Shown: positions 1-46,469 of the stretch, piece after piece | How positions within the stretch are numbered: the stretch's first letter is position 1 | Layout of the letters: each line of letters starts with the position of its first letter | DNA from: Microscillaceae bacterium | Lineage (GTDB): Bacteria; Bacteroidota; Bacteroidia; Cytophagales; Microscillaceae | Direction of reading: 5' to 3' | Length of the DNA stretch: 46,469 nucleotides | Assembly (NCBI GenBank): GCA_011390205.1 | Contig: JAABSX010000031.1 | Span: forward strand, 1-46,469 | Position numbers and translations under genes: made by a program | The notes under the pieces: model-generated | Seen by the model: the letters and a program-made list of their open reading frames with translations, nothing else | Told to the model about the DNA's origin: nothing | Databases searched by the model: none

Positions 1-213
1 GCAGAAAAAGGGGATTGGTAAATGAGGCTAATCTTTACCTTTTTGTTAAGTTGACAGCATTGAGCCTCTCGCTCATATCTTTGCTTCATAGTTCAAAAGT
101 GCAATTTTTAGTATATTTGAACATGCTCCTAAAAATAGGTAGAAAAAGTAAGTATCTAAGACTAATTTTTTGCATCATTAAGCCGTGGTTTTAGCTATTT
201 ATTTGCGTTTATT
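1..213. other. Intergenic DNA at the left window edge
   Basis: No gene or RNA is recognised here. The stretch is AT-rich and lies just beyond the broken end of the IS982-like fragment, so the missing part of that element would be expected here. I see neither transposase motifs nor a convincing terminal inverted repeat. Confidence 0.4.
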
Positions 214-531
214 TCAGAATTTTATTTTATATTTGAGTCTTAATGATTCGCGAAGTTTGCTCTGAGCGAGATGCTCAAAGCAGTGGCGGTTGCGGGTCAA
301 GACGCTAAGAGCAGTGGGGTACCAAGCACTAATCAAAACAGTAGTCAGTATCATGGCATCATTTACTTTTCTCTGCTCATCTTCTTTATGAGCAATTTGT
401 TGCAAAATATCGTCTAGAATGACGTATATTGCAATAGTGTTATTGTTCAACATAGGCGTATTAATTTGATTTGTCGTTATCTCAAATTTATAACGCTTTT
501 TGAACTTTAACACTTCTTTGATAGGTAGCAA
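214..531 (-). pseudogene. IS982-family-like transposase, N-terminal remnant
   Basis: A 105-residue frame whose middle resembles the N-terminus of IS982-type DDE transposases. It has an I-x-DDIL core followed by a HKEDxQxKVxDA-like stretch and then TTxLISAWY. In the family this is followed by a GGN motif and the catalytic DDE domain of a protein of about 300 residues. Here the Gly-Gly-Asn part is missing, the frame continues with NRHCFEHLAQSKLRESLRL, and it stops. Without most of the catalytic domain it cannot be an active transposase. The call rests on motif resemblance only. An unrelated small protein is possible, but the DDIL/HKED/AWY order is distinctive. It follows the end of rsgA on the same strand after 28 bp. 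Confidence 0.5.
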
Positions 532-559
532 CTTGAATTAAATAATTTATTCTTGATAC

Positions 560-1486
560 TTATCTTCTATTATCTACATCGGCAAGCATGCTCAGGTAGC
601 TTTCATAGCGACTAAATGAGATGTCATTTGCTTCTACGGCAGCTTTGATGGCACAGTTTGGCTCATTGGTATGGATACAGTTGTGGAATTTACAAGCACC
701 TATCAAAGCCCGTATTTCTGGAAAATAATGCCCTAGCTCATCAGAAGATATTTCTAGTAGTCCTAATTCTTTGATGCCTGGGGTATCTATGATAAAAGTA
801 TGGGGGCTTATCTCGTGCATCTCTGCAAAGGTGGTGGTGTGCACGCCCTTGTTGGCAAAGTGAGAAATTTTGGAAGTTCTGATATTGAGTTCTGGAGCTA
901 CTTTATTGATGAGTGTAGATTTGCCCACTCCTGAATGCCCTGAGATGAGTGATTTTTTTTGGTAGAGCAAGTCTTCAAACTCTGCAATACCTTCATTTTC
1001 TGTGGCAGACACCAAGTGGCAAGGGTAGCCCAAAGGGGCATAGATATGGTTCAGGGCGGCTATCAGCTCGAGGTCATCTTCACTGAGCAGGTCTGCTTTG
1101 TTGAATACTATCTGGCAAGGGATTCTGAAAGATTCGGCAGATACCAAAAATCTATCAATAAAGCCCAAGGAAGTACGAGGATACGCAAGTGTGGCTATCA
1201 AAATGGCTTGGTCTATATTGGCAGCTATCATATTTCCGTGGGCGGTCTTGTGCACTGATTTACGGATAATGTAGTTTTCTCGGGGGTAAATCTCGGTGAT
1301 GATGCCTACATTTTCGGCTTCATCTTCTATTTGCCATTCTACTATGTCTCCCACAGCTATAGGGTTGGTTACTTTGAGACCTTTGAGTTTGAATTTACCT
1401 CTGAGGCGGCAGCGGATGGTTTCATGGGTATCTGCACGCCTTACTTCATACCAAGAACCTGTGGAGCGGATTACTAGACCTTGCAT
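560..1486 (-). CDS. rsgA: Ribosome small subunit-dependent GTPase RsgA
   Basis: Circularly permuted GTPase that acts late in 30S subunit maturation, releasing assembly factors on GTP hydrolysis. The 308 residues contain an N-terminal OB-fold (about 1-70), then G motifs in the permuted order: NKAD (129-132, G4), GHSGVGKST (183-191, P-loop) and DTPG (234-237, G3). A C-terminal zinc-binding knuckle follows with C265, C270, H272 and C278 in the pattern C-x4-C-x-H-x5-C. The length is normal for the family. It starts at ATG, with a -7-like box TAATTTTG 23 bp upstream. It is the last of four minus-strand housekeeping-type genes, but the gap of about 90 bp and its own promoter-like box suggest separate transcription. 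Confidence 0.96.
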   Translation of the reverse strand: MQGLVIRSTGSWYEVRRADTHETIRCRLRGKFKLKGLKVTNPIAVGDIVEWQIEDEAENVGIITEIYPRENYIIRKSVHKTAHGNMIAANIDQAILIATLAYPRTSLGFIDRFLVSAESFRIPCQIVFNKADLLSEDDLELIAALNHIYAPLGYPCHLVSATENEGIAEFEDLLYQKKSLISGHSGVGKSTLINKVAPELNIRTSKISHFANKGVHTTTFAEMHEISPHTFIIDTPGIKELGLLEISSDELGHYFPEIRALIGACKFHNCIHTNEPNCAIKAAVEANDISFSRYESYLSMLADVDNRR

Positions 1487-1508
1487 AGAGTTTTAGTTTA
1501 GTGTTTTG

Positions 1509-1516
1509 CAAAATTA
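1509..1516 (-). promoter_or_regulatory. -7 box upstream of rsgA
   Basis: TAATTTTG on the minus strand matches the Bacteroidota -7 consensus TAnnTTTG and ends 22 bases before the rsgA ATG. I see no clear -33 TTG at the expected distance, so this is a partial match. Confidence 0.4.
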
Positions 1517-1573
1517 TTGAAAAAAACACGAAGTCAAGTATTGAAAGTGAAGCAAGCAAACCATGCCGATGAT

Positions 1574-2470
1574 TTAAAAAAAATTACCAAGCCCAAAACT
1601 CAGTACAAAAAGCAGCGAACTAAGTGCCAACTGTTTAAGATAAGGGTCTAAGTCTGAGGCTTTAGTTTTTTGGCTGACGGCTTGAGTGTTTTTCCATAAA
1701 AGCGGAATGACTATCAAAAAAGCAAACTGCCACAAAGAATGAAAATCTAACAACACATAGCCCAGTGCCGCTGACATACTCAAAGATATGAGCAGATAAT
1801 GATATACCACTGCATTTTTACGCCCGAGCCGCACAGGGATTGATTTTTTGCCTGCCTTTTGGTCAGATTCTATGTCTCTGATATTGTTTACATTTAAAAC
1901 GCCCACTGCCAGCAAACCACAGCTAGAAGCAGGCAGCCATATCAAAGGCATCATACTGCCTGTGTGCAAATAATAAGTGCCTATCACTGCCACCAAACCA
2001 AAGAATATAAATACTGAAATATCACCCAAACCTGCATATCCATAGGGTTTTTTGCCCACAGTGTAAGTAATGGCTGCCAAGATAGAGAGCAAGCCCAAGC
2101 CCAAAAAAAACAGGACATCTTGCCAGCTATCAAGTGCCAAAAATATCAAGGAAATCCCACTCAAAAAAGAGAGCACACCCAATAAAACAATGGCGTTTCT
2201 CATTGCAGGCAGGCTAATCTTACCCATCTGCACAAGGCGTGAGGGGCCTTCACGGTCTGCACTGTCTGCACCATTTTGTGTGTCGCCATAGTCATTGGCA
2301 AAGTTAGAGAGTACTTGTAAAAACACGGTAGTAGAAACACAGAGTATCAGCACTTCCCATTTGAAAGCTGCCTGATGTGCTGCCAAAAAGCTACCCATGC
2401 CTATGCTAGAGAGGGCAAGCGGAAGTGTACGAAGTCGAGCGGCTTCTATCCAGTCTTTTAGAGTTGGCAT
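1574..2470 (-). CDS. menA: 1,4-dihydroxy-2-naphthoate polyprenyltransferase MenA
   Basis: Integral membrane UbiA-family prenyltransferase that attaches the polyprenyl chain to 1,4-dihydroxy-2-naphthoate, the membrane step of menaquinone synthesis. The first Asp-rich motif is visible as NDYGDTQNGADSADREGPSR, including the MenA-type GPSRLV continuation. The second appears as NNIRDIESDQKAGKKSIPVRLG. About eight to nine hydrophobic segments fill the 298 residues, as usual for the family. The start ATG gives an N-terminus (MPTLKDWIEAARLRTLPLA) typical of MenA. No other men genes are visible nearby. Menaquinone as the sole quinone fits Bacteroidota. Confidence 0.95.
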   Translation of the reverse strand: MPTLKDWIEAARLRTLPLALSSIGMGSFLAAHQAAFKWEVLILCVSTTVFLQVLSNFANDYGDTQNGADSADREGPSRLVQMGKISLPAMRNAIVLLGVLSFLSGISLIFLALDSWQDVLFFLGLGLLSILAAITYTVGKKPYGYAGLGDISVFIFFGLVAVIGTYYLHTGSMMPLIWLPASSCGLLAVGVLNVNNIRDIESDQKAGKKSIPVRLGRKNAVVYHYLLISLSMSAALGYVLLDFHSLWQFAFLIVIPLLWKNTQAVSQKTKASDLDPYLKQLALSSLLFVLSFGLGNFF

Positions 2471-2570
2471 ATCTTGATTTTGTCTAAAAAAACCAAAAAA
2501 CTGGTGTGCCTTTGTCTTGGCAGACCAGTTTTGTTGTATTGAATCATTTTTGAAAAGAGAATGGGCTTAT

Positions 2571-3182
2571 TTAGAGTTCATTCAATATTTCATCTCCCAT
2601 GGGGCTTACGCCAGAGGCATAAAACTTGAGCAGCTCACCCTCTTCACTGATGAGGTATTTACAAAAATTCCAAGTAGGGGCTTGGTCATTCCATCCGTTT
2701 TGGTCTTTGCTAGAAAGCCAAGTGTAGAGTGGGTGTTGGTCAGTACCTTTTACAGAAACTTTTTCGAGCATCTGAAAAGTTACGCCGTAGTTTTTCTGAC
2801 AGAAAGCGCCTATTTCTTCGGCAGAGCCGGGCTCTTGCCCACCAAAATTATTGGCAGGGAAGCCCAAGATGACTATCTTCTCTCCGTGCTGCTCGTGTAG
2901 GGCTTGGAGCTGCTCATACTGTGGTGTGAAGCCACATTTTGAGGCCACATTGACCAATAAAACTTTCTTGCCTTTGTAGCGTGAGAAGTCAATTTCTTCA
3001 CTTTCATCCAATGATTTGAGTTTGAAATCATAAAAAGATTTCGTTTGTGTAGCGTTTGTCATAGTTGCTTTTTGGGGTTTAGATTTGATTTCTTTGAGGT
3101 TACATGCACCTACAAAAAGAAGTAGTCCGATACTAAAAAAAACAGATTGTAAATTCATGCCTTTGTTTTGTTTATTTATCAA
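2571..3182 (-). CDS. Glutathione peroxidase-family lipoprotein (Cys type)
   Basis: Thiol peroxidase of the glutathione peroxidase fold that reduces peroxides. In bacteria such Cys enzymes usually take electrons from thioredoxin. A lipobox (LLFVGAC, lipidated Cys27) places it on a membrane facing the periplasm, which is less usual for the family. The catalytic motif NVASKCGFTPQY has Cys83 and not selenocysteine. The Gln of NNFGGQEPG and the Trp-Asn of TWNFCKYL complete the catalytic tetrad. An extra Cys sits in the WNFC motif, where Thr or Asn is more common. The length of 203 residues is normal for the domain plus lipoprotein leader. It lies between menA and the PafA-like phosphatase, with gaps of about 75 to 100 bp. 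Confidence 0.93.
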   Translation of the reverse strand: MINKQNKGMNLQSVFFSIGLLLFVGACNLKEIKSKPQKATMTNATQTKSFYDFKLKSLDESEEIDFSRYKGKKVLLVNVASKCGFTPQYEQLQALHEQHGEKIVILGFPANNFGGQEPGSAEEIGAFCQKNYGVTFQMLEKVSVKGTDQHPLYTWLSSKDQNGWNDQAPTWNFCKYLISEEGELLKFYASGVSPMGDEILNEL

Positions 3183-3258
3183 GACTAACCCTCATTACAG
3201 ATAGATTGTTTGCGATAAATCATCTTCCAAAAAAATTACTGTGTTTTCTAGCCCCACC

Positions 3259-4914
3259 TCAGAATAACTCCATGATTGGCTGCCCTGTAGAGCCGCTAGG
3301 CAGCTGTAGGCCTAGCATGATAGACAATGTAGGAATAATATCTGTGATGCTTACCTCTCTGACGGTATTGCCCTTTGGTATCTGAGTACCATACAGCAGG
3401 ATAGGCACATGTGTATCATACCTAAAAGGTGAGCCATGGGTCGTACCTCCACGTTTCCAGCTTGAAGAGAGGTAGCCAGGTTTATTTACAATCATCACAT
3501 CGGCACTTCGCCCTTGGTAGTAGGTCTGCTGTATGAGGTGTTTGATGCCCTGAGTATATTCTTGCTCTTGCATTTCTTCGGCACTATATACATCATAGAC
3601 CCAGTCATACTTCCTTAAAAATTCAATGCTGCTTTGCTGAAAATCTTCTAGGTCTAGTTCTTTACCAGCTATCAGCCCACGGTCAAAATAAATATCCGTG
3701 CTATTTTGCTCTGCTATCCATTCTTCTTCACCAAACTTCTGCTGCAGATGCGCCAAAAGGGCTTTTCCTGCTACCTTGTCGTCTGCATATCCACCCGGTA
3801 GTTTCATATCTTGTGCATAGCTAGGTACTTGTGCGGCAGCGTGGTCTGCGGTCAAGAACAGGGTATAATTTCCTTCTCCCACTTGTGCATCTAGGGTTTT
3901 GAGGAGTTGGGCTATTTCTAGGTCTAGGCGTAGATACATATCTTCTATTTCTAAAGATTGTGGGCCAAAGGCATGCCCTGCCAAATCAGTAGAAGAGAAA
4001 CTCACTGCCAGCAAGTCTGTAACATCATCTTGCCCTAAGTTCTCATTTTTGATAATTTCTTCTGCCATCTGCCTCACGAGTGTATTGCCAAAAGGAGTAG
4101 CTACGAGTGTACCATAAAAAGGGCGTTTCATTTGCGATTTGTCGGCATTGGCTTTCATTTCGCTGAGTTTATAGGGGAAAGTTGCTTTTTCTTTTCCTGG
4201 GAGGATTTGTTCGTAGCGATTGTCATCGGCTTGGCTGGCACTGTATTTTTCAAGCGGGTGCAGCAGTGTCCAATCTTGCTTGATGTATTGGTCTGAGTAA
4301 TTTTTTTTGTTGAATTTTTCTAGCCATTGAGGGAGTGCATTCATATAATATGTGCTACTGATAAATTTACCGCTGACGTAGTCATACCAAAAAGCTGCAT
4401 CGGCGGCGTGTCCAGCTGGCAAGACTGCCCCCCTGTCTTTGATAGAAACCCCAAATACTTTGGCACGAGCATTAGAAGCAATCTTCATCTCATCTCCTAA
4501 GGTAGTCGTAAACATATTTCTGGGCGACATAGCACCGCTGCCAGAGTCAGTCCCTACGGCACTCACAGTGCTATCACCTGCACAATACTGGTCTTTTCCG
4601 TTTTCGTACCAGTCATTGCCGATGATGCCATGCAGTGAGGGGGTTGTACCTGTATAGACGGAGGCGTGTCCAGGCCCTGTCTCGGTAGCGGCATAATTAA
4701 AATGTGCATTCCGACAAGAAAAACCTTCAGACATAAGCCTTTTAAAGCCGTCTTTGCTGTATAAATCCTGGTAACGAATCAGATAATCATAGCGCATCTG
4801 ATCTACCATAATGCCTACAATGAGCTTTGGTTTTTTTATCTGGGCAGAAGCTGTTTTTGATAAAAAAAGATTGCCCATAAGGAGTAAGAAAATAATTTTA
4901 CAGAAAAATCTCAT
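3259..4914 (-). CDS. PafA-like alkaline phosphatase (NPP superfamily)
   Basis: Secreted phosphomonoesterase of the alkaline phosphatase superfamily. The start is placed at the ATG at 4914 and not at the longer in-frame start at 5001. It gives a proper signal peptide (MRFFCKIIFLLLMGNLFLSK, cleavage after ASA). A -7 box TATCTTTG at 4961-4968 lies inside the longer version. Numbered from this start, the nucleophile in TETGPGH is Thr79 and the Asn of GNDWYE is Asn100, the numbers published for Elizabethkingia PafA. The SIKDRG motif supplies Lys159 and Arg161, matching PafA K162 and R164. The metal-binding TADHAA and TTHGSP motifs are also present. It probably scavenges phosphate in the periplasm. 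About 551 residues. Confidence 0.9.
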   Translation of the reverse strand: MRFFCKIIFLLLMGNLFLSKTASAQIKKPKLIVGIMVDQMRYDYLIRYQDLYSKDGFKRLMSEGFSCRNAHFNYAATETGPGHASVYTGTTPSLHGIIGNDWYENGKDQYCAGDSTVSAVGTDSGSGAMSPRNMFTTTLGDEMKIASNARAKVFGVSIKDRGAVLPAGHAADAAFWYDYVSGKFISSTYYMNALPQWLEKFNKKNYSDQYIKQDWTLLHPLEKYSASQADDNRYEQILPGKEKATFPYKLSEMKANADKSQMKRPFYGTLVATPFGNTLVRQMAEEIIKNENLGQDDVTDLLAVSFSSTDLAGHAFGPQSLEIEDMYLRLDLEIAQLLKTLDAQVGEGNYTLFLTADHAAAQVPSYAQDMKLPGGYADDKVAGKALLAHLQQKFGEEEWIAEQNSTDIYFDRGLIAGKELDLEDFQQSSIEFLRKYDWVYDVYSAEEMQEQEYTQGIKHLIQQTYYQGRSADVMIVNKPGYLSSSWKRGGTTHGSPFRYDTHVPILLYGTQIPKGNTVREVSITDIIPTLSIMLGLQLPSGSTGQPIMELF

Positions 4915-4960
4915 AAATGCAGAGGTTATGCTCAATATTGTTAAAGAAAATAAATCTCTC

Positions 4961-4968
4961 CAAAGATA
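4961..4968 (-). promoter_or_regulatory. -7 box of the PafA-like gene
   Basis: TATCTTTG on the minus strand is a perfect TAnnTTTG. Transcription would start about 40 bases before the ATG at 4914, which supports that start over the one at 5001. A -33 TTG at standard spacing is not evident. Confidence 0.5.
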
Positions 4969-5074
4969 CGGCAAAGTTTCAAAATTTAGACACTTAAGCA
5001 CAATTCTAATGGCATTATCTAAGATTAGGTAAGGAATTGAAACACAAAAATATGCAGTTTTACTTCTTTTGCTT

Positions 5075-5082
5075 TAACTTTG
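5075..5082 (+). promoter_or_regulatory. -7 box of the DHH/FKBP/rdgB operon
   Basis: TAACTTTG on the plus strand is a perfect TAnnTTTG in the divergent spacer between the PafA-like gene and the DHH gene. It would give a leader of about 140 nt that includes the hairpin at 5092-5118. Confidence 0.45.
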
Positions 5083-5091
5083 CAAATCAAG

Positions 5092-5118
5092 ACAGGAGGC
5101 TAAATCCTGTGCTTTTTT
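5092..5118 (+). terminator. Terminator-like hairpin in the operon leader
   Basis: ACAGGA and TCCTGT form a perfect 6-bp stem around a 7-nt loop (5092-5110). GC and six T residues follow (5111-5118). It sits right after the -7 box at 5075-5082 and before the first gene. No plus-strand gene lies upstream for it to terminate, so it could act as an attenuator or make a very short RNA. The short stem makes this uncertain. Confidence 0.4.
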
Positions 5119-5228
5119 AGTACTAAAATACTGAAAATCAAATATCTTAGCCCAAAAAAACAAAATCATTGATTGATAGACACAGGTAAAAAACTAATTT
5201 TAAATTGAAAATACCCGAAATAAAGCCA

Positions 5229-6248
5229 ATGGATAATTTGGAAAGCTTTCAATCTTTGATGCAGCACCCCAAAAAGGTGAGCATCATTGCACACCATAAC
5301 CCCGATGCAGATGCCCTAGGGTCTAGCTTGGCTTTATCACTTTATTTACAAAAAAAAGGCCACCAAGTAAGTACGATAATGCCCAGTTCTTTTCCATCTT
5401 TCTTAGATTGGATGCCAAGCAGCGAAAAAGTAATCTCTTATACCTTAGAAAAAGAAAAAATATGCAATGATATCTTACAAGATACCGAAGTAGTATTTTT
5501 TATTGACTTTTCTGCTGAAAGTAGAATCAGGCAAATACAAACACTGGTCGCAAATATGACTGCAACTAGCGTCATCATAGACCACCACCAAGAGCCTACC
5601 ATGAAGGCTGACTTTTGGCTTTGGGATGCCAACGCCTCCTCTACGGCTGAGTTGATTTATCGTTTTATAGAAATGATGGATGACAAAGCCCTGCTTGATG
5701 CCCAAATGGGTGCATGCATTTATGCAGGAATCGTGACGGATACTGCCTCTTTTAAGCACGCCTCCACCAATAAAAAAGTACACCTCATCGCTGCCGAGCT
5801 CATAGACTTGGGGGTAAATACCTCACGGGTTCAGAGATACATCTATGACAGCAACTCCGAAAATAGGCTTAGATTCATTGGCTATGCCTTACTCAATAAA
5901 CTGACTATCTTGCCTGAGTATCGGACAGCTTATTTTTTGCTGACCAAAGAGGAGCTAGAAACTTACCAAAACCAACTAGGCGACTCCGAAGGACTGGTAG
6001 ATTATGCACTCTCTGTCAAAAATGTGGTGCTTGCCGTAGTAATTTTAGAAAAAAAAGACTGTGTCAAAATGTCTTTTCGCTCAGTAGGTGGTTTTCAGGC
6101 AAATTTATTTGCCCAAAAACATTTCAATGGAGGAGGGCACAAAAATGCCGCTGGAGGTGACTATATAGGAAGCCCCTATGACATAGAGGAAAAACTGCTC
6201 TCTCTCCTGCCTCAATACAAAACCCAATTAGAAGAAGCTGACAAATAA
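5229..6248 (+). CDS. DHH/DHHA1-family phosphoesterase (NrnA-like)
   Basis: Cytoplasmic manganese-dependent phosphoesterase. NrnA-type members degrade nanoRNAs and/or pAp or cyclic-dinucleotide products. Visible motifs are HHNPDADALGSSLAL (motif I), FIDFS (II), IDHHQ (the DHH signature, III), GIVTDTASFKH (IV) and the C-terminal DHHA1 motif FNGGGHKNAAGG. The ATG at 5229 is preferred over a TTG at 5205, because the frame from 5229 begins just before the conserved HPKK-x-SIIAHHNPDADALG segment, as in relatives. The stop overlaps the next start by one base (TAATG), implying translational coupling to the FKBP lipoprotein. In other Bacteroidota a DHH gene of this type lies beside gldI. Confidence 0.92.
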   Translation: MDNLESFQSLMQHPKKVSIIAHHNPDADALGSSLALSLYLQKKGHQVSTIMPSSFPSFLDWMPSSEKVISYTLEKEKICNDILQDTEVVFFIDFSAESRIRQIQTLVANMTATSVIIDHHQEPTMKADFWLWDANASSTAELIYRFIEMMDDKALLDAQMGACIYAGIVTDTASFKHASTNKKVHLIAAELIDLGVNTSRVQRYIYDSNSENRLRFIGYALLNKLTILPEYRTAYFLLTKEELETYQNQLGDSEGLVDYALSVKNVVLAVVILEKKDCVKMSFRSVGGFQANLFAQKHFNGGGHKNAAGGDYIGSPYDIEEKLLSLLPQYKTQLEEADK

Positions 6249-7165
6249 TGCCAAGTAATATGAAGTCAAATGTGCCCTTTTTATTCCATCACCTTGTACT
6301 GCTTGTAGGGCTGATGTCTGTATTTGCTTGCAATACAAGGCACGGAGAAGGCGCACAAGGCAATGTAAAAAATATCACAGGAGCCAGCAGCACCGCAGAA
6401 GGGGTGCAATACCTCTTCTACCAACAAAACCAAAATGCCCCTAAAGCCAAAACAGGTGATAGGATTTCATTTCAACTGACCGTACAAAACCACTTAGACA
6501 GCATCATCAGCCAACAAAATTTTAAAGAATTGCCCTTAGAATCGGATTTCTTTATAGGAAAAGAATATTTTAAAGGTGTATTTCAGCTCGTCAGTCAGGG
6601 GGATAGTCTTAGCTTTTGGATTCCGTCTGATTCTCTCTTTAATAAACCTGGCTACCTCAAAACACCCAAAATAGCCGAAGGCACTCAAATCAAATATACC
6701 CTCAAAATACTCGAAGTCCAAAATGCAACAGATATTAAAACCAGACTTCAAAAAAACCTGCAAGTACAGCGTGAAATAGATGATGAAGAAATAGAACAGT
6801 ACATCAGCCTGCTCCAACAAAAAGACTCTACCCAAACTTTCTTGATGACAGACTCAGGGCTGAGATACCAACTTGTCAAAGAAGGCCTTGGAGATTCTCC
6901 CTCAATAGGAGATACCATCTTGGTAAACTATACCAGCAGGCTGCTAAATGGTAAAATCTATGACTACTCCGAAGAAAATACAGAGTATATACTAGGGGAT
7001 GCCCTCCCCATCGGCTTTGATGAAAGCATCACAATGCTCAAAGAAGGAGGCAAAGGACTTTTTATACTGCCCTCTGAGATTGGTTTTGGACCTAATGGCA
7101 TGGGCAGTGTAGTGCCACCCAACTCTGTGCTGCTTTTTGACATTGAACTTATCAAAATCAAATGA
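6248..7165 (+). CDS. FKBP-type lipoprotein with two FKBP-like domains (GldI-like)
   Basis: Predicted lipoprotein (LMSVFAC lipobox near residue 28) with two FKBP-like domains. The N-terminal one (about 50-155) is highly divergent. The C-terminal one (about 195-305) keeps the fold landmarks VNYTSRLLNGKIYDY, the LKEGGKGLFILPSEIGFG strand-loop and PPNSVLLFDIELI. The Trp that floors a canonical FKBP active site is Phe in the second domain (LPIGFDES), so proline isomerase activity is doubtful and a chaperone or scaffold role is plausible. The position right after a DHH phosphoesterase matches gldI, a gliding-motility lipoprotein of Flavobacterium, but GldI is shorter and single-domain. I therefore call it GldI-like from context and give no symbol. 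Confidence 0.83.
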   Translation: MPSNMKSNVPFLFHHLVLLVGLMSVFACNTRHGEGAQGNVKNITGASSTAEGVQYLFYQQNQNAPKAKTGDRISFQLTVQNHLDSIISQQNFKELPLESDFFIGKEYFKGVFQLVSQGDSLSFWIPSDSLFNKPGYLKTPKIAEGTQIKYTLKILEVQNATDIKTRLQKNLQVQREIDDEEIEQYISLLQQKDSTQTFLMTDSGLRYQLVKEGLGDSPSIGDTILVNYTSRLLNGKIYDYSEENTEYILGDALPIGFDESITMLKEGGKGLFILPSEIGFGPNGMGSVVPPNSVLLFDIELIKIK

Positions 7166-7292
7166 GTGTCATAGGCCTCACATAAACCCAAGTAGCCAAA
7201 TTATTTATGGCTCTAGGCTTCCGTAACATAAGAAGTATGTAGGTGTATTCTAAACGTAAAAAAATTAATAAATAAGTTATCTAAAATAAAAA

Positions 7293-8597
7293 ATGAAAAT
7301 AAGTAATCAATTCTGGTCATACCTTGGTCTTGCTTTTTTACCTCTGCTTGCAGGCTGCTTTGCCAATGATGTGGACGAAATAGAAGAAAGCCGCCGCCTC
7401 AATGATGCACAAATCCAAGAATACATCAGCACACAAGGGCTAAATGCTACTGGCACAGAGTCAGGGCTTTTCTACCAAATCACAAACCCCAACCCCACAG
7501 GGCAAGCCATTGAAAATGGAGATTCTGTCAGGGTGCATTTTGTCAATAGACTCCTGAGCGGCACCATCGTGGATAGTACCAGAGGCGCTTTGCGTATCTT
7601 AGACGGGCAATCAGCCAGCAACGAACGCCCTGATAGGTTCTTGGTCGGCATTACGTCTATGCCTGTGGGCTTGCTAGAAGGCATCAAACTCATGAAAGAA
7701 GGCGAAAGAGCCACCATTTTAGTGCCTTCTTACCTTGCTTTTGGGCAAAACGGAAATAGCAATATCCCTCCCTTTGCTGTCTTAATCTATGATATTCTGA
7801 TTAAAGAAGTCAAAAGCGAAGAAGAGCAAATAGAAGAGTACATCAGCAACAAAAACCTCTCTGTTACAGAGCTTACAGAATCTGGATTACGCTACATCCG
7901 CCTCACCGAAGGCACAGCAAATACCAAAGTAGATGACAATACGACCATCTTCGTAACCTATACAGGCACACTGCTCAATGATACACAGTTTGACAGGAAT
8001 ACAGATACTACTTTCTCTTTTGCCTTGGGGCAAGGGCGGGTCATCGCAGGCTGGGACGAAGGGCTAAAACTCATGAACCAAGGCGAAACGGCTACTTTTG
8101 TCATCCCTAGTAAACTCGCTTATGGCTCGGCAGGAAGCGGGGCAAATATCCCTGCCTTTGCACCACTGTCTTTTACACTTACACTTGTAAAATCAGAACG
8201 GCAGCAACTCTTTGAATACATCGCAGCCAATGGGCTGAATGGAGATACCACCTCCACAGGTTCGGGCTTGCTCTATGCCGTAGAACAGGTAGGCACAGGC
8301 ACACAAAATCCGCTGCCTAGCTCCACAGTACAAATCCGATTTACGGCAAGCTACTTGAAAAGTGATGGAAGCCCGCAAATATTCGAGCAAATCACGACTC
8401 CCGTCAATCTTACCTTAGACAATACCACAGACAGCAGATACAATGTTGGGCTAGTAGAAGGGCTAAGACTGATGAAAGTAGGAGACCGCCGCATATTTTT
8501 GATGCCTTCTTCCATTGGTTTTGGAAATAGTGGCAGAGGGGCTGTGCCAGGCAGAGCACCTTTGATTTATAGTATAGAATTGGTGAATATCTTATGA
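7293..8597 (+). CDS. Triple-FKBP-domain lipoprotein peptidyl-prolyl isomerase
   Basis: Predicted lipoprotein (LLAGC lipobox near residue 22) of 434 residues with three consecutive FKBP domains, each introduced by a short helix of the EEYIxxxxL type: about 40-170, 180-300 and 305-434. Only the middle domain keeps the usual active-site set (TYTG Tyr, QFDRN Phe-Asp, RVIAGW Val-Ile-Trp, LAYGS Tyr). In the first, Trp is Leu (VGLLEG) and Tyr is Phe. In the third, the FD pair and Trp are lost. It is likely a periplasm-facing foldase for exported proteins with one catalytic and two binding domains. It follows the GldI-like gene after 127 bp and overlaps rdgB by four bases (ATGA). Confidence 0.87.
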   Translation: MKISNQFWSYLGLAFLPLLAGCFANDVDEIEESRRLNDAQIQEYISTQGLNATGTESGLFYQITNPNPTGQAIENGDSVRVHFVNRLLSGTIVDSTRGALRILDGQSASNERPDRFLVGITSMPVGLLEGIKLMKEGERATILVPSYLAFGQNGNSNIPPFAVLIYDILIKEVKSEEEQIEEYISNKNLSVTELTESGLRYIRLTEGTANTKVDDNTTIFVTYTGTLLNDTQFDRNTDTTFSFALGQGRVIAGWDEGLKLMNQGETATFVIPSKLAYGSAGSGANIPAFAPLSFTLTLVKSERQQLFEYIAANGLNGDTTSTGSGLLYAVEQVGTGTQNPLPSSTVQIRFTASYLKSDGSPQIFEQITTPVNLTLDNTTDSRYNVGLVEGLRLMKVGDRRIFLMPSSIGFGNSGRGAVPGRAPLIYSIELVNIL

Positions 8598-9169
8598 GAA
8601 AAATTTGTTTTGCCACAAGAAATATCCATAAAATACAAGAGGTAAAAGCCAAACTAGGAGATGATGTGCATATCATCTCCTTAGATGAGCTAGGCTGCAA
8701 AGAAGAACTCCCCGAAACCACAGGCACTATAGAAGGAAACTCTCGGCAAAAAGCAGGCTATATCTGGGAAAAGTACCAGGTTGATTGTTTTGCAGATGAC
8801 TCGGGGCTGGAGGTAAAAGCACTCAATGGCGCACCTGGAGTAGATTCTGCCTTTTATGCTGGTTCACGCATATTTGCAGACAATATCACGCTATTGCTCA
8901 AAAACATGGACGGAATTAGCAAGCGAGAAGCACAGTTTAAAACCGTCATCACACTTGTGATTCAAGGGCAATATCATCAGTTTGAAGGAATCATCAAAGG
9001 ACAAATCCTTTATGAGCCAAAAGGAAAAGACGGCTTTGGCTATGACCCTGTGTTCTTGCCCGAAGGCGCACAAGAAAGCTTTGCAGAAATGGATATTTCC
9101 AAAAAAAATCTCATTAGCCACCGTGCAAAAGCTACTGAAAAGCTCATCAAGTTTTTAGAATCACTATAA
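8594..9169 (+). CDS. rdgB: RdgB/HAM1-family XTP/dITP diphosphatase
   Basis: House-cleaning nucleotide pyrophosphatase that hydrolyses dITP, XTP and related purine triphosphates to monophosphates, keeping deaminated bases out of DNA and RNA. Diagnostic motifs are ATRNIHKIQEVKAKLG near the N-terminus, FADDSGLEVKALNGAPGVDSA with the metal-binding Asp pair, KDGFGYDPVFLPEG, and ISHRAKA near the C-terminus. The 191-residue length is standard. The start ATG overlaps the stop of the triple-FKBP gene (ATGA), so the two are co-transcribed and probably coupled. Cytoplasmic. Confidence 0.96.
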   Translation: MRKICFATRNIHKIQEVKAKLGDDVHIISLDELGCKEELPETTGTIEGNSRQKAGYIWEKYQVDCFADDSGLEVKALNGAPGVDSAFYAGSRIFADNITLLLKNMDGISKREAQFKTVITLVIQGQYHQFEGIIKGQILYEPKGKDGFGYDPVFLPEGAQESFAEMDISKKNLISHRAKATEKLIKFLESL

Positions 9170-9201
9170 AAAAGTTAATCACACCATTTACCCATAAAAA
9201 A

Positions 9202-9726
9202 ATGCTGCAAGCCAAACCTATCTACCAAGACATAGAAGCACTTATCAAAGGCTACCTCCAAAAGTTAGCCATTTATACAAATGTGCAGTTTGAGCAAAAA
9301 ACCAGCCCTGAGACTTGGTCACTGGGGCAGATGTATGAGCACCTTATCACCAGTAGCTCTTTTTTTAGATACCAAATAAAACTTTGCCTAAGCCAACAAA
9401 AAGGACAGCTAGGCGGAGAGAAAAATTCCACAGGGGAGAATATGTATCAATACGGCTCTTTCCCTCCCATCAAAATCAAAATCCCAGAAGCATGGAAAGG
9501 ACCAGAACCTAGTGCAAAGCCCAAGGAAGCCTATCACGCATTGCTCCAAAAAGAACTAGACAGCCTGTGCGAGTTGGTAGATATCATCCAAGATGATGCA
9601 GGTGAATACAAAACCATGCACGCCGTCTGCGGCATGCTCAATGCCCTAGAATGGTTCAAAATGGCAGAAATGCACTTAAAGCACCATCTCACACAAGCCA
9701 AAGAACTAGAAAACCAAACCAGCTAA
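9202..9726 (+). CDS. DinB-fold family protein
   Basis: A 174-residue protein of the DinB/YfiT-like four-helix-bundle superfamily, many members of which bind a divalent metal through three histidines and act as thiol-dependent transferases. The first metal-site motif is WSLGQMYEHL (His47). The C-terminal helix has HLKHH, giving the second and third ligands (His158 and His162). The substrate is not predictable. It lies 32 bp after rdgB and 43 bp before the 929-residue membrane protein, in the same direction, so it is probably co-transcribed. No signal peptide is seen, so it is cytoplasmic. Confidence 0.78.
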   Translation: MLQAKPIYQDIEALIKGYLQKLAIYTNVQFEQKTSPETWSLGQMYEHLITSSSFFRYQIKLCLSQQKGQLGGEKNSTGENMYQYGSFPPIKIKIPEAWKGPEPSAKPKEAYHALLQKELDSLCELVDIIQDDAGEYKTMHAVCGMLNALEWFKMAEMHLKHHLTQAKELENQTS

Positions 9727-9769
9727 TCACACAATGATACGCTTTCACTTTTAACCTCTGACTGACACC

Positions 9770-12559
9770 GTGGCTCAACTCTGGAAATATATCCTAAAAT
9801 ACAAGTACATCTCTTTATTTGGGCTTATCCTTGTGCTAAGTCTGATTTACTGGTCTTGGCAGCAGTATCGCCGCCCTATAGACGCTTGGTCTGTGATGCC
9901 CAAAAACCCCGTCTTGGTTATAGAAACCCATAACTTCTGGAATGCCTACCTTCGCCTCTCACAAGCAGTCCTTTGGCAAAGCCTAGGAGGCACTCCTGAG
10001 TTTGCCCAAATCAACGACCGACTTCATTTTTTGACTACAGACCTTGCCCCCGAGAAAGAATGGCAAGCATTTTTTAGAGACAAAGAGTGCCTTGCCTCTC
10101 TGCACCTCACTGGTAAAGAAGATTTTGATTTTTTGTATTTTGTGCCGCTTAAAGAAGAAAAAGACGAAAAACTTTACAAGCAAATCATCAGCTACCTCCG
10201 AAAAAGAACAGATTACGAAGTCTTGCAGAGGACCTACCGAGGCATGGTCATAGAAGAGATAAAACACGAATCAAGCACAGAAAGATTGTCATTTTTACGC
10301 TATGAGAGCTATTGGATTGCAAGCTATACGCCTCTCTTGGTAGAAGATGTAGTCCGCAAGATACAAGAAGGAGATTTTAGCACAGCCCCCACACAAATGC
10401 AAGCACTTGACAAGCTCCGGAAGGTCAATTTTGCACAAAATAAAGATTGGGGCTTTTACATCAACCACAGCGAGCTTGCTCATTTTCTGACACTTACCTT
10501 CAAAGACGAACTCAAGCAATATTTTAAACCTTTGGGCTATTTTGCTGAAGGCTCGTTTTTGGCGGCAGATCCCAAGGCGAGTTTTCCTCTCTGGGAGGGG
10601 GCAAGCTTTACGGAAGAAAATGACTCCTCCTCATTTCTAAATATATTCGCAAGGCAGCAAAGCAGAGGCCTCAGCATAGAGGGTTATTTGCCCCAAAAAG
10701 CAGCTCTGGTAATGCATTTTAATTTTGAAGACAAAGAAAAATTTGCCAAAGCATACACTGCCTACTGGCAAAGAGAAAGCCCTCATTTTAAAAAAAGACA
10801 AACAGATTTTGAAAATCTCTATGCCATCAAATGGAAGGATTTTTATGACAATTCCGCTGGAGAATTTGCACTCTGTATGCTAGAATCAGATGACATCACC
10901 AGCACACACAAACTCCTCATCTGGAAAAACAACTCTACTACCCTCAGTGAAAATTGGCTCAAAAAACTAAGTGAGCAGGCCGCACTTGAAGAAGGCACTT
11001 CTCTCTACTCCGAAAAATATGATGCCTATCTTATCCATAAATTGCCTATCAAAAATTTTCCAGAAATATTCGTGGGAGGATTGGGGCAAGATTTTGAGGA
11101 GACTTATTACATCTCTGCAGGTGAGTGCATCATTATGAGCAATCACTTACAGGGCCTAAAAAAATGGATTAACATCCATCAATACAAACAGACTTGGGCT
11201 CAATCTGCCCCACACCGAGCATTTTTACAAGAAAACTACCAGTATGCCAGCCTCAATGTATTCTTGAATGTGCCACAGGCATGGAACATCCTCTACCAAA
11301 ATGCCAGCCCTACTTGGCAAAATGCCATGAATACTTTTGAGCAAGATTTAAAGCAGATTGACTTCCTCAACCTGCAGTTTAGATACCAAAATGAAGGCTT
11401 TGATGCCCGATTATCTCTCAGTCTAGGAGGAGGGCAAAGCACACAGCAAGGCTTTAGTGTAGAGGGCTATGAAGTATTGATGAACCATCAGTTTCCACGT
11501 GAAATTTATACTCCGCCTTACTTAGTCAAAAACCACGAAAACGGAAACAGAGAAATATTGGTACAAGATTTTGCCAATAATCTATTCTTAATGAATGAGC
11601 AAGGCAGGATACTCTGGCAAAAACAAGCTGGTGCACCCATGCGCAGTGAGCCTAGGCAAATTGATATTTATCAAAATGGAAAATTGCAATACCTGTACCT
11701 GACTGCAGACCGCATTAGCCTAGTGGATAGGCTAGGGCGTGATGTCCCAAAATATCCTTTTTATCTCTCTGACACAGCCAGATTAAGTACACTTACTTAC
11801 CTTGACTTCGGAGATAAAAAACATTATTATCTTGCCTCCAATATCAGAGGAGGATTGTATATGTATGATGGTGAACGCAACCGAATAGCAGGATGGAGAC
11901 CCAAACAGGTCAATAATCAACTCGGAACAGCCCTACAGCAGCTCCGTATCAATCAGGATGAATACCTCATTGCTTGCACTCAAAACGGAACTATCTATGC
12001 TTTTAGCAAAGAAGGGCAGACAAGGGCAGGCTTTCCGCTGGCACTGCAGGGAGGAATCTCTAATCCGCTCAGGATTCGGAAAGGACTCGAGCCCCAAAAT
12101 ACACTCCTGACTGCCCTGACAGATGAGGGAAAAATTGTTACTTTTGATTTACTAGGAGGGATTCAGAGTGAGCAGCAGCTCATCCGCCTCTCGGCTAGAA
12201 GCCGTTTTGTTGCTTGCTCCGACCAAGATGGGCAAGATTGGCTCATTGGTGCTTATGACAACGGACTGGTGCAGATGCTCAATGCTGAGGGGCAACTCTT
12301 GTTTGAGAAAAAATTTGAGAGTACTTCGGCAGCTTGGGAGGTGCAGTATTTTAGATTTGATGATAACCTAAGAATCATCGCAATGACAGACAAAATCGGC
12401 TCTAAAACCTATCTTTTTGATGTGAGAGGGAATGCACTCGGCAAGCCCTTCCCAAGTAATAAAAAAGTACAAATAGAATATGACCGCTCCCAAAAGGCTT
12501 TGATAATTTACCGCACTTATGGGCGTGAAGTCGGTAAATTGGCACTCAAAATAGGCTGA
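9770..12559 (+). CDS. Membrane-anchored protein with C-terminal propeller-like domain
   Basis: Unrecognised 929-residue protein starting with GTG. One N-terminal membrane segment (about 13-31, YISLFGLILVLSLIYWSW) anchors it, and the rest should lie in the periplasm. Residues about 40-560 form a large region resembling DUF3352-type proteins of Bacteroidota (uncertain). From about 565 to the end there are seven short motifs of the type strand-strand-acidic/Gly turn-strand, such as NLFLMNEQGRILWQK, TIYAFSKEGQTRAGF and LVQMLNAEGQLLFEK. They suggest a seven-bladed PQQ/YVTN-like propeller. No enzyme motif is seen. It is the last gene of the plus-strand run. A binding or assembly role at the envelope is inferred only from topology. 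Confidence 0.72.
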   Translation: MAQLWKYILKYKYISLFGLILVLSLIYWSWQQYRRPIDAWSVMPKNPVLVIETHNFWNAYLRLSQAVLWQSLGGTPEFAQINDRLHFLTTDLAPEKEWQAFFRDKECLASLHLTGKEDFDFLYFVPLKEEKDEKLYKQIISYLRKRTDYEVLQRTYRGMVIEEIKHESSTERLSFLRYESYWIASYTPLLVEDVVRKIQEGDFSTAPTQMQALDKLRKVNFAQNKDWGFYINHSELAHFLTLTFKDELKQYFKPLGYFAEGSFLAADPKASFPLWEGASFTEENDSSSFLNIFARQQSRGLSIEGYLPQKAALVMHFNFEDKEKFAKAYTAYWQRESPHFKKRQTDFENLYAIKWKDFYDNSAGEFALCMLESDDITSTHKLLIWKNNSTTLSENWLKKLSEQAALEEGTSLYSEKYDAYLIHKLPIKNFPEIFVGGLGQDFEETYYISAGECIIMSNHLQGLKKWINIHQYKQTWAQSAPHRAFLQENYQYASLNVFLNVPQAWNILYQNASPTWQNAMNTFEQDLKQIDFLNLQFRYQNEGFDARLSLSLGGGQSTQQGFSVEGYEVLMNHQFPREIYTPPYLVKNHENGNREILVQDFANNLFLMNEQGRILWQKQAGAPMRSEPRQIDIYQNGKLQYLYLTADRISLVDRLGRDVPKYPFYLSDTARLSTLTYLDFGDKKHYYLASNIRGGLYMYDGERNRIAGWRPKQVNNQLGTALQQLRINQDEYLIACTQNGTIYAFSKEGQTRAGFPLALQGGISNPLRIRKGLEPQNTLLTALTDEGKIVTFDLLGGIQSEQQLIRLSARSRFVACSDQDGQDWLIGAYDNGLVQMLNAEGQLLFEKKFESTSAAWEVQYFRFDDNLRIIAMTDKIGSKTYLFDVRGNALGKPFPSNKKVQIEYDRSQKALIIYRTYGREVGKLALKIG

Positions 12560-12737
12560 TACACGCTTGTCTGTAAAACGTGTGGTGTGGGCAATGCTTT
12601 TAAAATAGTAAGAAAACTGTCAAAAAGCCTTTTTGTAAAGACCTTCCGCTCATCGCTGGTGGTGTGTGATGCACCTCACCAAGAGTGATGAGCAAAAACC
12701 CGTCATTCGTGCTGTGTTGTGCATCACTTACTAGCCA
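12560..12737. other. Convergent intergenic region with nested dyads
   Basis: This lies between the ends of the 929-residue gene and thrB. GCTCATC (12648-12654) pairs with GATGAGC (12687-12693), and an inner GGTG pairs with CACC. GTGATGCAC (12666-12674) can alternatively pair with GTGCATCAC (12719-12727). Neither arm is followed by a T-run, so a classic intrinsic terminator is not evident. The two pairings are mutually exclusive. Confidence 0.4.
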
Positions 12738-13673
12738 TTACTTTTTATTTTCTTCTATGAGTACTGTGCCTTCATCTTCTACCTCTGTGATGAGGCTTTG
12801 GCACTCTATGCCGTTGTTTTGGAAAGTACGCACCATGGCATCTTCTATGAATCTTGCCTTGTGTATATCATCTGTGATGGCAAACAATGTAGGGCCTGAA
12901 CCCGAGATAGCCATCCCGTCTGCCCCTGCTCGCAGTGCATTTTGCTTCACTTGGTCAAATCCTTGAATAAGTTTTGCCCGTGCTGGCTCTATGATTTCAT
13001 CATTGAGGCTTCTGGCAAATAGGCTGTAGTCATCTTTGGCGAAGGCAGCCGTAATCAAGCAAGAATTTGCCATATTAAACACAAAACTTTTGAGGGGCAC
13101 TGTCTCAGGGAGGATGTCCCTTGCATCTTTGGTCAGCACAGTAATTTTAGGAGTTACTAAAATGATGATGAGTTTGCTGATAGAGCCTATTTTGGTTACA
13201 TCTAGGGGCAGGCAAGAGCGTGTAAGTGTAGCCCCACCTAGCAGACAGGGGGCGGTATTGTCTGCAAAAAAATCTCCTGATACAAACTCCTCTGCGCGGG
13301 TAGCAGGCAGAATAAGTTCATCTTTATTGAGTTGGCCTCCATACAAATAATTGGTAGCAAAAGCCGCTGCACAAGCGGAGGCAGCACTAGAGCCAAGCCC
13401 TGAGCCTGAGGGCATTCCTTTTTTGATTTTCAGCTCCACACCTCCGTCTATGTTAAGGATTCTGAGCACTTCTGAGGCGGCGATACCCGCAGTGTTTTTA
13501 TGAGGGTCAGCACTGAGCGGCATATCTGATATGATTTCACTGATGACCACTCCTTTGGCTATTTTGCGTGCCTCCACGATATCCCCCAGATTTTTAACAG
13601 CAAGCCCCAGTACATCAAAGCCAGGGCCGATATTACCAATAGTAGCAGGTGCAAATACTTTTATCCATTCCAT
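12738..13673 (-). CDS. thrB: Homoserine kinase ThrB
   Basis: GHMP-family kinase that phosphorylates L-homoserine with ATP, the penultimate step of threonine synthesis. The ATP-binding motif PSGSGLGSSAASA is at about 88-100. The N-terminal substrate motif FAPATIGNIGPGFDVLGLA and the C-terminal GHMP motif MAISGSGPTLFAI are also present. 311 residues, the normal length. The ATG overlaps the thrC stop by one base (TAATG), so thrC and thrB are translationally coupled with thrC first. thrA, which precedes these genes in many bacteria, is not in the window. A T-run terminator after thrB is not apparent. Confidence 0.97.
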   Translation of the reverse strand: MEWIKVFAPATIGNIGPGFDVLGLAVKNLGDIVEARKIAKGVVISEIISDMPLSADPHKNTAGIAASEVLRILNIDGGVELKIKKGMPSGSGLGSSAASACAAAFATNYLYGGQLNKDELILPATRAEEFVSGDFFADNTAPCLLGGATLTRSCLPLDVTKIGSISKLIIILVTPKITVLTKDARDILPETVPLKSFVFNMANSCLITAAFAKDDYSLFARSLNDEIIEPARAKLIQGFDQVKQNALRAGADGMAISGSGPTLFAITDDIHKARFIEDAMVRTFQNNGIECQSLITEVEDEGTVLIEENKK

Positions 13674-15079
13674 TATTTTGTTGTTTTCAGTAAAAAATCT
13701 TTAAAAGCTTGGTAGTCTCCCTCTAGCCTTACACTGCTTTCGGGGCGGTGCTGGCTTTGCTCCAAAGCTTGGCAATGAGGGGCTTGTATGTTAAGTGTGC
13801 TTTCTACGGTTTCGGCAAATTTGGCAGGGTGAGCCGTTTCTAAGATGACCATAGGATATGCGGCATCTTCGGGATGCTCTGCCAGATACTGCTCGGCAGC
13901 AAGCACACCTACAGCCCCGTGAGGCTCTATGATGGTCTGGTACTGCTGATAAAAATCTTTCATTTTCTGGGTAGTCTGCGCATCTGAGAAAGCATAGCCT
14001 GCTAAGTTTTGCTGCATCATTTTGATGTCTGGTAAGCGGTGTACTGTGCCATTTTTATCTACTGTGCCTCCATACAAATCAAAATAACGGGCTAGATTGC
14101 TTGGGTTGCCTACATTCATGGCATTGGAAATGCAAGGGTGTGAGGGAGAGATTTTTTGGTAAATGCCTGTTTTTAAAAAATCAGGGAAAGCCTTGTTTTG
14201 GTTCGTTCCTATGATAATTTTTCGGATGGGCAATCCCATTCTTCGAGCTATTTCTGCCCCGAGCGAATTGCCTAGATTGCCAGAAGGCACGCAGAAAAGT
14301 ACTTCTTCACCTATTTTAGAGGCTACTTGAAGATACATGTGCAGATAATAGACTATCTGTGGGAGCACCCTACCGATGTTAATAGAGTTGGCAGAAGTAA
14401 GATTGAGGTGCTTGAGGGCTGGGTCTGTGAATGCTTCTTTGACAAACTGCTGGCAGTCATCAAATTTACCCTGAAAACAGAGTGCTTGCACATTCTCACC
14501 GATGGTATCTAGTTGTTTTTTTTGAATGGGGCTTACCTCTGATTCAGGATACAAGATAAAAACTTGGATACCCTCTAAGCCTTTGAAAGCCTCTCCTACG
14601 GCACTTCCTGTATCACCTGAGGTAGCTACAAGTATGGTAAGTTGCTGATTATCAGCCCTAAAATACTGCATAGCCTGTGCCATAAATCTTGCTGCAAAAT
14701 CTTTGAAAGAGGCAGTAGGGCCTTGGTCCATACGGGCGAGATAGTGCAAATGTGCATACTGCTCTAAGGGCAGGCTCACATCTTCTTGCCAACCGAGTGC
14801 AGCAGAATAGGCATTTCGAGTAAGTTGGTCTAGTTTTTCTGGGGGAAGTTCATTTTCTAAAAAGAGTCCCAACACATAACTTGCAATCGCTGCGTAGCTT
14901 GTTTTTTTTGTGAATGTTTCTAGCTTTGAGAGAGAAATCAAGGGAATGTGCGTAGGCATATACAAGCCCTCATCTTCTGCAAGCCCATTAAGTAATGCAT
15001 CCGCAAAAGAGATTTTTTGCACAAACTGCTGCCCTATGAGGCGGTTGGTACTTTGGTATTGTATTTTTTCTTTTGTCAT
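13673..15079 (-). CDS. thrC: Threonine synthase ThrC
   Basis: PLP-dependent lyase that converts O-phospho-L-homoserine to threonine and phosphate. The PLP lysine is Lys126 in GPTASFKDFAARFMAQ. Further signatures are ILVATSGDTGSAVG and CVPSGNLGNSLGAEIARRMGLP. The 468-residue length and N-terminal start fit the longer class of threonine synthases (enterobacterial type). It is coupled to thrB downstream. The LON-domain gene lies 23 bp upstream on the same strand and may share its transcript. Confidence 0.97.
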   Translation of the reverse strand: MTKEKIQYQSTNRLIGQQFVQKISFADALLNGLAEDEGLYMPTHIPLISLSKLETFTKKTSYAAIASYVLGLFLENELPPEKLDQLTRNAYSAALGWQEDVSLPLEQYAHLHYLARMDQGPTASFKDFAARFMAQAMQYFRADNQQLTILVATSGDTGSAVGEAFKGLEGIQVFILYPESEVSPIQKKQLDTIGENVQALCFQGKFDDCQQFVKEAFTDPALKHLNLTSANSINIGRVLPQIVYYLHMYLQVASKIGEEVLFCVPSGNLGNSLGAEIARRMGLPIRKIIIGTNQNKAFPDFLKTGIYQKISPSHPCISNAMNVGNPSNLARYFDLYGGTVDKNGTVHRLPDIKMMQQNLAGYAFSDAQTTQKMKDFYQQYQTIIEPHGAVGVLAAEQYLAEHPEDAAYPMVILETAHPAKFAETVESTLNIQAPHCQALEQSQHRPESSVRLEGDYQAFKDFLLKTTK

Positions 15080-15102
15080 GGGTTAAGTAGGCCCCATAAA
15101 AC

Positions 15103-15738
15103 TTAGAAATTTAGGGGGTCAAAATTTTTAAAATGTCCATTCATCCTTACTAGTTGCTTGGTTCTCTCTACTTCCCTGATGATAGGGATGGCAGTCTGGA
15201 GATGATCAAGCATAAAATCTTGGCGTTCTTTCTCTGTTTCCATTGTCAGAATGGCATATTTTTGCTCTGTAGAGAGCCCTATTTTATGTGCCAACCCAAA
15301 AGAGAGGATGTCAAAATCTTTGGTCTGCAAGTTAAACTGAATTTGTAAAAGATTAAATAATTCTTGTACTTTTTCGATCAGTTGGCTGCGTATCAGCTGC
15401 TCATCATCATTGTCAAGCGGAATGGTCTGCACAAGCCCTCCTGCATAGTTGTGGTCTTCCCATGGGTTTTGAAAATCAATGAGCCTAAACACATTGATTC
15501 CCTTGGTCTTGATGTCCATTCTTCCATCTTCATAGACGGTCTCGATGCTGGTGATTTCTACCTCAGTGCCATATCCTGGCATTCGCTCATCCATGTAGGT
15601 AGGGATGCCAAAAGTTATTTTTTGTGCTTGGCAGTCATTGACCAGTTCTCTGTATCGTGGCTCAAAAATGTGTAGATTTAGGTTTTCGTTTGGGAAGACA
15701 ACTAGATTAAGCGGGAAAAGTGGTATTTTTTTTTGCAT
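15103..15738 (-). CDS. Stand-alone LON substrate-binding domain protein
   Basis: A 211-residue protein consisting of the LON N-terminal (LAN, PUA-like) domain without the AAA+ or peptidase parts of Lon. The opening KIPLFPLNLVVFPNENLNLHIFEPRYRELV is the family hallmark. It is followed by FGIPTY and a beta-rich body ending near residue 120, then a helical C-terminal half. Stand-alone LAN proteins are widespread and their role is not settled; substrate or adaptor binding is the usual suggestion. It lies 23 bp upstream of thrC on the same strand. No signal peptide. Confidence 0.9.
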   Translation of the reverse strand: MQKKIPLFPLNLVVFPNENLNLHIFEPRYRELVNDCQAQKITFGIPTYMDERMPGYGTEVEITSIETVYEDGRMDIKTKGINVFRLIDFQNPWEDHNYAGGLVQTIPLDNDDEQLIRSQLIEKVQELFNLLQIQFNLQTKDFDILSFGLAHKIGLSTEQKYAILTMETEKERQDFMLDHLQTAIPIIREVERTKQLVRMNGHFKNFDPLNF

Positions 15739-15873
15739 TACATATCATTTTAAAGATTCATCATAGAACTCTGTGTATTCATTATCCAGCATATAACCGA
15801 ATAAAAGCTTGAAAGTTGGGCTTTTGTGTGTGTGGGCTATTGGTTGGGTTTTTGAGATTGTCTTTTGGCTCTT

Positions 15874-17277
15874 CTATGGTTCTTCTTCTGGATAGATTTC
15901 TGTTTTATTTTTTTGGAGTTCAGAGATTTGTTTGAGGTAGTCTTTTTCTTTTTCTCTCCATTGTCTTTGTTGCTGTTCTAATTCGGCAAACATTTTCTTG
16001 GAGTTTTCTAATAGACTCTCTGTGCGTTGGTTGATTTTCAGGCTGTGCAATACTGCGGCGATGCTTTCGGCAACTTTCTCTAAAAAGGCAACTTGATGGG
16101 GTTGAAATGGATGCAGTGACAATATCTCTATAACACCCTCGTCATAGTCACGGTATTTGAGTGTGACTATGAGCAAAGATTGAGGCTTGATTTGCGTCGT
16201 TCCTGTTTGAAAAGTGGCATACTGCTCAGGGATTTGTTGGATGAGTATGGTCTTGGCACTTTGGATACACTTGCCCAAGAGTCCTTCTTCTATTTGCTGT
16301 TCTTTTTTAGAGATTTTTTCAATGGAAAGTCCGTAGCCTCCCTTGCAGACGAGTTGTTTATCTCCTTGTATGAGCTCTTCGGTGGCATAAATAGCCCCCT
16401 GTAGTGCATCGAGATGTTTTACAACTTCACTGATTAATTTTTGATAAAAGGCTGGTTCTGTGTTGGCTTCTTGCATAAACTGGCTAAATGTCGCTAATCC
16501 ATTATTGAACCAGTTTTGTTGATTTTGAGACTCTTTGTGCACTTCTATTTCACGCAGGGTTTCTCTGAGTTTTACTTCTCTGGTGTTGAGAATTTCGTTT
16601 TTTTCGTAGGCATCTTCTAGTAGTTTTTGGTTTCTTTTTTCGTATTGATGGTTTAAGATTCTAGAAAAAAGCAGCACTACTATTAAAGTAATAATTACCA
16701 ATGTAAAATCTTCGGTCATTACTTCTAAGTACGCCTTGTCATTGATGTTTAAATCAGATATCCAAACTTGATAATAACGATGCACCCAGACATAGCCCCA
16801 AGTGCCTATTGAGATAATGATAAACAATGCAATGATAAGATAGACGAGCTCTCCTGTGGTAAACAACACAAGAGGTGCTACCAGTGTGCTAATGATAAAA
16901 AAACGGGGAGAAATATAATGTACTAGCCCTATTTGTTCTGCATTGTAGATTTTGATAGATACATTTAAAAAAAATGTAAATAAGCCTGGGGCAAGGCTGA
17001 TAATGAATCTTGAGAGTATATTGAGTCTTAATTTGTTAAGAAACAAGACCAATAAACCAAAAAAGACGGCTGGACTTAGGGCAAGTGCTGCCTGAAAATT
17101 TCCACGAAGCCCTATCACCACAATGCTCAAGTACGAGAAAGCCACAAAAGCCAACAACAAACCTATGAAGTTTGATAAAAATATACGCTGCTTCAATAAG
17201 AAAGACATATTTTCATAAACACCCATTCGGATGGTTTTACGCCATATTTCCTTGAGCTTGGTCATAGTAAGTGTCAA
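15874..17277 (-). CDS. Polytopic membrane protein with coiled coil and GAF domain
   Basis: A 467-residue protein with six to seven predicted membrane segments in residues about 25-215, then a basic coiled-coil helix (about 215-255, NQKLLEDAYEKNEILNTREVKLRETL), a GAF-like domain (about 260-415) and a second coiled coil ending in an acidic tail (about 415-467, KKMFAELEQQQRQWREKEKDYLKQ). This is the layout of a membrane sensor, but I see no histidine-kinase H/N/G boxes, GGDEF, EAL or PP2C motifs after the GAF domain. It may be a partner subunit signalling through its coiled coil, or a truncated regulator. It lies 115 bp from the rhodanese-like gene. The ligand is unknown. Confidence 0.8.
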   Translation of the reverse strand: MTLTMTKLKEIWRKTIRMGVYENMSFLLKQRIFLSNFIGLLLAFVAFSYLSIVVIGLRGNFQAALALSPAVFFGLLVLFLNKLRLNILSRFIISLAPGLFTFFLNVSIKIYNAEQIGLVHYISPRFFIISTLVAPLVLFTTGELVYLIIALFIIISIGTWGYVWVHRYYQVWISDLNINDKAYLEVMTEDFTLVIITLIVVLLFSRILNHQYEKRNQKLLEDAYEKNEILNTREVKLRETLREIEVHKESQNQQNWFNNGLATFSQFMQEANTEPAFYQKLISEVVKHLDALQGAIYATEELIQGDKQLVCKGGYGLSIEKISKKEQQIEEGLLGKCIQSAKTILIQQIPEQYATFQTGTTQIKPQSLLIVTLKYRDYDEGVIEILSLHPFQPHQVAFLEKVAESIAAVLHSLKINQRTESLLENSKKMFAELEQQQRQWREKEKDYLKQISELQKNKTEIYPEEEP

Positions 17278-17391
17278 TGTATAGTTATTGAATGACTTTA
17301 TGCACGCTGCAATATACTGATAACTGGGCTAAAAGTTTGCCAAGAACTATTCTGGTGATTATTTTTATAACTATTTTGACAGGCCTTTTAT

Positions 17392-17742
17392 TTATTCACA
17401 GACAAGATTTCCTACCCATACGCCCAGCCCTCCTTCGAGGAAAGCTATTCTTTTAAATCCAAGTTTGTGCATCGTCTCTGCTGCCCTTTGTGCACGTACA
17501 TCCCCATTAGAATAAAGCAAATACAGGGTATTTTTAGAAAAATTTCTGAGTGATTGCTTGTCTATTTTATCAAGGTGCAGTGCCCCGTAGATGTGTCCAT
17601 TTGCGTACTCCTCATAGCTTCTGACATCTATGGTGATGCTGCTACCTGAGATGCTGCTCCTAAACGCTACATAAGTCAAAGCCTTTACTGGTGCTTGTCT
17701 GAGGAGTCTTATTTGCCTGCATAAGGTTCGTAATATGCTCAT
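17392..17742 (-). CDS. Rhodanese-like domain protein lacking the catalytic Cys
   Basis: A 116-residue single rhodanese domain. The family landmarks TIDVRSYEEYANGHIYGALHL (CH2A-like) and GFKRIAFLEGGLGVWV (C-terminal helix) are clear. The active-site loop, normally Tyr-Cys-x4-Arg, reads LLYSNGDVRAQRAA. The Cys position is Ser and the Arg is kept. Sulfur transfer by the usual persulfide route is therefore unlikely. Cys-less rhodaneses are known to act in binding or regulation. A basic N-terminal stretch of about 25 residues precedes the domain without a clear signal peptide. A strong terminator separates it from the giant gene upstream. Confidence 0.85.
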   Translation of the reverse strand: MSILRTLCRQIRLLRQAPVKALTYVAFRSSISGSSITIDVRSYEEYANGHIYGALHLDKIDKQSLRNFSKNTLYLLYSNGDVRAQRAAETMHKLGFKRIAFLEGGLGVWVGNLVCE

Positions 17743-17790
17743 TTTTTATATGCTATATTATTTTCTTTGGATGACTAACTGTCTGATTAT

Positions 17791-17838
17791 CACAAAAAAC
17801 CGCCCAAACTTCTTATAAAGTTTAGGCGGTTTTTTGTG
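17791..17838. terminator. Bidirectional intrinsic terminator after the giant gene
   Basis: A long hairpin with arms reading CCGCC-C-AAACTT and AAGTTT-A-GGCGG around a short loop, flanked by AAAAAA on one side and TTTTTT on the other. It lies 90 bp past the stop of the giant gene and upstream of the rhodanese-like gene. It should end the 12-kb transcript, and its symmetry allows action on both strands. Confidence 0.85.
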
Positions 17839-17927
17839 TGTATGAGCAGGTTTTCAAGAGAGCATTGCTTGCTTTTTGCTAGTAATTCTCTTCTCAATAA
17901 GCTGCCCAAGTTCAATACGTGTACTCT

Positions 17928-20900
17928 CTATCTTTTGATGATTTTGATAACGTAGTTTTTGTCCTTGGTAAAGAATCTCACCAGATACTGCCCTGCGGCT
18001 GCTTTGTTGAGGCTTCTTTCTAAGATACTTTCAAGTGCTTTGCGTTCTTCTTGTGCTTCTATCACCAGCTGTCCCTTCATATCAAGGACCTGCATCATTA
18101 TCTTACCTTGCGCATCTATCTCTGCGGAAGCCTCTATTTTAATTGGAGATAGTCCGTCATAAGGGTTTGGATAGATACGCATCGTAGCCTCACTGCCTTC
18201 TGCTTTGATGTATATGACATCACTCAATGCACTGTCTCCATTTTTGTCTATCTGCTTCAATCGGTAGTAAGCACTTTCTGAGGCATCATTATCTATGTAA
18301 GCATAGTTAAGCACTTGGATAGAATTGCCTGCACCATCTACGAACCCAACCGTGGTGAAGTCGGTAGCGTTTTGGCTTTTCTGAATCTCAAAACCTACAT
18401 TATCTTCTTCTGAGGCTGTAGCCCATATCAGTTGTGTACGGTCTGCGTCTAGCCTTCTTCCTTCAAAAGAAAGCAAACGCACTGGCAGGCTGACCCCATC
18501 CCCTGCGATGATTACCTGACTAAACCCTGTGATACCACCAAAAGCAATGTCATCTCCAGTGATGTTGCTTGCCGCAAAGTTACTTGTCCAGCCTAAGTGG
18601 TCATTCTCTCCTCTTTTGTAAAGTGTGTAATCTGATGGATTGACACTAAGCATAAATTGGCTGTCTAGTGTAAACACAAACTCCATGGGGTCTAATCCTG
18701 TATCACTCCCGTAGTTATTGATTACCCAATAATCAGGTGTCTTGCCTTTGCCAGGTGCGGGGTCATCTCCTGAGGGGGTAAGCCCTATGATTTTGGTGAT
18801 GACAATCTCCCCTGCTGGGTGATTTGCCCCAAAATTGATGCTAAACCCAGTCTGACCGAATGTTACTGAACCATTACCTTGGCTGTTTGCTCTAAACGAT
18901 ACCCCTCCACCTACAGGTACTGATGCTGTACTGCGTGGTACTTCTAGATTGGTATTGGTGATTGTAGCCACAAAGCCATCCACAAAATCACTGGCGATAG
19001 CTCCAATACTTTCATTAAATTGGAGATAAGCAAGCAATCCAATTTCATTTCCTTTTTTCGTAAGGTGTCTATTCTCACGGATTTGCTCTTGTGTACATGC
19101 TTCTGCCCAGATACTGACCTCGTCTATCTGTCCATTGAAGTTGAGATTGGGTACTTCGGCATTGGCACCTATCCATACAGGAGCGTCATTTAGGGTAGGA
19201 GTGCCTGTTACATTTTTCTGTCCTTCTGGTATTCCATCTACATACAGAACCATCTCTGTGCCACTGTAGGTAGCTGCGATATGGTGCCATTTACCATCAT
19301 TGATACTGCTTGTGCTTAGTACATTATCCACTCCCTCAATGATAAACTGCACTTGGTTGGTACTACCAAATCTCTGTAATCTCCAAGCGGTATTTCCCTT
19401 AGTAATAATGGCTTGGTTATTTTTATCAAAAGCAGCTACTTTAAGCCAAAGCTCTAGGCTGAATTTATTTTCAAAGTCAAAGTACTCTTCTCTGTTGAGG
19501 GCTGCATAATCATCTACGCCATCTAATTCCAGTAAATTACCTGGTGTGCTATTGGTCGTTTTCAACAATCTTGCACCAGCAGCAGCACCATTATTGATGG
19601 GATAGGCTACGGCATCTAAGGTTATTTGCTTGAGTTCAGCATCTATCAGATTTCCTTCTGAGGCGTTCTCTGCTATGTCATAAGTCAGCCAGAATTGATT
19701 TACACCTGCCTGCAAGGTGTAGTTAAGCCCTGTGATGGTAAAATCTCCACTGGGGTTATCTGTGAATCCGAGTATCTGCCCTCCTTTTAATGTAGGGGAG
19801 TCTGTTTGGTACAGTCTGGCACGGAGTATATCACTGAGTGTGCTTGTGCCATTTGTACTCAATGTAATTTGCTGAAGTTCTTGCCCAGCAGTGGCCGTAA
19901 TCTGCACAGACAAAATTGCTTTGTTTTTGCCTCCTGCCGTGAGTGCACGTGTATTTTGAGCTACTTGTACTGTTACTAGCCCCCTTACTGCGAGTGTAAA
20001 CTCTTGGGAGACACTCTGCCCCTGCGAGTCTGTAGCACGCACTATGATATCAATATCCCCTATGTCTGAAGCACTTGCTGTGCCTGAGAATCTGCGATTT
20101 GAGGGTGTAAACGTAAGCCATGCGGGTAGAGGATCTCCGTTGCTGAGTGTAGCACTGAGGGTCAATACGGGGTCATCTCCATCTAAGAAGGCAAAGCTAG
20201 AGATTTGATAATTGTACGCCTGCCCTTGATTTACAATCTGATTAGGGATGACTTGATTGACAATAGGCGGCACATTGACGGGTGCTTCGTAGGGTACAAC
20301 CTCTATTGCTGAAATCATTGGGTTTTGAACCAATCCTTTCAAGAAATCAATGTTTACGAAGCCGTCTTGTACATCAACAATGAACTCTCTTGTGATGGCA
20401 ATGTTCATACCTCCTGCTTCCGCAAAGACATCAAAGTTAGTCAGTTTATGCTCGCCCTCTATGTCCACATTAAATATGCGTGAACCTACTGCTACTGTAC
20501 CATTGTGATTAAATAACTCTGCAAAGTGTAACACTACTTGATACATTCCATTGGTAACAGGAATGGCATAGTTAAAATTACCATCTCGCCAACGTTGTCT
20601 TTGGTATAGTTGGTTATTAGCGCTGTTCGTAATATTATTGCTCGAGTTGGAAGTATTAGAAGGTGTACTAAAATGAGTATCAGCTATAAATACATTTCCA
20701 TTATTGTCAGTAAATGGAAGTGTATGCCCTGCTTGGATTCTCAGTGTAGTAGGGCAATTAGGCTCTGAGACCACCGTAAAGTTCTGTATTACGGAGCAGT
20801 TATTGGCATCAAAAATCTCTACTGAATAATCTCCTGCAGCTAGATTTTCAAGAATGACTGTCCCCTGTACAGGATTTCCATTCCAAAAGACGCTGTAAGG

Positions 20901-23900
20901 TGCAGTACCACCCGTGATATTTTGGACTTGGGCAGTCCCGTTGTTTCCTCCTTCACAGCTTACACCTGTGAGATTAATATCAAAAGTGATGGCACTTGGA
21001 TTTTCGGCAACAGTAAAATTGGCCTCTGACTCACAGGCACTGGCTACATCTTCTTTCACATAGATGGTATATTCTCCTGGGAGTAGATTGCTAAATGTTG
21101 GTGAGGTTTGGTAATTTCCAAACTTGCCTAGTTTGTAAAGTACAGGGTTTGTATTTCCTACTGCTGCTACCTGTATAGAGCCATTGGACTGGCTACATTC
21201 AGCATTGGTACTGCTCACAAGCTGCAGAGTGATAGGGCTGGCATTGTTAAATTGGAATATCTCAATGCCTGCTAGGCTAGGTCTATCTACGATAGGGTTA
21301 AAGCGCAGATCTAGTACACCATCAGTTACAGTTACATTGAAATCTTTGACAATGGCAGATTTTTCACCTATTTCATTGAAGGCATCAAAACCCTCTATAA
21401 CCCTTTGCTCCTCTATGAATATATCATTGACGCGGCTGTTGATACTCTTCCAAAAGATTTCTGCAAAGTGTAGCCTCACGGTATAATCTCCGTTGGTGAG
21501 TGGAATAGCATATTCTATGCGTCTTCCGTTTTGATTTCCTTGCGAAGACATATATTGGTTATACAGTTCATCTCTGTCTGTCAGGGCTACTTTCACGGCA
21601 GGGAATCGGTCTATTTTATAGTCAATTCCTATGACACGGAAGGGCACATCGGATTCCCAAGTTTCTCCAGCAATGTTTACAGGGTTGGTATCTTCTGCAG
21701 CAGCCTTTATTTTGCGGGGTAGCACCGAGGTATTACAAGTAGAGGAGGCAATGCCGTATAAAGGCACACGCATAGGAGAGTCTTCACTGTTGTAATGAAT
21801 GAGCAGTGTTGCTTGTTTTACACCAAATTCTGATGGATTAAAATGCACTTGCATGGTGGTAGCTTCAGCAGGTGTGAGTATAGTTTTGGCTGGTAAATCT
21901 GCAAAAAACTCTCCTCTGTTTTGTCCTACTACCTCTACAAAAGAAATTTCAATATCGGGGTCATCATCTCCTGGGAATATCTGCCCGAGGCTTCTTAGAT
22001 TAAGTACTTTAGTGCTTGGGTTATTCAGGTTTACTTGCCCAAAATCAAGGTCAGATTGTTTTTCGGAGGGGTCATTGGTGATGCCATTTCCTGTGGCAAG
22101 CAATGAGGCATAGCCCGTTCCGAACTCAGGGCGGACATTGGTGATTAAGAATACATTGTCATTGTAGTCAAAGTTAGCATTCCCAGATAAGTAATCATTT
22201 GCCAAAACAAAAGCAAAAGGTACAATCTCTCCTTTTGAGTTTCTGAGCTTCCAGATACGAGTTCCCACAGTTGGTGCGTCGTTATTAGGATTCGCATCAT
22301 TGAATGTAGTATTGGTATTAGGCCAATTCAGGAATGGGTTGGTAGCATCATTTCCACCAAGAGTTACGTTGAATCTACCATTAGGATTAAATTCTACCTC
22401 AGCAGGTTGCCCAAGTGTTCCTTGATTCGCGGCATTGACAGTTTTACTTCTTCTTGGTAGTAGCGTCTGCGAATCTTCCCCAATGTGTATAGTTCTCAGA
22501 GTACCTTTATTACCAACATTACCTCCATTAGTTTCTGGATTATTCTCTTGTGTCCAGCTTCTAGCACCACCATCACAGCAGCCGTGGTAAGCAGCCAGCT
22601 GCCTTATGTTTACAGGCTTGTTAGGGTCTGCACGTAAGAAGTTATTGGTATAAATCTCATCACCAGCCACCGAGAAATCATCACCAGCCTTAAAGTTAGG
22701 GCTTGGGAATGCAATATCTATCGTCAATCCGAAGGCTTCTAATATTTCACTTGCCATAGGTTCACCTCTACCCTCTCCTTCTCGCTGCCATAGCCCACGT
22801 AGCCTTACTTCTTTGTAGGGGGTTTCGTCATCATTAGAAATGATGGCAAGTGTTTCGTGCAATACTTTGATGCCATTGCTACGTGGGTTGGGCGGATTAA
22901 GTGCAATAAACCTCAGCCCTATGTCCAAGAACTGATTACTTGAAATATTCAGTGGCAGGTTACTAACATTATAAGGAACTCCGTTGATGGTTTCTATTTG
23001 CCAGTAATCAGAATTGGAAAGAATGAGATCAAAAATTCTGAGGGCTTCACTTCCTCTGTTATTGACACGCAGTGTTACGAAATCATGGTACTCAGCCGTG
23101 CCACCACTTGATTGCCTCCATCCTTCTTCTTGGATGCGATGAAAAGAAAGTTCATCGTTTTCAGGAAATTTATCCCTGTTTTCAAGTACCATTTTGGTGT
23201 TATTGAGAGGTACTTGTTCTACGCTAAAATTATAAGAAGGAGTTTGGGTAATGTTTCCGTTTCCATCTGTTACTCTGAATAGAATGCTATATGTTCCAGA
23301 CTCATCTACGATAAGAGAGTTGGTATAAATCTGCCAAGAAACACCATTGTCTAGGCTAAACTCTGTACTTGCAATGCCACTTCCACCTTGGTCACTGGAC
23401 AATGCTCTTACGACTACTTTATTTTTATAAAGGTCTTGCGCAAGTTCTACACCATCAAAACTAATTTGAACAGTAGGGGGAATATCGTCATTGGCTGCAT
23501 TGGTGGGTCTTATCCAGATATATTGAATCTTTGTATTGACTCCTGTCTGCCCATCTATGGTTAGTTTTCCATCGGTTACTTCTACAGTGCGCTGTGTAAG
23601 CAAGTTTGCATTGGCATTCCACATTTGGTGGTTAAAATCCATAAAGTATTTGCCTTCTACTCTAATGGTATGGTGGCTGTCAAAAAATAGAGTTTCACCA
23701 ACAGAAATAGCTACATCATATAAGCCATTAGGGAGAGTCATTTCCCAGTTTGCGCGTTCTGTAATGCTAAGCTGAAAGTGATTGAGAGTTTGTAACACTC
23801 CATTTCCTCCTCTTCGACGTGCTTGTGCAGTATTATTGTAAGGGCTACCGTCTTGAGTACTTATCCATCCGTATTCATAGTTATTGCCTCCAAATGTACG

Positions 23901-26900
23901 TGTACCAAAAGCATCACCATAATCAGGTATATAGCCTGTGGGTACAGGTACAGGATTTCCATTAAATAAGGTTGGTTGGAAGTTAATCCTATATGCCCAG
24001 TTTCCATTAGGCACTGCCATTACTTTGAGCAATACAGTCATTTCTGCTTGTGTGAAGCCTGGTGCATTCGCCATTACTTTGGCCGTGTATAAGCCTGGTG
24101 CTAATCCGTTTGCATTGATGTTATAAGGTTGAGCAACACCGTCTGCAGGGTTATTCGGCAAGATAAGCCAAGGTGTTCCTGAGGTTTTGCTAAGGTTTAG
24201 CAGGGCTGTATTAACCGAACCAGTGGCAGTAGCCGTCTGTGCTGTGGCTGTTCCTCCTTGGTTAAGGTTAAATCGGATAATTTGTTTGTCAAATGTAAGC
24301 GCCTGAGGCAATACTTCTAAATTTATGTCAAGAAGGGCTGACTGATAGCCCGCAAAGCTTGCACGAATACGTCCTTTATATGAGCCTACTGCCAGATTGC
24401 TTGCATCTACTGTTAGCGTAATATCTCCCACCCCTGTGGTAGCTGGCACAGAAAGCCATGTGCTTCCAGAAAGCACTGAGAGGGTAACATTGCTAGGTGA
24501 GCCTGCAGTGGCTGTCAATGTGGTATTGAAGGTATTGATACCTGAGCCGAAAAGAACTACTTCATTGATACTGGTGTTGGCAAACCCTAGTCTTACATCT
24601 GCCAAGCCTGGCGTACCTATTCTGATGTAACTAATCTTGGTGTTTGCATTTCCTGTGGGTGATACGTTCAGTGTGCCATCTGCGACATTGACCTCAGCAA
24701 TGGCTCTCGAGAATCCAAATGTACTCTGTTGTGTAGTGGGGTCTGATATGCTAAAAAGTTGTGGATAATTTAATACCTCTACGCCTTCTACATTTACTCT
24801 GTGGTGGCTGTCATAAAACACATCTCCTGAGACTACTTCTACATAATAATTATTATTAGGCACATTGATTGCCCAGTTTGCCCAGTTTGATTGATTGTTG
24901 GTTCTTTGAAACTGGCTCAGCGTTTTGACTTCTTGCCCTACTCCTGCTGCAGTTCTTAGTCGGGTAGATGTTGTATTCTCTTTTGGTGCCCCGTTTGTGG
25001 GGTTTACCCAGCCAAACTCATAATTTTGCCCATTTTTGGTTTGGGTCTGAAAACCAAGCCCTGTATCTGAGATAAACCCTGATGGAACAGCATCTCCATC
25101 TCGCTGAAAGTTAATGCTGTATGTCCAGTTAATGAGTGGCAGCACCGAAAGCCTGATTGTCATTTCGCCATTGTTGTACCCATTGGCAGCAACTGTTACT
25201 GTAGCTTCATATTCTCCAAATGGCAAGGCATCAGACTGAATATCAAAAGCAAAAGCAGGGATGTTTGAGTCATAAGTAAAGACATCTCCCCAGTTTACAT
25301 TTCTTGGGGAAAGCCAAGTAGGGCTCAGCCCTGTGCCGTTGTCTATGGCTGTAAAGGTGAGATCAGCCGAAGTAGCCCCTGGTAAGTTGAGCACAGTCCA
25401 GATGTCTGAATTACTCCCTACTTCTACAATGACATCGTGGCTGTCAGGTATCAGTGTCATAGAAGGCAAAGCTGAGGCTACATGGGGCTTCACATTTTTG
25501 ACCAACATTACGACATCTTGGTAATCAAATCCTGTGGTGTTTTCCTCAAAAGCTACAATGTATTGATTGGGTACAATCTGCCCTGCTGTATTTTTCATAG
25601 CATATACCCTCACATGATGAGGGATAGCACCACTAAAAGTATTGAGGGCATCCTCACTGTATATCTTTCTGTTAGAGAAGAAAGGCCATTCGGTATAAAA
25701 TCCAAAAGGTGTGCTCAAATCTAAATCAAAACTATTAGCACCAGTAGCAATCGGATTAATATTTTGTGCATTGTTGGTAGGCGTATTGGCTACGCTTATC
25801 AAGGCTTGCTCTGTAGCAGTATTTCCTGACTGATACCAGCCCAGATTCACCACAGGGCTGGTAGAGGTAGGGCCATATACTGCCAACAATTCTATTTCTA
25901 CGGGCATATCAGAAGACTTTTCAAATTTTTGTATGCTTAGTTCCTCTCCTAACAAAGAACCGTCTTGTACGGAGCTATGCAGTATGTTGGTGCTAGGGTT
26001 ATCATCTCCTACATTAATGGGAATATTATACACATTTAAGATCGCCTGCAAGGAGGGCTCATTGTTGCCTCCATAGCCCTGTGTACCTAATCCTCTGAGG
26101 TTGATGGTCGTATTAAAATCTACGTTTCCTAAATGATTACTGGTAATGACAAGGTTTGCAAGGTTTGTACCTAAATCTGCAGCTTCGGTAGCATTGAATG
26201 CCACAGGCAAACTGATACTGCTGCCTGCTGGAATCGTAAAGGCTGTCTGAGCATTGGGCAAGCTAAATTTAGTTGCTTTGCTTCCAGTAAAAGAGATATT
26301 GCTAATCTCAAGGTTTAGTTCGCCTTGATTGCTAATCAAAAGATTCTGTACACTAGGGTTTGTATCTGTGATAGGATTACTGATTCTCAATACATTCTCT
26401 ACCTCTATCTCAGCGGCAGCTGCTACTGGCACATCTGCTTTGAGCAAAATAAGTTGCTGGCTTACACCTGCATTTCGATCATATTGAGCAATGTAGATAT
26501 TGCCTGTGTTGATGTCTTCTGTGAGTTCTAAGGGGTCTATGAAGCCTGTAAAGCCTGGTATATTTGTGTAAGATTCTATAATATCCCCAGTAACATTGTC
26601 AGGCTCTAATACAAGAATATCATTTTGCCCACTGAATCTGACCACAAGTAGTTTGTTTTTAAGAAGCCCTCCAAAGGCGTTACTTCGGTATTCAATCGCA
26701 CCATTTGGGGATTTATTAAACCCAAAATCATAGGCGGGTGCTACGTAGGCTGGGTCAGCCACAACAGAAGCTGGATATTTGGCTACATCTATGTGTGCAT
26801 CAGTTTGGCCTGGTAATCCATTGTAAGAAGCTCCTCCGTGGTTAAGCACAAAATACCCTTGATAAGGATTGGGGTGTCCGTGAAAACTTCCTTGTGAAGC

Positions 26901-29900
26901 CTTGAAAAGCCAATCTTTTTGGGTTTCTCCTCCACGTACTGCAGGCACATTCGGGAAGGAAGGATACTCATAAAAAGTACCATCTGCTCTTCTCACCCTG
27001 CTGCCATTGGCTATGGTCAGATAATTATCAGTAGAAGGTGTATTGGGTGAAGTAATATTGTTACCAGCAGTTCCATTGGTAGGGGCGTATAGTGTCCCGT
27101 TGCTGTGCCAGACGAGGTCATACGCATTTCGGATACCTGCCGAGAAGATACTCAGTGGAGAATTAGTAGCGTAGGGGTTATATGTACCATCAGACATGGT
27201 AATGGAAGAGGAAGATGCATTGTTAATCACACCGATATTGCTTGTAGTATAAGCATTGAGCGGCCACTGTCCTTCTGGAAGTTTGGCCAAATCAAGTCTT
27301 AGAATCGTGCCTGCGAGAAGGCTTTCTATACGATTTCCCCAAGCAGGGTCGGGGTCTCCACCGGCTGTATTGCTGCCTTGGCTGACGTATAAAGCTCCGT
27401 CTGGCCCTCTGACAATGCTGTTGGTAAGGTGATCTTTGGTAGAGCGAGGCAGATGAATGACCACATCTTTGACAGTGGCCAGGTTAGGTCCGCTTAGTTG
27501 GGTGATTTTTCCATCCCAATTAGGTCCATCCGTAAGCACAGCGGCATTGTGTGTAACATAAGCGATGAGGTTATTGGCTGTGGCATTTTTATCAAAGGTA
27601 AATCCAATAATAAGTCGGGGGTTTGTGTCTGTAACACCTGTTTCGGGGTTTGGTGAGGCAGCAAGTACAGGAGTCAATACTTCTAGGTTGGAGAGTGTTC
27701 CATCCGTGTTGATTGTCCATCTTTTGATTTGCCCTGCGGTATTGCTTGCATAAAGTTTGCCATCTGGGCCCACCTCGAGGCTTGTAAAGAAATCATCCAA
27801 ACCTGTGCCCAATGCAGCACCTGATACCTTGGTAAATGATACTCCAGGTAGTGTAGCTCCGCTTCCAGTATTGGTTGTGCCAGTAGTAAAGCTAGATACA
27901 AAATCTTGGAATGTAATACGGTCATTTAAATCTCCAGCTCTGTTTGCCTCCACTCCTTGTATCTTGAGTCTGTAGGTAGTTCCAGGATTGAGTGCAGTGT
28001 TGGGAGTCAATGTAATAGCATCTCCTCCTCCAGTATCATTGGAGTTAGAAGGAACAAGCAGCTCTGTAGAGCCAGTTACTTCGTATAGATTTACATTGCC
28101 CGCAACAGTAGTACTCGTAAGTTCAAAATTGGCTGGAGTATTGACTAATACTGTAATCTGAAAACCATTGATATTGACACCCAATGAGCCATTTGGAGGG
28201 TTAGGACCAGAGAAGAAGGCATCAGTGGCTAGTGGTGGATTGACTGTGAGTGTAATCTCTAAGGTAGCAGGCTCATAATCTTGTGCAACTGCTGTTACGG
28301 ATGCAGTGTAAGTGCCTGCTGCCAATCCTGCAGTATTAATTTCAAAATCAAAATTGGTATCTGTATTAAATACAAGATTGTTAATGGGGTTTCCGTTAAT
28401 CGTGAGCCAAGTAATAGGGTCAAAAGTAACCGCATCTAGTGCATTTAGTGTAAGTCCTAAATTTGTGCTGGCATCATTGGCACGGACGGTATTGCTGAGT
28501 GTGCCATTCGTGCCTAGTGAAAGCGAAACATTGTTGTTTGTAACTTGCTCAAAGAACAATGCTGCGGGCTGTGGCCCTGAAATCTCTATGGCAGAGATGA
28601 TGGCATTGTTGGTAATAGATGTAAAAGTAATGTTAAGAACTCCATCATTTACTACGATACCAGAAAAAGTCTTGACAGATGCCGTGGCAGGGCCTACATC
28701 TGCATTGATGTCATAATTACTGAGTGAGCCTTGGCCTCCTTCAATATCTACATTAAATACCCTATTGTCTGTGCCACCTGTGCCACCGCCTGGTGCACCA
28801 AAAAAAGGCTCTACCATGAGTAATTTTACGTTGTAGGACCCATTGGCCAACACAGGAATATTGTAACTAAAAGGAGCGCCTGCATCTGCAAAACGATAGT
28901 TCAAAAAGAGATTATCTTCACCTGTGCCTGCTACAGCAAAACTTTTACTACCTATTATTCCTCCCGTAGAGTATGTATCTGCCGTCCAGATATTGTTTTC
29001 AGCATCAGTATAGTTAGCGCCGCCCGCATTGATTCGGGTAGTGCCAATGGGAGGATCACTTGGCTCTACACCACTCAATACATATACATAATCTTGATAG
29101 TCACCATTGTTGGCATCTTCAAAACAGATTAAATACTGGTTAGGGACGGGGTTTCCTTGACGGTCTTTGAGCGGATAAGTACGTACACGGTGCTGACTGC
29201 CTGTACCTGGTGCTGTGCTAGGTGGGGTACTTGGTATATTGAGTGCATCCTCTGTGAAAGAACTACGCCCAAAATATGCAGAGGTGATATATACACCAAA
29301 GTCTGCCGTGCCAGGGTCAAATTGTATGCTTCCACTTTCTAACTCAGGTAATAAAGACTGATGCTCGGGTTTCTGCCCTGACAACACAAAGGTTTGATTC
29401 AATACTGGAGTTCCGTTGTCATTGGTGTACCAACCTGTAGGCAGCGGCTCTACGGGTGAATAGCGTGCTACTGGAGTGAGTTTAACAATGCTATTGCCTG
29501 CTTTTTGAAATCTCTGAACTTGTACCTCATCACCAATAAGGGTACTGCTCATATTGATAAGCCCATTTTCATAGGCTTGATCGCTTCCATCAAAAGCAAA
29601 AGGTAATAGGGTAAGTCCTGACCAGCCTACATTGATGTCATAACCTAATGCTTGTACCACTTGTGCTAAAGTTGGCTCAGCATATCCTCCAAAGCCCTGT
29701 GTACTTATTCCAAATAGATTTACAGTGAGGCTTGAGCTGTTGGTGTCATTGCTTTCAAAAGTAACCGAGCCATTGAGCAGCCCTAAATTGCCTGCACCAG
29801 GTGCGAAGGTAATCTCAAAACTAAGAGATTGTCCTTCGGTCAGTATTTCTGGAAAACTATGACTAGAAGTCAGGCTGTAAGCAGCACCCAGTACATTGGC

Positions 29901-30263
29901 CGCCGTGATGCTCAGGTCTGCAGTGCCTATATTCTGAACTGTAATCGTTTTTGATTCACTGGTATGTTCTTGTAAAGAGGGATCTGAAGCACTGGGGTAT
30001 GCCTGATCTACTGCACTGAAAATCAACTCATCTGCACTCAAATCAATCTGTGGATCAAACACAACTTCTTGATTGTCTTGTGTGATTTGTATGTTTTGAA
30101 GATATTTTGATTTCTTGTCTGGTAAATTAAATAAATCAGTGTGAATCAGACTGGCATATGTAGTAATCGAGCATAGAGTCAAAATGATGGCTATACCCAA
30201 TAAACGAAATCTACTTTTGGGAATGATGCGAGTTTGTGTGTCAGTTTGGCTAAAGTAAAGCAT
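17928..30263 (-). CDS. Giant T9SS-sorted multidomain surface/secreted protein
   Basis: A single intact 4111-residue frame. A membrane/signal segment lies at about 20-40. Approximate domain order: ASH/choice-of-anchor-D 65-190; DUF4114-like 191-401; malectin 409-561; BACON-like 564-674; SbsA/Big_5-type Ig 679-793; glucose/sorbosone-dehydrogenase-like propeller 809-1276; ASH 1281-1395; DUF4114-like 1396-1600; BACON 1601-1710; malectin-like 1713-1885; two BACON 1886-2085; malectin-like 2086-2255; Ig-like 2258-2348; ASH-like 2349-2500; DUF4114-like 2503-2711; ASH 2738-2850; malectin 2854-3006; two SprB-like repeats 3007-3168; malectin 3176-3326; cadherin-like/He_PIG 3333-3425; BNR-associated-like 3426-3570; LamG 3575-3765; FN3-like region; C-terminal type A sorting domain (MRIYPNPYDG to VIKIIKR, about 4025-4111). 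The N-terminus is long for a Sec signal, with about 18 polar residues before the hydrophobic stretch. It is probably exported by Sec then T9SS and bound to the surface. The many carbohydrate-type modules suggest polysaccharide binding or adhesion. Catalysis by the propeller is unproven. Confidence 0.93.
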   Translation of the reverse strand: MLYFSQTDTQTRIIPKSRFRLLGIAIILTLCSITTYASLIHTDLFNLPDKKSKYLQNIQITQDNQEVVFDPQIDLSADELIFSAVDQAYPSASDPSLQEHTSESKTITVQNIGTADLSITAANVLGAAYSLTSSHSFPEILTEGQSLSFEITFAPGAGNLGLLNGSVTFESNDTNSSSLTVNLFGISTQGFGGYAEPTLAQVVQALGYDINVGWSGLTLLPFAFDGSDQAYENGLINMSSTLIGDEVQVQRFQKAGNSIVKLTPVARYSPVEPLPTGWYTNDNGTPVLNQTFVLSGQKPEHQSLLPELESGSIQFDPGTADFGVYITSAYFGRSSFTEDALNIPSTPPSTAPGTGSQHRVRTYPLKDRQGNPVPNQYLICFEDANNGDYQDYVYVLSGVEPSDPPIGTTRINAGGANYTDAENNIWTADTYSTGGIIGSKSFAVAGTGEDNLFLNYRFADAGAPFSYNIPVLANGSYNVKLLMVEPFFGAPGGGTGGTDNRVFNVDIEGGQGSLSNYDINADVGPATASVKTFSGIVVNDGVLNITFTSITNNAIISAIEISGPQPAALFFEQVTNNNVSLSLGTNGTLSNTVRANDASTNLGLTLNALDAVTFDPITWLTINGNPINNLVFNTDTNFDFEINTAGLAAGTYTASVTAVAQDYEPATLEITLTVNPPLATDAFFSGPNPPNGSLGVNINGFQITVLVNTPANFELTSTTVAGNVNLYEVTGSTELLVPSNSNDTGGGDAITLTPNTALNPGTTYRLKIQGVEANRAGDLNDRITFQDFVSSFTTGTTNTGSGATLPGVSFTKVSGAALGTGLDDFFTSLEVGPDGKLYASNTAGQIKRWTINTDGTLSNLEVLTPVLAASPNPETGVTDTNPRLIIGFTFDKNATANNLIAYVTHNAAVLTDGPNWDGKITQLSGPNLATVKDVVIHLPRSTKDHLTNSIVRGPDGALYVSQGSNTAGGDPDPAWGNRIESLLAGTILRLDLAKLPEGQWPLNAYTTSNIGVINNASSSSITMSDGTYNPYATNSPLSIFSAGIRNAYDLVWHSNGTLYAPTNGTAGNNITSPNTPSTDNYLTIANGSRVRRADGTFYEYPSFPNVPAVRGGETQKDWLFKASQGSFHGHPNPYQGYFVLNHGGASYNGLPGQTDAHIDVAKYPASVVADPAYVAPAYDFGFNKSPNGAIEYRSNAFGGLLKNKLLVVRFSGQNDILVLEPDNVTGDIIESYTNIPGFTGFIDPLELTEDINTGNIYIAQYDRNAGVSQQLILLKADVPVAAAAEIEVENVLRISNPITDTNPSVQNLLISNQGELNLEISNISFTGSKATKFSLPNAQTAFTIPAGSSISLPVAFNATEAADLGTNLANLVITSNHLGNVDFNTTINLRGLGTQGYGGNNEPSLQAILNVYNIPINVGDDNPSTNILHSSVQDGSLLGEELSIQKFEKSSDMPVEIELLAVYGPTSTSPVVNLGWYQSGNTATEQALISVANTPTNNAQNINPIATGANSFDLDLSTPFGFYTEWPFFSNRKIYSEDALNTFSGAIPHHVRVYAMKNTAGQIVPNQYIVAFEENTTGFDYQDVVMLVKNVKPHVASALPSMTLIPDSHDVIVEVGSNSDIWTVLNLPGATSADLTFTAIDNGTGLSPTWLSPRNVNWGDVFTYDSNIPAFAFDIQSDALPFGEYEATVTVAANGYNNGEMTIRLSVLPLINWTYSINFQRDGDAVPSGFISDTGLGFQTQTKNGQNYEFGWVNPTNGAPKENTTSTRLRTAAGVGQEVKTLSQFQRTNNQSNWANWAINVPNNNYYVEVVSGDVFYDSHHRVNVEGVEVLNYPQLFSISDPTTQQSTFGFSRAIAEVNVADGTLNVSPTGNANTKISYIRIGTPGLADVRLGFANTSINEVVLFGSGINTFNTTLTATAGSPSNVTLSVLSGSTWLSVPATTGVGDITLTVDASNLAVGSYKGRIRASFAGYQSALLDINLEVLPQALTFDKQIIRFNLNQGGTATAQTATATGSVNTALLNLSKTSGTPWLILPNNPADGVAQPYNINANGLAPGLYTAKVMANAPGFTQAEMTVLLKVMAVPNGNWAYRINFQPTLFNGNPVPVPTGYIPDYGDAFGTRTFGGNNYEYGWISTQDGSPYNNTAQARRRGGNGVLQTLNHFQLSITERANWEMTLPNGLYDVAISVGETLFFDSHHTIRVEGKYFMDFNHQMWNANANLLTQRTVEVTDGKLTIDGQTGVNTKIQYIWIRPTNAANDDIPPTVQISFDGVELAQDLYKNKVVVRALSSDQGGSGIASTEFSLDNGVSWQIYTNSLIVDESGTYSILFRVTDGNGNITQTPSYNFSVEQVPLNNTKMVLENRDKFPENDELSFHRIQEEGWRQSSGGTAEYHDFVTLRVNNRGSEALRIFDLILSNSDYWQIETINGVPYNVSNLPLNISSNQFLDIGLRFIALNPPNPRSNGIKVLHETLAIISNDDETPYKEVRLRGLWQREGEGRGEPMASEILEAFGLTIDIAFPSPNFKAGDDFSVAGDEIYTNNFLRADPNKPVNIRQLAAYHGCCDGGARSWTQENNPETNGGNVGNKGTLRTIHIGEDSQTLLPRRSKTVNAANQGTLGQPAEVEFNPNGRFNVTLGGNDATNPFLNWPNTNTTFNDANPNNDAPTVGTRIWKLRNSKGEIVPFAFVLANDYLSGNANFDYNDNVFLITNVRPEFGTGYASLLATGNGITNDPSEKQSDLDFGQVNLNNPSTKVLNLRSLGQIFPGDDDPDIEISFVEVVGQNRGEFFADLPAKTILTPAEATTMQVHFNPSEFGVKQATLLIHYNSEDSPMRVPLYGIASSTCNTSVLPRKIKAAAEDTNPVNIAGETWESDVPFRVIGIDYKIDRFPAVKVALTDRDELYNQYMSSQGNQNGRRIEYAIPLTNGDYTVRLHFAEIFWKSINSRVNDIFIEEQRVIEGFDAFNEIGEKSAIVKDFNVTVTDGVLDLRFNPIVDRPSLAGIEIFQFNNASPITLQLVSSTNAECSQSNGSIQVAAVGNTNPVLYKLGKFGNYQTSPTFSNLLPGEYTIYVKEDVASACESEANFTVAENPSAITFDINLTGVSCEGGNNGTAQVQNITGGTAPYSVFWNGNPVQGTVILENLAAGDYSVEIFDANNCSVIQNFTVVSEPNCPTTLRIQAGHTLPFTDNNGNVFIADTHFSTPSNTSNSSNNITNSANNQLYQRQRWRDGNFNYAIPVTNGMYQVVLHFAELFNHNGTVAVGSRIFNVDIEGEHKLTNFDVFAEAGGMNIAITREFIVDVQDGFVNIDFLKGLVQNPMISAIEVVPYEAPVNVPPIVNQVIPNQIVNQGQAYNYQISSFAFLDGDDPVLTLSATLSNGDPLPAWLTFTPSNRRFSGTASASDIGDIDIIVRATDSQGQSVSQEFTLAVRGLVTVQVAQNTRALTAGGKNKAILSVQITATAGQELQQITLSTNGTSTLSDILRARLYQTDSPTLKGGQILGFTDNPSGDFTITGLNYTLQAGVNQFWLTYDIAENASEGNLIDAELKQITLDAVAYPINNGAAAGARLLKTTNSTPGNLLELDGVDDYAALNREEYFDFENKFSLELWLKVAAFDKNNQAIITKGNTAWRLQRFGSTNQVQFIIEGVDNVLSTSSINDGKWHHIAATYSGTEMVLYVDGIPEGQKNVTGTPTLNDAPVWIGANAEVPNLNFNGQIDEVSIWAEACTQEQIRENRHLTKKGNEIGLLAYLQFNESIGAIASDFVDGFVATITNTNLEVPRSTASVPVGGGVSFRANSQGNGSVTFGQTGFSINFGANHPAGEIVITKIIGLTPSGDDPAPGKGKTPDYWVINNYGSDTGLDPMEFVFTLDSQFMLSVNPSDYTLYKRGENDHLGWTSNFAASNITGDDIAFGGITGFSQVIIAGDGVSLPVRLLSFEGRRLDADRTQLIWATASEEDNVGFEIQKSQNATDFTTVGFVDGAGNSIQVLNYAYIDNDASESAYYRLKQIDKNGDSALSDVIYIKAEGSEATMRIYPNPYDGLSPIKIEASAEIDAQGKIMMQVLDMKGQLVIEAQEERKALESILERSLNKAAAGQYLVRFFTKDKNYVIKIIKR

Positions 30264-30925
30264 AGTTTTTATTGTTGGATTTTGAATTCAGATTTTTTGG
30301 TAAAAAAGGCAAAATGAAGCTTTCATCTTTATTTTATTGCAATTTACCTTTATTTTATTACAAGTAAGCTTTGTGTATAAATATAACTTTTTAGGATGTT
30401 TTCATATACGCAAAGTACTCATTAAACCTTTAATATTTGATATATCAGAACAATGTTCGAATCTAGTACCAATTATAAACAATGCTGATAATCAATTACT
30501 TATGTTGATTTTTTAAAGCATTCATTTCCTTAATTAGGACTTTTTTTCTCATTATGGGAATACATGTTTGGATTCATCTGTTTGTGTGTCAAAAATAGGC
30601 TTTTTTGACAAAAAACAATAATTTATGTACTTATAAATACGAATCAAGACACCATAAGGAAAGTAACTAATTATGCTTTATTTTATATCAATCAGGCGCT
30701 TTAAAGTATGTTTTATGATTTTATAACACTATTTGGGTTTTGATGGATATTTGTGGAGGTTTTTCACTAAAATTGAATCTCAAATCTAAATACTGTTTGG
30801 GATTGTTATAAGCTGTTGATAATTAGTACTTTGTATCTTTGTAAATATCTTTTAATTTTATATTCTTATAGCAAAAAAATGTGTTGGTTTCTTATCTCAA
30901 TAAAACATTTTAATCCAAAATATCT
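30264..30925. promoter_or_regulatory. Divergent, dyad-rich regulatory spacer
   Basis: A 660-bp AT-rich non-coding region between the giant gene (minus) and the barrel gene (plus). It contains two 16-bp direct repeats CTTTATTTTATTrCAA at 30327-30342 and 30348-30363, offset by 21 bp, two helical turns. It also holds a perfect GAACA-a-TGTTC palindrome (30448-30458), an AATCAA/TTGATT dyad (30490-30510) and a TGTCAAAAA/TTTTTGACA hairpin (30587-30610). No reading frame of note is seen. The density of symmetric elements suggests binding sites for regulators of one or both flanking genes. Confidence 0.45.
30834..30841 (+). promoter_or_regulatory. -7 box of the RemB/Wzi-like barrel gene
   Basis: TATCTTTG is a perfect TAnnTTTG, about 85 bases before the ATG at 30926. 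TTG at 30816-30818 is a possible -33 element, but the 15-bp spacing is shorter than the usual 19 or so. Confidence 0.45.
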
Positions 30926-32617
30926 ATGTTTACTTCTACTCCAAAAATAATATTCTCTCTGGCTTGCTTCCTGTTATCAGCCTCTTTTAGCACTGCACAA
31001 AGTACTTTTATTCCTCTTAATTCGGATTATCATCACTTGGTAGAGCGCTATGAAATCAAAGCAGGACAATCTCTTGAGGGCTGGGCTTCACAGCTAAAGC
31101 CATTTCCGAGAGAGGTCATTGCCAAACATGCCGATAGCCTTTGGGCAGGCATCCCTGGTCTGTCTGCTGCTGATAGGTTCAATCTCGACTATTTTCAGAA
31201 TGATAACTGGGAGTGGTCTGCTGAAAATCAAGGAGATAGTAAGCGTCCTATCTTCAAACATTTATATAAGAAAAAAGCCAGTATGTACCATGTAGATACC
31301 AAAGACTTACGCTTGCAGGTCAGCCCCGTATTGGCTGGCTTTGTGGGCAGAGAGCAAAACAATGACAACACGCTTTACATGAACACTCGTGGGCTAGAGG
31401 TAAGGGGCATTTTGGCAAATAAAGTGGGCTTTTATAGCTTTGTAACAGATAATCAGGCAGACTTTCCCAATTATGTGCTGGGGCAGATTGATGCTCTAGA
31501 TGCAGTGCCCAATGAAGGATTTTATAAGCAAAATAATCTAGGAGGTGTAGATTTTTTGACGGCAAGAGGTTATATCACTTTTGACCTCTTAAAAGACATC
31601 AGCAATGTACAGTTTGGCTATGATAAAAATTTTGTGGGCAATGGCTACCGCTCCCTGATTCTATCTGACTTCTCTAGCAATTACCTTTTTCTGAAACTCA
31701 ACACCCATGTCTGGAAACTAAACTATCAAAATATTTTTGCACAGCTTGTGGCAGATAACCCGCTCAGAGATGGGCTATACCCCGTAAAATATTTTGCAAT
31801 GCACCACCTAAGCATTGACATTACCAAAAACCTAAATATAGGTTTGTTTGAGAATATTGTATTTAACAGAGGTGATACACTCAGCAATCAAAACGGAAAT
31901 TTTGACCTGCGCTACCTCAACCCTACCATATTCTACCGTGCCATAGAGCAGCAAGCAGGTAGCCCTGATAATGTAAACCTAGGGCTTGATTTTCGCTGGA
32001 ATTTCCTCCAAAAATTTTCACTTTATGGGCAGTTTTTGATTGATGAGCTAATCATCTCAGAAGTGCGCCGAGGAGATGGCTGGAGAGGCAACAAACACGC
32101 CCTACAGCTTGGGCTTAAATACATAGATGTGGCAGGAATTAACAACCTAGATATGCAAGTAGAAATGAACTTGGCCCGTCCTTATACTTACTCCCATAAT
32201 TTTCTTTATGCTGATTATAGCAATTATAACCAAGCACTGGCACACCCCTTGGGTGCTAATTTTTATGAATACATTGGTATTCTGAGGTATCAGCCCTTGC
32301 CGCGCCTTCAGCTGATGGGCAAAGCCATTTATGCCAAATATGGCACAGATGCAAATGGCTCTAACTGGGGGCAAAATATATTCCTGAATAATTCAGATTT
32401 TGAGCAAGAATATGGCAATGAAATAGGACAAGGCATAGAAACAACGCTACTCTTTGTAGATTTTGCAGCTAGTTGGCAGTTATTTCACAATGTATTCATT
32501 GACCTCAAGCAGGTCTATCGTAAGCTGGACAGTGCCATAGAGGCTCGCAACAGCCGCACGGTATTTACTAGCCTTCATTTTAGATGGAATCTCTCTCAGC
32601 GGCTTTACGAATTTTAG
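30926..32617 (+). CDS. Outer-membrane beta-barrel protein, RemB/Wzi-like
   Basis: A 563-residue protein with a Sec signal peptide (cleavage after STAQ, about residue 24). An N-terminal helical part (about 35-110) is followed by many alternating amphipathic strands up to the last residue, with an aromatic end (RLYEF) typical of outer-membrane barrels. The pattern of a mid-protein VDTKDLRLQVSPVLAGFVGRE segment followed by GxxGRGLEVRG-like strands resembles the Bacteroidota RemB group. RemB is a gliding-related barrel in Flavobacterium, related to the capsule-assembly barrel Wzi. The assignment is by pattern only. It may help attach surface polysaccharide. It is transcribed away from the giant surface-protein gene across a shared regulatory spacer. 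Confidence 0.7.
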   Translation: MFTSTPKIIFSLACFLLSASFSTAQSTFIPLNSDYHHLVERYEIKAGQSLEGWASQLKPFPREVIAKHADSLWAGIPGLSAADRFNLDYFQNDNWEWSAENQGDSKRPIFKHLYKKKASMYHVDTKDLRLQVSPVLAGFVGREQNNDNTLYMNTRGLEVRGILANKVGFYSFVTDNQADFPNYVLGQIDALDAVPNEGFYKQNNLGGVDFLTARGYITFDLLKDISNVQFGYDKNFVGNGYRSLILSDFSSNYLFLKLNTHVWKLNYQNIFAQLVADNPLRDGLYPVKYFAMHHLSIDITKNLNIGLFENIVFNRGDTLSNQNGNFDLRYLNPTIFYRAIEQQAGSPDNVNLGLDFRWNFLQKFSLYGQFLIDELIISEVRRGDGWRGNKHALQLGLKYIDVAGINNLDMQVEMNLARPYTYSHNFLYADYSNYNQALAHPLGANFYEYIGILRYQPLPRLQLMGKAIYAKYGTDANGSNWGQNIFLNNSDFEQEYGNEIGQGIETTLLFVDFAASWQLFHNVFIDLKQVYRKLDSAIEARNSRTVFTSLHFRWNLSQRLYEF

Positions 32618-32638
32618 GATTTTTTGAGTAATTTAAAA

Positions 32639-32668
32639 GTGTGGTGCTTTAAAAGAAAAGCACCACAC
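32639..32668 (-). terminator. Strong terminator after the trehalose gene
   Basis: A perfect 12-bp stem with arms GTGTGGTGCTTT (32639-32650) and AAAGCACCACAC (32657-32668) around a 6-nt loop. On the minus strand it is followed by TTTTAAATT, fitting termination of the fused trehalose gene that ends at 32706. On the plus strand no T-run follows, although the hairpin may stabilise the 3' end of the convergent barrel-gene mRNA. Confidence 0.75.
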
Positions 32669-32705
32669 CCAGATAGTGTCCGTAGGTATCCAAAATAACC
32701 TTCTG

Positions 32706-34886
32706 CTACGAGACCTCCGTGAAGTCTGCCAGAAGTGCATGCACCTCTACTGTAGAAGGTACAAAAAACCTTGCCTCCGTTGCTTCAAAACCTACTTTAA
32801 TCGTGAATGCATCTTCGGGCAATGCCTTAAAAGTATCTTCATCGGTGCGGTCATCACCGAGAGCTATCACAAAATCTGCGGGATATTTTTCTAGCCACAT
32901 CTTCGCTGCTACCCCTTTATTGACGATGGCAGGCTTAATCTCTACCACCATATTGCCCTCTAGCACCTGTAGCTGCATATTGTTGGTGAGGTACTTTAAA
33001 TGACTACTTAGCTCACGAGTACGCAGCTCCCCCAGCCCTGTTTCTACTTTTCTGTAATGCCATACGAGAGAGTAATTTTTTTCTTCTACAAATGAGCCAG
33101 GGGTTCGGCTCACATAAAGCTCCAGTACGGGTTTGATGGTTTGTTTCCATTCGTCAGAGATATTTTCGGCTTTGTGCCAATCTTCGTTTTTTTCCTTGCG
33201 CCAGATGCCGTGCTCACAGATGAGGTCTAGGGGCAAATCCTTCAGCCAAAGCCCCAAGCTATCCCTTCCCCTTCCACTAATGACCACCACTTGATTTTTG
33301 GGGTCATTGCTCAGTTGAGTGAGCAGGCTTATCAGTTCGGGAGTGGGTTTTGCTTGGTCAGGGTCTTTGGTAAATGGTGCCAATGTGCCGTCATAATCCA
33401 AGAATATAAGTCTTTTTTGTGCGTCTTGGTAGCTTTTGATAACCTCTTGATGTGCTTTTTGATTGAGTTTTTGGGTGATGCTGTGCCTTTGCTGTGCCTT
33501 TGATTCTGCCAGTCTGTCTAAAAAGAGAGAGACCCAGTGATGTATATTGTATCTTTTAAGAGAGCTTTGCATGATAGCCATGTGCTTTTTTTGCTCTTCT
33601 TTGGGCATTTCTAGAGCCTGTTTGAGGGCATCCACGATTTGCTTGATGTCAAAAGGATTGATTAAAATAGCATCTGATAATTCTTTAGCAGAGCCCGCCA
33701 TTTCACTCAAAATCAAAACGCCTTGCTGGTCTATTTTACTTGCGATATACTCCTTACAGACGAGGTTCATGCCATCTCTCAGAGGTGTAACCAGTGCCAC
33801 GTCTGCCATTCTGTAAAATGCAGAAAGGGCTTCTAAAGGAAAAGAACGATAAAAATAATGAATGGGTGACCAGTTTACTCGCCCAAATTTACCATTGATA
33901 CGCCCTACTAGCTCATCTATTTCCACCTTCAACAATCTGTAGCGTTCTACATTATCTCTAGAAGGCACCACAATCATAAACAATGAAACCTTGCGTAAAT
34001 ACTCAGGGTTTTCTTCAAAAAATAACTCTAAAGCCCTGAGACGCTGCGGGATTCCCTTAGAATAATCTAAGCGGTCTATAGATAAAATAATTTTCTCTTC
34101 ACCCATTGATTTACGGTAGCGTACCTCACGGGCAAGCGTATCTGCCAAGGTCGCAGTTGTGGCGTACTTTTCATAGTCTATGCCCATCGGGAAGGCATCC
34201 ACGGTTACACGCCTGTTCTCTATGGATATTTGCCCATGCTCATAGCCAATCCCTGCCAATCTATTGACAGAGCTGAGAAAGTGCCGCATATCATCATAGG
34301 TATGAAAGCCTATTAAATCTGAGCCAAGCATGCCCATGAGCAGCTCTCGACGCCAAGGAATAGACCTGAATATCTCATAAGACGGAAAGGGAATGTGCTG
34401 AAAAAAACCAATGGAAATATCTTTAAAATGTGCCCGCAGCATACCAGGCAGCAGCAACAGCTGATAATCATGCACCCAGACCGTATCATCAGGGCGGAGA
34501 TGCTGTATAATGACATCACAAAACTTCTGATTTACACCTTTGTAAGATTCCCAAAAAGTCTCTTCAAATACGGCATATCTTGCAAAATAATGAAAAATAG
34601 GCCAAAGTGTAGCATTGCTAAAGCCTTCATAAAAATCCTGAATCTCCTCTTCTGTCAGAAACACAGGGACTAAATTCTCTTTTGATAAGTCAGCTGTTAT
34701 TTTTTGATAATCTTCCTTACTGCCTGAGCTGATGCCCGGCCAGCCTATCCAGAGGTTATCACCCTCTTTATATACAGAGCCTAAGCCTGTAGCCAGACCT
34801 CCAGCACTTTTCTTATAGACAAAGCCACCTTCCTCAGATTCTATTTTGATAGGTAAACGGTTAGAAATAATGATAGTTCTGCTCAT
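32706..34886 (-). CDS. Fused trehalose-6-phosphate synthase/phosphatase
   Basis: A bifunctional cytoplasmic enzyme of 726 residues that makes trehalose from UDP-glucose and glucose-6-phosphate via trehalose-6-phosphate. Residues 1-465 are the OtsA-like GT20 domain, seen from IIISNRLPIKI, the GGLATGL glucose-6-phosphate loop, VWVHDYQLLLLPGMLR, SIDRLDYSKGIPQRL and the LRDGMNLVCKEY nucleotide-sugar motif. Residues about 490-726 are an OtsB-like HAD phosphatase with the nucleophile motif FLDYDGTLAPF, VVISGRG, and ALGDDRTDEDTF. The two-domain fusion is known in Bacteroidota and eukaryotes, whereas Escherichia coli has separate genes. The role is likely osmotic or desiccation protection. It is a single-gene unit, terminated by the hairpin at 32639-32668. 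Confidence 0.96.
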   Translation of the reverse strand: MSRTIIISNRLPIKIESEEGGFVYKKSAGGLATGLGSVYKEGDNLWIGWPGISSGSKEDYQKITADLSKENLVPVFLTEEEIQDFYEGFSNATLWPIFHYFARYAVFEETFWESYKGVNQKFCDVIIQHLRPDDTVWVHDYQLLLLPGMLRAHFKDISIGFFQHIPFPSYEIFRSIPWRRELLMGMLGSDLIGFHTYDDMRHFLSSVNRLAGIGYEHGQISIENRRVTVDAFPMGIDYEKYATTATLADTLAREVRYRKSMGEEKIILSIDRLDYSKGIPQRLRALELFFEENPEYLRKVSLFMIVVPSRDNVERYRLLKVEIDELVGRINGKFGRVNWSPIHYFYRSFPLEALSAFYRMADVALVTPLRDGMNLVCKEYIASKIDQQGVLILSEMAGSAKELSDAILINPFDIKQIVDALKQALEMPKEEQKKHMAIMQSSLKRYNIHHWVSLFLDRLAESKAQQRHSITQKLNQKAHQEVIKSYQDAQKRLIFLDYDGTLAPFTKDPDQAKPTPELISLLTQLSNDPKNQVVVISGRGRDSLGLWLKDLPLDLICEHGIWRKEKNEDWHKAENISDEWKQTIKPVLELYVSRTPGSFVEEKNYSLVWHYRKVETGLGELRTRELSSHLKYLTNNMQLQVLEGNMVVEIKPAIVNKGVAAKMWLEKYPADFVIALGDDRTDEDTFKALPEDAFTIKVGFEATEARFFVPSTVEVHALLADFTEVS

Positions 34887-35377
34887 AATGTATTGATTTA
34901 TATGTGAAATGCTTTTTTAGCTGTCATACAAATAAACAAATTTTTTGTGTTTTTACCCAAAAAGCAAGCATAAACAAATCGGAGACTTAGGAGAAGTCTC
35001 TATAAAAATTTTATTCCTGTGGAGTTTTAGGGGAGATTTTCTAAGACCCCAACAAACAAATATGATTTATCTTGCTGCCTTTGTTAGGTGATGTGAGAAG
35101 CCAAAGGAAGAGGATTTAAAATATAAAAATAAGCAAAAACTTACACTTACTATAAATACATAAAAATAGCAGTAAATAAACCCCTCAGATGAGAGGTTTA
35201 CCTGCCTCAGATGGAGTTTTTAGCTCCCAAAAATATTCTTTTGATTGATTTAGCCTGCACTAAACCTATAAATGTACCTACTCACAAGGGCGTTTTCGGC
35301 GAAAAAAACTTTCATGTCCACTTTTTACCTCCTTTTTTTGGTATTTTGTTTTCTGTTTTTTTGGATGACTAGTCCAT
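34887..35377. other. Gene-free spacer with small hairpins
   Basis: About 490 bp without a credible gene. It contains a perfect GAGACTT/AAGTCTC hairpin (34982-35000), a ten-pair hairpin with one mismatch, AAACCCCTCA/TGAGAGGTTT (35178-35199), and CTCAGATG twice within 30 bp. No T-run follows either hairpin. No tRNA-like fold is seen. Confidence 0.5.
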
Positions 35378-35762
35378 GTTTGTATCTCTTTTGACCTCAA
35401 CAAACCAGAGCAAGCATTTAACCGTGTGCGACTTTGCAGACTGTACTTGAATGCTTAAAAGCTCAATTATCCACGTAAAAAAGTAGTGGCATAAATGACA
35501 TAGTTGCGTTTGTATCTCTTTTGACCTCAACAAACCAGAGCAAGCATTTAACCGTGTGCGACTTTGCAGACTGTACTTGAATGCTTAAAAGCTCAATTAT
35601 CCACGTAAAAAAGTAGTGGCATAAATGACATAGTTGCGTTTGTATCTCTTTTGACCTCAACAAACCAGAGCAAGCATTTAACCGTGTGCGACTTTGCAGA
35701 CTGTACTTGAATGCTTAAAAGCTCAATTACCCACGTAAAAAAATAGTGGCATAAATGACATA
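35378..35762. repeat. Three tandem 130-bp repeats
   Basis: Copies lie at 35378-35507, 35508-35637 and 35638-35762. The first two are identical, and the third differs at two interior bases and loses its last five bases. Because 130 is not divisible by three, the copies cannot encode a repeated peptide in one frame. Each unit has two internal inverted repeats: GTTTGT/ACAAAC around 16 bases at its start, and AAGCATTTAA/TTGAATGCTT around 25 bases in its middle. Each also has a 9-mer close to a DnaA box (TTATCCACG at 35467-35475 and 35597-35605, TTACCCACG at 35727-35735). The near identity implies recent duplication or active homogenisation. Confidence 0.95.
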
Positions 35763-35881
35763 AAATGAACAATAAAGAAGACTATAACTCGCTTTTGAGT
35801 TAAATTTTAAATTTAAGTTGGGGGGATTTGGAGGCCTCTTGATGTAAACCTTGGGGTTTTGGGCTTTCCTAGTGGGTGGGG

Positions 35882-36118
35882 TTACAAATCACCTACACAC
35901 ATTCTAGCCCAATCAATCAGCGCACTGTCTATCCCTTTGTTGTGGCCCTCTTGTAGTCTTGGGTTCGCCTTGTCGGCTACCTCCATTCTTAAAGATGGCT
36001 TACCTTCCAAGGTGCAGTAACTCCCCGTGTCGGGGGCTGAGTAATGGTGATATGTTTGTAAGCGTAACATTTGATTTATTTTTTTTGAACGTCTTTCTTT
36101 CTCACGAATTTCACACAA
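35882..36118 (-). CDS. Small hypothetical protein, 78 residues
   Basis: I do not recognise this protein. The body, LQTYHHYSAPDTGSYCTL and onward to IDSALIDWARMCVGDL, is clearly richer in GC than the surrounding DNA, which supports coding. The first 16 residues are very basic (KERRSKKINQ). A second ATG at 36070 would omit them. A complete promoter-like pair (TATCTTTG with a TTG 20 bp upstream) lies 70 bp before the first ATG and points into the frame. A CCCCG-TGT-CGGGG hairpin lies inside the region, so a structured RNA is the alternative. Nearest neighbours are the 130-bp repeats downstream and a membrane protein gene upstream, over 350 bp away. Confidence 0.45.
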   Translation of the reverse strand: MCEIREKERRSKKINQMLRLQTYHHYSAPDTGSYCTLEGKPSLRMEVADKANPRLQEGHNKGIDSALIDWARMCVGDL

Positions 36119-36518
36119 AAGGGTTTCAAATCCTTTGAATGTTTTTAAAGTTCCGTTTAGAAATCAATTCGTGTATTAAACTTGCCACAAAGATAAGGTG
36201 CTCAATTTTATTATGCAAGTTTATGTTCAAAAAAAACTAAAAAAAAATTTTAAATAGAAAAATCAAGTATTTATTACATAGAAATTTAAACAGATGGTAT
36301 GCACTCTCTTGCGATAAATAAAAATCTGAGGGGCTAGATAAGAGGTATTTTTTTTAAGAATAAAGAGATAAAATAGATGCCCAAGAGGTTTTATTGCTTG
36401 CCGCTTATTTTTCTTTATAAAAAATAATTTTTTTTCTCTACTTTGGAGGAGTCTTAGAGTATCTAAGGATAAATGCTAAATAAAGAAACACTTTTACTAA
36501 AACTTAACATTCATTCAT
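36119..36518. other. Very AT-rich spacer
   Basis: About 400 bp with no gene. It contains the promoter at 36188-36218 and a small CTTAGA/TCTAAG hairpin (36453-36467). The rest is long A and T runs with no further signal that I can name. Confidence 0.5.
36188..36218 (-). promoter_or_regulatory. Complete Bacteroidota-type promoter
   Basis: On the minus strand, TTG (36218-36216) is followed after 20 bp by TATCTTTG (36195-36188). This fits the -33 TTG / -7 TAnnTTTG pattern with near-standard spacing, the best match in the window. Transcription would run into the small frame at 35882-36118 and then towards the 130-bp repeats. Confidence 0.6.
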
Positions 36519-37886
36519 TTAAAAATGCCTCATCGGAAAGACTTTTCTGATGAGGCTTTTTTTGTAGAGATAGTGGCTCAGAGGAAGTGTAACCACAAAA
36601 ACAAAAAATGGATATGCTCCCACTCTATACCGCGCAAGTGAACCTAAGTTGGGGGAAGCAAGGGCTACCAAAGTAAGTACGACAGCCAAATACATCAAGA
36701 AAGCCACTAGCAATAAAGTATTGATTTTCAGATAGGTATCTGTTTCTTTTCTGTGGTTCCACAAAAACACCACTGCCCAAAAAGTCATTAAAAGCACTAC
36801 AAAATTCTCTAAACCATAGATAATTTTAAGTTTGTTGCCCCCTGCCTCCCAGATAAAGGGGCGAAAAAGTGCAGAAAAAAATGCCATAGGTGCATTGACA
36901 AACATACTCCACCAGTTGGCATCTAGCGTGATGTAGCCATTTCCGCCAAGTATAGAATAATGAATCAAATCATGCTGTTCAGAAAAAATATAGCTGAGAT
37001 TATGGCTATACACAATGGCATACCAAAAATAATCAAGGTGAAGCAGAGGGCTGCTCAGTGTGGCAAGCCAAAGTAAAAAAGCACTCAAAGAAAACATCAG
37101 CAAGACCTGCCCATAAGCAGGAAACTGAATACGCCACTTCTCCAAAAATTTTAAAATCAAAATGCTGCCCACAAAAGCCCCTATGCACGCCAAAAGCGCT
37201 GCTAAATAGTAAAAACGCATCAAAGCCAAGATAACCGCACCCAGCACATATATCAAAATACTCATTAAGTGGTAGCTGACACTCCTCTTTTGGGGTGCTA
37301 GGTAGGCTAAAAACCGTGCTGCCATAAAACCAATAGATGCCAAAGCAAGGCTTTCTTTGTTTAGCCCGCTACTAAAAAAAACAACACTCGGAAAAAAAAC
37401 GAAGCCAAGCAAGGCAGCATAACTGCCTGCTGGAAAACGCTTGCTCAAGGTATTGGCAAGTAGCCACATTCCCCAAAAACTAAAAAATGAAAAATAAAAG
37501 GCAGTGAGCCAGTAGTTATCACCCGTAAAAAGATTAAAAACACTCACAAGTTTAATCATCATCAGGCTGCGCTGGTTTTTCCAGACATTGTTCAGTATAA
37601 AGGGCTCTACCTCAGGAAAATACTCATTTAAAAACATGAGCCGCAAGTAAGCCCCAAAATCATGCTGTGCCAGTGAAGTAAGGCGGCAGGCATCCTGAAA
37701 ATAATTGGTAGAATCTCCCCCAATTTGGTAATATACGATGTAAAGAAGCCCAAACACTGCTCCAGCCATCAGCTTAAGCATCATCCCTGGTATAAAATAG
37801 GGTGCAAGTGGCTCTCTTCGGTAGGTATGTTTGAGCCAAAAAGTAAGGCCAACTATCAAAAAACTATGCAGGAGATACCATGCCAT
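36519..37886 (-). CDS. Polytopic membrane protein of unknown function
   Basis: A 455-residue protein with about ten to twelve hydrophobic segments. A soluble-looking loop after the second segment reads YYQIGGDSTNYFQDACRL, and a conserved-looking FFPSVVFFSSGLNKESLA occurs midway. That is the type of layout seen in GT-C-fold glycosyltransferases and O-antigen polymerase-like proteins, where a polar loop carries acidic residues. No family signature is certain, so envelope polysaccharide assembly is only a guess. Upstream is a -7 box TATCTTTG (37919-37926). The last codons overlap a terminator hairpin. It has no close co-directional neighbour and is probably monocistronic. Confidence 0.75.
   Translation of the reverse strand: MAWYLLHSFLIVGLTFWLKHTYRREPLAPYFIPGMMLKLMAGAVFGLLYIVYYQIGGDSTNYFQDACRLTSLAQHDFGAYLRLMFLNEYFPEVEPFILNNVWKNQRSLMMIKLVSVFNLFTGDNYWLTAFYFSFFSFWGMWLLANTLSKRFPAGSYAALLGFVFFPSVVFFSSGLNKESLALASIGFMAARFLAYLAPQKRSVSYHLMSILIYVLGAVILALMRFYYLAALLACIGAFVGSILILKFLEKWRIQFPAYGQVLLMFSLSAFLLWLATLSSPLLHLDYFWYAIVYSHNLSYIFSEQHDLIHYSILGGNGYITLDANWWSMFVNAPMAFFSALFRPFIWEAGGNKLKIIYGLENFVVLLMTFWAVVFLWNHRKETDTYLKINTLLLVAFLMYLAVVLTLVALASPNLGSLARYRVGAYPFFVFVVTLPLSHYLYKKSLIRKVFPMRHF
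36527..36556. terminator. Terminator hairpin overlapping the 3' end of the membrane protein gene
   Basis: Arms GCCTCATC (36527-36534) and GATGAGGC (36549-36556), with additional GAAA/TTTC pairing inside. The plus strand continues with a T-run, and the minus strand with ATTTTT. The hairpin contains the last codons of the minus-strand gene, so coding and termination signals are compacted. Confidence 0.7.
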
Positions 37887-37918
37887 GGGCTTCTATTTGT
37901 TTGTTAATAAAAAGTAGC

Positions 37919-37926
37919 CAAAGATA
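37919..37926 (-). promoter_or_regulatory. -7 box of the polytopic membrane protein gene
   Basis: TATCTTTG on the minus strand, 32 bp before the ATG at 37886. A -33 TTG at the expected distance is not seen. Confidence 0.45.
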
Positions 37927-38161
37927 GAAAGGATTGATTGATTTACTGGAGACTCAGGAAAAGTCTTGGGTTTAATTTTGTTTTTGCTCAGTAATTTCAC
38001 GCCTCAGAAGGGTTTCATCTTTGTGGAAAAACACTTAGTTAATTGAAAATGGAGAATGAGTGAAATATCTGTGTAAGTAGTTGCCCTACAATTCTCAATT
38101 TAATCTTACTCCTTGTAAGTTCTGCACAAATCCATTTTTAATGCCTATAAAATAAGAAAAG

Positions 38162-38187
38162 CCTCCTCTGAAACACTACTGACGAGG
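38162..38187 (-). terminator. Probable terminator of the caspase operon
   Basis: Imperfect hairpin with CCTC (38162-38165) and GAGG (38184-38187) arms plus partial internal pairing, overlapping the stop of the WD40-caspase gene. On the minus strand it is followed by GGCTTTTCTTATTTT, a usable T-rich tract. Confidence 0.45.
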
Positions 38188-39939
38188 ATGAAACACAAAT
38201 TCTCCACCTTCATGCCCTACATCTTTGATGGGGTTGCCGAGTGGGGTTTGGTTACTGTTATTAGCTACGGCGATTTTTACATACTGAATCAGCTCCGATA
38301 CCGTAAACTTACGGTGTGTATTGGTAAGCAAAAACTTCATGAAATAACGTGCAAAGGGACTATTCTCTCCTTCTTTGCCATCAGATACTACCTCAAGGTT
38401 GCCTGAGGTAAGCCCCCAGCGTGAGCTAATACTCTCTACATTTTCTATATAACCCCGCTTTTGCTCGCCAAACAATGCCCCCGAAAAACAAGCATCTGCC
38501 ACTACAAAAGTATGTCTAGTACGGATGGCTTTCAAGAAAGTAAGCAGGCGATTGTTGGGGAAATAATTATTGGTAGAGCTGGTTTCGGCCTCACTGGTTA
38601 CCCAGTAGCCTTCTTCATACGTGGGGTCATAGAAGCCATGCCCTGAGTAATAAATCAGCAGATTGTCCATAGAAGTTACTTTTTTGCGGATTTTTTCTAC
38701 AGTAGCAGCAAGGTAATCATTGTTAAACTCTTCGTCATAGATTTCATAGGTATCTTCTGGCTCAAAGCCATATTTTTCTTGCAACAGATTCTTCACATCT
38801 TTGGCATCTTTGACGGCATTGGGCAGATAGTCCCAGTGCTTGTACTTGCTTACTCCTATGACCAACAAATAATTTTTTGCTTCGGTATTGAGGTCAAAAT
38901 CTAGGTCTATGGCCTGTACTTCTGAAGGCTCATTTTTAGATGTTTGTGTGTTGTTTGCTGCTTGCCCTCTGTTGGGTATGATTTTTAGCGACTCACAGTT
39001 CCAGACCGTAAATTCATTTCCTAAGCTGGCAGAGAGCATAAATTTTCCATTGGCAGAGAACTGCGTACTCATTACGATGGCAGCCGAAGATTCTAAATCT
39101 TGAATTACTTTCTCTGAAGCTACATCCCAAAGGATGAGCTTACCGTCGTGCCCTCCACTCAAGATAAATCTGCTATCGGGGCTGAAGGCCAGGCTTTGAA
39201 CCCAGCCATTGTGTTTTTTGAATATTTTGAGAGGCTCTTTTACTGCAAAACTAGCATCCCAGACCCTGAGGGCTTTGTCATCACTTCCTGTGGCCAAGTA
39301 TTTGCCATCAGGGCTAAAATCAAGGCTGCGCGTTACCTTGCCTACATCTAAGGTATGCAAGATTTGCCCTTGGTTTACATCCCAAATTTTGATGGTTTTG
39401 TCAAGACTAGAAGAGGCTAGTTTTTCTCCGTCGGGGTGAAATGCTACGTGTGTAATTTCTTTTTGATGCCCTGTGAATACCCTGAGGGCTTGTTCTTTCT
39501 GAAAATCCCATATTTTAATCTGATTGCTTTGGTCTGCACTGACTACGTATTCTTCATTGGGGCTAAATGCTACGGAAGTAATGGTGGCACTGTGCCCAGA
39601 CAAGGTTTTGTAAGTATTTCCTGCTTTTACAGACCATACTTTGACTTTTTGGTCTTTTCCTCCTGAGACAAGGTAGCTGCTGTTGGGGCTAAAAGCAAGG
39701 CTGAGTATTTTGTCTTCGTGTCCTTTCAAGATATTGAGTTTTGCACCTGTTTCGGCATCCCAGAGAATGATTTGTGCATCTTCCCCTGTAGTAGCAATGA
39801 TGCGGTTATCAGGGCTAATGGCCGCCTGATAGATTCTTTGCCCTTGTGTATTGATACGCTTCTGGAGAGAAACCTGTGCTAAAGAAAGAGAACTCCCAAC
39901 AAAAATAAAGAAAATGACATAAGTAATAAGAATACGCAT
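38176..39939 (-). CDS. Exported WD40-repeat/caspase (C14) protein
   Basis: A 587-residue protein with a Sec signal peptide (LITYVIFFIFVGSSLSLAQ). Residues about 30-325 contain seven WD40 repeats, each ending in a WD-like dipeptide (ILWD, VKVWS, IKIWD, IKIWD, LRVWD, LILWD, FTVWN), enough to close one seven-bladed propeller. After a polar linker, residues about 355-587 form a caspase/metacaspase domain with LLVIGVSKYKHWDYLPNAVKDA, the catalytic His434 in YYSGHGF and Cys484 in VADACFSGAL. Both catalytic residues are intact. WD40-caspase fusions are known in bacteria, but a signal peptide puts this one outside the cytoplasm. It is the last gene of a four-gene cluster of exported proteins, 15 bp after a beta-barrel gene. 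The substrate and trigger are unknown. Confidence 0.92.
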   Translation of the reverse strand: MRILITYVIFFIFVGSSLSLAQVSLQKRINTQGQRIYQAAISPDNRIIATTGEDAQIILWDAETGAKLNILKGHEDKILSLAFSPNSSYLVSGGKDQKVKVWSVKAGNTYKTLSGHSATITSVAFSPNEEYVVSADQSNQIKIWDFQKEQALRVFTGHQKEITHVAFHPDGEKLASSSLDKTIKIWDVNQGQILHTLDVGKVTRSLDFSPDGKYLATGSDDKALRVWDASFAVKEPLKIFKKHNGWVQSLAFSPDSRFILSGGHDGKLILWDVASEKVIQDLESSAAIVMSTQFSANGKFMLSASLGNEFTVWNCESLKIIPNRGQAANNTQTSKNEPSEVQAIDLDFDLNTEAKNYLLVIGVSKYKHWDYLPNAVKDAKDVKNLLQEKYGFEPEDTYEIYDEEFNNDYLAATVEKIRKKVTSMDNLLIYYSGHGFYDPTYEEGYWVTSEAETSSTNNYFPNNRLLTFLKAIRTRHTFVVADACFSGALFGEQKRGYIENVESISSRWGLTSGNLEVVSDGKEGENSPFARYFMKFLLTNTHRKFTVSELIQYVKIAVANNSNQTPLGNPIKDVGHEGGEFVFHPRQ

Positions 39940-39954
39940 AAGCCTTGGGGATAT

Positions 39955-40692
39955 TTATTCGATGAATGATTTAGATTTGAAAATGCTCAAACGAGTACCT
40001 ACTGAAAACGCCAAGTACTGACTATCTCTACGCAAATCAGGCTGATTGTTTACAAAAATATAAGTTAAATCACCTTGTGCAAACAATTTAACGCTTTCGG
40101 AAATCTTAAAATCTACCCCTACCCCTGTAGTAAAGCCTGCCCTCACGATGTACTCTATGCTTTTGGCATTGAAGCGAAGCACACTGACAAGGTCTTCACT
40201 GTTAGATAAAAGTCTTTGTCTAGGAGGTGCTTCGGCACTGATGACATTGACATTAAACTCTGCCCAGATGTAGGGGATGATGCGCTTGTTGGCAAAAAAC
40301 TTATACTGTCCGTTGATTCCGAGGCCATTGCTGAGATAAAAAGCATTGAACTCCGATAAATCAAAAGCAACAGGAAAATTATCAATGCTGCGAGTTGGGT
40401 CTGTAGCTGGCAAGGGGTCTTTCCAGCTACTGAGCAATACTGAACGAATCGTGGCACCTACAGAGATGTGTGATTTGATATTGTATTGTAGCCCTACATT
40501 GAGCTGTGTGCCTATGTCATAATTAGAAAACATATAAGGCACACCGTCGGGGTCTATGGGAGAGATATTACGCCCTAGAGGCAGTGCTGCCCCACCTCCA
40601 AAACTGAAAGTGAGTTTTTTGTTAAACTGTGCTTGGGCAGTGTAGCCCACAGATAAGCACAAAATGAGAAGTATATATTTTGACACATTCAT
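39955..40692 (-). CDS. PorT-like small outer-membrane beta-barrel protein
   Basis: A 245-residue protein with a signal peptide cleaved after YTAQAQ, then about eight to ten alternating strands (for example KLTFSFGGGAALPLG, LNVGLQYNIKSHISVGATI, AGFTTGVGVDFKI, LAFSVGTRLSIFKS), the pattern of PorT/OmpA-type barrels. No peptidoglycan-binding OmpA domain follows. It lies 15 bp upstream of the WD40-caspase gene and 9 bp downstream of the lipocalin-like lipoprotein gene, so it is almost certainly in the same transcript. It may be the outer-membrane anchor or channel for the caspase protein, which is inference from context only. Confidence 0.78.
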   Translation of the reverse strand: MNVSKYILLILCLSVGYTAQAQFNKKLTFSFGGGAALPLGRNISPIDPDGVPYMFSNYDIGTQLNVGLQYNIKSHISVGATIRSVLLSSWKDPLPATDPTRSIDNFPVAFDLSEFNAFYLSNGLGINGQYKFFANKRIIPYIWAEFNVNVISAEAPPRQRLLSNSEDLVSVLRFNAKSIEYIVRAGFTTGVGVDFKISESVKLFAQGDLTYIFVNNQPDLRRDSQYLAFSVGTRLSIFKSKSFIE

Positions 40693-40701
40693 ATTTTTTA
40701 A

Positions 40702-41202
40702 TTATAAAACAGATTCAAACTGATACAACAATACATCTGTCCAAGCACCATAATCATCTTGTAGTACTTGAATTTCTATTTCTAGCACATCCGTACTGAT
40801 AGAGCGGATAATTCCTTTTCGTAGCAAGTCCTCATTACTTATACCTGCACGCTCAGGGGGCAGATTAATGTAAATGGTGTTTTGATTTAGCGATCCTAGA
40901 AACCAGTTGAGCTGTTCGCTACTTTCTGCTATATCACACCTCAAAAAACCCGTGCTTATGACTAGAGTCCCTGAGAGGTTATTGCCCTGTGAGAATGTCC
41001 AGATGTCATCGGTTTCGCAGTATTCTATATTTTCAAGTGTATTGTATTTTTTACTGACAAGCCTCCAAGATTTTTGGCTGCGATTGGTGAGTAATTCGTT
41101 GATGCTTGCTATGTCATCTACTGATGAACAAGCTACCATGAGAAGCAGAAAGCTACACATCAGTAAATATGACAGCACCCTAAGATTAAATGTATGTTGC
41201 AT
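40702..41202 (-). CDS. Lipocalin-like lipoprotein
   Basis: A 166-residue lipoprotein (LLLMVAC lipobox, lipidated Cys near residue 25). The body has the pattern of small Bacteroidota lipocalin-like lipoproteins: a KSWRLVSKKYNT opening strand, ETDDIWTFSQGNNLSG, LNWFLGSLNQNTIYI and a closing ISTDVLEIEIQVLQ strand pair. Two cysteines (in EYCETDD and LRCDIAE) could form a disulfide across the barrel. Ligand binding is typical of this fold, but the ligand is not predictable. It sits between the Ig-like lipoprotein gene (37 bp) and the barrel gene (9 bp). Confidence 0.72.
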   Translation of the reverse strand: MQHTFNLRVLSYLLMCSFLLLMVACSSVDDIASINELLTNRSQKSWRLVSKKYNTLENIEYCETDDIWTFSQGNNLSGTLVISTGFLRCDIAESSEQLNWFLGSLNQNTIYINLPPERAGISNEDLLRKGIIRSISTDVLEIEIQVLQDDYGAWTDVLLYQFESVL

Positions 41203-41239
41203 TGTATAAAGTTTTGATTTGTACCAAGTGATTATTGCC

Positions 41240-42058
41240 TTATTGCCATTCTACAAAAAAGTCTATGACGATTGGATTGCCCTCTTCATTAAATTCATTG
41301 ACGATTCTGACTCTGTTTGGGTAGGGTGTCTGAGCGATTGAGAGTGCTTCTATCAAATCAGCCTCAGTGGTGTATAATTGATTTCTCTCGGCATCCAATA
41401 GTTCAAGTCCAAAAAGAGATTCGGAGAGTAAATCACTGGCAGGGATTTCATTCAAGCTAAAATCAGCAGAGGCATAATCGGCTTCACGCTGTAGTATCCC
41501 GCCACCAAATGTAGCTCTAAAAAAACTAATCGGTCCATAGGAGTTATAAGGAGCATCATCGTAAGATAATTCCATATAAATATCTGGGGCTGTTTCTATA
41601 TTAGGGTTATCATCACTGGCAGTGGTGGGGTAGTCCATAATCCAGACTTCCGAAACCACAAAACCGCTGGGCTGTGAGGGGCGCCGCTCTGACAATGTGG
41701 TAAAGTAATAACTCACAGAACCCTCTACAAGGGGCGGGCCTATAGTGTGGTCATCTCTATTGTCATAAAATAACTGCCCATCATCATAGGTAGCAAGTAC
41801 ATAGTAAATTTCTGAGCCTATGTCTTCAAAATAAGCTATTCCTTGAGCATTGCTGGTAACAGAAGCCACAGACTGCACTCTAGTTTCTAAATCTAAACGA
41901 GAGCGATAGAGCGTAACTGTAGCATTGGGCTGTGGGTTGCCAGCTTCATCTCTGACTTCTACCAATAGCTCAGTCCTTAATGTAAACTCAGAGTTTCCAT
42001 CACAGCCGAATAACAATAGGCAGATAGTTGCCAATATTATTGAGTAAGATTTTATCAT
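41240..42058 (-). CDS. Lipoprotein with carboxypeptidase-regulatory-like domain
   Basis: A 272-residue lipoprotein (LLLFGC lipobox, Cys19). Residues about 30-100 form a transthyretin/CarboxypepD_reg-like beta domain (VEVRDEAGNPQPNATVTLYRS, then NAQGIAYFEDI). Residues about 135-240 form a second beta-rich part with a PDIYMELSYDD motif, an acidic PD-x-Y-type strand reminiscent of C2-like modules (weak). It is highly acidic. It is the first gene of the four-gene exported cluster, with a -7 box TACATTTG 22 bp before its ATG. It is possibly a surface-exposed sensor or binding protein. Confidence 0.75.
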   Translation of the reverse strand: MIKSYSIILATICLLLFGCDGNSEFTLRTELLVEVRDEAGNPQPNATVTLYRSRLDLETRVQSVASVTSNAQGIAYFEDIGSEIYYVLATYDDGQLFYDNRDDHTIGPPLVEGSVSYYFTTLSERRPSQPSGFVVSEVWIMDYPTTASDDNPNIETAPDIYMELSYDDAPYNSYGPISFFRATFGGGILQREADYASADFSLNEIPASDLLSESLFGLELLDAERNQLYTTEADLIEALSIAQTPYPNRVRIVNEFNEEGNPIVIDFFVEWQ

Positions 42059-42320
42059 AAAAGTAATATATTAATAAAACAAATGTATGTCTTTATTTGC
42101 GTAATGGAAAGAAAACACAGAATTTTTTAAGTAAAAATGAGGAGAAATTTAATTTTTATAGGTTTAGGCACCTATTTCGTATGGTCTTACTGCTCAGAAG
42201 CCTTCGGACATTCAGTAAAATGAAAGGCTGAGAGCCTTATTATAAATGTAATAAAACAAACAAAATACACTATTTAATCAAAATACAGGCTGCCCTAGAA
42301 GCGGCCAAGGTACAAAAAAA
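42059..42320. other. Leader and promoter region of the caspase operon
   Basis: Non-coding. Besides the -7 box at 42080-42087 it holds a perfect AAGGCT-GAG-AGCCTT hairpin (42224-42238). No reading frame or RNA gene was recognised. Confidence 0.5.
42080..42087 (-). promoter_or_regulatory. -7 box of the caspase operon
   Basis: TACATTTG on the minus strand is a perfect TAnnTTTG and ends 22 bp before the ATG of the first lipoprotein. It implies a very short leader. A clean -33 TTG is not evident. Confidence 0.5.
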
Positions 42321-42347
42321 GGATACTTTCTTTTTGAGAAAGTATCC
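42321..42347 (-). terminator. Strong intrinsic terminator after the RRM gene
   Basis: A perfect 11-bp stem, GGATACTTTCT and AGAAAGTATCC, with a 5-nt loop. On the minus strand it is followed by seven T residues (42320-42314). It lies 33 bp past the stop of the RRM gene. Confidence 0.9.
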
Positions 42348-42379
42348 CTTAATAAATAAGATAGAAAATTCGACCTTAA

Positions 42380-42625
42380 TTAACTGCGGGGATGTGCTTT
42401 TTTGACTTTTAACACACGTCCTTCGATTTCGTGCTCATCTAGTGATTCGATGGCTTGTGTCGCCTCTTCTTCATTGGGCATTTCTACGAAACCAAACCCT
42501 CTGGATTTGCTCGTAATTTTGTCTTTAATAATTTTGGCAGACTCTACTTCGCCGTATTCAGCAAAGATTTCTTCTAGGTCTGTATCACTCATTCTAAAAG
42601 AGAGATTGGAAACGAAAATGTTCAT
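42380..42625 (-). CDS. RRM-domain RNA-binding protein
   Basis: An 81-residue single RNA-recognition motif. RNP2 is IFVSNL at 3-8 and RNP1 is SRGFGFVEM near residues 41-49, with the aromatic residues that stack on RNA bases present. It ends in a short basic tail (KVKKAHPRS). Single-RRM proteins are found in Bacteroidota and Cyanobacteria, the former lacking the usual Hfq-type arrangements in many lineages. The protein probably binds mRNA or sRNA as a global regulator. A near-consensus -7 box TATCTTTA lies at 42661-42668. Strong terminators bound the gene on both sides, so it is monocistronic. Confidence 0.93.
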   Translation of the reverse strand: MNIFVSNLSFRMSDTDLEEIFAEYGEVESAKIIKDKITSKSRGFGFVEMPNEEEATQAIESLDEHEIEGRVLKVKKAHPRS

Positions 42626-42721
42626 AATACAAATAACAAAAATAAAATAATATTACTGCATAAAGATACGTAGTTTTCTGAAAAAAGTAAACAAATCTGA
42701 GAAAATATTTTTCTACCCCAC

Positions 42722-42755
42722 AAAAAAAGCCCTGCGGTGAGGCAGGGCTTTTTTT
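42722..42755. terminator. Bidirectional terminator after the TonB-dependent receptor
   Basis: Arms AAGCCCTGC and GCAGGGCTT around a 6-nt loop, flanked by A7 on the left and T7 on the right. It lies about 35 bp past the receptor stop and in front of the RRM gene promoter, insulating the two genes. Confidence 0.9.
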
Positions 42756-42789
42756 ATAAATTACTTCTGACTAATTCAATTGGGTGAAA

Positions 42790-45700
42790 TTAGTTGAAGA
42801 TATAACGGATACCAACTTGTGCTCTCCAAGTCTGGCTAGTGCCTATGACACTTCTGGTAGATCTGTCAGAAAACTCAGTTGGGAACTGGCTAGTGCCACT
42901 TACAAAATTCAAGCGGTAGATAGGCTCATTTTGAGCATCACGTCCACGATAGTTAAGTAGGTTATTCTGAACGGCAGTCTGCTGAACACCCCAATCACTG
43001 TTAAACAAGTTACCGATATTAAATATATCAAGTGTAAGCTGTAGTTTGTGTCCGTACTCATCACCTAAGAATTTATGCTTTCCGAGTGGGATATTTTGCA
43101 CTAGACGGAAGTCAAAGCGATTCACCCAAGGAAGTAAAGCGCCATTACGCTCGGTTACTTTTCCTTTTTGTTCTGATAGGTATTTATCAGAGTTTACAAA
43201 GTTCCAGAAAGCCTCTTGCTGCTCTTGTGTCGTTACTGTACGTCCACCAGAAGTGTACTGCTGAAAGTTAATATCACTTGGGTCATTAGGTACATACAAC
43301 AGACGTTGTGCACCATCTCCGAAGTTGCCAGAATACACATAGCTATAGCGGCCATTAGAAACACCTTCATAGAATAAAGAAAGTGTAGTAGTGGCTCCAA
43401 CATTATAAGACAATGAACCAATTACACGGTGAGGAATATCAAAGCGAGTAAACGAGATATCTGGATTATTACGGTCAGTAGAAACTATAGAAGACCACAA
43501 TGAGGCAGCCTGTGAGCCACCGTCTAAACCATAATCACGTGCACGGCTGTGTGTATATGCCATCATAAAGTTCACACCAAAATCAAAACGCTTCTGTACT
43601 TGCAAAGTAAGAGAGTAATAATCACCTTGTCTATCAGCATTGGTAAGCTGGAATACATTGCGAAAATCAGCATCATTAGAATATGAACCATCCCAGTATG
43701 GGCGTTGGTCAGGGCCAGCAAGCAGTCCGTCAGGCTGTCTTACCACAGGGTTAACCGCTATAGGAGTAGAAACATCACGCGTGTACATTGCTTCAAAAGT
43801 AGCTATGATGCCACCAGGTAGCACATAATCTGCTGCGACATTGGTACGCCATACCTGTGGCAATCTAAAATCACGGTCAGTAAGGTTAAGCTCATTGCTA
43901 AGCTGTGCCTGTAAATCTTCAGGTGCAGGCTTGTAGGCAGTTACATCAGGATTAAACAGAATGCCATTGTCAATTACTTGCTGTCCAAAAAAGCCCTGCC
44001 CGCCACGGATGACACCATTGCCATTTACTTGGTTAGAAAGCCATACGAAAGGAATACGTCCTGAGAAGATACCCGTACCACCACGCACTTGTAGTGTCTG
44101 GTCTCCGAATACATCCCAGTTAGCAGAGATACGTGGCGACCACAAAGGCTTCACCTTAGGGAATGTAGATACATCAGGTATAAAAGTAGAGCCATCACGA
44201 GGGTCAGTCAATTCTTTGTCAAGGGCATCTAGGCGTGTATTGTTAGGCAAATCAATCGGATAGAAAGGCAAATCTACACGCAAGCCAGCACTGATTTTCA
44301 AGCGCTCATTTGCTTGATACTCATCTTGTATATAAAATCCTAATTGAGCAAAACGAGTCTGGTCAGTAGGAGGGTTATTGCTGCCATCGTAGCTAAATGA
44401 GTTAGCAAAAGCATCAGGATATACGTTGGGATTCTGATTAATAACAGACTCCACAAAGCTATCATAACTCAAATAACGATAAAAGCCATTAAAGGTAGGG
44501 TTAAAGGCATTGTCAAAAGTCATGTACTCAAAGTTTACACCACCTGTGAATGTATGCTTGCCCATGAATAAACTTGTATTGTTGGTAATGTTCAAGATGT
44601 TATTCTCTAATAAATTACCTACTGTAAATAGCTCATTACCCAATGAGAAATAATAAAGTGGGTTACCACCTGCATCTGGTTCTAATACCTCAATAAATGG
44701 GAAAGCTTGACCGCCAGGCACAGAACGCTTAGGATCAGTAATAGAAGTGTAACCAATGTTGAACTGGTTAGAGATATTATCTCCAAAACGTGAAGTAAGT
44801 TCACCAGTGATAGAAGTTACTGTATTATCTACTGTATAGTTGGCATTGCGGAAGTTCATTGCCTCGATACCTGTTCTGTTTGTGTTTCTAAATCTGAGTG
44901 CATCAGGTAAAAAACGAATAGAGTTACCATTGGTAGGCACATCACGGAAGGCAGTATATACATTGTAACGTACTGCTACTTTATGGTTTCGATTGATATT
45001 ATAATCAAGACGAACATTAAAACGCTCTTGCTCAGAAGCAAAGGCATAGCCTTCATATGCACCTGTATCATAGCCATAAAGCTGTTGCATCTGCGTACGC
45101 ACAAAATCAAGCCTGCTTGCAGGTACACGAGATACGGTCAATCCATCAGGGGTTAGTCCATCTCTTGCAGCTACTTTTTGGAAGCTAGGCACATCTTCTT
45201 GTTCTTTTTCATAACTGACAAAGAAGAACAGTTTATTCTTAATGATGGGTCCACCTAGACGGAAACCCTGAATCGTATTCTTAGAATCTTGTCTAGATAG
45301 ACGAGTATCTTCCACTTTATCACCAATAAGCTGGTCATTACGGAAATAGTAATAAACCGAAGCATCAAACTTATTAGAGCCTGAGCGAGTGATGGCATTC
45401 ACGTTAGCACCTGTAAATCCACCTTGACGCACATCAAAAGGAGCAAGGTTTACCTGAATCTCTTCAATAGCATCTAGTGATACAGGGTTAGAACCTGCAA
45501 ACTGACCTGAGCCTAGCCCGAAGTTGTTGTTGTAGATACTGCCATCAATGGTGTAGTTGTTAAAACGGCTATCACGTCCTGCAAAGCTTGTTCCGTTGCT
45601 TTGAGGTGTAAGACGTGTAAAGTCGTTGATATTACGGCTAATGGTAGGTAGCTCATTGATTTGCTCATTGTTAATGTTGGTAGAGGCACCTGTCCTGTCT

Positions 45701-46098
45701 GAGTTAATCAAGTCATTTCTAACAGCTGTAATGGTAACTTCACCTAATTCCATTCCTTCTTCTTGTAAGATGAAGTTGGCATCGGTAGTAGAACCCAGAG
45801 ATACACTGATATTTTCACGTTTAAGCTCAGCATAGCCCACAAAGGATACTGTTACGTTGTAAGGCCCGCCTACTCTTACATTCGTAAGTACAAAACGACC
45901 GTTGGCGTTGGTTGCAGTACTGTACTGCGTACCAGAGGGGGTGTGTACTGCAATGACAGTAGCACCAGGCAAAAACTCGCCTGCATTGTCCTTCACGAAA
46001 CCTGATAAAGTTCCTGTAGTAACCCCCTGCGCTTGTGCAGTGTTTAGTGCGAGGCACAAACCAAGGACTAATCCTAAAACTTGTAAAATCTTTTTCAT
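42790..46098 (-). CDS. Oar-like TonB-dependent outer-membrane receptor
   Basis: A 1102-residue receptor with a signal peptide (cleavage after TAQAQ, about residue 24). Residues about 28-115 are a carboxypeptidase-regulatory-like domain (GTLSGFVKDNAGEFLPGATV), residues about 120-245 a TonB plug (GEVTITAVRN, DSRFNNYTIDGSIYNNNFG, SRSGSN-like NAITRSGSN), and the rest a barrel ending in VGIRYIFN with terminal aromatic strand. The plug lacks the SusC signature, and there is no SusD gene next to it. It therefore resembles the Oar family, first described in Myxococcus, and not a polysaccharide-utilisation transporter. The substrate is unknown, and some Oar proteins move peptides or protease-related factors. 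A -7 box lies at 46137-46144. Confidence 0.92.
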   Translation of the reverse strand: MKKILQVLGLVLGLCLALNTAQAQGVTTGTLSGFVKDNAGEFLPGATVIAVHTPSGTQYSTATNANGRFVLTNVRVGGPYNVTVSFVGYAELKRENISVSLGSTTDANFILQEEGMELGEVTITAVRNDLINSDRTGASTNINNEQINELPTISRNINDFTRLTPQSNGTSFAGRDSRFNNYTIDGSIYNNNFGLGSGQFAGSNPVSLDAIEEIQVNLAPFDVRQGGFTGANVNAITRSGSNKFDASVYYYFRNDQLIGDKVEDTRLSRQDSKNTIQGFRLGGPIIKNKLFFFVSYEKEQEDVPSFQKVAARDGLTPDGLTVSRVPASRLDFVRTQMQQLYGYDTGAYEGYAFASEQERFNVRLDYNINRNHKVAVRYNVYTAFRDVPTNGNSIRFLPDALRFRNTNRTGIEAMNFRNANYTVDNTVTSITGELTSRFGDNISNQFNIGYTSITDPKRSVPGGQAFPFIEVLEPDAGGNPLYYFSLGNELFTVGNLLENNILNITNNTSLFMGKHTFTGGVNFEYMTFDNAFNPTFNGFYRYLSYDSFVESVINQNPNVYPDAFANSFSYDGSNNPPTDQTRFAQLGFYIQDEYQANERLKISAGLRVDLPFYPIDLPNNTRLDALDKELTDPRDGSTFIPDVSTFPKVKPLWSPRISANWDVFGDQTLQVRGGTGIFSGRIPFVWLSNQVNGNGVIRGGQGFFGQQVIDNGILFNPDVTAYKPAPEDLQAQLSNELNLTDRDFRLPQVWRTNVAADYVLPGGIIATFEAMYTRDVSTPIAVNPVVRQPDGLLAGPDQRPYWDGSYSNDADFRNVFQLTNADRQGDYYSLTLQVQKRFDFGVNFMMAYTHSRARDYGLDGGSQAASLWSSIVSTDRNNPDISFTRFDIPHRVIGSLSYNVGATTTLSLFYEGVSNGRYSYVYSGNFGDGAQRLLYVPNDPSDINFQQYTSGGRTVTTQEQQEAFWNFVNSDKYLSEQKGKVTERNGALLPWVNRFDFRLVQNIPLGKHKFLGDEYGHKLQLTLDIFNIGNLFNSDWGVQQTAVQNNLLNYRGRDAQNEPIYRLNFVSGTSQFPTEFSDRSTRSVIGTSQTWRAQVGIRYIFN

Positions 46099-46469
46099 AC
46101 CAAAAAATAATTTTTATTTAAATTAAAATTCAGTGGCAAAGGTAGTGGTTTGAATTTTTCTAATAATGTCCTTATTTTTAAATAATTGTTAAGTAATTTG
46201 CGCACCAATATTAATATTTCTTAACATAGCGTATTTTTTGACCTACATATTTTTTTTTATTAAAAAAAATTCGTATAGTTTGCCCTTTTATTTTGTGTGA
46301 GATGCTGTAATTTGTGCCTTTGTACCTTCCTCTTGGCGAATAAAGTATTGGTTTTACTTTTTTCATCTGTCTATCACAAAATTAACATACTGTTTTCAGG
46401 TGTTCTCTATGATATAATTTTTCACTCTTTGTATTTTCATGTCTATACACTCAAATAATTTCTAAACAG
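46099..46469. other. AT-rich upstream region of the receptor gene
   Basis: About 370 bp with no gene recognised. It contains the receptor's -7 box and long A/T runs. No tRNA or riboswitch-like fold is evident. Confidence 0.5.
46137..46144 (-). promoter_or_regulatory. -7 box of the TonB-dependent receptor gene
   Basis: TACCTTTG on the minus strand is a perfect TAnnTTTG, 38 bp before the ATG at 46098. No -33 TTG at standard spacing was found. Confidence 0.5.

Follow-up and report, generated by a model that had tools for sequence, protein, structure and literature searches.

Over several families, gene order links a WD40-caspase that bears an export-type leader to an outer-membrane barrel ending in a short basic tail. 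In the window, by which the whole analysed stretch of 46,469 nucleotides is meant, the caspase gene is the last of four genes which, judged from their sequences, are supported as a real operon-like exported unit kept beyond the family. The genes, their order and its conservation, the export-type leaders, the intact catalytic residues and the association of the tail with WD40 genes can all be read from the DNA. Tentatively, we regard the cluster as one operon for an outer-membrane module, in which a periplasmic WD40-caspase would be held at the barrel, or would cut it, via the tail.

The first-pass annotation had described four minus-strand genes with gaps of 37, 9 and 15 bp between successive genes, and the ORF coordinates agree with this exactly (Table 1). 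Gene calls were longest ORFs without a start-site model. That every product carries a lipobox or a Sec leader was borne out by eye, with the lipoboxes LFGC and VAC and Sec-type leaders ending in AQAQ and SLAQ; for proteins elsewhere, signal-like N-termini were called with a crude hydrophobicity rule of our own. The candidate promoter element TACATTTG matches TAnnTTTG, which we take to be the −7 element consensus of Bacteroidota promoters. Terminator-like patterns such as the one listed were observed seven times in the region, with 3.9 expected from shuffles.

Table 1. Features of the four-gene cluster and its surroundings (positions in the window).
Feature	Position	Strand	Basis
Gene 1, 272-aa lipoprotein (LFGC lipobox) with N-terminal Ig-like/CarboxypepD_reg-like domain	41240..42058	-	ORF, weak Pfam matches, hhalign
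Gene 2, 166-aa lipocalin-like lipoprotein (VACS lipobox; KSW and C..DD.W.F motifs)	40702..41202	-	ORF, homologues, hhalign
Gene 3, 245-aa putative small outer-membrane beta-barrel with Sec leader	39955..40692	-	OMP_b-brl, Opa60 profile match, homologues
Basic tail KSKSF, gene 3 residues 239-243, after the last barrel strand and followed by IE	39964..39978	-	Alignment
Gene 4, 587-aa WD40-caspase with Sec-type leader, without T9SS sorting domain	38176..39939	-	ORF, Pfam
Seven-bladed WD40 propeller, gene 4 residues 21-315	38995..39879	-	WD40 match, profile extent
Caspase (Peptidase_C14) domain, gene 4 residues about 355-584	38188..38877	-	PF00656, profile
Codon of catalytic His434 (YYSGHG)	38638..38640	-	Invariant in alignments A6 and A8
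Codon of catalytic Cys484 (VADACFSG)	38488..38490	-	Invariant in A6 and A8, as is Asp482
Terminator-like hairpin and T run, separating the cluster from the RRM gene that precedes it	42318..42350	-	Pattern match
TACATTTG, candidate −7 element, 21 bases before gene 1	42080..42087	-	Fit to TAnnTTTG

In gene 4, the WD40 match (Pfam, E 7.5e-71) shows seven blade ends (W60, W102, W144, W186, W227, W271 and W313), and both catalytic motifs were read, so that the seven blades and the catalytic His434 and Cys484 are present as claimed at first. The protease domain matches Peptidase_C14, with PF00656 lying above its cut-off at 38245-38868 (E 3.2e-15; 57.4 bits versus 21.4 required). As to a gingipain-type (C25) protease, which would mark a PorU/PorZ-type complex, this C14 match is the observation that bears on it, in a Pfam-A listing of 25 of 61 families. 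Both catalytic motifs, His and Cys, are conserved in the window caspase and in the eight other barrel-linked caspases that reach the domain. A phmmer search with the caspase domain against solved structures yielded nothing at E ≤0.01; an eight-row profile of the domain found metacaspases -4, -1 and -9 and the MALT1 paracaspase among solved structures (best E 1.8e-9), which are alike in protease domain and DxC motif but, unlike gene 4, are eukaryotic. To our knowledge, none of these is exported or bears a propeller. Asp482 of the DxC motif presumably has a role in the S1 pocket. Cleavage after positively charged residues is described for orthocaspases in the accessible text of PMC6426788, and a metacaspase-type cleavage after Lys or Arg is likewise predicted for gene 4. 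No type IX sorting domain was found in the caspase with PF18962, searched in its own genome (type B sorting domains lie outside this search), and the sole PF18962 match on this contig is a 4111-aa ORF. Because of this absence, the caspase would, after export by Sec, be retained in the periplasm.

The other three products are more weakly characterized by family models. Gene 1 matched CarboxypepD_reg (E 5e-4) and Big_1 (E 1e-3), both below the curated cut-offs, and a solved-structure search with its profile returned a single weak match. It shares 28% identity over 140 aa with the first gene of the corresponding locus in G023 and aligns with the Ig-lipoproteins of related loci (hhalign 98.6%, the leader being within the aligned part). 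For gene 2 the Pfam-A scan gave no meaningful family and no Lipocalin_4 among the matches listed, and its profiles matched no solved structure. Its homologues occur in G023, G078 and G126; scanned for Lipocalin_4, the G023 member reached E 0.0037, below the cut-off, and those from G078 and G126 had no match. The family does, however, align with 16 lipoproteins (hhalign 99.6%; control 20%), one of which, from the relative L100, is a Lipocalin_4 protein above the curated cut-off. The lipocalin label given in the first pass thus has indirect support through this set, but not through a direct Pfam match. The gene 3 barrel matched OMP_b-brl at E 1.1e-4, below the curated cut-off, and its family profile reaches the solved Opa60 barrel (E 1.8e-4), which makes it a candidate for the small eight-stranded barrels of Opa/OmpX type; among the Pfam-A matches listed at E ≤0.1 were only OMP_b-brl and Opacity, and not the PorP/SprF model. 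Single-sequence structure predictions were of no use for gene 2 (mean pLDDT 41) or the barrel (mean pLDDT 29).

A search for the four-gene order in other Bacteroidota genomes found it complete in G023, from another family, where all four genes follow one another in locus L042 as they do in the window, separated by 1, 4 and 1 bp; the arrangement is thus more than a chance one. The order is also kept in G126, where the contig ends within the first gene, and in G078, without the first gene; both have a lipocalin-type gene before the barrel and a WD40-caspase after it. A barrel profile with only G000 and G023 as its sources detected the barrels of G078 (E 5.5e-43) and G126 (E 4.3e-36). Across 390 genomes of the order, strong scores were confined to the four that hold these loci, from which the profiles were partly built. 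In 395 genomes of the phylum, the barrel profile A5 matched 16, with no second tail-bearing barrel among the loci returned, and a single caspase sequence searched against genome contigs gave one distant locus among the matches listed. No description of an operon with these four genes was found in the open-access literature searched, which is a weak negative.

The cluster is nevertheless modular. Caspase relatives without any of the three neighbours, the finding named in advance as refuting a device of four parts, do exist (G123, 47% identity; a second copy in G023, 37%; G003 and G012, 36%), and related pairs of Ig-lipoprotein and barrel also occur without a caspase. With relatives of up to 47% lacking the neighbours, an obligatory single device is not supported, but the conserved linkage stands. 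In G029, G100, G149, G124, G147 and G173, a related barrel gene immediately precedes a WD40 gene. In a census of caspases, a barrel was directly upstream of 9 of 28 WD40-caspases versus none of 37 other caspases (p 2e-4); this sample is non-random, with loci from our own searches and sister genomes included, and seven of the nine loci had contributed rows to the barrel model. Export of the caspase, on the other hand, is not the exception as which it had been presented: by the simple rule, a signal-like N-terminus is encoded by 51 of 63 complete caspase genes sampled and, in the genome to which the window belongs, by five of seven, so that exported caspases are common here.

The linked caspases do not form one clade. 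On a tree of 61 of the 65 census caspases (weak or short domains were dropped, and two other barrels were counted as linked) the linkage label needs seven changes, at least five of them forced by well-supported branches. The propeller tree, from which four proteins of more than 900 aa were left out and to which the G100 propeller was added, needs at least four, and the linked proteins are not joined there. A propeller inherited together with the barrel as the reader of its tail is thus not supported. Net charge of the propeller, considered as a sign of tail binding, was no different in linked proteins than in unlinked ones. The barrel family, for its part, recurs beside caspases from three distant parts of the caspase tree.

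The barrels directly before linked caspases carry a C-terminal basic tail past the last strand, with the consensus KSKSL. These five columns are the best conserved in nine aligned barrels (A7; majority 0.82 versus a mean of 0.42). In a barrel search that made no use of the caspase, and with the seeds G000 and G023 excluded, four of five barrels with the tail have a WD40 gene within 1.5 kb versus none of 17 without it (p 7e-4); of these 17, five are truncated where the stretch ends and several are long fusions or questionable as barrels. Limiting the tail-less side to complete barrels of 200-300 aa leaves 0 of 8 (p 0.007), the 338-aa G029 barrel still being counted as tail-bearing. Another barrel search was read for those matches for which a locus had been returned or a stretch fetched; of the 11 tail barrels, 9 were already part of its profile. 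Among related barrels, the sequences thus suggest, the tail tracks WD40 neighbours. In other related barrels the sequence runs on from this C-terminal point into an extension with a SPOR domain at its end, and by analogy with these the tail is placed in the periplasm. As a general tag, KSKSL before a stop codon was rejected: in seven genomes its counts were near those of the reversed pattern (own genome 32 versus 29; G029 24 versus 16; G078 and others below the control).

Some barrels depart from this pattern. Basic ends without a caspase in the stretch read were seen in G006 and G014 (GKKRTLLGF) and in G172 (FYKSKE). A weak 363-aa barrel match without the tail (G285, L239; end FSKGGRGK) has a WD40 gene within 1.5 kb nonetheless, and a tail-bearing barrel of G029 (C70) lies about 5 kb from its WD40-caspase, which is on the other strand and not adjacent.

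The four genes could also be merely co-expressed envelope genes whose products form no physical complex, the caspase being a general periplasmic protease whose gene often comes to lie near outer-membrane genes, and the tail a mere trait of a barrel subfamily; the tail could have been inherited in one such subfamily for membrane insertion. The modularity, the several changes on both trees and the lack of a propeller charge signal speak for this, as do a tail barrel without an adjacent caspase and other basic ends without caspases. We consider it rather doubtful, since the barrel family stands beside caspases from three distant tree parts and the tail tracks the linkage.

Less probable still is a maturation of type IX cargo, in which the caspase would trim or license a secreted surface protein in the manner of PorU, with barrel and lipoprotein as a cargo-specific platform. 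Genes for proteins with a type IX sorting domain do lie directly upstream of Ig-lipoprotein/barrel genes of the related kind, at two loci each in G029 and G048 and also in G100 and G075, and in G173 one lies upstream of the barrel. In the own genome, 39 matches to the sorting domain were counted (36 above cut-off), one of which falls within the window at a distance of 8 kb, and a type IX cargo gene comes after the closest stand-alone caspase of this genome that has a leader. However, no cargo lies directly beside the cluster in the window, none was recognised among the neighbours scanned in G023 and G078, and related barrel/lipoprotein pairs also do without a caspase. The caspase, lacking a sorting domain, should moreover not reach the surface, where PorU works. 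The recurrence of type IX cargo near related barrels favours, at the level of gene neighbourhoods, a role in cell-surface proteins or sensing over defence. A kin-recognition, defence or programmed cell death device with an exported caspase is very improbable: PADLOC matched the WD40-caspase with a repeat-type model and its caspase model (E 1e-13, over part of the model length), but none of the other three proteins, so that a known partner of an anti-phage caspase system is absent among them, all four products have export-type leaders, and what the related loci contain are genes for outer-membrane proteins and type IX cargo, with no defence gene seen among the neighbours looked at.

PorU belongs to clan CD, as do the caspases. 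In the type IX attachment complex of PorU, PorZ, PorV and PorQ, protease (PorU), beta-propeller (PorZ) and outer-membrane barrels act jointly at the outer membrane, a set of parts that resembles the one here (PMC8545088), with PorZ and PorU carrying sorting domains and acting at the surface (PMC8545088, PMC11285876); gene 4, in contrast, unites propeller and C14 protease in one protein with a Sec-type leader and no sorting domain. For the cargo-anchoring PorP/SprF barrels, the part of PMC9143113 consulted describes a barrel gene next to that of its specific secreted cargo and a lipoprotein partner, PorE, which likewise holds in related loci, but these are 14-stranded FadL-type barrels, whereas the window barrel has 245 aa and an Opa60-like family profile. 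In the accessible text of PMC3501461, WD40 is the commonest partner domain of prokaryotic metacaspases and orthocaspases (73 of 671), combined with a C14 domain as in gene 4, N-terminal helices are noted as possible signal peptides and an OmpA domain occurs in 14 metacaspase operons; that text does not describe a four-gene barrel/lipoprotein operon or a barrel tail.

In the outer-membrane module that we tentatively prefer, a single transcript would cover all four genes. The barrel would reside in the outer membrane, its basic tail reaching into the periplasm, with the lipoproteins of Ig-like and lipocalin-like type as its membrane-anchored partners, and the propeller or the protease domain of the caspase would meet the tail. 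Cleavage after lysine or arginine, in the tail or in a partner, would be controlled by the barrel's state (bound ligand or cargo, or misassembly), and the protease would thereby process or remove a cell-surface protein on demand. That this amounts to a new receptor-protease pathway, in which barrel and surface lipoproteins signal via the periplasmic KSKSL tail to a WD40-caspase outside the cytoplasm, reused across families with different partners and type IX cargo, appears quite unlikely at present.

Bacterial caspase-like proteases are mostly discussed as intracellular agents of defence or cell death. The short conserved barrel tail is a new observation and a candidate docking or cleavage site, and with a concrete partner and such a site at hand, the role of an exported bacterial caspase would become directly testable.

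Re-reading of the window sequence bore out the four open reading frames of the cluster, the gaps between them, the WD40 blades and the catalytic residues as described in the first-pass annotation. A terminator-like hairpin lies between the upstream RRM gene and the cluster. The last gene (gene 4) matches PF00656 above its cut-off, and the barrel label of gene 3 and the Ig-like label of gene 1 correspond to weak Pfam matches only. Gene 2, labeled as lipocalin-like, has no direct match in Pfam; by hhalign its family can be aligned to a set of 16 lipoproteins (probability 99.6%, against 20% for an unrelated control), one of which, when scanned, lay above the Lipocalin_4 cut-off. In the own genome (G000; 4.5 Mb, 124 contigs) the type IX sorting domain gave 39 matches, 36 of them marked above cut-off, and further features are collected in the table.

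The four-gene order, which the first-pass annotation had proposed to look for in other Bacteroidota, does recur. With the single barrel as query, four of 57 genomes (own included) matched: the own genome, G023 (E 1.8e-19) and two weak ones. G023, which belongs to a different family, contains the complete set in identical order, its genes separated by 1, 4 and 1 bp (lipoproteins of 327 and 167 aa, a 235-aa barrel and a 698-aa WD40-caspase), and pairwise BLASTP against the window gave E-values of 6e-12, 1e-6, 4e-25 and 1e-43 for genes 1 to 4. A profile built from these two barrels only matched 18 of 390 genomes of the order at E up to 1e-3, the new strong ones being G126, where the 76-residue end of a gene-1-like gene (E 0.034) at the contig edge is followed by genes 2, 3 and 4, and G078, where genes 2, 3 and 4 are present. 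The gene 2 profile was strong in the same four genomes, which match by construction as its four rows were drawn from these loci, and weak in 76 further ones (E up to 0.01; 390 genomes). Within the window's own family, the single barrel query matched none of the 14 other genomes; some of them match a later nine-row barrel profile weakly, and the matches inspected in G006, G007 and G014 proved to be different barrels that lack a caspase. The distribution of the cluster is patchy, with one genome per family in four families.

More distant barrels were found directly before WD40 genes in G029 (contig C36), G100, G149, G124, G147 and G173. Five of these six genes are WD40-caspases with both catalytic motifs, and in G100 the contig ends before the protease domain. 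An Ig-like lipoprotein lies upstream of the barrel in G029, G100 and G149. The sets of G029 and G100 follow a type IX sorting-domain protein, as does the G173 barrel; the incomplete upstream gene of G149 has no Pfam match. Other loci have no caspase next to the barrel: in G075, G048 (two loci) and on contig C70 of G029 the barrel is grouped with a lipoprotein and a sorting-domain protein, and in G033, G062 and a second G126 locus at least with a lipoprotein. By profile comparison gene 1 groups with the lipoproteins of related loci (98.6%, including the leader; 29% for a control), and the barrel groups with the caspase-free ones (99.5%, a figure without control).

Features observed at the cluster, its relatives and their surroundings
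Feature	Locus	Position	Observation
Giant, probably surface, protein	window	17928-30263 (-)	4111-aa ORF; malectin, laminin-G, weak SprB-repeat match, type IX sorting domain; 8 kb from cluster
Leader protein after WD40-caspase	L085 (G126)	3252-4049	~270-280 aa
Leader protein directly after WD40-caspase	L166 (G123)	6706-7539	~270-280 aa; no Pfam match
Leader protein directly after WD40-caspase	L043 (G023)	5914-6759	~270-280 aa
Stand-alone caspase with leader	L048 (G000 C66)	4479-9214	own genome's closest; 319 aa, 51% to caspase domain; flanked by weak-DUF5683-match protein and type IX sorting-domain protein
WD40 run	L186 (G051 C55)		several matches, two with in-frame stop; short caspase gene on same contig
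Fused small barrel	L089	6357-8651	SdrD/CarboxypepD-like domains, C-terminal SPOR domain
Fused small barrel	L093	5250-7418	SdrD/CarboxypepD-like domains, C-terminal SPOR domain
Basic-tail barrels (G006, G014; window's family)	L245	5101-5811	L245 to L247 together: GKKRTLLGF, one G006 copy GKKRNLLSF
	L246	4892-5620	
	L247	5007-5690	
Weak barrel match	L239 (G285 C23)		363 aa; end FSKGGRGK, without tail pattern; WD40 gene within 1.5 kb

In a census of 65 caspase genes a family barrel was directly upstream of 9 of 28 WD40-caspases vs none of 37 other caspases (p 2e-4), a value that is only a guide because the loci were chosen non-randomly from our own searches, sister genomes (G124/G147, G003/G012) are included and seven of the nine linked loci contributed rows to the barrel model. 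On the caspase tree (61 domains) the barrel-linked members fall in three distant parts. If the two other barrels of G173 (contig C5) and G097 are treated as linked, the linkage label changes seven times, with well-supported branches forcing at least five of the changes; the proteins directly upstream of these two WD40-caspases resemble other barrels by eye. Linkage was thus gained or lost repeatedly. The idea of the four genes as one obligatory device is not supported, as caspase relatives in G123 (47%), G023 (second copy, 37%) and G003/G012 (36%) lack all three neighbors. The leader proteins downstream of the WD40-caspases of G126, G123 and G023 (second copy) share 30-45% mutual identity and represent a second conserved caspase neighbor.

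The export of the caspase had been contrasted with the usually cytoplasmic bacterial caspases. This contrast is weaker in the present lineage, since signal-like starts are common: a simple hydrophobicity rule assigns one to 51 of 63 complete sampled caspase genes, and to five of the seven in the own genome. There is precedent in an earlier survey, where 46 of 398 single-domain metacaspases were suspected of carrying a signal peptide (PMC3501461); such metacaspases, like WD40-caspases, are known kinds. Searches of one open-access library found neither the operon nor its recurrence with barrels nor the barrel tail.

This tail is a basic C-terminal stretch that follows the final strand of barrels immediately preceding a WD40 gene (window FKSKSFIE; G023 VKSKTL; G078 FKKRSIL; G126 VKSKSIL; G029 C36 FRSKSLY; G100 GQSKSLY; G124 and G147 FKSKSL; G173 LKSKSL; G149 LQKKKLY, read behind an assembly gap). 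The caspase-free barrels of G075, G033, G048 (two) and G062 stop at the strand, by eye. KSKSL is the best-conserved five-column stretch among nine aligned barrels, eight being WD40-linked and the ninth, from G029 C70, added with its tail already known. A pattern derived from the tail is present in 10 of the 829 distinct complete ORFs of the loci retrieved, all ten being these barrels with G029 C70 as the tenth; G149 was missed because of its assembly gap. The fairest comparison is among the 22 distinct barrel ORFs that the two-row profile found (390 genomes, both seeds excluded): a WD40 gene lies within 1.5 kb of four of five tail-bearing vs none of 17 tail-less barrels (p 7e-4), some of the latter being cut, fused or doubtful, and with complete small barrels alone as the tail-less side the counts are four of five vs none of eight (p 0.007). 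The tail-bearing exception is G029 C70, whose WD40-caspase lies ~5 kb off on the opposite strand. The nine-row profile matched 78 of 291 genomes. Its eleven best loci, nine of which are rows of the profile itself, correspond to the tail-bearing barrels already known, and in ten of them a WD40 gene comes directly after the barrel; among the remaining loci obtained, the tail pattern found no further case. An exclusive association of tail and caspase is disfavored by barrels of G006 and G014 (other basic tails, caspase absent from the stretches read), by one of G172 (end FYKSKE, no caspase within the stretch read) and by the weak G285 match, which lacks the tail pattern but has a WD40 gene nearby.

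In fused barrel relatives the chain runs on from the tail point into extensions with a SPOR domain at their end, which places this point in the periplasm; such barrels (L089, L093) may hold peptidoglycan directly. The caspase bears a Sec-type leader and lacks the type of sorting domain searched for, so it is likely periplasmic as well, and tail and protease would be located together. Binding of short peptides is common for WD40 propellers, and the tail could be a docking point for propeller or protease. Neither propeller charge nor the propeller tree lent support to docking. Alternatively, the tail could be a substrate; the profile of the caspase domain retrieves metacaspases and MALT1, and orthocaspases are described to cleave after positively charged residues (PMC6426788). 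A contact between tail and WD40-caspase is a tentative reading, and simple co-regulation appears nearly as probable. Cargo maturation seems somewhat less probable than either. If the tail does meet the WD40-caspase, be it as docking point or as substrate, the barrel would be the address of the protease.
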